Shown piece by piece: positions 1 through 36,179 of a stretch of DNA of 36,179 bases; positions within the stretch are counted from its first letter, which is position 1, and each line of letters starts with the position of its first letter. The notes beneath the pieces were generated by a model, which worked only from the letters and a program-made list of their open reading frames with translations, made no database searches and had not been told where the DNA came from. The stretch spans positions 1-36,179 of IMG/VR virus record IMGVR_UViG_3300042321_001619, one strand, 5' to 3'. Made by a program: the position numbers and the translations under genes. The DNA is from a virus.

Positions 1-20
1 CTGAACCGGGGAGGTGTCCA

Positions 21-218
21 ATGGCATTCACGCAGCAGCAGTACGACGACCTGGTGGCTGCGATTGCCGAGGGCGTTACCAGCGTCAGCAGCAACGGCCG
101 GCAGGTTTCGTACCGGAATCTCACCGACATGATGAAACTGAAAGCCACCATGGAGGAAGAGCTCGGCATCACTGGCGCCGGCCGTCAGCGGCGTTACGTG
201 TCATTCAAGAGGGATTGA
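21..218 (+). CDS. gpW-like head-tail joining protein
   Basis: This 65-residue protein resembles the lambda gpW family, which plugs the portal after packaging and starts the connector. What is seen is a small helical protein with a central GRQVSYRNLTDMMKLKA stretch; in gpW relatives a short beta hairpin is followed by a helix in the same place. A strong ribosome site (GGGGAGG) sits 7 bases before the ATG. It lies directly upstream of the portal gene with a 2-base gap, the usual place for gpW-like proteins. The family call rests on pattern and context. Confidence 0.8.
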   Translation: MAFTQQQYDDLVAAIAEGVTSVSSNGRQVSYRNLTDMMKLKATMEEELGITGAGRQRRYVSFKRD

Positions 219-220
219 GC

Positions 221-1657
221 ATGGCACGAAAGCCGACCCGCGATCAGCTGGAGCTGGCGCTGAAAGACGCACGCAAACAGCTGGCCGTGTCGCACTTGCG
301 GGCGTTCGAGTCGGCCAAGGAATCCAGGCGCACCGAGAACTGGTACACCCGCAACGGTGGACCCAATGCCGACATCCGCACCGCCTGGCGGCTGCTGACG
401 CGGCGGCACCAGGATCTGGTGGATTCCAACCCTTGGGCTAATCGTGCGGTTCGGGTGATCACCAACAACTGGGTGGGGGATGGCATCATCGGCAGCCCGC
501 AGGGTGGCAGCCGGCGGTATGAGCAGGCCTGGAACGACTGGGCGGACACGATTGAGTGCGACTACGCCGGGAAACTGAACTGGTACGGTCTGCAGTCGCT
601 GATCGCGAGAACGACCGCCGTGCGCGGCAGCTGCCTGATCCGGCGGCGGATGGATGAGCGGCTGGCCGATCAGGGGCTAGTGGGCCTGCGGCTGCAGGTG
701 ATGGAGCCCGACATGCTGGATTTCAGCCGGGACGACGGCAGCCGGATCAAGTTCGGCCAGCAGTACGACCGCGACGGCCGACTGGAGGGCTACTGGATCC
801 GGCAGACCCACCCGGGCGAGACCGAATGGAACGGGGTCAAGATCCAGAGCGACTTCGTGCCCGCCAGCGAGATCATCCACACCTACGAGGTGAACCGCGC
901 CGGCCAGGCGATCGGCGTGCCGTTCGGCTCAGCGGTGCTGCTCCACCTGCGGGATATTGACGACATCACCCAGGCGATGCTATTGAAGACGAAGATTGCG
1001 GCCTGTTTCACGGCGTTTGTTTACAGCAACGAGCCCAGCGACCCGGCGACCACCACCACAGCGCTCACTGAAACACTGGAGCCGGGCGCGATCGAGATCC
1101 TGCCCGATGGCAAGCAGATCACCTTCGCCAACCCGCCCCAGTCGCCGGATTACGTGAGCCACCAGAAACACCACCTCCACGCAGTGGCGGCGGGCTACGG
1201 GATCACATTCGAGGCCCTGACCGGCATCCTGTCGGACGTGAACTTCAGCAGCGCCCGCATGGGATGGTTGGAGTTCCACCGCAACGTGGCGGCCTGGCGC
1301 TGGAACGTCACCATCCCCCAGGTGCTCGACCCTGTGCATCGCTGGTTCAACGAGGCCGCCCGGCTGGCCCAGGTGCGTGGCCCCCGCCGCATGATCTGGA
1401 CCCCGCCCCGCCGCGAACTGGTGGACCCGGCCAAAGAGATCACCGCGCTGATCGAAGGCGTGAAGGCTGGGTTTATGAGCCTGAGCGAAGTGCAGCGCTC
1501 CCTCGGATTCATCCCGGCCGAGGTGATGGCCGAACTGGAGGCCGACATGGCCAACGCCCGCGGCAAGGGCCTGGCGCTCAGCGTGGATGGCATGACGGCT
1601 GCAGCCGGCCGATCTGCAGCGCCAGCCGAGGATACAGAACCGGAAGCTCAGGAGTAG
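221..1657 (+). CDS. Portal protein, lambda family
   Basis: This is the ring-forming portal through which DNA enters and leaves the capsid. The 478-residue product has the length and N-terminal pattern of lambda gpB-type portals. A segment at about residues 80-100 (NPWANRAVRVITNNWVGDGI) is typical of the family, followed by the clip/wing region with an HTYEVNRAGQAIGVP motif. The frame stays open upstream to position 14, but the ATG at 221 is chosen because it follows the gpW-like stop and begins MARKPTRDQ. The acidic C-terminus (EDTEPEAQE) is flexible. The terminase that normally precedes it is outside the window. Confidence 0.93.
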   Translation: MARKPTRDQLELALKDARKQLAVSHLRAFESAKESRRTENWYTRNGGPNADIRTAWRLLTRRHQDLVDSNPWANRAVRVITNNWVGDGIIGSPQGGSRRYEQAWNDWADTIECDYAGKLNWYGLQSLIARTTAVRGSCLIRRRMDERLADQGLVGLRLQVMEPDMLDFSRDDGSRIKFGQQYDRDGRLEGYWIRQTHPGETEWNGVKIQSDFVPASEIIHTYEVNRAGQAIGVPFGSAVLLHLRDIDDITQAMLLKTKIAACFTAFVYSNEPSDPATTTTALTETLEPGAIEILPDGKQITFANPPQSPDYVSHQKHHLHAVAAGYGITFEALTGILSDVNFSSARMGWLEFHRNVAAWRWNVTIPQVLDPVHRWFNEAARLAQVRGPRRMIWTPPRRELVDPAKEITALIEGVKAGFMSLSEVQRSLGFIPAEVMAELEADMANARGKGLALSVDGMTAAAGRSAAPAEDTEPEAQE

Positions 1658-1658
1658 T

Positions 1659-1668
1659 CCATAGCCTG
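1659..1668 (+). promoter_or_regulatory. Recurrent intergenic element CCATAGCCTG
   Basis: The gap between portal and capsid genes contains CCATAGCCTG just before the ATG at 1673. A near-identical string lies before the genes at 4501 and 9354. TAGCCT fits a cyanobacterial TAnnnT -10 element, but the function is inferred only from recurrence and position. Confidence 0.35.
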
Positions 1669-1672
1669 AGGC

Positions 1673-3652
1673 ATGGAGTACCAACACCCCCAGCCCGGTG
1701 ACATGCGGCGTGCGGCTTTCCAGCCCGCGACGCTGAATCCTGATGCTCGCACCATCGAGCTCACCTGGACTACCGGGGCCAGGGGACGGCGTGCTTCATG
1801 GTTTGACGGCGACTGGTTTGAGGAGCTCGACATGAGCCCCGATGCCGTGCGTCTCGACCGGTTGAACAATGGCGCCGCGCTGTTGAACAGCCATCAATCC
1901 GCCGACCTCTCCAACATCCTCGGGGTGGTGGAGAGGGCATGGATTGAGAACGGAGAGGGCCGAGCCCGCGTGCGCTTTTCGGAGCGTGCGGAGGTGGAGC
2001 CGATCTTCCGTGATGTGGCGAGCGGCATCATCCGCAACGTCTCGGTTGGGTATCAGGTTCACAAGTGGTCTGATCCGATCCGCAGCGCCGATGGCCAGCC
2101 GCCGACCTACCGAGCCACCGACTGGGAGCCAATGGAGCTCAGCCTGGTGGGCGTGCCCTTCGACGCGAAAGCGCAAACCCGCAATCAATCATCCGCACCG
2201 GACACTTCCATGCCCGACAACCTGAACAGCCAGGCCGGAGGTGATCCGGCTGAGCAGCAGCCTGCAACCCAGGCCCGCGCTGCCGATCCTTCCCCTTCCC
2301 CCGCCCCCGTGGCCGCCGCAGACACCGAGCTGCAGCGCACCGCTTCCGAACTCCGCCGCGAAAACGAGATCCTGCGTCTCGGCCGCGATGCTGGCCTGAC
2401 CGACGCCCAGACCGATGAGCTGGTGCGCTCCGGCAAGACCGTGACCGAGTGCAGCCGTGAGGCCGTGCGCCTGATGCGCCTGCGCCTTGAGGGCGGCGAC
2501 ACCCGCGCCGCTGACGGCCCCGCCCCTCTGGGTCATCCCGCCCAGATCGCCGTCACCCGTGACAGCGGCGACACCCTGATGCGCGGCATCAGCCTGGGCC
2601 TGGAAGCCCGCATCCGTCCCGGCACCCTCAAGGGTGACGACGCCGACCTGGGCCGCGAGTTCCGCTCCTACACCCTGCTGGAACTGACCCGCCAGTATCT
2701 GGAATCCCGCGGCACCAACACCCGGGGCTTAAGCAAGACCGAACTGGTCAGCCGTGGCTTCCACAGCACCAGCGACTTCCCGCTGCTGTTCTCCAACCTG
2801 GCCGGCAAGACTCTCGACGCTGCCTATCAGGAGGAGCCCCACACCTGGCGGCCCATTGCACGCCAGCGCAACCTGCCTGACTTCAAGAACGCCAACGATT
2901 TGATCGTGGCTGGCGCACTCACCCCTGAGGCATTGCTCGAAGGCGGCGAGTACAAGGCCGGCACTCTGGTCGAGGCCCAGCACACCTGGAAACTCGCGAC
3001 ATACGCTCGCAAAGTGACGGTCAGTCGCCAGAGCATCATCAACGATGATCTGAGCGCACTCGAGCGAGTTCCTGAGATGCTCGGCCGCGGATTCCGCCGC
3101 CTTGAGAGCAACATCATCTGGGGCCTGATCACCGGCAACGCCGTGACCAGCGTGGACAACGTGGCGCTGTTCAATGCAGCCCACAACAACATGGGCGGCT
3201 CTACCGGCCTGGCGATTACCACCAGCGGGTTCAACACCGCCAAGAAGGCCATGCGCAAGCAGACCGACCTGGCTGGCAACACCATCAACCTCACGCCTTC
3301 CTATCTGATGGTGCCCACGGATCTGGAGAGCACTGCTCTGCAGTTCCTGTTCCCGTCCGGTTTCGCACCTTCCGCCCGCACCGGCGACAACGGCCCTGTG
3401 GTGAATGCCCAGACCGCCAACATGGAGCTGATCGTTGAGCCTCGCCTCGACGGTGCTGCCGATGTGTGGTATCTGGCCGTGAGCCCCGGCGCTGTGGAGG
3501 GCATCGTGTACGGCTACCTGGCCGGCGAAGAAGGTCCCACGGTGACAACCACCGAGAAGCGCGATCCCGACGGCGTGGAGCTGCTGGCCCGGTTCGACTT
3601 CGGCGCGGCGGTGAAGGACTTCCGCGGGTTCTACCGCTCCAAGAACGTCTGA
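1673..3652 (+). CDS. Prohead protease / HK97-like major capsid fusion protein
   Basis: One 659-residue chain carries the maturation protease and the shell protein. Residues 25-170 look like a U35-type prohead protease: His74 in LLNSHQ and Ser124 in NVSVGYQV are the likely catalytic pair, and MELSLVGVPFD is the characteristic final strand. Residues about 175-300 form a Pro/Ala-rich then charged linker (scaffold or delta domain), and residues about 360-659 are the HK97-fold capsid. Most HK97-type phages use two genes; fusions are known in some phage groups. Self-cleavage after assembly is expected from the family. No stop or frameshift separates the parts. Confidence 0.92.
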   Translation: MEYQHPQPGDMRRAAFQPATLNPDARTIELTWTTGARGRRASWFDGDWFEELDMSPDAVRLDRLNNGAALLNSHQSADLSNILGVVERAWIENGEGRARVRFSERAEVEPIFRDVASGIIRNVSVGYQVHKWSDPIRSADGQPPTYRATDWEPMELSLVGVPFDAKAQTRNQSSAPDTSMPDNLNSQAGGDPAEQQPATQARAADPSPSPAPVAAADTELQRTASELRRENEILRLGRDAGLTDAQTDELVRSGKTVTECSREAVRLMRLRLEGGDTRAADGPAPLGHPAQIAVTRDSGDTLMRGISLGLEARIRPGTLKGDDADLGREFRSYTLLELTRQYLESRGTNTRGLSKTELVSRGFHSTSDFPLLFSNLAGKTLDAAYQEEPHTWRPIARQRNLPDFKNANDLIVAGALTPEALLEGGEYKAGTLVEAQHTWKLATYARKVTVSRQSIINDDLSALERVPEMLGRGFRRLESNIIWGLITGNAVTSVDNVALFNAAHNNMGGSTGLAITTSGFNTAKKAMRKQTDLAGNTINLTPSYLMVPTDLESTALQFLFPSGFAPSARTGDNGPVVNAQTANMELIVEPRLDGAADVWYLAVSPGAVEGIVYGYLAGEEGPTVTTTEKRDPDGVELLARFDFGAAVKDFRGFYRSKNV

Positions 3653-3682
3653 TCCCAACCCTGACCCCTTCGCATTGATCCA

Positions 3683-4015
3683 ATGAAGAACTTTGTCCAA
3701 GACGGCAAGTACATCGAGTTCACCGCCGGCGCCACCATCACCAGCGGCCAGCTGGTGCAGGTGGGTGATCTCCACGGCGTGGCCGTGACCGACGTGGCCA
3801 ATGGCGCCACCGGCATCCTGGCCCTGGAGGGTGTGTTCACCCTGCCCAAGCTCACCGCCGCGTCTGGCGATGCCACCACCGCCGGCGGCCCGGTGTATTT
3901 CAGCTCCGGCAGCGTGTCCGGTACTGACAGCTCCGGCACCCGCAAGAAGGTGGGCCATGCGCTGGCTGTCGCTGCTCAGGCGGCGACGACAGTGCGGGTG
4001 TTGCTTGACAACTGA
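3683..4015 (+). CDS. DUF2190-like capsid decoration (cement) protein
   Basis: This 110-residue protein resembles DUF2190 proteins, small beta-rich capsid decorators found right after the major capsid gene. It starts MKNFVQDGKYIEFTAGATITSGQLVQVG, which matches the family pattern of an early 'G-x-x-I-x-x-T/A-A-G-A-I-x-x-G' run, and ends KVGHALAVAAQAATTVRVLLDN. It likely binds the outside of the shell and stabilises the expanded head. The gap to the capsid stop is 30 bases. Confidence 0.85.
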   Translation: MKNFVQDGKYIEFTAGATITSGQLVQVGDLHGVAVTDVANGATGILALEGVFTLPKLTAASGDATTAGGPVYFSSGSVSGTDSSGTRKKVGHALAVAAQAATTVRVLLDN

Positions 4016-4023
4016 TCACAGCG

Positions 4024-4041
4024 GCCCCGGTACGCCGGGGC
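4024..4041 (+). terminator. GC-rich hairpin after decoration gene
   Basis: A perfect 7-bp stem (GCCCCGG, loop TACG, CCGGGGC) lies 8 bases after the stop codon and is followed by TTCAATCTTT. It could be a partial terminator or an mRNA stabiliser that lets capsid and decoration genes be expressed above downstream genes. The T-run is broken, so strong intrinsic termination is doubtful. Confidence 0.45.
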
Positions 4042-4065
4042 TTCAATCTTTCCATTGAGGACACC

Positions 4066-4215
4066 ATGGGCGCGGCAGTTGGATTCATCGGCAGGGACGG
4101 CCAGGGCCGGACTGCAGGCGCGGTCGATCCGCTGCCCACCGAGCCCCTGGGAATCCCCGGCGTTGCCCGTCAGCTGGCGGCTGGGGCCTCCAGCAGCGCC
4201 CGGCAGGCGGCCTGA
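4066..4215 (+). CDS. Small Ala/Gly-rich protein of head module
   Basis: This 49-residue ORF starts ATG after a GAGG ribosome site (4057-4060) and encodes MGAAVGFIGRDGQGRTAGAV and onwards, ending in an Ala/Ser-rich tail. It has no recognised domain. It occupies the gap between decoration protein and the next small ORF, and its reading frame fills that gap. Product and role are unknown; it may be a minor virion peptide. Confidence 0.5.
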   Translation: MGAAVGFIGRDGQGRTAGAVDPLPTEPLGIPGVARQLAAGASSSARQAA

Positions 4216-4234
4216 ACCCGCGCAGGATGCCGTA

Positions 4235-4324
4235 GTGGTGCGCCGCGCCAAAGACGAACGGGGCCGGTTCAAAGCCGACGATCCAACCACGCCCGAGGAC
4301 GAAGCATGGGAAGAAGTGCCCTGA
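4235..4324 (+). CDS. Tiny charged ORF (RRAKDERGRFKADDP-type)
   Basis: The frame ending at 4324 encodes VVRRAKDERGRFKADDPTTP and a short acidic end. As I recall, short peptides with a 'RRA-x-D-x-x-GR-F/Y-x-ADDP-x-TP' pattern occur in head modules of many siphophages. The start is uncertain: GTG at 4235 or 4238 gives 28-29 residues, and the frame is open further upstream. It might instead be the second half of a frameshifted product with the preceding ORF. Function unknown. Confidence 0.4.
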   Translation: MVRRAKDERGRFKADDPTTPEDEAWEEVP

Positions 4325-4455
4325 TCCTGCTGATCGTCCTTTCCGCCCCGTGGACGGTGGGAATGTTCGCTGCAGCGTTGCAGGTTCCTGTTTGGATTAC
4401 GGCGGTTGCAGCGCTGCCGGTCTACGTCGTGCTGTTTGATGTGATCCAGCCGTAG
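4306..4455 (+). CDS. Two-TM mini membrane protein
   Basis: A 49-residue ORF overlaps the end of the preceding ORF. It encodes two hydrophobic segments, residues 4-25 (ALILLIVLSAPWTVGMFAAA) and 29-46, with a short hinge. This is the shape of a small class II holin-like or other membrane peptide, but it sits between capsid and connector genes, not in the lysis cassette. No family is recognised. Confidence 0.5.
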   Translation: MGRSALILLIVLSAPWTVGMFAAALQVPVWITAVAALPVYVVLFDVIQP

Positions 4456-4485
4456 CGTGGCAAGGGTCGTGAGTGACCTGCGAGT

Positions 4486-4495
4486 CCATAGGCTG
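4486..4495 (+). promoter_or_regulatory. Recurrent intergenic element CCATAGGCTG
   Basis: This second copy of the CCATAGSCTG string ends 5 bases before the ATG at 4501, almost the same spacing as the copy before 1673 (4 bases). Positional conservation suggests a promoter -10 (TAGGCT) or translation-linked role. Confidence 0.35.
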
Positions 4496-4500
4496 ACTGC

Positions 4501-4841
4501 ATGGCCACTAACTGGGACAGATTGCATGCCAGGACCTGGCATACCACCAGCAGGATGCTTGGCAGAGTTCCGGTTGTCCATGGCGCGATCAGCACCTATG
4601 GAATGTTCGACCGCAAAAGCGAGCTGGTGCTTGATGATCAGATTGTGAGCGTAGAGAATGCGTTAACGATCAAGACCTCAGAGCTTGGCGGATTGCGATA
4701 TGGCGATCATTTATCGGTTGACGGTGAAACGTATAGGGTCCGCAGCGAGCCAATGCGGATGACCGATGGAATGCTGAGCGTGGTTTCACTTGAAAAAATA
4801 GCGGATGAGTCTGTAACGGTTGTGTTAAATGGTGATTTTCT

Positions 4842-4845
<4 letters not shown>
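4501..4845 (+). CDS. gpFII-like head-tail connector
   Basis: This 114-residue protein resembles lambda gpFII-type head-tail joining proteins that give the filled head its tail-binding surface. The diagnostic stretch is LVLDDQIVSVENALTIKTSELGGLRYGDHLSVDGETYRVR, followed by MLSVVSLEKI: a small beta barrel built around the 'YGD-x-x-x-V-x-G-x-x-Y-x-V' pattern. GC content drops from here into the next gene. Its stop overlaps the next start (ATGA). Confidence 0.8.
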
Positions 4846-8861
<4,016 letters not shown>

Positions 8862-8863
8862 TC

Positions 8864-9313
8864 ATGACCACGACGAAACAAGAGCAGATCGTAGCGGTTT
8901 TGTATGCAGCGCTAGAAAATACCGCAGGCGTCAGCGGCCGGATCTACCGCAGCCGAACTGAGGCATTCAGTAGGGATGAGTCACCAGCGGTCACGGTGGA
9001 GCACGGCCCAGCAAGTGCCAGCGTGCCGCCGGTTTCTACGTGTTACATCGACTGGACATTTCAGGTGGTGATCGGCGTTTATAGCAGGGGGCGGCATGGT
9101 ATCAGCGGACCCAGCCCAGACCAGGCGGCTGATCCGGTAATCAGGCAGATCCATGCCAACCTGATGGCCGATCGGAGCGTCGGCGGCCTAGCGATGGACC
9201 TGATTCCATTGAGCCGCGATCCGCAGCTGCAGTCGGCAGAAAATCCGGCAATGTGGACCGTGCTCAGCTATCAGGTGCGATTCCGAACCAGCATCACTGA
9301 TTTGGGCGCATAG
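8864..9313 (+). CDS. Tail terminator-like minor tail protein
   Basis: This 149-residue protein lies just before the tail tube gene, the usual place for the tail terminator (lambda gpU role: stops tube growth and docks the tail to the head). The sequence has the alpha/beta look of that group: an N-terminal helix (KQEQIVAVLYAALENTAGV), ESPAVTVEHGPA, then YIDWTFQVVIGVY and WTVLSYQVRFRT strands. The ATG at 8864 is preferred over an upstream TTG at 8858. The exact family is inferred from position. Confidence 0.6.
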   Translation: MTTTKQEQIVAVLYAALENTAGVSGRIYRSRTEAFSRDESPAVTVEHGPASASVPPVSTCYIDWTFQVVIGVYSRGRHGISGPSPDQAADPVIRQIHANLMADRSVGGLAMDLIPLSRDPQLQSAENPAMWTVLSYQVRFRTSITDLGA

Positions 9314-9320
9314 GCGAGCT

Positions 9321-9330
9321 CCATAGGCTG
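9321..9330 (+). promoter_or_regulatory. Recurrent intergenic element CCATAGGCTG
   Basis: Third copy of the CCATAGSCTG string, located in the gap after the terminator-like gene, 23 bases before the ATG at 9354. It is preceded by GAGCT, as the other copies are preceded by GAGT or GTAGT. Confidence 0.35.
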
Positions 9331-9353
9331 CAGATGTGGAACTGCACCCCCGC

Positions 9354-9515
9354 ATGGCGCGATCCAATCCTGCACCTGATCCACGTCCCACCGATGGCGG
9401 CAGCTACCGGCTGGACGAGGCCACCGGCAAGTGGATCGACCAGGACGCCAAGCCGTCGGAGTGCGTGATGCCCTGCCCTATTCCTTCTGAGGCTGATGAC
9501 TCTCTCGACGCGTAA
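9354..9515 (+). CDS. Small acidic protein before tail tube gene
   Basis: A 53-residue ORF overlaps the start of the tube gene by 20 bases. It encodes MARSNPAPDPRPTDGGSYRL followed by DEATGKWI and an acidic C-terminus. The TDGGSYRLDEATGKW pattern looks like a small phage-encoded beta hairpin. No domain is recognised, but the frame is open, the start is clear, and the ORF fills an otherwise empty gap. Confidence 0.55.
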   Translation: MARSNPAPDPRPTDGGSYRLDEATGKWIDQDAKPSECVMPCPIPSEADDSLDA

Positions 9516-10440
9516 GCGGCTGCTACTCGCGGCGGCAGAGGCTACCTATGGCGTGGCGCCAACATTCGCCGCAGGCGATGCCCTGCTGGTGTCGAACCTC
9601 GACATTCAGCCCCTTGACGTGAACTTGCTGGATCGAGAGCTGGTGCTGCCGTTCTTCGGCAACCGGGAGAAGGTCGTCGGCCAGCGGATGGGCTCGGTGA
9701 CCTTCGACGTGGAGATCGCCGGCTCCGGCACCGCCGGCACTGCCCCCCGCTGGGGCCGCTGCCTCAGGGCCTGTGGGTTTGGTGAAACCGTGGTGAACGC
9801 CACCTCAGTCACCTACGCCCCAGCCAGCGCCGCGATCATCGGCCTGTCCTTGGACTTCAACGCAGACGGCAATCGCCACCTTCTGACCGGCTGCCGCGGC
9901 ACCGCCACCCTCAACCTGGCCGTGGGTGAGATCCCCCGAATCTCGTTCGAGTTCATGGGGATTTACAACGCCGTGGCCAAAGGCACCCCTTTGACCCCGA
10001 CCTTCGCCAACCAGGCATCGCCGGTGGTGGTGAACAGCCAGAACACCACGAGCGTGAGCGCGTTCAGCTTCAGCGGCTGCATGGAGAGCTTCAGCTTGGC
10101 CCTCAATAACGAGACGCCATTCAGGCAGCTGGCCGGCTGCAGCCAGAACATCCCGATCACCGACCGGGCCCCTTCCGGTGAGCTGGTGATCGAGGCCCCC
10201 CTGGCTGGCAATGGCGCTGGCGAAAAGGATTTCTTCGCTCTGGTGTCCGCGCAGACCCTCGGCGCGATCGGCTGGCAGCACGGCCAGACCGCCGGGAACA
10301 TCGTCACGTTCAACGCCCCGACCTGCAATCTCGACTCGCCCACCTATGGCGATTCGGACGGCGTGATGATGCTCAACCTGCCATTCATGCCGGTTCCCAC
10401 CAACGCCGGCAATGACGAGTTCTCGCTGGTGCTCACCTGA
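9496..10440 (+). CDS. Major tail tube protein
   Basis: This 314-residue protein has the signature of siphophage tail tube subunits: N-terminal LLAAAEATYGVAPTFAAGDALLVSN, then LVLPFFGNREKVVGQRMGSVTFDVEIAGSG and a repeated beta-sandwich organisation. It polymerises into hexameric rings around the tape measure. Its position just before the chaperone G/GT pair and the tape measure fits lambda gene order (V, G, T, H). Confidence 0.87.
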   Translation: MTLSTRKRLLLAAAEATYGVAPTFAAGDALLVSNLDIQPLDVNLLDRELVLPFFGNREKVVGQRMGSVTFDVEIAGSGTAGTAPRWGRCLRACGFGETVVNATSVTYAPASAAIIGLSLDFNADGNRHLLTGCRGTATLNLAVGEIPRISFEFMGIYNAVAKGTPLTPTFANQASPVVVNSQNTTSVSAFSFSGCMESFSLALNNETPFRQLAGCSQNIPITDRAPSGELVIEAPLAGNGAGEKDFFALVSAQTLGAIGWQHGQTAGNIVTFNAPTCNLDSPTYGDSDGVMMLNLPFMPVPTNAGNDEFSLVLT

Positions 10441-10472
10441 GCGCCCGACCGTTTCCACTCACCTGAACACCC

Positions 10473-10841
10473 ATGGCATTCGTCCTCAAGCAGACGGCCA
10501 GTTACACCTGGCCGGTGCCCCTGCTCATCCCCGTGGATGGCGGCCGGCGGGAGAAGCACAGCTTCGATGCTGAGTTCAAGCGGCTGCCGCAGAGCCGAAT
10601 CAACGAGATCATCAAGCTGGCCCGGGCCCTGGAGCTCGGCCGCGCCGATGAGGAATCACTGGACGACAAGACCGCCGCAAAGGAAATCCTGATCGGCTGG
10701 GCGGGCATCACCGACGACAGCGGCAAGGATGTGCCGTTCAGTGAGGCTGCACTGGATCAGCTGCTGGAGATCCCCACCATCGCAGGCCAGATCATCCGCG
10801 CCTGGTTCAACTCCATGGAGGTGGCTAAGAAGGGAAACTGA
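10473..10841 (+). CDS. Tail assembly chaperone (lambda G-like)
   Basis: This 122-residue product is the unshifted form of a G/GT chaperone pair. It is helical and acidic in the middle, and contains a sequence (AKEILIGWAGITDDSGKDVPFS) typical of gpG-like proteins. G proteins keep the tape measure soluble and recruit tube subunits. Its last sense codons contain the slippery heptamer at 10832-10838, immediately before the TGA stop, so a fraction of ribosomes should continue into the T frame. Confidence 0.87.
   Translation: MAFVLKQTASYTWPVPLLIPVDGGRREKHSFDAEFKRLPQSRINEIIKLARALELGRADEESLDDKTAAKEILIGWAGITDDSGKDVPFSEAALDQLLEIPTIAGQIIRAWFNSMEVAKKGN
10832..10838 (+). promoter_or_regulatory. -1 programmed frameshift site GGGAAAC
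   Basis: In the G frame the codons read AAG GGA AAC TGA, giving a canonical X-XXY-YYZ heptamer (G GGA AAC) abutting the stop. Lambda uses GGGAAAG at the same place. After slipping back one base, translation continues from CTG at 10838 in the frame that runs open to 11209. Confidence 0.9.
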
Positions 10842-11209
10842 CGGGCGCTGTCGATCACTGGTGGCACGGTGATGGCGGCGCCAACGATGACCTGCTGGCG
10901 GACCTGAAGGCCTACGGAGCTGATGCCAGTTGCCTGCCGGAGAGTGTCCTACAGCCCAAGACATTTGAGGTGTGGCCTGAGCATGAAGACGCTGTGATGC
11001 TGTTCCTGCAGTGCCAGACCCAGTGGCGTGTTGGCGGCTCCGGCGTGGTGGGCCTCGACTATGGCGTCGTTCTACAGATGATGGATCTTTACGCTGTGGG
11101 TAACCGGCGCCAGGCTCTGGAGGATCTGCAGATCATGGAGAGCCGCGCCAAGGAACTGATCAACAAGGCGGCCGAGCCGAAGCAGCCGAAGAAGGGAGGG
11201 AAGCGGTAA
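10838..11209 (+). CDS. T extension of tail assembly chaperone GT (reached by -1 frameshift)
   Basis: This frame has no stop from before the heptamer through 11209 and adds 123 residues to G, giving a GT fusion of about 245 residues. The sequence starts LTGAVDHWWHGDGGANDD and contains TQWRVGGSGVVGLDYGVV, a pattern of the DUF1799-like T domain. It ends in a Lys-rich tail. An independent start is possible only internally and lacks support. GT binds tube subunits while G coats the tape measure. The stop overlaps the tape measure start by one base (TAATG). Confidence 0.88.
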   Translation: MTGAVDHWWHGDGGANDDLLADLKAYGADASCLPESVLQPKTFEVWPEHEDAVMLFLQCQTQWRVGGSGVVGLDYGVVLQMMDLYAVGNRRQALEDLQIMESRAKELINKAAEPKQPKKGGKR

Positions 11210-14200
11210 TGGCGATGAACATGGAAGCGGTCTTGAGGATCGCGGCGAAGGTTACAGGTGCGCAAGAAATCAGCGCATTGCGGGACAACCTGGACTCCCT
11301 GAATCAATCCAGCGGACTGGCGCGAAAGAGTTTCAACGACGCCCCGAAAGAGGCCAACGAAGGATGGGCGTCTTCTGCGCTGAAAGTTGCCGGCCTCACT
11401 GCGGCAATCGGCACCTCGGTGATGGCGGCTGTCCAGTTTGAGTCCGCCATTGCCGACGTTCGCAAGGTGGTTGACGGACTGGAGACCCCTGCCGCATTGC
11501 AGGAGATCAGCGGCGAGATTCTGGAGCTCTCAAGCCAGATGCCAATCGCTGCAGAGGGGTTTGCCCAGATCTATGCGGCCGCGGGGGCGTCGGGCATTGC
11601 GCGAGATGAGCTGAGAGGCTTTGCAGTCATGGTTGCGCAGGTGGCCACGGCCTTTGAAATGACCGCAGAAGAGGCCGGCCGATCACTGGCTCAGCTGCGC
11701 GTCTCCCTGGGCCTGTCCAATAAGGAAGTCGGTTCGCTGGCCGACATGATGAACTACCTGGAAAACAGCACGGGCGCATCAGCGTCTCAGCTGGTGGAGT
11801 TCATGACCCGATCTGGCGCCGTCGGTCAGATGGTGGGACTCACGGCCGGGCAGACCGCTGCATTTGGCGCGGCAATGGTGCAGGCCGGATTTGAAACGGA
11901 AGTGGCCGCCACCAGCTTCAACAACATGGTTAAGGCGCTCAGCCGCGGGCCCTCCATGACTGAGCGCCAGGTGGACGCCCTGCGCCGGCTGGGCTACAGC
12001 ATGGCGGACGCCAAGCAGGTCGAATCCGAGCTCACCCGAGAGGCAGAGACTGCCAGCCGCCGACGTGTGGATGCGGCCAGGTCTCAGAAGGATCAGGTCG
12101 TCCGCCTGGCCCAGGAGCAAAGCGACCGCAGGATTGAGATCGCCCGCGATGAAACCGACCGATTGAGCAGGGAGATCAACCGGCGGTACCGCAATGAGCA
12201 GCAGGCGCTGCAGGATAACTGGGACGACCAGTCCAAGATTCAAGAGGACCGCCTGCAGGATCGCGCAGACGCACAGATCAAGGCCCTGCAGCGCCAGGAA
12301 CGGGCCGAGATCGACTACGTGCAGAAGATCGCTCAGGCTCAGAAAACCGACGCCACAGCCGCTGTGGACCGCATCCGAGACGCTTACGAGGCGCGGATTG
12401 AAGCCGTCCGCGATCAGGTAGACCGCGAGTTGACGGTGCAGCGCCGGGCGGCCCGAGATCAGCAGCAATTGATTCGCGATCAACTGGATGATCGCAGGGA
12501 GCTTGAACTGAAGGCGAATGCAGATCGCCTCTCGCTGGTGGAAAAACAGGAAGACGCCTTTATGGATGGGCAGAAGGCCGCCGCAGAAGGCCGGTTCAAG
12601 GCCATTGAAGAGGCTGAGAAGTCTTTCGTTGAGAGTGCTAAAGCCAACGCGAAAGCAACAGGAGAGTCGCTGGCAAAGGCCTCGACCCAGGGCTTTGCCG
12701 ATCGGATGGAAAAGGACGCCATTGGCACAATCACTGAGGTGCTGGGCAAGATCAGCAACCTGCCCAAGTCTCAGCAGTTGTCTGTAATCAGTGATCTGTT
12801 CGGCGATGAGGCAAGGGCGCTGTCGCCATTGATCAACAACATTGGCGAGCTAGATAGGATTTTGGCACTGTCAAACGACAGCACTAAAGCCGCAGGCTCG
12901 GTACTTAAGGAATACGCTACCCGGAGCGCTACTGCCGAAAATCAACTCAAACTGCTCAATAACGGATTTACCCAGCTGAGAATTGAGCTGGGCAATGCTT
13001 TCTTGCCAGCGCTTGCAGCCTTGCTGCCGCCGCTGACGACTGTAATCAACGCCTCCGCCAGTCTTGTGAAGGCGCTGCAGCCTGCGATCAGAGCCGTTGC
13101 TGGCCTCCTGGCCTTCGGCTATGTGGTGCCTTCAATCGTTTCGTTCGTCGGTGCCATCAGCGGGGTTGTGGCGATCTTCTCCGCTACGAAGTGGATCTCA
13201 GGCCTGGCATTGCTGGCTGGCCTACCAGGCCCCATCCGGCTTCTGGCCGCGGCATTCACGCTGTTAGGTGTCGCCGCAAGTCCGCTGGGGCCAATCCTCA
13301 ACGCTGTGGTGATCGGGCTAACGGCGCTGCAGTTCTTGAACTTTGCCAAGAGCTTCATTGCCTTCATTCCTGCAACGGTTGCTGCTCTGACGGGATTCAT
13401 CAGCTTCCTGTCCAGCACCGTGGTCCCCGCCCTGCTGGCGTTCTTCTCCGGCCCCGTCGGCTGGACCGTGCTGGCCATCGCTGCGGTGGTGGCCATGGCG
13501 ATTGCATTCCGCGAGCCCCTGACGCAGTTTGTCTCCTGGCTGTGGAAGTGGACGGAGTTCGCCCGCGAGCCGTTCGTGCGGCTGTGGGATGCGGTGGTGG
13601 GCATCGTCACCGTCAGCCTGAACACCCTCACCGGCGCAATTAAGGCATGGGGCAATGAAATCCGCAAGATCTGGAGCGGCGATTTCTCCACCCTGCAAGG
13701 CATCGTCGATACGTGGCGTGATGCGGTGGTGGGTATTTGGACTGCCATGGGTGAAGCGTTCAAAACCTATCTGGTCGAACCGATCCGCAACGCTTGGTCA
13801 ACCCTGACCGAGTTTCTGCCCCGGGCAATGGAAACCGTGCGCGATCGGGTGGTGGGCGTCTGGACCTATGTGATCGACGTGATCCGCAACGTGTTCCGCG
13901 GTGTGATGCAGTTCATCGCCAACGGGATCAATTCTTTGATCGACAGGGTGAACTATGTGATCCGGGGCTACAACAGCATTCCCGTCGCCCCAGACATTCC
14001 CCAGCTCGGCTACGTCTCCGTCCCCGCCTTCGCTCAGGGCGCCGTTGTGACCCGCCCCACCCTGGCAATGGTGGGCGAGGGTGGAGAGGATGAGTACATT
14101 ATCCCCGCCAGCAAGATGCAGGCCGCCAGCTCCCGCTTTCTGGCGGGGGCCCGGGGCGCTGACGTGATCCCTTCGCGTGCCTCCAGCCGCTCCAAATCCG

Positions 14201-14370
14201 GTTCTGCACCCCCACAGATCAACGTCACCACAGGCCCGGTGATGCAGCAGCAGGACGGCTCCCGCTGGGTCTCGATGGATGATTTCGAGCGGGGCCTGCA
14301 GCAGGTCGCTGAGCAGGTGGTGGGCACCCTGCGCACACCACAGGCGCGCACCGCGCTGGGGTGGAGCTGA
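11209..14370 (+). CDS. Tape measure protein
   Basis: At 1053 residues this is the longest protein in the tail core and sits right after the chaperone, as in lambda gpH. Residues about 60-270 carry the TP901-type opening (QFESAIADVRKVVDGLETPAALQ, then helices rich in Ala). Residues about 270-475 are a long Arg/Glu/Gln-rich coiled coil, and residues about 598-770 hold several hydrophobic segments that may insert in the host membrane. The C-terminal part (FAQGAVVTRPTLAMVGEGGE) is the common 'GGI-V-x-x-PT-x-x-VGE-x-GPE' end. Its length should set the tail length. Confidence 0.93.
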   Translation: MAMNMEAVLRIAAKVTGAQEISALRDNLDSLNQSSGLARKSFNDAPKEANEGWASSALKVAGLTAAIGTSVMAAVQFESAIADVRKVVDGLETPAALQEISGEILELSSQMPIAAEGFAQIYAAAGASGIARDELRGFAVMVAQVATAFEMTAEEAGRSLAQLRVSLGLSNKEVGSLADMMNYLENSTGASASQLVEFMTRSGAVGQMVGLTAGQTAAFGAAMVQAGFETEVAATSFNNMVKALSRGPSMTERQVDALRRLGYSMADAKQVESELTREAETASRRRVDAARSQKDQVVRLAQEQSDRRIEIARDETDRLSREINRRYRNEQQALQDNWDDQSKIQEDRLQDRADAQIKALQRQERAEIDYVQKIAQAQKTDATAAVDRIRDAYEARIEAVRDQVDRELTVQRRAARDQQQLIRDQLDDRRELELKANADRLSLVEKQEDAFMDGQKAAAEGRFKAIEEAEKSFVESAKANAKATGESLAKASTQGFADRMEKDAIGTITEVLGKISNLPKSQQLSVISDLFGDEARALSPLINNIGELDRILALSNDSTKAAGSVLKEYATRSATAENQLKLLNNGFTQLRIELGNAFLPALAALLPPLTTVINASASLVKALQPAIRAVAGLLAFGYVVPSIVSFVGAISGVVAIFSATKWISGLALLAGLPGPIRLLAAAFTLLGVAASPLGPILNAVVIGLTALQFLNFAKSFIAFIPATVAALTGFISFLSSTVVPALLAFFSGPVGWTVLAIAAVVAMAIAFREPLTQFVSWLWKWTEFAREPFVRLWDAVVGIVTVSLNTLTGAIKAWGNEIRKIWSGDFSTLQGIVDTWRDAVVGIWTAMGEAFKTYLVEPIRNAWSTLTEFLPRAMETVRDRVVGVWTYVIDVIRNVFRGVMQFIANGINSLIDRVNYVIRGYNSIPVAPDIPQLGYVSVPAFAQGAVVTRPTLAMVGEGGEDEYIIPASKMQAASSRFLAGARGADVIPSRASSRSKSGSAPPQINVTTGPVMQQQDGSRWVSMDDFERGLQQVAEQVVGTLRTPQARTALGWS

Positions 14371-14373
14371 GCG

Positions 14374-14835
14374 ATGGCCAGGGCACAAGCACAGTTCCTC
14401 AAGCTCACCGACGCATCGGGAATCGTGCGTGAGCGCTGGCAGTCGTTCTGGTCAACGCCCGTGACCTGGAGCAGCCAGCAGTGGGACTATGTGGAGTTCA
14501 TGGCTGACGGGTTCGTCGAAGGCGACAATGGCACGGAGCAATCGATCAGCGTCAAGCTCCCTGCCACACCCCGGGCCGTGGTGAGCTGTGAGCGGGCGCT
14601 GGCGGCCGGCTGGGTGGCGGAGCTGCAGATCTACCAGTTCGATGACTTCCAGGCACAGGCAGGGCCGATCGCCACGCAGGAACTGATCGCGCAGTTCAAC
14701 GGGCAGGTAGTGGGCGCGTCGGCAACGGTGACTGCGTTCGTGCTTGAGCTCGGCAGCGCCTTGGCCCCGGTCGGCGCCACCGTGCCGCCACGGGTGCTCA
14801 CCACGGCGATCATGGGCGCGGGGTGCCGGCTATGA
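14374..14835 (+). CDS. Minor tail protein (tail tip)
   Basis: This 153-residue protein follows the tape measure, where distal-tail or gpL-like tip proteins are normally encoded. It shows a beta-rich sequence (WSSQQWDYVEFMADGFVEG; AELQIYQFDDFQAQAGPIAT) and ends TTAIMGAGCRL. It may be DUF1833-like, but this is not certain. ATGA overlap with the next gene suggests tight translational coupling. Confidence 0.6.
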   Translation: MARAQAQFLKLTDASGIVRERWQSFWSTPVTWSSQQWDYVEFMADGFVEGDNGTEQSISVKLPATPRAVVSCERALAAGWVAELQIYQFDDFQAQAGPIATQELIAQFNGQVVGASATVTAFVLELGSALAPVGATVPPRVLTTAIMGAGCRL

Positions 14836-17201
14836 CGTTCCTCCGCGGCATTGATCCCCTGCCCCTGCTGGCGATCCAGGCCGGCGAAGTGCCGACGCCG
14901 GCAGCGCAGACCGGCGCAAGTGGCGCCAACGTCTTCGACCAACCACAGCGGGCGCATGTGATCGGTGAGCCGGTGCCGATCGTGTTCGGTCGTGAGCGCA
15001 ACGGCTACGGCGGCGTGTTCGTTTCCCCAGGCGCTACCGAGTGCCGGTTTGAGAACGACGAAGAGAACGCCGTGACCGCGTTCTACCACCTGGTGTTGAG
15101 CGAGGGCCAGATTGGCCAGCTCCAGGTGCGGGACGTATTCCAGCAGCAGTGCCGGGTGGGCAGTGCTGTGCAGACCTACAACCGCCGGGCCGGGACCTGG
15201 GAGCCGGGGAACTTCATCGTTGCCCGGGAGGGCTACACGATGCCGGAGGCGTCGTATTACTGCGGCACGGTGGGCCTGTACCCGGGGATCTCGACGATGG
15301 CCTTTCAGGTCACGATCCCGGATGGGTTCGACGTGTGGAACCGCCAGGTTCATGTGTTCGTGCGCAACGGGATGCAGGTCAAGCGCTGGCAGGATGATCA
15401 GGCATCGGCTAGTAGCGACTCGTTCGCTGATCTGGCCTACTGGCTGATGCAGCGCTCCGCCAGGATCCCTGAGTCGCTGATTGACACCAGCTCGATTGCC
15501 GCGGCCAGCCAGTTCCTGTTTGAGAACAACCTCACCACGAACTGTTGGCTGCGCGAGTCGGTGAACTTCGCCGACCTGATGAGCCGGTGGGGGAAGTATC
15601 ACCTGCTCCGGCTGACGACGATCAACGGCAAACTCGGGCTGAGGCCACTGTTGCCGACCCTTGAGAACGGAGCGATCAACACCTTCAACCAGACCCGGGC
15701 CTACACGTTCACCGACGACCCGGTGATCCCTGGATCGGTTGATATCAGGTATTCCAGCTGGAACACCCGCCAGCCGTTCGTGGCGCAGATGATCTGGCGG
15801 CAGGAGTTCGAGGACTGCCCGAGCATCATTCGCACCACTGAGGTGAGGTACGCGGGCACGGCGCCGAATGGCCCCTATGAGTCGCACGACCTGTCGGCGT
15901 TCTGCACCAGGGAAGAGCACGCCGTGAGGGTGGGTGCCTACATCCTCTCCAAGCGCGTGCGTAGCACCCACACGATCCGGTTCAAGGTGCGCCCGCAGTC
16001 CCATAACACCCTGGTCAATCAGGGCAGCCTGGTGCGGGTGCGACTGGCGCGTAATCCATTCGGTGGCTCCGCCGGGTTCCATGACTACTACTACGAAGTG
16101 GAGCGGATCACCAAGACCCTGGCCGGCGATGTGCAGTACGAGTGCAGCCATGCCCCGGTGGGCGATGACCTCCAGAGCCTGATTGCCGTGGACGTGGCAA
16201 ACGCTCAGGACAGCATGACATTCTTCGCCTGCAACTTCACCGGCGTGGGCTGCGACGTGAACGGGTTTGATGACACCACGCCGCTACCTGATGACGAGTT
16301 CCTGATTCCAGATGAGGATCCGCCGGGCGAGATCCCGCCGATTGATCCGGGCGGCGGTGGTGGCGGCGGTGGCGGTGGCGGCGGCGGCGGCGGCGGTGGC
16401 GGCGGCACCGGCGAGCCGGAGCCTGAGACTGACCCCGACGACGAACTCGACCGCAGGCCCAATGTGTTGCTGGGCTGCCCGAATCCTGCTCAGAACTTCT
16501 TTGATGGGCAGCCGCCTGTTGGCGTGCCCGCCAACACTCCAACGGTTGCGCTGATCGGCAACCTGGATCTTGACGGGAACCTGATCCCTGAGTCCGTGGT
16601 GAGAGTCCCGACGACTGGATTCTCTATTCCGGTTTACCCGCCAGGCGAGCTAGGTCTCAATGCAGCGGGAGAATTCGATTGGAATTACAGATCTGTTTCG
16701 TTTGAATATGAGTTTGAGGGCGAGTCTTACACCACTGATCCATGCTTTCTAGTTGATTCTGACCCTAGCCCGCCATCAAGAGACGGAACCTACGACGCAG
16801 GCGGAAGAGATTTAACCATTAAGGGTATAATCGACGCGGAGGCAACTTTCTGCGAATGCTTTGCTCCGTTTACCTGCGCGCCTGTCCCCAGTGCCGGAGG
16901 TGAACAGAGCATAACCTTGCAAGGTGTTCTAACCATAGAAGTTCAGAATGTTGATTTTACCGGCGGTCCTGGTCGTACTTGTTTTGTTGATACCGATTCC
17001 AATTACGGTGTGCCGGGTCTGATCATCCGGGTTACAAGAGTCTCTCAGCCTGCTTCAACCATTGTCATGAACCTAGGCGGATCCAATCTGTTTGTGCTTT
17101 ACAAGAGCGTGGAGTGGTCTGAATCTCGAAACGTAGAAATCACATTTGCCGACGACCCAGATAACCCTGTCTTTATTGAAGACCTGCCCAAGCTGTCGTA
17201 A
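14832..17201 (+). CDS. Tail tip hub / host-specificity protein (J-like)
   Basis: This protein of about 789 residues is likely the central tail hub. The N-terminal part (IGEPVPIVFGRERNGYGGVF) matches the J/gp27-like hub opening 'G-x-PI-P-x-V-x-G', and FADLMSRWGKYHLLRLTTINGKLGL matches the later hub domain. A run of more than 20 Gly residues (about 506-527, from 16348-16408) then joins to a C-terminal domain with lower GC. That suggests a swapped receptor-facing module. ATG at 14832 is chosen over GTG 14823 because it makes ATGA overlap with the previous stop. Confidence 0.82.
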   Translation: MTFLRGIDPLPLLAIQAGEVPTPAAQTGASGANVFDQPQRAHVIGEPVPIVFGRERNGYGGVFVSPGATECRFENDEENAVTAFYHLVLSEGQIGQLQVRDVFQQQCRVGSAVQTYNRRAGTWEPGNFIVAREGYTMPEASYYCGTVGLYPGISTMAFQVTIPDGFDVWNRQVHVFVRNGMQVKRWQDDQASASSDSFADLAYWLMQRSARIPESLIDTSSIAAASQFLFENNLTTNCWLRESVNFADLMSRWGKYHLLRLTTINGKLGLRPLLPTLENGAINTFNQTRAYTFTDDPVIPGSVDIRYSSWNTRQPFVAQMIWRQEFEDCPSIIRTTEVRYAGTAPNGPYESHDLSAFCTREEHAVRVGAYILSKRVRSTHTIRFKVRPQSHNTLVNQGSLVRVRLARNPFGGSAGFHDYYYEVERITKTLAGDVQYECSHAPVGDDLQSLIAVDVANAQDSMTFFACNFTGVGCDVNGFDDTTPLPDDEFLIPDEDPPGEIPPIDPGGGGGGGGGGGGGGGGGGGTGEPEPETDPDDELDRRPNVLLGCPNPAQNFFDGQPPVGVPANTPTVALIGNLDLDGNLIPESVVRVPTTGFSIPVYPPGELGLNAAGEFDWNYRSVSFEYEFEGESYTTDPCFLVDSDPSPPSRDGTYDAGGRDLTIKGIIDAEATFCECFAPFTCAPVPSAGGEQSITLQGVLTIEVQNVDFTGGPGRTCFVDTDSNYGVPGLIIRVTRVSQPASTIVMNLGGSNLFVLYKSVEWSESRNVEITFADDPDNPVFIEDLPKLS
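16348..16408 (+). repeat. GGC/GGT tract encoding poly-Gly linker
   Basis: An almost pure run of GGC/GGT codons marks the junction between the conserved hub and the variable C-terminal domain. Tracts like this are prone to slippage and are common recombination joints in tail genes. Confidence 0.85.
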
Positions 17202-18526
17202 TGAGCACCTTCCCCGCCCTGGTCCCCAGCTCTCGCACCTTCACCCCTGGCGAGTATCCCGCCACGGCGTTCAGTGGTTACAGCGGCGCACAGAATCGCG
17301 TCAGGCACAGCAATGTGTTTCTTGCGGCTCAATTGCGGCTGTCTTTTCTGGGCTTGACCCAGGCTCAGATGCTCGACATCTGGAACCATTACAACGGCCG
17401 ACGTGGAGAGTTCAGATCGTTTCCATTGCCCGCAGAGGTGGTCAGCTACGGCAGTATCACCGATTACGTTCCGGGCACCTATCTGTGGCGGTACGCAGGG
17501 CCAGGGAGTGTTGAGGATCTACCCTGCGGCGGCCACAACGTCAGCCTGACACTGGAGACGGTGCCGCCATCGGCCGCCAGTGTGGTTGGAGCTCAACTGT
17601 TCGTCTCGCTGCGATTGTCGGCTGGGGCTGCTGATGGCGGCGAATATGTGGTAGGGATTTCCGAGACGGTTGCGCTCAGTTTGTCTGCCGGAGCTGCGTT
17701 TAGTGCGCAAAACGGACTGAATCAAGCAATCGCTCTATCACTGACGGCTGGCGAAGTGATAGGTGATAGCACCGCCAGCGGATTCACAACTGGAGGCATC
17801 GCCTTAAGCGTATTCACCGGGGATGCGCTCAACTTAGGAGCAGAAGGCATCAACGAAACAGTCGTACTGAGCCTAGTGGCCGGGGTGGCTGATGGCGGTG
17901 TGGTTGAGCCCAGCATCGGAGACGCATACGGCGGCGGATACTTTGCTGGCTACATCTCGCACACGGCTAATGGTGTGGCGACGCATAGGTTGATTGTGGC
18001 GCCTGCGGCGACGGGGGCGACGGGGACGGGTTACACGTTGACGACGATGCTGCAATACAAGACGACAACTAGCTTAACGACGGGGACGTCTAGTGTCTTT
18101 GATGGTGCTGCAAATACCGCTGCAATGGTGACCGCTGGCATAAACGATCATCCTGCGGCTAAGTTTTGCACGGAACTGACCATTGGCGGCTATTCCGACT
18201 GGTATTTGCCGGCTCGGTATGAATTGGATATTGCATACCACGGGCTAAAGCCCACGACCGACTTAAACAACACTTTAAGCGGTATTAATGATTATTCGGT
18301 TCCAAAGCGAACAAGTGACCGGACGACAACTGATCCCGCTCAAACATCAGTAGCGGCATTCCGGTCTACAGGTTCAGAGAGATTTCAAGCTAGTGAGCAC
18401 TGGTCGTCTTCAACTGCGTCCACCAGTAGCACGGGTTCAAGCGTACTTTTTACCACAGGCCTTAACAATAGCATCTCTAAAACCCTGGCTCGCCGAGTCC
18501 GCGCCTTCCGCCGCGAGGCAATCTAA
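17201..18526 (+). CDS. Minor tail protein with C-terminal DUF1566-like (lectin-fold) domain
   Basis: This 441-residue protein has three parts. Residues 1-122 share layout with the whole 123-residue protein at 18979 (FPALVPSSRTFTPGEYPAT; an IWNHYNGRRGEFRSFPLP stretch against IRDHYRGQNGGARSFLLP). Residues 123-235 hold five repeats ending LSLSAGAA or similar, each about 25 residues. Residues 236-441 match DUF1566/Lcl C-terminal domains: GGYSDWYLPARYELDIAYHG, then EHWSSSTASTSS and a terminal RRVRAFRREAI. Such domains act in adhesion, so this is probably the receptor-binding tip. Its start overlaps the previous stop (TAATG). Confidence 0.72.
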   Translation: MSTFPALVPSSRTFTPGEYPATAFSGYSGAQNRVRHSNVFLAAQLRLSFLGLTQAQMLDIWNHYNGRRGEFRSFPLPAEVVSYGSITDYVPGTYLWRYAGPGSVEDLPCGGHNVSLTLETVPPSAASVVGAQLFVSLRLSAGAADGGEYVVGISETVALSLSAGAAFSAQNGLNQAIALSLTAGEVIGDSTASGFTTGGIALSVFTGDALNLGAEGINETVVLSLVAGVADGGVVEPSIGDAYGGGYFAGYISHTANGVATHRLIVAPAATGATGTGYTLTTMLQYKTTTSLTTGTSSVFDGAANTAAMVTAGINDHPAAKFCTELTIGGYSDWYLPARYELDIAYHGLKPTTDLNNTLSGINDYSVPKRTSDRTTTDPAQTSVAAFRSTGSERFQASEHWSSSTASTSSTGSSVLFTTGLNNSISKTLARRVRAFRREAI

Positions 18527-18562
18527 CCCCATCCCTAGCCTGACCCCAAACCCCAGACCACC

Positions 18563-18979
18563 ATGGCCAGCCTGATCTACAACTCCTTCCCCGAAGACCT
18601 GGCCCGGGGCAATATCGACCTGGACACCAACACGTTCAAGATGATGTTGGTGACCAGCACCTACACCCCGAACAAAGACACGCACGCCGACCGGGCCGAC
18701 GTGACCAATGAGGTGGCGGCGACCGGCGGCTACACCGCAGGCGGCAAGACCGTGACCTGCACCGTGGCCCGCGACAACGCAAACGACCGAACCACGCTCA
18801 CCTTTGCTGCCGAATCCTGGGCCAGCAGCACGATCACCGCTAGGGGCGCCGTTGTTTACAAGTCCACGGGCACCGCGGCAAATGATCTGCTGGTGTTCTA
18901 CAACGACTTTGGCGGGAACGTCACCACCAGCAACACCACCTTCAGCGTCGGCAGCAGCGTGATCACCCTGCAGAACTGA
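18563..18979 (+). CDS. Phage structural protein, YNSF-DLARG family
   Basis: This 138-residue protein matches a widespread but unnamed phage family that starts 'YNSF-x-EDLARG-x-IDLDT-x-T-K-MLVTS-Y-PNKD-H' and continues with a beta-rich body (WASSTITARGAVVYKSTG). It is usually encoded near tail tip or fibre genes and is probably a virion component. Function is not known. It overlaps the next start by one base (TGATG). Confidence 0.65.
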   Translation: MASLIYNSFPEDLARGNIDLDTNTFKMMLVTSTYTPNKDTHADRADVTNEVAATGGYTAGGKTVTCTVARDNANDRTTLTFAAESWASSTITARGAVVYKSTGTAANDLLVFYNDFGGNVTTSNTTFSVGSSVITLQN

Positions 18980-19350
18980 TGGCCAGCTTCCCAGCGGTTC
19001 GGCCATCAAAACGCCGCTACGGCTTCGGCCTCTTCCCCGTCACCACCGAGACGGGCTTCGGCGGTGGCTCGGTGCGGTTCCTGCATGGCGATACGCGCTA
19101 CGCCGTGAACCTGGAGTTGATCTACGAAACGATCGGCCAGGACCGGGCGCAGGAGATCCGCGATCACTACCGGGGCCAGAACGGTGGCGCCCGTTCATTC
19201 CTGCTGCCGAACGCGATCTGGGCGGGTCAGAGCAACCCCGACAACATCGTGCCGCTTGGCACTGCCTGGGTCTATGCCGCTGAGCCTGCGGAGACCCACC
19301 GCAGCGGCTTGCTGTTCGACGTGACAGTGCGTCTGTTGCAGGTGATCTAA
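18979..19350 (+). CDS. Minor tail protein, paralogue of the 17201 N-terminal domain
   Basis: The 123-residue product has the same layout as the first 122 residues of the protein at 17201: FPAVRPSKRRYGFGLFPVTT, an aromatic/RDHYRGQNGGARSFLLP segment and a closing TVRLLQVI strand. The two genes flank 18563-18979 and probably arose by duplication. It is likely a tail-tip structural subunit with the free, unfused form of that domain. Confidence 0.65.
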   Translation: MASFPAVRPSKRRYGFGLFPVTTETGFGGGSVRFLHGDTRYAVNLELIYETIGQDRAQEIRDHYRGQNGGARSFLLPNAIWAGQSNPDNIVPLGTAWVYAAEPAETHRSGLLFDVTVRLLQVI

Positions 19351-19360
19351 GGACCACCTC

Positions 19361-19375
19361 CACAGACTGAGGGAG
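19361..19375 (+). repeat. 15-bp repeat CACAGACTGAGGGAG (copy 1)
   Basis: The same 15 bases recur at 23469-23483. Here they lie in the 39-base gap between the last tail gene and the first lysis gene. Confidence 0.5.
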
Positions 19376-19389
19376 ACAGCGCCGACGCC

Positions 19390-19656
19390 GTGACGCCGCC
19401 ACCTGAACGCCGCAGATTCTCTAGGGTCCAGGTGCTGGAAGCGACCGCCGCCAGCCTGATGGCCGCGGCGATTCTGGCCACTGCCGGCGGCATGGGCTGG
19501 CTGGTGGTGAGCCTGCCGAACCGGCTGCAGCAGCTGGAAACGCAGATCACGCAGATCCTGAGCAATCAGAACCAGTTCGGGCTGAGGTTCCAGGAGCTGG
19601 AGAAGCAGGTCACCGATCTGGACCGGCGCACGATCCGGCTGGAGTTGAACCGATGA
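19390..19656 (+). CDS. Membrane protein with coiled coil, lysis cassette
   Basis: The 88-residue ORF starts at GTG 19390. It has a positively charged start (PPPERRRFSRVQ), one membrane segment at about residues 17-42 (ATAASLMAAAILATAGGMGW), and a C-terminal coiled coil (LPNRLQQLETQITQILSNQNQ). The shape fits an inner-membrane spanin subunit or a holin accessory protein. Its position right before other membrane ORFs and the endolysin supports a lysis role. Stop overlaps the next start (ATGA). Confidence 0.6.
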   Translation: MTPPPERRRFSRVQVLEATAASLMAAAILATAGGMGWLVVSLPNRLQQLETQITQILSNQNQFGLRFQELEKQVTDLDRRTIRLELNR

Positions 19657-20114
19657 GGCAACCCACCTGGGCCGCACCAACGTTTGGCGGCGCCATCGCC
19701 GCCGGTGTCGCCGCTGCCCTGATCAGCGGGTACAAGATCGCCGACTGCCTCCGGTTCCAGTCCCGGCCTGGCGAGTGCAGCGAGGTGATCGAAAGCAACG
19801 CCCTGCCGCTGGTGGCCGGCATCGCTGCCATCGCCGGCCCGCTGGCGGGTTTCTTCACGCTGAACCCAGACTTGGATTCATCGCTGGTGGCCGGCCGTCG
19901 GCGGCGATGGGATGAGGCGCAGGAACCCGAGCCACTGCCGGTGGTGATCGACGGGCCCGATCCGCTGCCCACCCCTGACCCGCCGGATGAAAGCGAGGAA
20001 GACCTGCGGGCCGATGCCGCCCGGGCCATGCGGGCTGAGGGCCTGACGCAGCAGGAAATCGCCGACCGGCTCAACGTGAGCCGCAGCACCGTAAGCCGGA
20101 TCCTCAAGGCATGA
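19653..20114 (+). CDS. Two-TM protein with C-terminal helix-turn-helix
   Basis: This 153-residue protein has two hydrophobic segments (about 10-28 and 51-69), a Pro/Asp/Glu-rich linker (about 84-118), and a clear resolvase-type HTH at about 121-153: MRAEGLTQQEIADRLNVSRS followed by TVSRILKA. A DNA-binding domain joined to membrane anchors is unusual in a lysis cassette. It might be a holin-like protein that doubles as a regulator, or a membrane-tethered DNA-binding protein. No named family is recognised. It overlaps its neighbours on both sides (ATGA). Confidence 0.65.
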   Translation: MRQPTWAAPTFGGAIAAGVAAALISGYKIADCLRFQSRPGECSEVIESNALPLVAGIAAIAGPLAGFFTLNPDLDSSLVAGRRRRWDEAQEPEPLPVVIDGPDPLPTPDPPDESEEDLRADAARAMRAEGLTQQEIADRLNVSRSTVSRILKA

Positions 20115-20257
20115 GCGATCTACGCCTGGTGCTGGACCTGCTGCTGGCGCTGCTGGCCTGGCTGGCTGCTGAGGAGCTGGTTGTGAAGCCGTTTCTGCGC
20201 AGGAAGTACGAGCGGCTGGACGAGGCGCTGAAAGACCGGCTGCCGGATCTGGAATGA
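20111..20257 (+). CDS. Small single-TM protein, holin candidate
   Basis: This 48-residue ORF starts MSDLRLVLDLLLALLAWLAA, a membrane segment at about 4-21. A charged C-terminal half (VKPFLRRKYERLDEALKDRL) follows. It overlaps both flanking genes by 4 bases (ATGA). Size and position next to glycosidase and endolysin genes suggest a holin or antiholin, but no signature proves it. Confidence 0.6.
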   Translation: MSDLRLVLDLLLALLAWLAAEELVVKPFLRRKYERLDEALKDRLPDLE

Positions 20258-21135
20258 CAATCACGATCCGCGGCGATCAGTTCCTGGTGGATGGCAAGCC
20301 CCGCACCCTCGCCGGCAACCACACCTGGGACGTGGTGCAGCCCGTGGCAGGAAACCGCACCCCCATTGATCGCCTGACCGGGAACTTCACCCGGTTGTGG
20401 ACAGTGGAAACGCGGGCGTTCGTGAACTATCGGCCGCCGTTCGTTGGTGCTGAGCATGGCCTGATCCGCGTCAAGGGCGGGCCGTGGAAGCCGGACCTGT
20501 CACTGAATCCCCGGTTCTACCGCCGAATGGAGCGGGCCGTTGCTGCCGCCGATGAAAGGGACATGGTGACTGGGGTTGTGCTGTTCGAGGGCTCGATTCC
20601 TGATCTGTTCCCGAGGGCTTGGGAGTTCCACCCGTTCAGGGGGCATGGGCCGAAAGATCACCACAGCGTCCACACACAGGGGCCGTGGAACAAGTGCCAG
20701 AAGGCGCACGTGCGGCGGATGGTGAAGACGTTGGAGCCGTACTCGAATGTGATTTATGAGGTCGGAAACGAATTAACGAAACCCTCGACGGCCTGGTTTC
20801 AGCGGTGGGTTGTTGGCCTGGTGAAACGCCTCACCGACAAGCCCGTGGGCGTTTCCTATGCCCGTGGCGTGCACCCCTCCGGCGGCCAGCAGTGGATGCT
20901 CCGCACCGGTGCCGATTGGCTCGCCCCTGGCGGGCCTGCCCCGGTCGCCGGGTTCAAGGGGCCGCAGGTGCTCGACTCGGACCACTCGTGGGCGCTCAGG
21001 TCGAACGTGCCAGGCCTGCAGGCTGCAGCCAGGGCCGGCCGCCCCATCTGGCTGATGGACGGGTTCCGGGGCTCAATGCTGGCCAATATCGACAGCCTCG
21101 CACCTGACCGCGCTTTCATTTCTTCCCTGCTATGA
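20254..21135 (+). CDS. Clan GH-A-like glycoside hydrolase
   Basis: This 293-residue protein looks like a TIM-barrel glycosidase. It starts with a beta-sheet opening (IRGDQFLVDGKPRTLAGNHT) typical of GH-A enzymes. It also has VVLFEG and VIYEVGNELTKPS, where Asn172-Glu173 is the classical Asn-Glu acid/base pair at the end of beta-strand 4. The second carboxylate is unclear; Glu112 and Asp242/Asp244 do not obviously fit the strand-7 nucleophile. No signal peptide is seen. Its position inside the lysis cassette suggests degradation of envelope or sheath polysaccharide. The substrate cannot be read from sequence. Confidence 0.65.
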   Translation: MTITIRGDQFLVDGKPRTLAGNHTWDVVQPVAGNRTPIDRLTGNFTRLWTVETRAFVNYRPPFVGAEHGLIRVKGGPWKPDLSLNPRFYRRMERAVAAADERDMVTGVVLFEGSIPDLFPRAWEFHPFRGHGPKDHHSVHTQGPWNKCQKAHVRRMVKTLEPYSNVIYEVGNELTKPSTAWFQRWVVGLVKRLTDKPVGVSYARGVHPSGGQQWMLRTGADWLAPGGPAPVAGFKGPQVLDSDHSWALRSNVPGLQAAARAGRPIWLMDGFRGSMLANIDSLAPDRAFISSLL

Positions 21136-22412
21136 CCTACGCCACCTTTCGCGCAGCTGCTGAGCACGTCGCCCGCGCCGGCACCATCACCCCTCACCAG
21201 CTGGCCGCATGGGAGGCCGCATGGGAGGCCGCCAGCGATGAGCAGCGCCAGGAGTTCACCGAGTTGTGGCGGGCGCAGGGCAGCCCTGCAGCGCCGGTGC
21301 CGGCGGCTGAGCTGGTGACGATGGCCCAGGCCACGGCGGTGTTCACCAGATCGCCCAGCGCGTCGCAGCTGGCGGATCTCAACTCCTGCCTGCGGAGGTT
21401 CAGCATCAACACCCCGGCGAGGATCCGGCACTTCCTGGCCCAGGTGGGGCACGAATCCGGCGGCCTGCGGTGGATGCTGGAGCTCGCCAGCGGCGACGCC
21501 TACGAAGGCCGGCAGGACCTGGGGAACACCCGCACCGGTGACGGTCGCCGGTTTAAGGGCGCCGGGGCGATCCAGCTCACGGGCCGCTACAACTACCAGC
21601 GCTTCGCCGACTACATCAAAGACCCAGACGTGATGGACGGGGCGGCCTACGTGTCGGCCCGCTACCCCTTCACCTCCGCCGGATTTTGGTGGCACCTGAA
21701 TGCGATCAATGCGTTCGTGGATCAGGGCGCCAGCTGCCGGCAGGTCTCGGCGAAGGTGAACGGCAGGGATCCGGCCAACGGCCTGGCGGATCGGGAGACC
21801 TACTTCGCTCGGGCAGTGGCGGCGATCTCGCTGGCTGGGCGGCCGGCGGTGGAGCTGCAGCAGAGCACCGGCTACGGCAACCCGCTGCAGGTGCCCTGGT
21901 ATTCGCAGATGGACAGCGCCGACCGGGCCCAAGCGGCGCGGATGTGTTTCAGCTCCAGCTGCGCCATGCTGCTGCAGTACCTCAAGCCTGGAACCCTCGC
22001 CGGCCCGAACGGCGACGACCAGTACCTCAAGCGGGTGCTCAGCTATGGCGACACCACTGACCCAACCGCGCAGATCAGGGCGCTTAGCAGCTACGGCATC
22101 CGGGCACGATTCATCAAAACCGCCAGCTGGCGCACGATTGAGGATCAGATCGCTGCCGGCATCCCCGTGCCCTGCGGGTTCCTGCACCGTGGCCCCGTCA
22201 CCGCACCATCAGGCGGCGGCCACTGGCTGATCGTGGTAGGCCACACCCCAGATCACCTCGTCGTGCATGATCCCTTCGGCGAGGCTGACATGGTGAATGG
22301 CGCCACGTTGGGAGGTGTGGCACGGTTCGCCAGATACAGCCGGCGGAATTTTGGGCTCCGGTGGATGGTCGAGGGTGCGAACACGGGCTGGGCGATCATT
22401 GCTGAGCGGTAG
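21132..22412 (+). CDS. Endolysin with GH19-like and C39-like peptidase domains
   Basis: This 426-residue protein joins two wall-active modules. Residues about 60-235 are GH19/lysozyme-like: FLAQVGHESGGLRWM carries the likely catalytic Glu108, and FKGAGAIQLTGRYNYQRFAD is the family hallmark. Residues about 250-400 resemble a C39-type cysteine peptidase: Cys272 in MCFSSSCAMLLQYL, His364 in GGHWLIVVGH and Asp380 in VHDPFGE form a plausible triad. N-terminal residues 25-35 carry a small AAWEAAWEA repeat. It follows the GH-A-like gene with a 4-base overlap. It likely cleaves peptidoglycan glycan and possibly its peptides. Confidence 0.85.
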   Translation: MTYATFRAAAEHVARAGTITPHQLAAWEAAWEAASDEQRQEFTELWRAQGSPAAPVPAAELVTMAQATAVFTRSPSASQLADLNSCLRRFSINTPARIRHFLAQVGHESGGLRWMLELASGDAYEGRQDLGNTRTGDGRRFKGAGAIQLTGRYNYQRFADYIKDPDVMDGAAYVSARYPFTSAGFWWHLNAINAFVDQGASCRQVSAKVNGRDPANGLADRETYFARAVAAISLAGRPAVELQQSTGYGNPLQVPWYSQMDSADRAQAARMCFSSSCAMLLQYLKPGTLAGPNGDDQYLKRVLSYGDTTDPTAQIRALSSYGIRARFIKTASWRTIEDQIAAGIPVPCGFLHRGPVTAPSGGGHWLIVVGHTPDHLVVHDPFGEADMVNGATLGGVARFARYSRRNFGLRWMVEGANTGWAIIAER

Positions 22413-22449
22413 CACTCCGCACACTGAAGGTATCAACAGCGCCTGACCT

Positions 22450-23304
22450 GTGACGATCACCGCCACCAGGCTCTCACCGCAGCTGCTGGAGATACGGATT
22501 CCCTATGTGGCGATGGACAATTCAGCCACATTCCTTCTGGCCTCAGATATTCACCTTGACAATCCAAAGTGCGACCGGGCGCTGTTCGCCAAGCACCTCA
22601 ACGAAATGCGCGACCGGAACGGCCATGCGCTGTTCTTTGGCGATGTGCTGTGCCTGATGCAGGGCAAGAAAGATCGGCGCGGCGGCAAGGGCGACATTCG
22701 GCCGGAGCACTTGGGCGGCAACTACTTCGATCTGGTGTTCGAGGAATCAGCGCAGTGGCTGAAACCTTGGCAGGATCGAATCCTGATGATGGGCGACGGC
22801 AACCACGAAACGGCGATCGTTAACCACCAGGAAATCGACCCGCTGGAGAACGTGGTGCGGCTGATGCGCACGGCCGGCGCGCCGACTGAGCACATGGGCT
22901 ACCAAGGGTTTGTTCGGTTCGTGTTTCACAAGCCAGACGGCGGCAAAGTGCGGCGCTGCACGCTGTTCTGGCACCACGGCGCATGGGGCGGGATCGTGAC
23001 CAAGGGCACGATGGGCGGCGGCCGATATTCGCAGGTCGCTCCGGATGCCGACCTGGTGGTGAACGGCCACAACCACGAACGCACGATCGTGGCGCACCCC
23101 TGCTACCGGGTGGCGGAAAACGGCAAGGTGTGGGTTGAGCAGCGCTGGCACCTGCAGACCGGCACGTACAAGCACGAGTTCGGCGGCACCGGCGGCTGGG
23201 CGGTGGAGCGGATCGTGATGCCGAAATCTCTAGGTGGTGTCTGGCTGACCCTCAAGCCACGGCGCAGTGGTGGCGTTGAGATCGTGATGACACCCACCGC
23301 CTAA
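22450..23304 (+). CDS. Calcineurin-like metallophosphoesterase
   Basis: The 284-residue protein carries the metallophosphoesterase motifs in order: SDIHLDN (Asp33, His35), FFGDV (Asp65), MGDGNHE (115-120), HH at 175-176 and NGHNHE (206-209). These bind two metal ions and hydrolyse phosphomonoesters or diesters; the substrate is unknown. The start is GTG at 22450 in the frame just after CCT. It follows the endolysin with a 37-base gap. Phage versions may act on nucleotides, phosphoproteins or nucleic acid ends. Confidence 0.85.
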   Translation: MTITATRLSPQLLEIRIPYVAMDNSATFLLASDIHLDNPKCDRALFAKHLNEMRDRNGHALFFGDVLCLMQGKKDRRGGKGDIRPEHLGGNYFDLVFEESAQWLKPWQDRILMMGDGNHETAIVNHQEIDPLENVVRLMRTAGAPTEHMGYQGFVRFVFHKPDGGKVRRCTLFWHHGAWGGIVTKGTMGGGRYSQVAPDADLVVNGHNHERTIVAHPCYRVAENGKVWVEQRWHLQTGTYKHEFGGTGGWAVERIVMPKSLGGVWLTLKPRRSGGVEIVMTPTA

Positions 23305-23498
23305 GGCGTCGGAATCCCCCGGCTGGCGCACATCATCTCCAGCATGCCCATAGCCCGCTGACCGCAGTAACAGCGCACCTCAGTACCCAGGCCCACCACA
23401 ACCCAGCAGGCACCGCCGCGGGCGTCGCGTTCAACGGTGATGTAGGGCGGGGCCTGCACAGGTGGCTGCACAGACTGAGGGAGCTGCTGCGCGGACAT
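23301..23498 (-). CDS. Small Cys-containing protein (weakly supported)
   Basis: A 65-residue minus-strand ORF starts MSAQQLPQSVQPPVQAPPYI, continues TVERDARGGACWVVV and has CYCGQ near the end. Its sequence is protein-like and it abuts the phosphoesterase gene tail to tail (4-base overlap). However, a + strand repeat and the putative start region of the next + gene are close by. No domain is recognised. Confidence 0.45.
   Translation of the reverse strand: MSAQQLPQSVQPPVQAPPYITVERDARGGACWVVVGLGTEVRCYCGQRAMGMLEMMCASRGIPTP
23469..23483 (+). repeat. 15-bp repeat CACAGACTGAGGGAG (copy 2)
   Basis: Exact match to 19361-19375. It lies 56 bases before the ATG at 23539. The two copies may be promoter or RNA-processing elements, but copy 2 also lies inside the minus-strand ORF at 23301-23498. 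Confidence 0.5.
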
Positions 23499-23538
23499 GC
23501 TGGGCCTGAATCTCACCCTCAGCCTGTCGAGGGAGGCG

Positions 23539-23763
23539 ATGATGACTCACCAGCGGCAGCGGGCAGCACGCCTGAGCCGTGACGAGCTGGCGCAGTGGTG
23601 CGACGAGCTGATCCAGGTCGCGCACAAACAGGAGCACCGGATCATGGAGCTGCAGAAGAAGGCCGCCGATCTGATGATTGAGCTGGAGCTGAAAGACGCG
23701 CCGGTGTTCGGTGCGGTGAGCGATGAGCAGTACCAATGGGCGAAGGAGCTGGGGCTGACCTGA
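23539..23763 (+). CDS. Small helical coiled-coil protein
   Basis: This 74-residue ORF begins MMTHQRQRAARLSRDELAQW after a good ribosome site (GGGAGG, 23531-23536). Two adjacent ATGs exist (23539 and 23542). The middle (QEHRIMELQKKAADLMIELE) is a heptad-like helix. It ends 5 bases before the end of the convergent sigma gene. No family is recognised; it closes the late + strand transcription unit. Confidence 0.55.
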   Translation: MMTHQRQRAARLSRDELAQWCDELIQVAHKQEHRIMELQKKAADLMIELELKDAPVFGAVSDEQYQWAKELGLT

Positions 23764-23768
23764 GCGAC

Positions 23769-24764
23769 TTAGGCAACCGCCAGGGTGAGCTGCACCCCCA
23801 CCCGCACCCTCTGCCGCCGGCAGCGCTTCACCGCCAGAACCGGCACCCTGGCCACCGCCACCAACACCAGCTGAACCGACTGCGACGCCAGCGCCGCCTG
23901 CAGCCGCTCCAGCCGCACCTCCAGCGCCCGTGTCGAAAGCCCCTCCTGCTGGGCCAGCTCAGGCCGCGGCACCTCCACCCCGTCGAGACCCCAGGCCAGT
24001 GACAACAACCTGCGATCCTGCGGCGCCAACCTGGCGATCAGGCCGCGCAGCTGCTCTGCCTGGCGCCAGCGTTCGCGCTGTTCTTCTTCATCCTCTGGTG
24101 ACAGGTCCCATGTGGCCACGGTGCTGCCGAGCTCGAGGCCGTCCTCAGTCACCACCTGGTCGAGCGACCCGACCGGCCGGCCGTTCTCAACCACCTGCTC
24201 CAGCACCTTCAGGCTGACGCCCAGCTCTGCGGCGATCTCTGCCTGCGTTGGCGTGCGGTTCAGCTCGCGCTCCAGCCGCCGCGTGATCGGGCCCAGCTTC
24301 GCCAGGTGCTGGCAGTGGCTGCCGGGTATGGCAATGGCGCGGCCGTGCTGGTCCACCCAGCGGTTGATGGCCTGGCGAATCCACCAATAGGCGTAGGTGG
24401 AAAACCGGTAGCCCTTCGCCGGATCGAACCGCTCAGCGGCGGTGATCAGGCCCATGTTCCCCGCCTGGGTCAGATCTTCGCGGTCAAAGGACTTGGTGAG
24501 CCGGTGGCAGCGCTTGCTGATGTAGGCGATCACCAGCCGCAGGTTCGCCGAGACGAACCGGTCCCGCGCCCGCATGCCCCGGCGCCTGATCCCTGGCGGG
24601 CACGGGTCGGGATGGGTCTGCCATCGCTGAATTGCGGTGCCGAGTTCGATCTCTTCGGCAGGGGTGAGCAGCGGGATCCGACCAATCGAATCGAGCCACC
24701 AGGATTGGTTGGAGCTGGCCGGCACCGGACGAATTTTGACGGATCTGCTCCATTGTAGGTGCAA
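23769..24764 (-). CDS. Phage-encoded sigma-70 family factor (cyanobacterial RpoD-like)
   Basis: This 331-residue protein would bind host RNA polymerase and redirect it to selected promoters. Region 1.2 spans about 30-55 (IGRIPLLTPAEEIELGTAIQ). Region 2 spans about 65-150, including NLRLVIAYISKRC, DREDLTQAGNMGLITAAERF and the -10-reading helix FSTYAYWWIRQAINRW. Region 3 spans about 151-205 (RELNRTPTQAEIAAELGVS). Region 4 spans about 237-282 with a divergent -35 helix (PELAQQEGLSTRALEVRLER). A 49-residue Arg/Val-rich tail follows. The start is TTG, supported by AGGA 7 bases upstream; GTG at 24725 is the alternative. Its divergent upstream region holds promoter element P1. Region 2 looks host-like while region 4.2 is more diverged. 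Confidence 0.9.
   Translation of the reverse strand: MHLQWSRSVKIRPVPASSNQSWWLDSIGRIPLLTPAEEIELGTAIQRWQTHPDPCPPGIRRRGMRARDRFVSANLRLVIAYISKRCHRLTKSFDREDLTQAGNMGLITAAERFDPAKGYRFSTYAYWWIRQAINRWVDQHGRAIAIPGSHCQHLAKLGPITRRLERELNRTPTQAEIAAELGVSLKVLEQVVENGRPVGSLDQVVTEDGLELGSTVATWDLSPEDEEEQRERWRQAEQLRGLIARLAPQDRRLLSLAWGLDGVEVPRPELAQQEGLSTRALEVRLERLQAALASQSVQLVLVAVARVPVLAVKRCRRQRVRVGVQLTLAVA
24752..24757 (-). promoter_or_regulatory. TACAAT -10-like hexamer at sigma gene start
   Basis: On the minus strand TACAAT reads just inside the TTG start of the sigma gene. It would drive the gene only if translation starts at the downstream GTG (24725). It is listed because it bears on start choice and adjoins P1. 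Confidence 0.25.
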
Positions 24765-24787
24765 AACCGGTTCCTAAGCGGTACGAT
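24758..24787 (+). promoter_or_regulatory. Phage promoter-like element P1
   Basis: This is the first of three 30-bp elements. It starts GGTGCAAAACCGG, followed after 11 bases by TACGAT. Across P1, P2 and P3, 20 of 30 positions are identical, including all of GGTGCA, AACCGG, CC at 16-17, and T-A at the start and A-T at the end of the hexamer. The ATG of the + operon lies 33 bases after the hexamer. The usual -35 TTGACA is absent at 17-18 bp spacing, so recognition by a phage factor is likely. Confidence 0.7.
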
Positions 24788-24819
24788 TTGCAGGTCTGCA
24801 CCGGCAGTACGCCACCCCC

Positions 24820-25122
24820 ATGCAAACCCTCACCCCCCTGGAGTGCGAAGCCGCACTCTCCGATCTGATCCTGCAGGCCGCCCGGGCGTCCCTGCCGGCC
24901 CACGTTGATCACTTGATCGAGCTGCCCATCGTCGGCGAGCGGAACCAGCCGCTCATGCCGCTGCTGGTGGGGTTGGTCGATGCAGCGAAAGTCACCGCCA
25001 GCGCCATCGCGGACAACGCCTGGGACTCGGGTCAGGCCGTGCCAAAGGATCTCGCCGCCGACCTGCTGGCGGACCTGCGGGAGTGCATGAAGTTCGTCGG
25101 GCAATCGACGGAGGCGTTCTAA
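24820..25122 (+). CDS. First protein of P1 operon, unknown function
   Basis: This 100-residue acidic, helical protein starts MQTLTPLECEAALSDLILQA and ends with a helix pair (AADLLADLRECMKFVGQSTE). It is the first gene after promoter P1 and opens a run of overlapping or closely spaced small genes to 27168. No motif is recognised. Being first in a phage-specific operon, divergent from the sigma gene, makes a regulatory or host-takeover role plausible. Confidence 0.65.
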   Translation: MQTLTPLECEAALSDLILQAARASLPAHVDHLIELPIVGERNQPLMPLLVGLVDAAKVTASAIADNAWDSGQAVPKDLAADLLADLRECMKFVGQSTEAF

Positions 25123-25125
25123 CGA

Positions 25126-25293
25126 ATGGCCTATTTCATCACCTACATCAAAGACAACGAACGCCATGATCTCGAATGGATTGCCGGCAACGGCTGGACC
25201 AAGGATTCAATCCGCCAATGCTTCAAGCTTCGCTACCCGCAGGCACAGATCGTCTCGCTGCACGAGCGCCCGTGCTCTTCCCTCTTCATCTGA
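25126..25293 (+). CDS. Small protein, 55 residues
   Basis: The ORF starts ATG 3 bases after the previous stop and reads MAYFITYIKDNERHDLEWIA, then GNGWTKDSIRQCFKLRYPQA. It looks like a compact alpha/beta protein of the small phage class with a 'W-x-x-G-x-W-T-x-x-S-I-x-x-x-F-x-x-R-Y-P' pattern. No function is known. It is below the usual ORF size cut-off but has tight spacing and a clean start. Confidence 0.6.
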   Translation: MAYFITYIKDNERHDLEWIAGNGWTKDSIRQCFKLRYPQAQIVSLHERPCSSLFI

Positions 25294-25309
25294 TCACCGC
25301 CTGGCTGCT

Positions 25310-25474
25310 GTGCTGCGGCAGGACCAGGCGCGGAGAACTGCAGCTGCTGCCGCGTCCGCTGCCCGTCGCCGAGCCGTGATCGCCCTGGTGCTGTGCCTGC
25401 TGGGCATGGTGGCGGCGGTGGTGGTGTTGGACCGGGAGGCGCGGATTCAGCAGGTGGAGGTGCGCCGTGGCTGA
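25310..25474 (+). CDS. Small single-TM protein
   Basis: A 54-residue ORF starting at GTG 25310 encodes an Arg/Ala-rich cytoplasmic start, one membrane segment at about 25-42 (AVIALVLCLLGMVAAVVV) and a short charged end. The stop overlaps the next start at 25467. Another frame of the same DNA (25272-25379, GTG start) encodes a 35-residue hydrophobic peptide, so either or both could be used. Function unknown. Confidence 0.5.
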   Translation: MLRQDQARRTAAAAASAARRRAVIALVLCLLGMVAAVVVLDREARIQQVEVRRG

Positions 25475-25835
25475 TCATCCTGTGAAGGTGCCGGCGGAGT
25501 TGTTCACAAAATGGCTAAACGAAGCGATGGAAAAGACATCACTCAATGCCAAGCCTGGGACGGCCACCGCAGTGATGGCCGACAGGGCTGCCCAGTGGGG
25601 CGCAGATCAGGAGCTGGAGGCGTGCTGTGAGTGGCTCAGATCGAAAGACATTCTTGAGCCCGCCATTGATGCCCTTCGCACCGCCCGCCGCCCCAAGCCG
25701 CCGACGCTGGCGGAACAGGCCAAGGCTGAATTGGACGATGCGGTTATGCGCGGCGACTGCATAACCACGACAGACGCGATGCCTTCTCTTCGCGCCGCCC
25801 TCGCCCGTCTCGCTGAACTGGAGGCCCAGCAATGA
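25467..25835 (+). CDS. Helical protein of P1 operon
   Basis: The 122-residue product begins at GTG 25467, overlapping the previous ORF by 8 bases. It is mostly helical, with AELFTKWLNEAMEKTS and a C-terminal LRAALARLAELEAQQ that could form a coiled coil. It belongs to the type of small accessory ORF common in cyanobacterial prophages. No domain can be assigned. ATGA overlap links it to the next gene. Confidence 0.65.
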   Translation: MADHPVKVPAELFTKWLNEAMEKTSLNAKPGTATAVMADRAAQWGADQELEACCEWLRSKDILEPAIDALRTARRPKPPTLAEQAKAELDDAVMRGDCITTTDAMPSLRAALARLAELEAQQ

Positions 25836-26092
25836 AACTCAGATTGCCCCCAACCCGCTACCGCGTGGTGCGGGATGACTTCGCTGGCTACGAAGCGCAG
25901 TTTCGCCCGTGGTGGTCGCTGGCATGGATGCAGTGCTGCAGCCGCAGTGGCGGCGCAGGCGCCAACACTAGCGACACCATTGCGGGTGCCCGCAAGGCAT
26001 GCGCTGATCATGCCAAGCGCCGGCGGAATCCCAATCCTGTCGGCCAAATCGTCGCCCGATTCTCTGTCTGTGAACTGGAGGCCAACCAATGA
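25832..26092 (+). CDS. Small basic protein of P1 operon
   Basis: This 86-residue ORF starts MKLRLPPTRYRVVRDDFAGY. It contains EAQFRPWWSLAWMQCC and a basic middle (AGARKACADHAKRRRNP), then a Val/Ala strand near the end. It overlaps the neighbours by ATGA on both sides. The sequence layout suggests a small single-domain protein; function is unknown. Confidence 0.65.
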   Translation: MKLRLPPTRYRVVRDDFAGYEAQFRPWWSLAWMQCCSRSGGAGANTSDTIAGARKACADHAKRRRNPNPVGQIVARFSVCELEANQ

Positions 26093-26322
26093 CCTTCACC
26101 CCCGACGACTCCCCCTGCCAGTCCACTGGCGAGGGCATCACCCGCACCGCTGCACCGGGGGCCATTTACTGGCCTGTGGAAATCACGTTCGCCTGCCGCC
26201 AGCCGATGCGCTGCACCATCCGCGCCGTGTCGAAACAACAGGCGCACCAGTTCGCCGAGCGCCGGCATCCAGACGCCAGCTCTATCACCATCCTCTCTCG
26301 GAGGTCCACGTCATGGCTCTAA
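26089..26322 (+). CDS. Small protein of P1 operon
   Basis: This 77-residue ORF begins MTFTPDDSPCQSTGEGITRT and contains CRQPMRCTIRAVSKQQAHQF followed by AERRHP. It overlaps the previous gene (ATGA) and the start of the next (26313). No domain is recognised; it could be a small beta-sheet protein. Confidence 0.6.
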   Translation: MTFTPDDSPCQSTGEGITRTAAPGAIYWPVEITFACRQPMRCTIRAVSKQQAHQFAERRHPDASSITILSRRSTSWL

Positions 26323-26525
26323 CCGCAACCCTCACCGCCAACCCCTGGCGATTCGCCACAGGTGACGAAGTGTTCATCGCTGGCCATCCACAATTCGCCG
26401 CCAAAGTCACCGCCGCATTCGGCCATGGCCGCTCAGGCTGGCCGCATTACGTGGTGGTCGATTACCAAGGCGCCGAGTGGACCGTGCCGCAACAGATGCT
26501 CTCCAAGATGCCGATCCTGCCGTAA
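26313..26525 (+). CDS. Small beta-rich protein of P1 operon
   Basis: This 70-residue ORF starts after a GGAGGT-like ribosome site (26300-26305): MALTATLTANPWRFATGDEV, then a run with alternating strands including HYVVVDYQGAEWTVPQQML. The pattern resembles a small SH3-like or KOW-like barrel, which is inference only. Its stop overlaps the next start (TAATG). Confidence 0.65.
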   Translation: MALTATLTANPWRFATGDEVFIAGHPQFAAKVTAAFGHGRSGWPHYVVVDYQGAEWTVPQQMLSKMPILP

Positions 26526-27004
26526 TGAAAGGCAAGGAATGCCCAGAGTGCGGCGAGATGGCGTTCTCGACCATCGCCAGCCGCATGATTGACGGTGAGC
26601 GCTACCGCCGCAAACAGTGCCGGGCCTGTCAGTACCGGGTGTCAGAGATCGGCGATCGGCTGCTGCCAGCACGGCGCAACACGCCCGGCGCCCGTCGCCC
26701 CGGGGCCAGGCGGTTCAGTGCTGAGCAGATCGCCGAAATGGTCGCGCTCAAAGGCACCACCACCCTGCGGGCGATTGGCCAGCAGTTCGGCTGCAGCGGT
26801 GAGTCGGTGCGGCAGATTTTCGCTGGCATGCTCTACCGCGACCTGCTGCCCGAGAACTACCGGCCAGCACCAGGGCCTGGCGATCCGTCGTGTGAGCACT
26901 GCCGGGAGTGGAGGGGCGAGACCTGCAGCTTGGGATTCCCTGATCCGATCGAGGAAGGCCCCGGGTTTGCTCGGGACTGCAATCTGTACGTAAAGGAGGG
27001 GTGA
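26525..27004 (+). CDS. Zinc-ribbon and HTH putative DNA-binding protein
   Basis: The 159-residue product starts with a zinc ribbon like the NrdR N-terminus: Cys6, Cys9, Cys32, Cys35 in CPEC and CRAC. Residues about 62-95 form a helix-turn-helix (FSAEQIAEMVALKGTTTLRA, then IGQQFGCSGESVRQIFAG). The C-terminal part has a second Cys cluster (CEHCREWRGETC and a final Cys) that may bind another zinc. It is probably a phage regulator expressed from the P1 operon, possibly an early or middle switch. It begins at TAATG with the previous gene. Confidence 0.75.
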   Translation: MKGKECPECGEMAFSTIASRMIDGERYRRKQCRACQYRVSEIGDRLLPARRNTPGARRPGARRFSAEQIAEMVALKGTTTLRAIGQQFGCSGESVRQIFAGMLYRDLLPENYRPAPGPGDPSCEHCREWRGETCSLGFPDPIEEGPGFARDCNLYVKEG

Positions 27005-27168
27005 TGGTGCGGTTGTGCAGCCCCCCGAAGACAGTGCGTGAAGCGCTGCTCTCAATGCTCAAGAGCTACGAGAAAGAGGTTCGATCGGGTCGCCACGTTC
27101 CCCCACCGTTACCGATCGAAGAACGGCCTGCATCACAGTTCGCTGATCCTGTGGCGAGCCGGACGTGA
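27004..27168 (+). CDS. Small ORF at end of P1 operon, overlaps integrase 3' end
   Basis: This 54-residue ORF starts ATG inside the previous stop (TGATG) and encodes MVRLCSPPKTVREALLSMLK, then a basic stretch. It overlaps the convergent recombinase by about 110 bases. The start coupling supports it, but the long antisense overlap lowers confidence. No domain seen. Confidence 0.4.
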   Translation: MVRLCSPPKTVREALLSMLKSYEKEVRSGRHVPPPLPIEERPASQFADPVASRT

Positions 27169-28378
27169 AGAACCGCGGATCCTGCATCGCCCTGTAGGCA
27201 GCAGGATCCACCGCCGACTGCTCCACCCTCCGCAGCGCCTCGATCCGCTGGCGCTGCTCAGCCACCGCTGCCGCCATCGCCCGATTCTCGGGGTTGCGTG
27301 CGGCCATTCGCTCCATTAGCTCCAGCTCATCGGCCATCGCCGCCACTGCCGGATCCTGGGCCTGGGGCTCAGCCAGCAGCAGCGCCAGACGCCCGGCCTC
27401 AGCCACGCAGGCCTCGACAACAACTGGCAGGATTCGATCCTCACGGGCGCCGCCTCGAGCTGTGCAGAGCCGATGCCTGCACCGCCACCAGGCAACGCCA
27501 TTCGAGGTGTTCCGCCGCAGCAGATGGCCGCATGATCTGCACCGCAGCAGCCCCGTAAGTGCATGAGCCACTTCGGTGCTGCTGGCGTTTCTGAATCGAT
27601 TGGTCGGCCGCCGCAGCAGATCAGCGAGCTCCCGCCAGTCCTGTTCGCTGATCAGTGCCGGGTGCTGGTCGCAGAGGATCTCGCCCCAGCGCTGGCCCCA
27701 GCCCTTGCCTGACTTCTTGTCGAGGTGGTGGCCGATGTGCCCGCGGATCACGGGATTCACGAACCAGGCCTGCAGGCTGGTGGCGGCCGGCGTCCAGCTG
27801 CACCACCCCGGCAGCGTGCGTGAGACTGCCGCGAAGCTCCCCAGCCGGCGCAGATCCCGCAGCACCCGCAGCGCCTGGGGCCACTGCTCAGGGTGCGGCT
27901 GCAGCCGGTGCCCTGGGCCTGCCTGGTAGCCGAACGGTTTGCGCCGGCGCAGGTGGCGGCCCTCGGCACGGTAGACGGCGAACTGTCGCCGCAGCCTCAG
28001 GCTCAGCATGCGGGACTCCATCTCTGCCAGGCCGGTCTGCAGCCGGGCCATCAGGAATCCCTGGGGTGTGACTGTCTCGATCGCCCCGCCGTCCAGGGCT
28101 CGGACAGTGACGCCTTGGGCCTCGCACTGGGTTAGGAGGGTGTCGGTGTAGGCCGCGTCACGCCCGAGCCGGTCCACGCGGGTCACAAGCAGCTCGCGGA
28201 CCTGCCCGGCCCGGACCATCGCCATCACTTCCAGTAGGCCATCGCGGTCCGTGCTCCGTCCGGTCTCGATGTCAGTGATTACCCGGCTGCAGCCGGCAGC
28301 ATCGAGGCGGCTGACCTGAGCAGGGAGGCTGTCCGCTTGATCCTCCTTGCTGACCCGGGCGTAGCCGATGACGTGCAT
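27059..28378 (-). CDS. Large serine recombinase (integrase)
   Basis: This 439-residue protein is a serine site-specific recombinase. It opens MHVIGYARVSKEDQ with catalytic Ser10, and has Arg67, Asp69, Arg70 and Arg73 in RVDRLGRD. The long helix starts near 104 (PQGFLMARLQTGLAEMESR). Recombinase domain residues are about 145-260. A zinc ribbon uses Cys280, Cys283, Cys300 and Cys305, followed by a coiled coil (about 330-400). It resembles the XisF/large-serine type found in cyanobacterial elements, a family-level inference. It most likely integrates and excises this phage. The gene lies between the P1 operon and the early minus operon, the usual place for an attP next to the integrase start. 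Confidence 0.92.
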   Translation of the reverse strand: MHVIGYARVSKEDQADSLPAQVSRLDAAGCSRVITDIETGRSTDRDGLLEVMAMVRAGQVRELLVTRVDRLGRDAAYTDTLLTQCEAQGVTVRALDGGAIETVTPQGFLMARLQTGLAEMESRMLSLRLRRQFAVYRAEGRHLRRRKPFGYQAGPGHRLQPHPEQWPQALRVLRDLRRLGSFAAVSRTLPGWCSWTPAATSLQAWFVNPVIRGHIGHHLDKKSGKGWGQRWGEILCDQHPALISEQDWRELADLLRRPTNRFRNASSTEVAHALTGLLRCRSCGHLLRRNTSNGVAWWRCRHRLCTARGGAREDRILPVVVEACVAEAGRLALLLAEPQAQDPAVAAMADELELMERMAARNPENRAMAAAVAEQRQRIEALRRVEQSAVDPAAYRAMQDPRFFTSGSPQDQRTVMQAVLRSVTVGERGDPIEPLSRSS

Positions 28379-28477
28379 AGGATCGGCCCAGAACGGACTG
28401 AGAGCCTACCCTGCGCTATGGATTCGTTTTCCTTAGATACCGGCAGCAGAGCGCACAGGGAATCGGTACCCTGAACC
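28379..28477. other. Intergenic gap beside recombinase start; attP candidate region
   Basis: A 99-base gap between divergent genes. Large serine integrases usually act on an attP of about 50 bp close to their own gene, so this gap is the best place to look. I see only a short GGTACC palindrome and no convincing long inverted repeat. No host gene fragment is visible here. Confidence 0.3.
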
Positions 28478-28684
28478 ATGCACATCCCCACCACCGAACT
28501 GGTGATCCGCGACGGGCAGCCGACCTGGCTGGTGCAGTGGCAGGGGGTCGAGGCCGTCAGTGCCAGCCGTCACGCGGCGCTGCGGTCGTTTCGCTGGAAA
28601 TGCCAACGCCGCGGACTGCAGCTCCCTGGTGGGAACGAGCAGCCGCGGCGGGGGCCTTCGGAGTGTGATGAGCCGGGGGTTTAG
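28478..28684 (+). CDS. Small basic protein divergent from recombinase
   Basis: This 68-residue ORF encodes MHIPTTELVIRDGQPTWLVQ, continuing WQGVEAVSASRHAALRSFRW. It is Arg-rich at the C-terminus. Its position next to the integrase recalls recombination directionality factors, but no motif supports that role. The 3' end overlaps the convergent minus operon by 4 bases. Confidence 0.5.
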   Translation: MHIPTTELVIRDGQPTWLVQWQGVEAVSASRHAALRSFRWKCQRRGLQLPGGNEQPRRGPSECDEPGV

Positions 28685-28899
28685 GGGGTAGGGTCGAGTT
28701 CGGTGGCGATGGCAGCGAGTTGGCGGCGATCGTGTGTCAGGTGAGGCGCAGCGGCATGAAGGGCGGCGGCGATGCAGACTTCCTGCCAGTTGTCCTCCAG
28801 GGGACCCAGCAGCTCGTAGCGATCGTCGAACGCGGTCACGATGGCTTGGGCTGCTGGGGAAAGGACCATTTTCGTGGGGTCAGGAAATTGGTCAGCCAC
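28681..28899 (-). CDS. Small helical protein, last gene of minus operon
   Basis: This 72-residue ORF starts at GTG 28899 (VADQFPDPTKMVLSPAAQAI) because GTGGCTGA overlaps the previous stop at 28892-28894. It is helical and contains DNWQEVCIAAALHAAAPH. ATG at 28869 would give a shorter form. No domain is known. It is the distal end of the minus-strand operon. Confidence 0.55.
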   Translation of the reverse strand: MADQFPDPTKMVLSPAAQAIVTAFDDRYELLGPLEDNWQEVCIAAALHAAAPHLTHDRRQLAAIATELDPTP

Positions 28900-29263
28900 G
28901 GTCGGCCTCCTGGCAGAGGTTGAACGCCACCGCGCTAGCCTCGGGGGACTTGGGGTAGCGATCGCGCAACCACTTGGCCACTTCACTAAGCACGTCTTCG
29001 GCCGCCGCCCTGCTTGTCTTGGCAAGGGTGATAACCGTGGCCACCCTCTCCACCAGCGACCCGCCATCTGTCAAGGATTCCTTGACGGTTGGCCTCGCCT
29101 CAGCACTGGCGGCGCGGAGTTCGTCCATGGCGGTATCTTCGTATGCAGCCTCCAGCGCCTCCACCCGCCGAACGATGGCATCAGTGCAGAACCTGTGGCT
29201 CTCGGCCTGCTCCAGCTGGGCGGCCTCCAGGGCTTCGATGCGGTCTCGAATTGGGCCAGTCAT
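28892..29263 (-). CDS. Coiled-coil protein
   Basis: This 123-residue protein starts MTGPIRDRIEALEAAQLEQA and has two coiled-coil helices, the second beginning RRVEALEAAYEDTAMDELRA. It ends WLRDRYPKSPEASAVAFNL. Upstream in-frame sequence is Pro/His-rich and not protein-like, so ATG at 29263 is chosen. Function unknown. Confidence 0.65.
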   Translation of the reverse strand: MTGPIRDRIEALEAAQLEQAESHRFCTDAIVRRVEALEAAYEDTAMDELRAASAEARPTVKESLTDGGSLVERVATVITLAKTSRAAAEDVLSEVAKWLRDRYPKSPEASAVAFNLCQEADRG

Positions 29264-29294
29264 GGTTGGGTTTCCGTGGTGATGTGGTGAGTGA

Positions 29295-29474
29295 TCAGGC
29301 CGCAGCCAACCGGCGAGCGGTGGTCTGTGAGCAGCCCAACCGCTCAGCGATGGCGCGGTACGTGAGCCCATCGCGGCGCCACCTGCGAGCGCGTTGCTGA
29401 CGGGACTCTGTGGCCCACAACAGGAACAGGACAGGGAAAAACAGCAAGGCCAGGATGGTGCAGATGGTGGTCAT
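29295..29474 (-). CDS. Single-TM protein with C-terminal helix-turn-helix
   Basis: This 59-residue protein starts MTTICTILALLFFPVLFLLW (membrane segment), then a basic linker (ESRQQRARRWRRDG), and ends with an HTH: LTYRAIAERLGCSQTTARRL. The order membrane then HTH matches the 19653 protein. It lies downstream of promoter element P2 (-10 at 29528-29533). A longer version from GTG 29510 is possible. It may be a tethered DNA-binding protein. Its family is not recognised. Confidence 0.65.
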   Translation of the reverse strand: MTTICTILALLFFPVLFLLWATESRQQRARRWRRDGLTYRAIAERLGCSQTTARRLAAA

Positions 29475-29527
29475 GGCAATGGTGGCGAGTGGATGGCCAG
29501 CGCCGCGCACGGGCTGCTGGTGATGAA

Positions 29528-29557
29528 ATCATACCGGGTGGGTTCCGGTTCTGCACC
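29528..29557 (-). promoter_or_regulatory. Phage promoter-like element P2
   Basis: On the minus strand the element reads GGTGCAGAACCGG, then after 11 bases TATGAT. It faces the membrane-HTH gene at 29295-29474. The sequence matches P3 at every one of the first 17 positions. Spacing from box to hexamer is identical in the three copies. Confidence 0.7.
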
Positions 29558-29648
29558 CTAGGGGGTGGGGATTGGCAGGGCGTGGGCGGAATGGGTGGGT
29601 CATGCCCGCCCCTCCTGCCGCAGCTCGGTGGCGAGGGGGTTGGGGCGG

Positions 29649-29723
29649 TCATGAAAACGACAGCAATAGGAACAGAAGGCCCAGAAGGAACAGCAACTCC
29701 AGAAAGAACAGCAACTCGTGCAT
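29649..29723 (-). CDS. 24-residue Leu/Phe-rich membrane peptide (candidate)
   Basis: ATG at 29723 opens a 24-residue peptide that begins MHELLFFLELLFLLGLLFLL and ends SFS. It would span the membrane once. The DNA contains an imperfect tandem repeat (two copies of GAACAGCAACTC on the plus strand). The stop overlaps a following ATG (ATGA). Translation is not proven; no clear ribosome site is visible. Confidence 0.4.
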   Translation of the reverse strand: MHELLFFLELLFLLGLLFLLLSFS

Positions 29724-29754
29724 CACTGAGTGCCGGGGGATAGGGGTGGGGTTG

Positions 29755-29997
29755 TCATTTGCTAGGCAACCGATGCGGAAGGATTTTCCATAGCCTGGGC
29801 TCGATTTCAATCACTGCTGAGCACTGGCGTAGCAGACGGGCTGCAGTTGCTGCGCCAAGCGCGAAAACCTGCCCCCGTGCGTTATGCGTCCTGCCATTTG
29901 GCCATAGCCTTTCAGCAAGCATATTGGCACGCAAAGTAGTTACACCTTCGTTGTGCATCGCAGCAACCTCTAGCAATACGGAGTTCGCAGTTTTCAC
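29755..29997 (-). CDS. Small winged-helix-like protein
   Basis: This 80-residue ORF starts MKTANSVLLEVAAMHNEGVT and contains LRANMLAERLWPNGRTHNAR and AATAARLLRQCSAVIEIEPR. The helix-helix-strand pattern resembles a small winged helix with a preserved AERLWP turn. It is somewhat less GC-rich than its neighbours. Its start overlaps the upstream stop by 4 bases (ATGA). Function unknown, DNA binding possible. Confidence 0.6.
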   Translation of the reverse strand: MKTANSVLLEVAAMHNEGVTTLRANMLAERLWPNGRTHNARGQVFALGAATAARLLRQCSAVIEIEPRLWKILPHRLPSK

Positions 29998-30317
29998 CCC
30001 ACCTCCGCACCGGGCACCGGTAGGGCGTGGTGGGGGAGCCAGTGCCGGTAATGAGCCTGGCTGTCGTCAAGCTCCCACGATTCGTGCTGGTGGCACCACC
30101 ACCAGCACCTCCCCTCCGCATCGCAATCCTCCGGCCCCGGCAGCCGCTCAGCGACGGGCACCGGCCCGATGGTGGGGCGGCCCCACAGCTCTAGGGCGCG
30201 GCGCATGGCTGGCACTGGATCGCCATTAAACACGTCCGCCAGGTCGTAGAGATCCTCGTCCGTCGGCCGCCCCTGCGGCTCAGGCTGTGCCAGGGCCGTC
30301 CGGTAATCAGTGCTCAT
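29994..30317 (-). CDS. DUF551-like protein
   Basis: The 107-residue protein contains DLADVFNGDPVPAMRRALEL followed by PVPVAERLPGPEDCDAEGRC, then WWW and a HYRHWLPHHALPVP end. This corresponds to the DUF551 pattern 'V-x-ERLP-x-x-x' and 'HW-P-x-x-x-LP-P'. Many phages carry such proteins, often in strings of accessory genes. Its biochemical role is not known. Confidence 0.75.
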   Translation of the reverse strand: MSTDYRTALAQPEPQGRPTDEDLYDLADVFNGDPVPAMRRALELWGRPTIGPVPVAERLPGPEDCDAEGRCWWWCHQHESWELDDSQAHYRHWLPHHALPVPGAEVG

Positions 30318-30592
30318 CGTTGATCTCCAGAGTGGGTGAATCCATCCAACCAGTCCGCCACCGAACTGGACCCACCGTGGCGCTCCCTGAGCACCTGCCC
30401 CAGCTCAGCAGCGACGCTGCGGGCGACACCAGAGCATGTCTCGCAGGGCTTAGAGCACCGGGCCGGCATGGGGCAGGCGGCCAGGGATAACCGGGTGGAC
30501 AGCGGTGGTGGGCGCCGGGCCTGATCACTGGTGACAGGCGCGGTGGCGATGCGGGCCATGGCCTGCTGGGTGGGGGTGGTGAGGGTGATCAT
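30314..30592 (-). CDS. Cys-containing small protein
   Basis: The 92-residue product starts MITLTTPTQQAMARIATAPV and has a central CPMPARCSKPCETC cluster, suggesting metal binding. A C-terminal helix follows (RSVAAELGQVLRERHGG). It overlaps both flanking genes by 4 bases (ATGA). No family is recognised. Confidence 0.55.
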   Translation of the reverse strand: MITLTTPTQQAMARIATAPVTSDQARRPPPLSTRLSLAACPMPARCSKPCETCSGVARSVAAELGQVLRERHGGSSSVADWLDGFTHSGDQR

Positions 30593-30732
30593 CGGGGGGT
30601 GGGGTTGTGGATCCGGTCATTCACGATCCGCCGCAGCAGATCGTTCATCCCCTCGCCAGGGCGGAGCTGGCGGCGGAGGGCCTCGACCTCGGGGAGGGTG
30701 AGGACGATGGTTAGGCGGCGGGTTTCGGTCAT
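30589..30732 (-). CDS. Small ribbon-helix-helix-like protein
   Basis: This 47-residue ORF encodes MTETRRLTIVLTLPEVEALR and continues with RRQLRPGEGMNDLLRRIVND. A short strand followed by two helices and a basic end is the pattern of ribbon-helix-helix DNA-binding proteins, such as Arc/CopG. It overlaps the methyltransferase stop and the next start (ATGA). It is shorter than the usual ORF threshold but well placed. Confidence 0.6.
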   Translation of the reverse strand: MTETRRLTIVLTLPEVEALRRQLRPGEGMNDLLRRIVNDRIHNPTPR

Positions 30733-31712
30733 GGTGTGGTGAGGGTGAGAAGTGACGGCTGCTCCGTGCCGATACAGGCCGGGGACAGCCAGAGCCGTTC
30801 GCGGCGACCGTTAATCGGGTTGACGCTGTAGCCAGCCCCTCGGCCCGCTTTGCCCTCGGTGACGCTCCAGCCGTGGGCCAGCAGGGCGTCGTGCTCATCG
30901 TCGTAGCCGCAGAGGATGATCCGCAGCTCTCGCGGCGCAGCAGTGCACCACTCGCGCACGCCAACGGCAACATCACCGCCGGCATGAGCGTACAGATCGC
31001 CGCTGGTGGCGTAGGGCGGGTCGAGGAAGACGGCGCGGCTGCCGTCTCCACCGGTGCCAGATCGGGTGACAGATGGCTTGACCACCCGCTCCCATGATCC
31101 GCAGGTGACCCGAACCCGATGCAGCCGATCCGTCAAGGCCTGCATGTAAGCCCGCAGCTGGCCTTGCCCTGCGTCGCCCAGGTGGGGCAACTCTCGGTTG
31201 ACGCCTTGCCCTGCGTCGCCCAGGTGGGGCAACTTTCGGTTGACGCCGCGCCCTGCGTTGCCCACTTTCCGCAGGTGGCCGTCTACCACCCGCCACGGGC
31301 CAGGGCCGAATGGGTCGCCGATCCCGCAGGCCAGGACATAGAGCCACCAGCCGGCGGCCTTCGCATCGTGCGCCTCGGGGTCGCCCTCCAGCCACGCCAC
31401 CAGATCAGGCGTGCGGCGTTCCTGCAGCCACGCCAGGCGGGCGTGATAGTCGATCTCAGCCACCGGTCCCCACGCTGCAGCGGCGACGGCATCAGGGCTC
31501 AGCTGGATTGACCGCCAGGTGTTGACCAGCCAGCCGTCAGCATCGTTCAGGGTTTCGACCCGGCGCCCCTTGAATGACGGCCTGGCCAGCAGCACGGCGG
31601 CTGATCCGGCGAATGGCTCGACGTACCCCGACGGGTCGCCTAGAGCCTGCCAGATTCGTGGTGCGGCGCGGCGCTTGCCGCCGAAGTATGGGAACGGCGC
31701 GGCGAGACTCAT
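30729..31712 (-). CDS. D12-class adenine-specific DNA methyltransferase
   Basis: The 327-residue protein is a Dam-like N6-adenine methyltransferase. It has the FGGK motif (10-13), the SAM-binding VEPFAGS (31-37), and catalytic DPPY (231-234) in the D12 alpha order. A region of about 34 residues (151-184) is a tandem repeat of roughly 14 residues (NRKLPHLGDAGQGV) inserted before the catalytic half. It may protect phage DNA from host restriction or alter regulation. No partner restriction enzyme is seen, so it is probably an orphan. Its start overlaps the upstream HTH gene's stop. Confidence 0.9.
   Translation of the reverse strand: MSLAAPFPYFGGKRRAAPRIWQALGDPSGYVEPFAGSAAVLLARPSFKGRRVETLNDADGWLVNTWRSIQLSPDAVAAAAWGPVAEIDYHARLAWLQERRTPDLVAWLEGDPEAHDAKAAGWWLYVLACGIGDPFGPGPWRVVDGHLRKVGNAGRGVNRKLPHLGDAGQGVNRELPHLGDAGQGQLRAYMQALTDRLHRVRVTCGSWERVVKPSVTRSGTGGDGSRAVFLDPPYATSGDLYAHAGGDVAVGVREWCTAAPRELRIILCGYDDEHDALLAHGWSVTEGKAGRGAGYSVNPINGRRERLWLSPACIGTEQPSLLTLTTP
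31162..31264 (-). repeat. 42-bp coding tandem repeat inside the methyltransferase
   Basis: Two 42-bp units (31162-31203 and 31204-31245) differ at one base, followed by a partial third unit. Each unit is 14 codons, so copy-number changes keep the frame and would lengthen the loop between the SAM-binding and catalytic halves. Confidence 0.9.
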
Positions 31713-32032
31713 CCCATCCCCCTCAACCCATGCACCCGATACCCGCCCCAGCCGGTGGTGATGTCGGCCAGGCCGGCGGCGGCCACGGCATTCACCCGGC
31801 GCGACACGGTGGACTGATCACAGCCCCACGCCTCGCGCAGAGTGGCGGTGGACGCGACGCCACAGCCGCCGGTGAGCACCCGGATGTGCAGGTAGTCCAT
31901 CAGCACCCGATCGCTGATCGTGCGGCGCATGGCCACCAGCTGGCGGATCGGCATGGCAGCCGGGCGCTGGGCCTCCATGCGGAGCTGGGCCAGCACGGTC
32001 TCGGCGGCGATGCGGAGTTTCGTAGCGCTCAT
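31709..32032 (-). CDS. Winged-helix/HTH DNA-binding protein
   Basis: This 107-residue protein has a C-terminal HTH (REAWGCDQSTVSRRVNAVAA followed by AGLADITTGWGGYRVHG). That resembles MarR- or replication-initiator-like winged helices that read DNA and finish with a hairpin. It is placed between the methyltransferase and small ORFs in the early operon, so a regulator is likely. It overlaps its neighbours (ATGA both sides). Confidence 0.65.
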   Translation of the reverse strand: MSATKLRIAAETVLAQLRMEAQRPAAMPIRQLVAMRRTISDRVLMDYLHIRVLTGGCGVASTATLREAWGCDQSTVSRRVNAVAAAGLADITTGWGGYRVHGLRGMG

Positions 32033-32244
32033 CGCAGATCCTCCCGCAGCATCCGCGCTGCGTCGTGCGCCGACAGCCGGCCCTCATTGCGCTGGTGCAT
32101 CACCAGCAGCTCAGCGGCCAGATGCTCGATTACGGCAGCCACGCCACGGCGGCGGGCGGAGGCGTCGGGCCAGGCCTGCAGTGCATCGTTGAAGGCCTCT
32201 TCATAGGCCACGGTGCAGCGGCATAGCAGGGTGTTGTCAGGCAT
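32029..32244 (-). CDS. Small helical protein
   Basis: The 71-residue ORF starts MPDNTLLCRCTVAYEEAFND and ends LSAHDAARMLREDLR. The upstream in-frame sequence is Trp/Arg/Pro-rich and not convincing, so ATG 32244 is chosen. The start overlaps the preceding stop by 4-8 bases. No domain identified. Confidence 0.55.
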   Translation of the reverse strand: MPDNTLLCRCTVAYEEAFNDALQAWPDASARRRGVAAVIEHLAAELLVMHQRNEGRLSAHDAARMLREDLR

Positions 32245-32368
32245 CACTCCCCTCCCCCACCAACCGCTCACACAGCGCCCACCACAGCGACGTGGCCAGG
32301 GTGGCGGTGCCGACAATGACCAGCACGGCAATGATCTCGACCATGCCGGCGAGGATGCAGAGGGTCAT
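32237..32368 (-). CDS. Small single-TM protein
   Basis: A 43-residue ORF starts MTLCILAGMVEIIAVLVIVG after a strong ribosome site (GGAGGGGAGG). It contains one membrane segment of about 27 residues and a short acidic tail. It overlaps genes on both sides. It could be a small host-membrane modulator; no family is recognised. Confidence 0.6.
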   Translation of the reverse strand: MTLCILAGMVEIIAVLVIVGTATLATSLWWALCERLVGEGSDA

Positions 32369-32556
32369 GGCCTCCCCTCCCTGCAAACCCAATTTCCGCA
32401 CCAGTCGTCAGGGCTGACAGGCGGCCACTTACCGCCGCGTGGGCCGAGCTGCGGCGGGTTGGCGTGGCAGGTTGTCAGGTCGTCGCACTGATGCGGCCTG
32501 CTGTAGCGGCAGTTGGAGCAGGCCTGCTGCTCCAAGGGGGTGTACGTGTAGCTCAT
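32365..32556 (-). CDS. Cys-rich zinc-binding-like small protein
   Basis: This 63-residue protein shows MSYTYTPLEQQACSNCRYSR, later CDDLTTCHANPPQ, and PVSPDDWCGNWVC. The arrangement of CxxC near the start with later Cys and a WCG-type end recurs in small phage proteins that likely bind zinc. It overlaps neighbours by 4 bases. Role unknown. Confidence 0.65.
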   Translation of the reverse strand: MSYTYTPLEQQACSNCRYSRPHQCDDLTTCHANPPQLGPRGGKWPPVSPDDWCGNWVCREGRP

Positions 32557-32831
32557 GCCTCTGCCTCCCTGACCTGCTGCCGGAGCGCCCGCAGCAGCAC
32601 CGCCGTGGGGGATTCGCGGAGCATCGCCAGCTGGTGGTCGATCAACACGATCACGCGAGCTCGCATGATCTCCCCGCCTTCCCGTATGGCGGCCTGCAAC
32701 GCTGGTGCTTCGTGCAAGGCCTCAGTGGCACGGGCGACGGCGGCCTGTTCGGCGGCGAGGGCCTGTTGGTCGGTTTCGATTCGGGCTAGCAGGTCGTCAA
32801 GCTGCTGGCGGATGGTGTCGATGCGTTGCAT
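32553..32831 (-). CDS. Coiled-coil protein downstream of SSB
   Basis: The 92-residue protein starts MQRIDTIRQQLDDLLARIET and is helical throughout, with a long N-terminal coiled coil (EQAAVARATEALHEAPALQA) and a helix LAMLRESPTAVLLRAL near the end. It lies 4 bases after the SSB stop. Function unknown, possibly an assembly partner of the DNA metabolism genes. Confidence 0.6.
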   Translation of the reverse strand: MQRIDTIRQQLDDLLARIETDQQALAAEQAAVARATEALHEAPALQAAIREGGEIMRARVIVLIDHQLAMLRESPTAVLLRALRQQVREAEA

Positions 32832-32835
32832 GGGT

Positions 32836-33294
32836 CTAAAAAGGAACGTCGTCTTCGTTGATGTCGCCGCCCAGTGGGGCTGAGTTCCATGCAGGCGCGG
32901 CGGGCTGAGCTGGCGCTGCTTGGCGAGCTGGAGCAGGGGCCTGCTGCTGAGCCGGTGCGTCGCTGCCGGATCCCTGCTCGCTGTCTTTCTTCGAGCCCAT
33001 CAGCTCCAGCCGATCGACGCGAATCACGACCTTTGAGCGCTTCTCGCCGGTCGTGCGGTCGGTCCAGCTCTCGATGCGAACTGAGCCGATCACGCCGATC
33101 AGCGAGCCCTTGCGCACGCAATCAGCCGCCACCTGGGCCTGCTTGCCCCAGATCTCCAGGTTGAACCAGTCGGGATCTTCATCCCGCTTCATCCGGTTCA
33201 CCGCCAGGGTGAGGTTTGCCACCATCGTGCCGGTCTCGAAGTAACGAACTTCGGGATCGCGGCCGGCGCGGCCTGTGAGTGTGATGCAGTTCAT
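32836..33294 (-). CDS. ssb: Single-stranded DNA-binding protein
   Basis: The 152-residue protein has an SSB OB-fold at about 1-100: MNCITLTGRAGRDPEVRYFE, VANLTLAVNRM, and DWFNLEIWGKQAQVAADCVR then GSLIGVIGSV. A Gln/Pro/Ala-rich tail follows and the protein ends in the acidic tip DDVPF, which recruits partner proteins. It protects single-stranded DNA in replication and recombination. It lies directly downstream of the recombination genes in the early operon. Confidence 0.95.
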   Translation of the reverse strand: MNCITLTGRAGRDPEVRYFETGTMVANLTLAVNRMKRDEDPDWFNLEIWGKQAQVAADCVRKGSLIGVIGSVRIESWTDRTTGEKRSKVVIRVDRLELMGSKKDSEQGSGSDAPAQQQAPAPARQAAPAQPAAPAWNSAPLGGDINEDDVPF

Positions 33295-33330
33295 GGTGAA
33301 AAGGGGTAAGGAACCGGCTATGCAGCCCAG

Positions 33331-33966
33331 TCAGGCAGACCAGGAGGCAGGCAAGTCGTCAGGGTCTTCGGCTGGCTCAGGCGCCGGGTTGCACTTCGCC
33401 ACGGTTTCAGGGCTGATCCCGTTGGCGATGATCCGCTGCAGCACCTCGCGGGGGAGATCGGTCAGCTTCGAGGCATCACCACCGCTGACCAGCTGGCAGA
33501 ACGCGGTGATGCCCTCGAACGTCAGGCCAGCCGCCACGCAGGCATCAGCGGCTGGCTTCACCGGGTCAACAGGCGGGGCCATCTTGAGCGGCTGCACTTT
33601 GTAGGGCGAGCGCTTTTGGCGGGTCACGGTGAGCGCAATACTCAGCGGACTGTCGAGGCCGGACAGGTGCGAGATCCGGATTCCACCAACCTGGATGCCG
33701 CCGTACGTGACGCTCGGGTCGCGAAACAGGGTGATGCCCCGGCCCACGTACTCCTTGGCATCGGCGCCCCAGGCAGCCACCAGGACCCGCCTCATGGATT
33801 TGCACGGATACCACGGTTTCCCTTGGTCGCCTTCATAGCTGATCGCTACCGGCTGATCTGCTGTGCCTGCTGAGACGTTCGTGATCGTGATTGTCAGCGG
33901 TCCGGCGATCAGGTCGTCTGTTGTCAGCTGGTTCGACTTCGCCGCCAGCGTTGGTGTCATGTCCAT
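33331..33966 (-). CDS. Recombination-associated protein of unknown function
   Basis: The 211-residue protein starts near MTPTLAAKSNQLTTDDLIAG and has VAISYEGDQGKPWYPCKSMR, YVGRGITLFRDPSVTYGGIQ, and GGIRISHLSGL. Related sequences occur in many phages next to exonucleases. The beta-rich middle may be an OB-like fold, followed by an Ala-rich linker and a helical tail. Because no RecT- or Redbeta-like protein is visible in the window, it is a candidate for the annealing or loading role. That is inference. It sits between exonuclease and SSB, 3 bases after the exonuclease stop. Confidence 0.65.
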   Translation of the reverse strand: MDMTPTLAAKSNQLTTDDLIAGPLTITITNVSAGTADQPVAISYEGDQGKPWYPCKSMRRVLVAAWGADAKEYVGRGITLFRDPSVTYGGIQVGGIRISHLSGLDSPLSIALTVTRQKRSPYKVQPLKMAPPVDPVKPAADACVAAGLTFEGITAFCQLVSGGDASKLTDLPREVLQRIIANGISPETVAKCNPAPEPAEDPDDLPASWSA

Positions 33967-33968
33967 GA

Positions 33969-34667
33969 TCAGATCACAATCTCCTGTTCAGGTTGGATGG
34001 GTTCAGTGGCCGGGAACTGCGCGGCAATGGCCTGGTACTGCACCATCAGCCCGGCGAGCTGTTCCTCGGCGGCCTGCGCTGCAGCGATCAGCTGGCCGAT
34101 CACGTCCGGGTCACGCTGCACACGGCGCACGAACAGCGGCAGGCCTGGTGCGTAGGAAATGAAGTCGCACCAAGCGCGGCCGGATACGGCTAGGCCGGTC
34201 TGCACCTGCGGGAGGTACTCAGTCGGCACCTCGCCAGTGATCAGCGACTTCAGGTGGGTCTTCTGCCGGGGCGCCTTGATCTCAATGAGCCCGTCGTCGC
34301 CCACCAGGCCGTCTGGTGAGTAGCCGATCACCACGCCGCTGAGCTGGCAGCTGATGAACCCGCACTCCTGCACCGGCTCGTAGTTCTTGGCGTAGAGATC
34401 CCTGGCGTAGGGCTCGAGCAGATGCCCGCGGGCCATGTCGTCGTTGTAAAACGACGCGTCCGACTCACCGGTGATCCGCTCAGCCAGCAGCTGATACAGC
34501 TGGGCGCGGCTGGTGTCGTTGTTGGCTGGCTTGCCGGTGCCGGTGAGCAGCTTGGCGATTGCGCTGGCAGTGATCACGCCGCGGCGGATCGCCTGCCATT
34601 CGTCGGTGCCCTGCTCAATGTCGAACCGGTAGATCGGTGCGGGCGCCTTGGTGGCGGTCTGGGGCAT
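33969..34667 (-). CDS. YqaJ-type phage exonuclease
   Basis: This 232-residue protein matches the YqaJ/lambda-exonuclease nuclease fold. IEQGTDEWQAIRRGVITASA opens it; Glu85 in GHLLEPYARD, Asp119 in IGYSPDGLVG, and Glu129 and Lys131 in LIEIKAPR form the D/E-x-K metal site. LPQVQTGLAVSGRAWCDF is the final helix. It should digest one strand of double-stranded DNA ends for recombination. Promoter P3 lies 25 bases upstream of the start. Confidence 0.9.
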   Translation of the reverse strand: MPQTATKAPAPIYRFDIEQGTDEWQAIRRGVITASAIAKLLTGTGKPANNDTSRAQLYQLLAERITGESDASFYNDDMARGHLLEPYARDLYAKNYEPVQECGFISCQLSGVVIGYSPDGLVGDDGLIEIKAPRQKTHLKSLITGEVPTEYLPQVQTGLAVSGRAWCDFISYAPGLPLFVRRVQRDPDVIGQLIAAAQAAEEQLAGLMVQYQAIAAQFPATEPIQPEQEIVI

Positions 34668-34691
34668 GGCGGCGGGGCTGTGGATTCCCGT

Positions 34692-34721
34692 ATTGTAGCG
34701 CTAAGGTTCCGGTTCTGCACC
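34692..34721 (-). promoter_or_regulatory. Phage promoter-like element P3
   Basis: On the minus strand it reads GGTGCAGAACCGG, then after 11 bases TACAAT at 34692-34697. The exonuclease start is 25 bases downstream, a normal leader length. It overlaps a 9-bp inverted repeat (34713-34736), so a repressor or activator could compete here. Confidence 0.7.
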
Positions 34722-34736
34722 TTTCAGGGTGCAGAA
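34713..34736. promoter_or_regulatory. 9-bp inverted repeat overlapping P3 (operator candidate)
   Basis: TTCTGCACC, a 6-base spacer, then GGTGCAGAA, perfect over both arms. It covers the upstream box of P3 and would mask it if a dimer bound. It lacks a following T-run, so a terminator is unlikely. Confidence 0.55.
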
Positions 34737-34750
34737 TGCACCAACCGCAT

Positions 34751-34780
34751 TTGACCCCCCCCCCCCAGTCGTACTACTGC
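34751..34780 (+). promoter_or_regulatory. Promoter-like region with a 12-C spacer
   Basis: TTGACC at 34751-34756 resembles a -35 element, followed by 12 consecutive C bases (34755-34766) and TACTAC/TACTGC near 34772-34780. The tract sits where a -35/-10 spacer would be, so length changes would alter promoter strength for the + ORF at 34791. A sequencing artefact is also possible. Confidence 0.4.
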
Positions 34781-34790
34781 TGGATAAGTG

Positions 34791-34985
34791 ATGCACCCCG
34801 CCATGATCCAGGCCCACTGCGCCGACGCAGCCGCTGCCGCCCAGCTCTGGCGGATGCTCTGCCATGTGCCAGACGACGACTTCCAGCCGATCGACGTGCA
34901 CGTGGCCGGCGAGCTGGCCTACCGGGTGATCAGGACCTCAGGCGGCGATCAGACAACAGCTCCGCCTGCAGCTGAGCAGGGGTGA
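34791..34985 (+). CDS. Small protein opposite the HTH regulator
   Basis: A 64-residue ORF from ATG 34791 encodes MHPAMIQAHCADAAAAAQLW, then RMLCHVPDDDFQPIDVHVAG. It reads towards the regulator gene and overlaps its 3' end by about 56 bases. The codon pattern and acidic composition look protein-like. It could be a Cro-like or antirepressor partner by position only; no HTH is visible. Confidence 0.45.
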   Translation: MHPAMIQAHCADAAAAAQLWRMLCHVPDDDFQPIDVHVAGELAYRVIRTSGGDQTTAPPAAEQG

Positions 34986-35673
34986 AGGTCTCCAGCCCGC
35001 GGACCTGGCGGACCATCTCCGCCAGCGCTGCCAGCTCCGACTCCAGCTCCTTGTGTGACAGCGGCTCGCCCATCAGCAGCTCCTTCAGCCGGGCCTGGCG
35101 GACGTTGTTGGTGGCGGCGGGATAGGCCGCCAAGAACTCCCGCAGCGCCTCGCGTGGGCCCCAGCCCTGTTCCGCTGCCAGATCGTCGAGCAGGTCGATC
35201 AGCCGTTCGCTGGCCCGCCGCGCCTGGTTCTGGGTCAGGCGACCGCCCACGTAGGGGAGATCCAGCCTGCCCATCAGCAGGCAGGCGAAGTCGCCCAGGT
35301 CGAGCGGTTTCGACTCGTCGTAGGGCTTCGGCAGCCAGACCGTATCCGACACCCACTCGGGCTGGACGCCGTGTTCGGAGTACAGGCCGAACTCCCGAAT
35401 GGCCTCACGCTCACCTTGCGTCTGCCAGACCCAGATGGCCCGGTTCGTTTCCGCAAGGGCATCGAGGTGGCGAAGGCCGGCGCCGCGGCTCTGCTTGCCG
35501 TTCTTGATCCGGCTGAAACTGCCCCCGTCAAACCCGGTAGTCTCCCCGTAGGCCCAGTGCACAAGGCTGGCCATCCGGTCCTGACTGAGCCCGTGCGCCA
35601 GCCAGTACGTGATGGCAGCGGCCAGCTGTTGCACGCCACGTTCCTGGCGCAGGTCGGAGGTTTCTTTTTCCAT
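34930..35673 (-). CDS. Putative HTH regulator (repressor candidate)
   Basis: This 247-residue protein has an N-terminal helix-turn-helix-like region: LAAAITYWLAHGLSQDRMAS, then GSFSRIKNGKQSRGAGLRHL, the latter with the typical 'S-x-IKNGK' recognition-helix look of Xre-like proteins. The middle contains DLGDFACLLMGRLDLPYVGG, and the tail is helical (ELESELAALAEMVRQVRGLE). No S24 self-cleavage motif is seen, so induction would differ from lambda CI. A 12-base inverted repeat (35685-35696) lies 11 bases upstream of its start. It lies between nuclease and exonuclease genes in the early operon. Confidence 0.65.
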   Translation of the reverse strand: MEKETSDLRQERGVQQLAAAITYWLAHGLSQDRMASLVHWAYGETTGFDGGSFSRIKNGKQSRGAGLRHLDALAETNRAIWVWQTQGEREAIREFGLYSEHGVQPEWVSDTVWLPKPYDESKPLDLGDFACLLMGRLDLPYVGGRLTQNQARRASERLIDLLDDLAAEQGWGPREALREFLAAYPAATNNVRQARLKELLMGEPLSHKELESELAALAEMVRQVRGLETFTPAQLQAELLSDRRLRS

Positions 35674-35684
35674 GTATCAACCGT

Positions 35685-35696
35685 AGCGGTTCCGCT
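35685..35696. promoter_or_regulatory. Inverted repeat AGCGGTTCCGCT, operator candidate
   Basis: AGCGG-TT-CCGCT is symmetric with a 2-base centre. It lies between the VRR-NUC stop and the regulator start, 11 bases before the ATG, a common place for autoregulation. Related bases (CGGTTCC) occur in the P elements. Confidence 0.4.
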
Positions 35697-36098
35697 TTAA
35701 TGGGTCTCCCGCAGAACCGCATCTGCATCCGCAATGCTGCGCACTACAGCTGCGCACCCCCCGGCGCTGGAGATGTGGTCGAGAAACCGGGTCTGTTCGG
35801 GGGTGGGGCGGCCGCGTTCGGATTTCACCTCAAGGGCCACGAACTGGGCCAGGTCGCCGACGCGGCGGTAACCGATCAGGTCGGAGGATCCGACGCACAG
35901 CCCGGCATGCAGGGGCCTGGCGTTGCGCACCACCACGTCGCCAGGGCGGAGGGTGTGGGCGATGGCCTGCAGATTCCCAGCGGTGATGCGCGTGGCCTGG
36001 CCTGCCCAGCCGGTGCCGACGTTGTTCCTGAAGAGGCGGACCGGGCCTGAGCCGAACTGGGCCAGGACCTGCTGCTGCACGACGTGCTCTGAGGGCAT
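35697..36098 (-). CDS. VRR-NUC domain nuclease
   Basis: This 133-residue protein has the VRR-NUC pattern: RNNVGTGWAGQATR, GSSDLIGYRR (catalytic Asp), FVALEVKSERG (Glu-x-Lys), and RPTPEQTRFLDHI. VRR-NUC proteins are structure-specific nucleases related to Holliday-junction resolvases and act in phage recombination or replication. ATG 36098 is chosen; an upstream TTG at 36131 would add 11 mostly Pro residues. It opens the visible part of the minus operon; more genes probably lie upstream outside the window. Confidence 0.88.
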   Translation of the reverse strand: MPSEHVVQQQVLAQFGSGPVRLFRNNVGTGWAGQATRITAGNLQAIAHTLRPGDVVVRNARPLHAGLCVGSSDLIGYRRVGDLAQFVALEVKSERGRPTPEQTRFLDHISSAGGCAAVVRSIADADAVLRETH

Positions 36099-36179
36099 GG
36101 CTGGTGGTGGCGGTGGGGTTCCGACAGTCAACGGACGGACTGTGACGTTGCGTGAACTGGTCGGCTGCGGGGGTGGTGT
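36099..36179. other. Window edge, no gene assigned
   Basis: The last 81 bases contain only a short alternative extension of the VRR-NUC frame and a GC-rich sequence. The early operon likely continues beyond the edge. Confidence 0.4.

Follow-up and report, generated by a model that had tools for sequence, protein, structure and literature searches.

Sigma factors are carried by many cyanophages. In the literature that we searched, no description was found of the promoters targeted by the sigma factor of the phage group studied here. The closest described relative is Synechococcus phage S-LBS1 (MG271909), whose promoters were predicted with PePPER; the parts of that paper available to us mention no upstream box of the kind reported below (PMC6157547). 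Two T4 systems offer partial parallels. At T4 middle promoters, a phage element replaces the -35 element and the -10 element is retained; these promoters depend on MotA and AsiA (PMC6755090). T4 late transcription uses gp55, gp33 and gp45, and the portion of the account consulted places a clamp-binding motif in the C-terminal region of gp55 (PMC7892883). The marine cyanosiphoviruses S-CBS1 and S-CBS3 have a related sigma factor (34-35%) and a similar genome plan.

The DNA analysed here, called the window, is a stretch of 36,179 nucleotides from a virus, and it starts with the portal gene. As the initial annotation had reported, it contains a 30-bp element in three copies (Table 1), and our count by hand confirmed that 20 of 30 positions are identical across P1, P2 and P3. 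The pattern GGTGCARAACCGG-N11-TAYRAT matched exactly at these three places only and never in 100 dinucleotide shuffles. A TANNNT -10 hexamer stands shortly before a start codon, as in a canonical sigma-70 promoter: the distance from the hexamer end to the ATG is 32 nt at P1 (24820), 24 nt at P3 (34667, the exonuclease) and 53 nt at P2 (29474), where the gene with a hydrophobic stretch and an HTH-like C-terminus does follow, as had been claimed. The TTGACA-like -35 element of such promoters is absent from all three at a spacing of 16-18 bp, the best match being 3/6 by direct reading of the letters. Taken by itself, the 13-base part says less than the full element, since with up to three mismatches it had 55 matches in the window against 27.8 expected; an extra exact copy lies at 14198-14210, inside the gene at 11209-14370.

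Table 1. Elements and genes of the window considered in this analysis
Feature	Positions	Strand	Description
P1	24758-24787	+	Box GGTGCAAAACCGGTTCC and -10-like TACGAT; faces the sigma gene; precedes the 24820 gene
P2	29528-29557	-	Box and TATGAT; upstream of the small HTH gene
P3	34692-34721	-	Box and TACAAT; upstream of the YqaJ exonuclease gene
Second -10-like hexamer	24752-24757	-	TACAAT; abuts the P1 box and points into the sigma gene; putative function
Phage sigma factor	23769-24764	-	331-aa frame; Pfam r1_2, r2, r3; phrog_351; structure model
Sigma C-terminal tail	23772-23858	-	Residues 303-331; low model confidence; ends QLTLAVA
24820 protein	24820-25122	+	100 aa; predicted fold of three helices; family follows the box
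Small HTH protein	29295-29474	-	Hydrophobic stretch (by eye), HTH-like C-terminus; behind P2
YqaJ-type exonuclease	33969-34667	-	PF09588, E 1.9e-22; behind P3
Regulator-like protein	34930-35673	-	Not favoured as reader of the box

The P1 box is common to two -10-like hexamers, one on each strand, and the minus-strand hexamer was overlooked in the initial annotation. The P1-type element facing the sigma gene is conserved in relatives, many of which have TATGAT or TATAGT at the position of the second hexamer. The TTG at 24764 lies upstream of this hexamer and, therefore, GTG 24725 is the likelier start of the sigma gene.

A relaxed full-length pattern was found in 65 stretches of viral contigs and had no match in a genome collection of 84,980 species. 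The initial annotation had named a motif common across the host genome as the finding that would speak against a phage regulon, and this was not what we saw. Its own looser pattern gave 28 matches in the collection, mostly in Bacillota and none with a cyanobacterial title, against a chance expectation roughly estimated at 15. In 42 phage contigs and S-LBS1, the element was kept and the gene behind it was swapped, with RecT-like, Sak4-like or YqaJ genes at one site, and Gp157 and others at the sigma-facing site. The small HTH gene follows the box in 16 records besides the window, and YqaJ also does so in G010 and G038-G040. The box points into the sigma gene itself in G017, where a direct-repeat search gave no second box. 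In G030 and G031, where two sigma genes lie in tandem, it points into the first.

Together with the window, these records held 68 sites with no mismatch and 19 with one, compared to 0 and 2, respectively, in reversed-sequence controls of the same set; the phages are related, so counts across records are not independent. By eye, 15 of 109 pattern matches (14 with two mismatches and one, in G042, with one) were left out as not before a gene, prior to the listing of downstream genes and the start-codon test. One of those left out, at 2582 in G018, may be a genuine site because what follows it is similar to the sequence downstream of the G031 site at 2197. An ATG opening a frame of 60 aa or more lay 17-32 nt past the hexamer at 51 of the 86 sites taken into the test (out of 87 with zero or one mismatch), versus 186 of 3000 random positions. 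A first weight-matrix scan missed the S-LBS1 variants, the matrix being too sharp. The element pair search was run without a coding mask, which had removed the window's known sites. Its shuffled control yielded chance pairs, up to six in G030 and one at 18/24 in G010, and weak pairs such as that of G028 were, therefore, left unused. A phage promoter family in which an atypical element occupies the -35 position, as first proposed, is well supported. The predicted regulon extends beyond this phage, and its element varies in sequence.

Several lineages have a box of their own, repeated at that lineage's different sites. Counting all clade-pattern matches within the fetched stretches, GCTGC was found at 3/3 sites of G026, TGCATCC at 4/4 sites each of G030 and G031, and GGTATG at 2/2 sites of S-LBS1, with no matches in reversed controls. 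The inner half of the box differs between lineages and GGTGC is mostly retained; G010 has mixed box types and G024 a variable box. The box sequence and the phage sigma change together by lineage, as if each had a private transcription code.

The sigma factor has regions 1.2, 2 and 3 (Pfam r1_2, r2 and r3 above cut-offs; phrog_351, E 8.5e-52). Region 4 scored below the Pfam cut-off; its helices were modelled at residues 267-274 and 278-302, in a block with pLDDT 73-91. The recognition helix is diverged, reading GLSTRALEVRLE compared to NVSRERVRQLE in a canonical-type phage sigma. For co-occurrence, 80 loci were collected by sigma alone and all were counted for the box. With a sigma at least 66% identical, 34 of 42 loci had the box with up to one mismatch, four had only a two-mismatch match and four had none. 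A TGCATCC-type box was present in 3 of 6 loci at 48-65% identity, and none was found in the 32 loci below 48%. The reversed control gave 1/80 with up to one mismatch and 9/80 at two. The 19 sigma-picked contigs were chosen from these 80 loci after their intergenic sequences had been viewed and so are not a blind sample; among 20 box-picked contigs, 15 encode the sigma. Six box-bearing records have no sigma match (G009, G013, G015, G016, G018 and G040). The 24820 gene is likewise missing from them, and, therefore, they may be incomplete fragments that fall short of the sigma end.

We lean toward the view that the three elements are predicted promoters of a phage sigma regulon driving a replication and recombination module. 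Each would consist of an extended -10 (CGSTAKRRT-like) and a 17-bp box replacing the -35 element at about -36 to -20 from the predicted start, reading GGTGC-R-R-A-W-S-S-GG-AACC in most lineages. The phage sigma would steer host RNA polymerase to these elements, probably through contacts of region 4.2 with the outer GGTGC and of regions 2.4 and 3.0 with the extended -10. Facing P1, the sigma gene would have a separate promoter consisting of a -10 alone. The host sigma would presumably be the first to read it, and the phage sigma so made would then activate helicase-like operons, RecT, Sak4 or YqaJ, Gp157 and small accessory genes. The inner half, within the spacer, probably needs an additional contact, perhaps with a second phage protein, for which 24820 is a candidate.

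S-LBS1 resembles the window in having a sigma homologue (78% over 81% of the query), a 24820 homologue and two sites built to the same plan, one upstream of Gp157 and one upstream of a helicase gene. It differs in the inner half, GGTATG, and in a spacing one base longer, and neither the small HTH gene nor the 34930 regulator gave a match there. S-CBS1 and S-CBS3, in contrast, gave no box, including by the unmasked pair search, and lack a QLxL tail. Both belong to the seven box-less records with a sigma; in the others (G028, G029, G032, G041 and G042) no box with up to one mismatch was kept, the single G042 match being one of those left out. The initial annotation had suggested that the sigma, or one of the HTH proteins, reads the box. 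Judging by sequence, the sigma is the best single candidate and co-occurs with the box, but the box-less sigma records show that the pairing is incomplete. Among box-less loci, L105, L107 and L112 keep an STR or SVR helix, and the G017 sigma, 48-50% identical with the helix GMTARQMSAQL, has a window-type box nonetheless. The suggested Zn-ribbon protein is weakened as a candidate reader. Nine box-bearing records lack it, among them five that carry the sigma (G017, G025, G030, G031 and G033), and it occurs in G029 and G041, which have no box.

Another possible explanation, to which we give about one chance in four, is that a separate phage activator or coactivator, 24820 or an unrecognised protein, recognises the box as MotA does in T4, leaving only the -10 to a host or phage sigma. 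The box extends over the spacer, and positions at about -25 to -20 are not a usual sigma contact. The inner half also varies by lineage while GGTGC mostly stays. In addition, 24820 follows the box more closely than the sigma does. It occurs in every sigma-carrying box record; of the seven sigma records that lack a box, six are without it and the seventh, S-CBS1, gave a weak match. On the other hand, 24820 may simply be the sigma's neighbour, and its modelled three helices had no PDB match (best E 8.6) and no recognisable DNA-binding domain. Compared to T4 middle promoters, the elements here have a longer box that sits closer to the -10, and a phage sigma is present; a Pfam scan of 10 window proteins recognised no MotA or AsiA homologue.

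It is unlikely that the box is a phage repressor operator over host RNA polymerase promoters, the phage sigma being unrelated. Cyanobacterial promoters often have no -35 element, some boxes contain a partial dyad (5/8 pairs in P2, shuffled P 0.02 for at least 5), and a palindrome upstream of the 34930 regulator's own gene shares CGGAACC. However, the conserved dyad of a cI/Cro-type operator was not seen in the 11 boxes compared, which form between 1 and 5 of the 8 pairs, and that palindrome had no further match in the window at three mismatches. The 34930 regulator, also suggested earlier as a reader and without Pfam or PHROG matches, does not track the box: it is in 12 of 46 records and has no match in the complete genome of S-LBS1, where the box is present. 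The operator was, therefore, rejected. A conserved non-promoter site, for example for replication or packaging, is very improbable, as orientation and distance to start codons are fixed at unrelated genes and the -10-like hexamer keeps a constant spacing.

The regulon predicted for this freshwater cyanophage group provides a set of naturally occurring lineages across which sigma and promoter change in step, and its elements are candidate orthogonal promoters for cyanobacteria. A more tentative proposal, which we would not favour at present, is that the disordered tail tethers the sigma to the host beta clamp and that box promoters fire from replicating phage DNA, making this a siphophage counterpart of T4 late transcription with a two-part, lineage-own box. 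If the tail binds the clamp, clamp-linked transcription would extend beyond T4-like phages. Both systems have a phage sigma-family factor, which here too would work with host core. The C-terminal region of gp55 carries a clamp-binding motif (PMC7892883), and many sigmas here end in QLxL-type motifs. Unlike gp55, which needs no -35 element, the sigma here retains region 3 and a putative region 4 and is paired with an upstream promoter element, the box; its putative clamp link is a sequence motif. In 36 of 76 sigmas, QLx[LM] occurred among the 14 C-terminal residues, versus a mean of 1.08 and a maximum of 5 after shuffling. The window tail, QLTLAVA, is weak at position 5 of the clamp-binding-like motif. 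The tail motif, which resembles the beta-clamp-binding motif, is QLSLF in one lineage and of QLxL type in many others.

The pattern proposed in the initial annotation, GGTGCARAACCGG-N11-TAYRAT, is matched exactly by the three sites listed in the table and nowhere else in the window, and shuffled sequence gave 0 matches. When the 13-base part was searched alone with at most 3 mismatches, 55 matches were found in the window compared to 27.8 expected, and these include a fourth exact copy that lacks the -10-like hexamer. Viral contigs contained a strict pattern for the element, whose box stands in the -35 place, in 19 stretches and a relaxed pattern in 65. The relaxed pattern, which excludes the S-LBS1 and TGCATCC variants, had 0 matches in genome_contigs. 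The initial annotation held its regulon to require that the motif not be common across the host genome away from phage genes; its looser pattern gave 28 stretches in genome_contigs (L243-L270), mostly Bacillota and none cyanobacterial by title, which could have a conserved gene stretch in common. The closest isolate is Synechococcus phage S-LBS1, whose sigma factor has 78% identity across 81% of the query and which has two sites of the variant GGTGCCRATRCGGTATG-N8-TAGGGT, one before Gp157 and facing the sigma gene and the other before a helicase gene. The initial observation is confirmed, and the proposed regulon reaches beyond this phage to a phage group. No description of the element was found in the accessible parts of the literature on cyanophage sigma factors and promoter motifs, S-LBS1, early genes and transcriptomes of cyanophages, and the box sequence itself; this speaks only weakly for absence, as subscription papers fall mostly outside that scope.

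Coordinates of the sites, genes and minor features
Feature	Record	Position	Strand	Remark
P1	window	24758-24787	+	before 24820 gene
P2	window	29528-29557	-	before small HTH gene
P3	window	34692-34721	-	before YqaJ exonuclease gene
Fourth 13-base copy	window	14198-14210		inside gene 11209-14370
Phage sigma factor	window	23769-24764	-	sigma-70 family
24820 gene	window	24820-25122	+	100 aa
Small HTH gene	window	29295-29474	-	
34930 regulator	window	34930-35673	-	regulator-like
CGGAACCGCTACGGTT	window	35679-35694	-	immediately before 34930 regulator
12-C run	window	34755-34766	+ (G on -)	upstream of P3; possible slippage site or assembly error
1339-aa gene	window	4842-8861		six-base tandem repeat at 5331-5425, encoding Pro-Glu repeats
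Serine recombinase	window	27059-28378	-	Resolvase and recombinase Zn-ribbon domains
24820-family protein	L102	4325-4678	-	N-terminus resembles Gp157 start (MTTLFDLTAD)
Identical 30-base sequences	S-LBS1 (L069)	34331, 34585		254 bp apart, near record end
CGGTAGGAT site	L163	near 10807		
CACATCC site	G031	2197	-	outside TGCATCC pattern
Tandem sigma genes	G030 (L219)	20177-21971		first under a box
Tandem sigma genes	G031 (L221)	23813-25586		first under a box
GTCCGC-N-AG..TTACA	G041 (L237)	29365, 30014, 30471		one copy with TTGACA 17 bp before TACAGT
GTCCGC-N-AG..TTACA	G033 (L223)	3386, 4844		

Placement was examined with 42 fetched phage contigs (G handles); the choice rested on the box for 20, on the sigma factor for 19 and on a 34930-regulator relative for 3. 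The site scan, whose pattern was wide enough to include S-LBS1, gave 109 matches (68 with 0 mismatches, 19 with 1 and 22 with 2) compared to 0, 2 and 9 in the reversed-sequence control. Fifteen of the 109 were removed by eye, one of these with a single mismatch, and 86 with at most one mismatch remain. A reading frame with a minimum of 60 aa has its ATG 17-32 nt past the hexamer at 51/86 of these sites vs 186/3000 random positions, and 15-66 nt past it at 71/86 vs 527/3000. Part of this excess reflects intergenic siting, since the random positions were drawn from all sequence. If the hexamer is taken to occupy -12 to -7, the box spans roughly -36 to -20 and has its inner half within the spacer.

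Downstream genes were clustered by shared 3-mers, and a family search was run with one representative per group. At the sigma-facing site the next gene is Gp157 in 10 records, the 24820 gene in the window, G038 and G039 (154 nt away in the last two) and, elsewhere, one among several unrelated genes. The recombination site is followed by a RecT-like gene in 9 contigs, a Sak4-like gene in G016 and YqaJ in the window, G010 and G038-G040. The small HTH gene stands behind a box in 16 records plus the window, and other sites in G002, G003, G018, G026 and G038 precede helicase-like genes (named by eye). Since genes are swapped behind a kept promoter, the element goes with a position and a programme rather than with any single gene. 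In G007, G008, G011, G015 and G021, a box-like site carrying CGGTAGGAT also precedes two uncharacterized genes (MNVLQQLRAAV... and MANPQKRKGSAFERL...); the first of the two is replaced in G015.

Co-occurrence of box and sigma factor was counted over all 80 loci found by sigma alone. Where the sigma is at least 66% identical, 34/42 loci have a box within one mismatch, another 4 have just a two-mismatch box and the remaining 4 have none; at 48-65% identity, 3/6 have the TGCATCC type and 3/6 no box. Below 48%, the box is found in 0/32 loci. Because the loci span at most about 11 kb, a miss in any of these three groups does not prove absence from the whole phage. The reversed control matched in 1/80 loci at one mismatch and 9/80 at two. 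Of the 19 sigma-picked contigs, 14 contain a box: 11 match it with no more than one mismatch, G033 matches with two mismatches, and G030 and G031 have the lineage type. Sigma identities are 61-88% in these 14 compared to 41-66% in those without. Most relatives have the box facing their sigma gene, and G017, G030 and G031 have it pointing into a sigma gene.

The box also varies by lineage. The fetched stretches of G030 and G031 (sigma 61-62% identical) hold four TGCATCC-type sites each and no GGAACC-type site, and among the genes at these sites are Gp157, one RecT-like gene and one for a sigma factor; G031 has one additional site. All three G026 sites start with GCTGC, both S-LBS1 sites have GGTATG, G010 mixes two GGAACC sites with one GGTATG site, and the G024 box is variable. 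A shared reader would impose just such an identical change at several sites within a genome. In both G030 and G031, one of the two tandem sigma genes has about 60% and the other about 29% identity to the sigma gene of the window.

Of the candidate readers of the box, the phage sigma factor is the best, on grounds of position, co-occurrence and change from lineage to lineage rather than of experiment. A profile search with 12 window genes across 46 records matched the sigma in 40 records; for the 24820 family the number is 34, and six box records have a match to neither. The 24820 protein is present in every record having both sigma and box, and among the seven box-less records with a sigma (G028, G029, G032, G041, G042 and the isolates S-CBS1 and S-CBS3) it matched only in S-CBS1, weakly. 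Thus, 24820 tracks the box in both directions and the sigma in one direction only. This pattern is expected if some sigmas have another specificity, but is also consistent with a role of 24820 as the reader or a partner. The 24820 protein is predicted as three helices (pLDDT 79.7, pTM 0.67), the model had no PDB fold match, and tblastn gave a single relative among 50,697 phage records, in S-LBS1. The L102 protein is perhaps a 24820/Gp157 fusion. The small HTH protein was not found in S-LBS1, yet occurs in box-less G028, G041, G042 and S-CBS3. The initial annotation's other candidates are weakened: the 34930 regulator is in 12/46 records and absent from S-LBS1, and the Zn-ribbon protein is missing in nine box records and found in two box-less ones.

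Regions 1.2, 2 and 3 of the favored reader, the sigma factor, are clear, and region 4 falls under the Pfam cut-off but is predicted as helices (whole model: mean pLDDT 76.8, pTM 0.43). In the recognition helix, GLSTRALEVRLE, the four positions of -35 contact depart from NVSRERVRQLE. The box-bearing lineages compared keep [STA]-x-R in this helix, but a link to box reading would be suggestive only, since box-less L105, L107 and L112 keep it too and the TGCATCC lineage has KPAR.

Beyond region 4.2, at residues 303-331, model confidence is low (block means 47-54). QLx[LM] occurs within the last 14 residues of 36/76 related sigmas vs an average of 1.08 after shuffling (maximum 5), and with a hydrophobic fifth residue in 22/76 vs 0.32, an excess that is not a probability because the sigmas are related. 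Examples are QLSLFAA, QLSMFT, QLALF, QLRLF and QLALPL. One of the 22, L138, is positioned inside region 4.2 and is probably a chance match. Fifteen other sigmas have a longer tail with internal QLVLVP, and KBS-S-2A ends QLPLIP. The window's QLTLAVA is without a large residue at position 5, and the S-CBS1 and S-CBS3 sigmas have no QLx[LM]-type motif. The beta-clamp motif is reported as QLxLF, C-terminal as a rule (PMC4549789), and work on sigma factors with a clamp-binding motif includes T4 late transcription, where that of gp55 is located in the C-terminal region (PMC7892883).

The serine recombinase suggests a temperate phage. A different repeated promoter-like motif, GTCCGC-N-AG..TTACA, is present in G041 and G033. 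The CGGAACCGCTACGGTT element may be an autoregulatory site of the 34930 regulator; locus L159 has a perfect CCGGAACCG-CTA-CGGTTCCGG at the corresponding place.

Follow-up and report, generated by a model that had tools for sequence, protein, structure and literature searches.

The window, by which we mean the whole stretch of DNA analysed (36,179 bases), is an uncultured virus record whose hosts are freshwater Synechococcus-type cyanobacteria. A preliminary description had called the virus a temperate-type siphophage, which is reasonable given its lambda-type portal, tape-measure domain, endolysin, XisF-like serine recombinase, RecE/YqaJ exonuclease and SSB. Megablast of the window DNA against named phages detected no direct homology. 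The serine recombinase (27059-28378, minus strand) has its best match in XisF, the recombinase that excises the fdxN element, at a score under the curated cut-off (E = 8e-66). A DNA methyltransferase ORF (30729-31712, minus strand) has family matches split between residues 1-75 and 186-309, and is possibly interrupted or carrying an insert. Two repeat arrays were also observed: GAACCA hexamer runs at 5295-5437, within a tail-fibre-like gene (4842-8861), and a 42-bp tandem repeat present three times at 31161-31286, the first two copies being 98% identical.

The same description had placed a sigma-70 factor at 23769-24764, and this holds: an ORF on the minus strand fills the span, Pfam, PHROGs and NCBIfam agree on its identity, and the plus-strand reading is interrupted by stops. 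The gene is convergent with the end of the late plus-strand block and divergent from a small plus-strand gene at 24820. Its nearest named relative is SLBS1_A33 of Synechococcus phage S-LBS1 (ATS93205.1; genome MG271909), with 78% identity over 81% of the query and the same genomic placement; the cyanosiphophages S-CBS1, S-CBS3 and KBS-S-2A also carry a sigma gene near the endolysin end. The S-LBS1 record end upstream of terS (L362, 34237-34641) additionally contains numerous TGCCTAACCT repeats together with a duplication exceeding 100 bases; these are perhaps an origin, packaging site or terminal repeat.

Although the ORF extends to a TTG at 24764, translation probably starts at the GTG at 24725, giving a coding sequence of about 318 residues (23769-24725, minus strand). 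We place the start there because of stops in relatives, a conserved promoter-like block and the S-LBS1 annotation. Six close relatives (L002, L003, L004, L005, L007 and L008) have an in-frame stop at most four codons past the TTG (TTG-CAC-CT.), and the TTG itself sits within the promoter-like block (TGCACC-TACAAT). The equivalent of GTG 24725, from which the S-LBS1 protein is annotated, is retained by most close relatives and lies about 25 bases downstream of a -10-like hexamer that reads TACAAT, TATGAT or TATAGT among them.

The promoter-like region of the sigma gene (24752-24774, minus strand) consists of the 17-bp GGAACCGGTTTTGCACC followed by TACAAT and is conserved in close relatives; comparison of the relatives also revealed a -10-like TACGAT (24782-24787, plus strand) of a divergent promoter towards the gene at 24820. 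Allowing up to three mismatches, the window has seven matches to the 17-bp element, compared to 0.44 expected. As GGWWCCGGTTCTGCACC, it stands beside -10-like hexamers at 24758-24774 (minus strand), 29541-29557 (plus strand) and 34705-34721 (plus strand). Relatives retain the element ahead of sigma and usually at one further site, and it resembles an operator or promoter sequence common to early or replication genes. In S-LBS1, two copies of a divergent promoter-like block are present, one at 22977 (minus strand) before sigma and the other at 31853 (plus strand) between the helicase A50 and the A51/A52 primase-polymerase. Because a block of the same design precedes sigma and the primase-polymerase/helicase genes, this arrangement suggests that the S-LBS1 sigma is expressed together with replication genes, as would be expected of a late-gene sigma.

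Profile searches delimit most of the domains expected of a full sigma factor. Region 1.2 (24621-24695; PF00140, ORF residues 24-48, E = 2e-8), region 2 (24339-24554; PF04542, E = 5e-18) and region 3 (24090-24305; PF04539, E = 4e-12), all on the minus strand, matched above cut-off. Region 2, which mediates core binding and -10 melting, was earlier termed host-like; it contains FSTYAYWWIRQAINRW, and the promoter-melting core is retained. Regions 1.2, 2, 3 and 4 had all been considered recognizable, which Pfam bears out for the first three; region 4 gave no Pfam match and is represented by AlphaFold2 helices only (23880-24098, minus strand; residues 210-290 of the 318-residue model). These helices were modeled with pLDDT of about 82-96, confidence being high up to about residue 280, and Foldseek with the predicted fold returned near whole-length matches to principal sigmas. 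Region 4 also evolves under purifying selection among close relatives (pN/pS 0.26-0.38). Its fold appears intact in the prediction.

We gathered relatives by scanning viral contigs with the window protein (93% to about 35% identity) and then performing four more scans; pooling the loci yielded 143 unique full-length sigmas, which form 52 clusters at 70%. A tree was built on core columns, excluding region 4.2 and the tail, with 30 host sigmas added (SigA, group 2 and other paralogues from four picocyanobacteria). The window protein falls in a 24-row clade of phage proteins only, with SH-aLRT support of 88, which is moderate, at the base of the clade and 98-99 at inner nodes; as the tree comes from a fast search with a single measure of support, its deepest branches are unsure. 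The window sigma belongs to no host SigA-SigE group. It resembles cyanobacterial SigA and the group 2/3 sigmas (SigB-SigF) in regions 1.2, 2 and 3 and in the WWIRQ core, but differs from them in its separate phage clade, lost -35 helix and added tail. The earlier suggestion of a captured host factor is therefore unsupported as far as recent capture is concerned, since the protein lies within a phage-only clade outside the sampled host groups.

The -35-reading segment of region 4 is indeed diverged, as first proposed. The recognition helix reads STRALEV (23916-23936, minus strand) against SRERVRQ in hosts, and all four host -35-contact positions differ. Sampled host sigmas retain three or four of these positions, the sole exception being L347, a very divergent row. 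Like the hosts, most other phage sigmas keep the R-E/D...R-Q pattern of SRERVRQ. Within the window clade, the helices read STRALEV, STRQLEH, KPARVDG, RMREVEG and the like, with zero or one of the four contact positions retained, except in L052 and L179, which retain three. The extended -10 segment of region 3 has also changed in the alignment, from VHLYETI in host SigA to GSHCQHL. From standard sigma-70 knowledge, these changes in the region 4 helix and region 3.0 should alter promoter choice. Loss of the SRERVRQ helix was also seen in a separate group of phage sigmas that has no QLxL tail (L134, L218, L214, L195, L223, L227 and L237).

Downstream of region 4 is a tail, initially described as 49 Arg/Val-rich residues; it exists, but extends about 36-39 residues past the last helix and contains two QLxL motifs that flank a basic linker. 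Motif 1 (QLVLVAV; 23853-23873), the linker (23793-23852) and motif 2 (QLTL of the C-terminal QLTLAVA; 23781-23792) are all on the minus strand. Past the last helix, AlphaFold2 modeled the tail with low confidence and without secondary structure; it is predicted to be disordered, as expected for a linear motif. A folded beta-hairpin tail was also considered and is not predicted by AlphaFold2, low confidence being weak evidence. Among 22 close relatives, motif 1 (VQLVLVAV) is invariant, with a pN of 0.001 against a pS of 0.41. Motif 2 likewise keeps its Q, L and L in 22 of 22, although both Leu codons show synonymous substitutions; in contrast, x varies between V, R, A, T and S and the next residue between V, A, E, Q and I. 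The linker evolves fast (pN/pS 0.76). Such invariant anchors within a drifting, flexible tail fit a linear binding motif.

The bacterial sliding-clamp-binding motif (QLxLF or QLxLxF) has QLxL as its core, and its consensus is Q-aliphatic-x-[L/M]-[F/L] or one residue longer (PMC11139829). Across the window clade, the tails vary in length and are unalignable between lineages, yet they share QLxL-type patterns: QLSLF, QLALF, QLRLF, QLELL, QLTLL, QLSLL, QLVLPL, QPTLPL, QLALI and QLTLAVA. Several relatives have the clamp consensus in perfect or near-perfect form (QLSLF, QLALF, QLRLF, QLVLPL and QLELL). Counting lineages of under 70% identity as independent and cutting tails after region 4, we found QLxL in 11 of 15 clade lineages compared to 0.42 expected, and the strict consensus in 8 of 15 compared to 0.45 expected; for neither did any of 5,000 shuffles score as high. 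The four lineages without QLxL have looser forms (QPTLPL, QISLPI/QYALPL, QLTI and QLVINL). Three extra queries were picked after the tails had been seen, but the main motif-bearing lineages were already present in the first scan, in which the window protein was the query.

Outside the clade, QLxL occurs in 3 of 37 other phage sigmas (Fisher p = 6e-6 against the window clade), and the last 60 residues contain it in 10 of 437 other phage proteins of the same loci and in none of 60 host sigma ORFs. The strict consensus in the last 60 residues of all 52 sigma lineages is enriched only modestly (6 compared to 2.0 expected; 31 of 2,000 shuffles as high). Because the strong signal is confined to the QLxL core within the window clade, we restrict the claim to that clade. 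Even there, the window's own motifs fail the strict consensus, which favours F or L where they have V or A (position 5) and A or V (position 6); in this F/L-less subclade, clamp binding may be weak or the clamp reading may be wrong. Sigmas of the KBS-S-2A type (L085, L127 and L164-L171) keep SRERVRQ or SRERIRQ and end in QLPLIP, QLTLIQ, QLTLVQ or QGTLPLL; they may have acquired a clamp-binding end separately. Helix loss and motif gain are thus not strictly coupled: the L134/L214 phage group lacks both helix and motif, and the KBS type combines a motif with SRERVRQ.

Like the window protein, the S-LBS1 sigma has a GTG start, a diverged helix and a tail with two QLxL motifs, and its gene likewise converges on the end of the late genes; in the accessible part of its description, it is annotated only as a cyanobacterial RpoD-like sigma, with no clamp link made (PMC6157547). 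In contrast, the sigmas of S-CBS1, S-CBS3 and KBS-S-2A (rpsD4/RpoD; 32-35% identity), which lie near the same genome junction, keep SRERIRQ, SREAIRQ or SRERVRQ. Those of S-CBS1 and S-CBS3 are without the tail motif, and that of KBS-S-2A ends in QLPLIP.

A precedent for a clamp-bound sigma exists in phage T4 (PMC9690074). Its sigma-family protein gp55 has a clamp motif at the C-terminus, attached through a variable linker, does not read the -35 element and drives replication-coupled late transcription (PMC2988020, PMC7892883). The window protein is likewise a phage sigma-family protein with a clamp-motif-like tail on a variable linker, and would work alike. However, gp55 is a reduced, highly diverged sigma that acts with gp33 and a phage-coded trimeric clamp (gp45), whereas the window encodes a full-length sigma with a predicted region 4. 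A bacterial-type clamp (PF02768) was absent from the 19 phage records searched, S-LBS1 and KBS-S-2A included, T4-type clamp families being outside this search; the host's dimeric clamp would therefore be used, unlike in T4. DnaN is present in all four hosts tested, and Cyanobium DnaN retains TDGHRL of the clamp pocket as listed in PMC11139829. Host Pol III alpha carries QGNLF or QGNLL, probably its internal clamp site, which is close to the QGTLPLL ends of KBS-type sigmas.

We propose, at about even confidence, that the window protein is a late-gene sigma tethered to host DnaN, similar to T4 gp55 but built from a full sigma and a host clamp. In this model, the phage sigma-70 would take over the host RNA polymerase once early infection is past, with regions 1.2-3 binding core polymerase and opening a -10-type promoter. 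Region 4 would probably still be folded and docking, its helix no longer providing host -35 reading, while the QLxL motifs of the flexible tail, placed around the basic linker, would enter the hydrophobic pocket of DnaN. Clamps that stay behind on phage DNA after replication would then hold the holoenzyme at the late promoters of the phage or bring it to them, so that late transcription would be tied to DNA replication, as it is with gp55. A search for late promoters upstream of the terS/terL terminase genes of S-LBS1 and ten relatives found nothing convincing. This model modifies the original view of a factor retuned to phage promoters: promoter reading most likely does differ from that of hosts, the -35 helix being diverged and the region 2 melting core kept, but the conserved clamp-binding-like motif of the tail changes the likely mechanism, from a retuned -35 contact to -35 reading that is possibly lost and replaced by tethering.

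The tail could have a partner other than the clamp, and other explanations for the protein need to be weighed. The most substantial, although doubtful, is an ordinary phage sigma with its own promoter class, in which region 4 would have been adapted to a -35 or upstream element specific to the phage, the basic tail would add DNA contacts and QLxL would be structural or bind a non-clamp partner. The continuing selection on region 4 and its intact predicted fold agree with this explanation, as do the Arg/Lys-rich linker and the conserved promoter-like block with its 17-bp element ahead of the gene. It leaves unexplained, however, why QLxL, including perfect clamp forms, is present in the unalignable tails of many lineages and why x is free to vary within it.

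We consider it improbable that the tail end is instead a regulated-degradation signal or a dock for another host protein (a protease adaptor, SSB or an anti-sigma) that limits the lifetime of the sigma. Several tails do end in small hydrophobic residues (AVA, LVA, FAA or AIA), somewhat like ssrA, but the final residues vary across the clade (LPLT, GPLE, LELL, LRLF and LALI) while QLxL is kept, and motif 1 is internal. Least probable is the recent capture of a host group-2 sigma, which would act on host-like promoters in lysogeny or infection. The WWIRQ core is retained and the best NCBIfam match is a cyanobacterial RpoD/SigA-type model, yet the score is 178 bits against a cut-off of 384, the protein falling below the curated cut-offs of the RpoD/SigA-SigD models; the long branches and lost -35 residues also argue against recent capture, and the phage-only clade in the tree disfavours it.

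Returning to the clamp-tethered sigma, a broader version of the model can be put forward more tentatively, at somewhat below even confidence. These phages would have a second, independently evolved form of clamp-activated transcription, in which the sigmas of the QLxL clade and, separately, those of the KBS type bind host DnaN, the two-motif tail possibly grips both pockets of the dimer, and late genes are transcribed only from replicating DNA. In the open-access literature, outside which most subscription papers lie, we found no phage sigma with a clamp-binding motif beyond T4, and clamp-activated transcription is described there only for T4-type phages; a structural study of the T4 system predicts further natural cases (PMC7892883). 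If the sigma described here binds the host clamp, it would be a natural clamp-activated case beyond T4 that is built differently, with a full sigma and a host clamp. It would lie in a cyanophage group that is common in metagenomes and has a cultured member in S-LBS1. An unremarked annotation as an RpoD-like sigma thereby becomes a concrete hypothesis which, if true, would hint at how small cyanosiphophages time their late genes.
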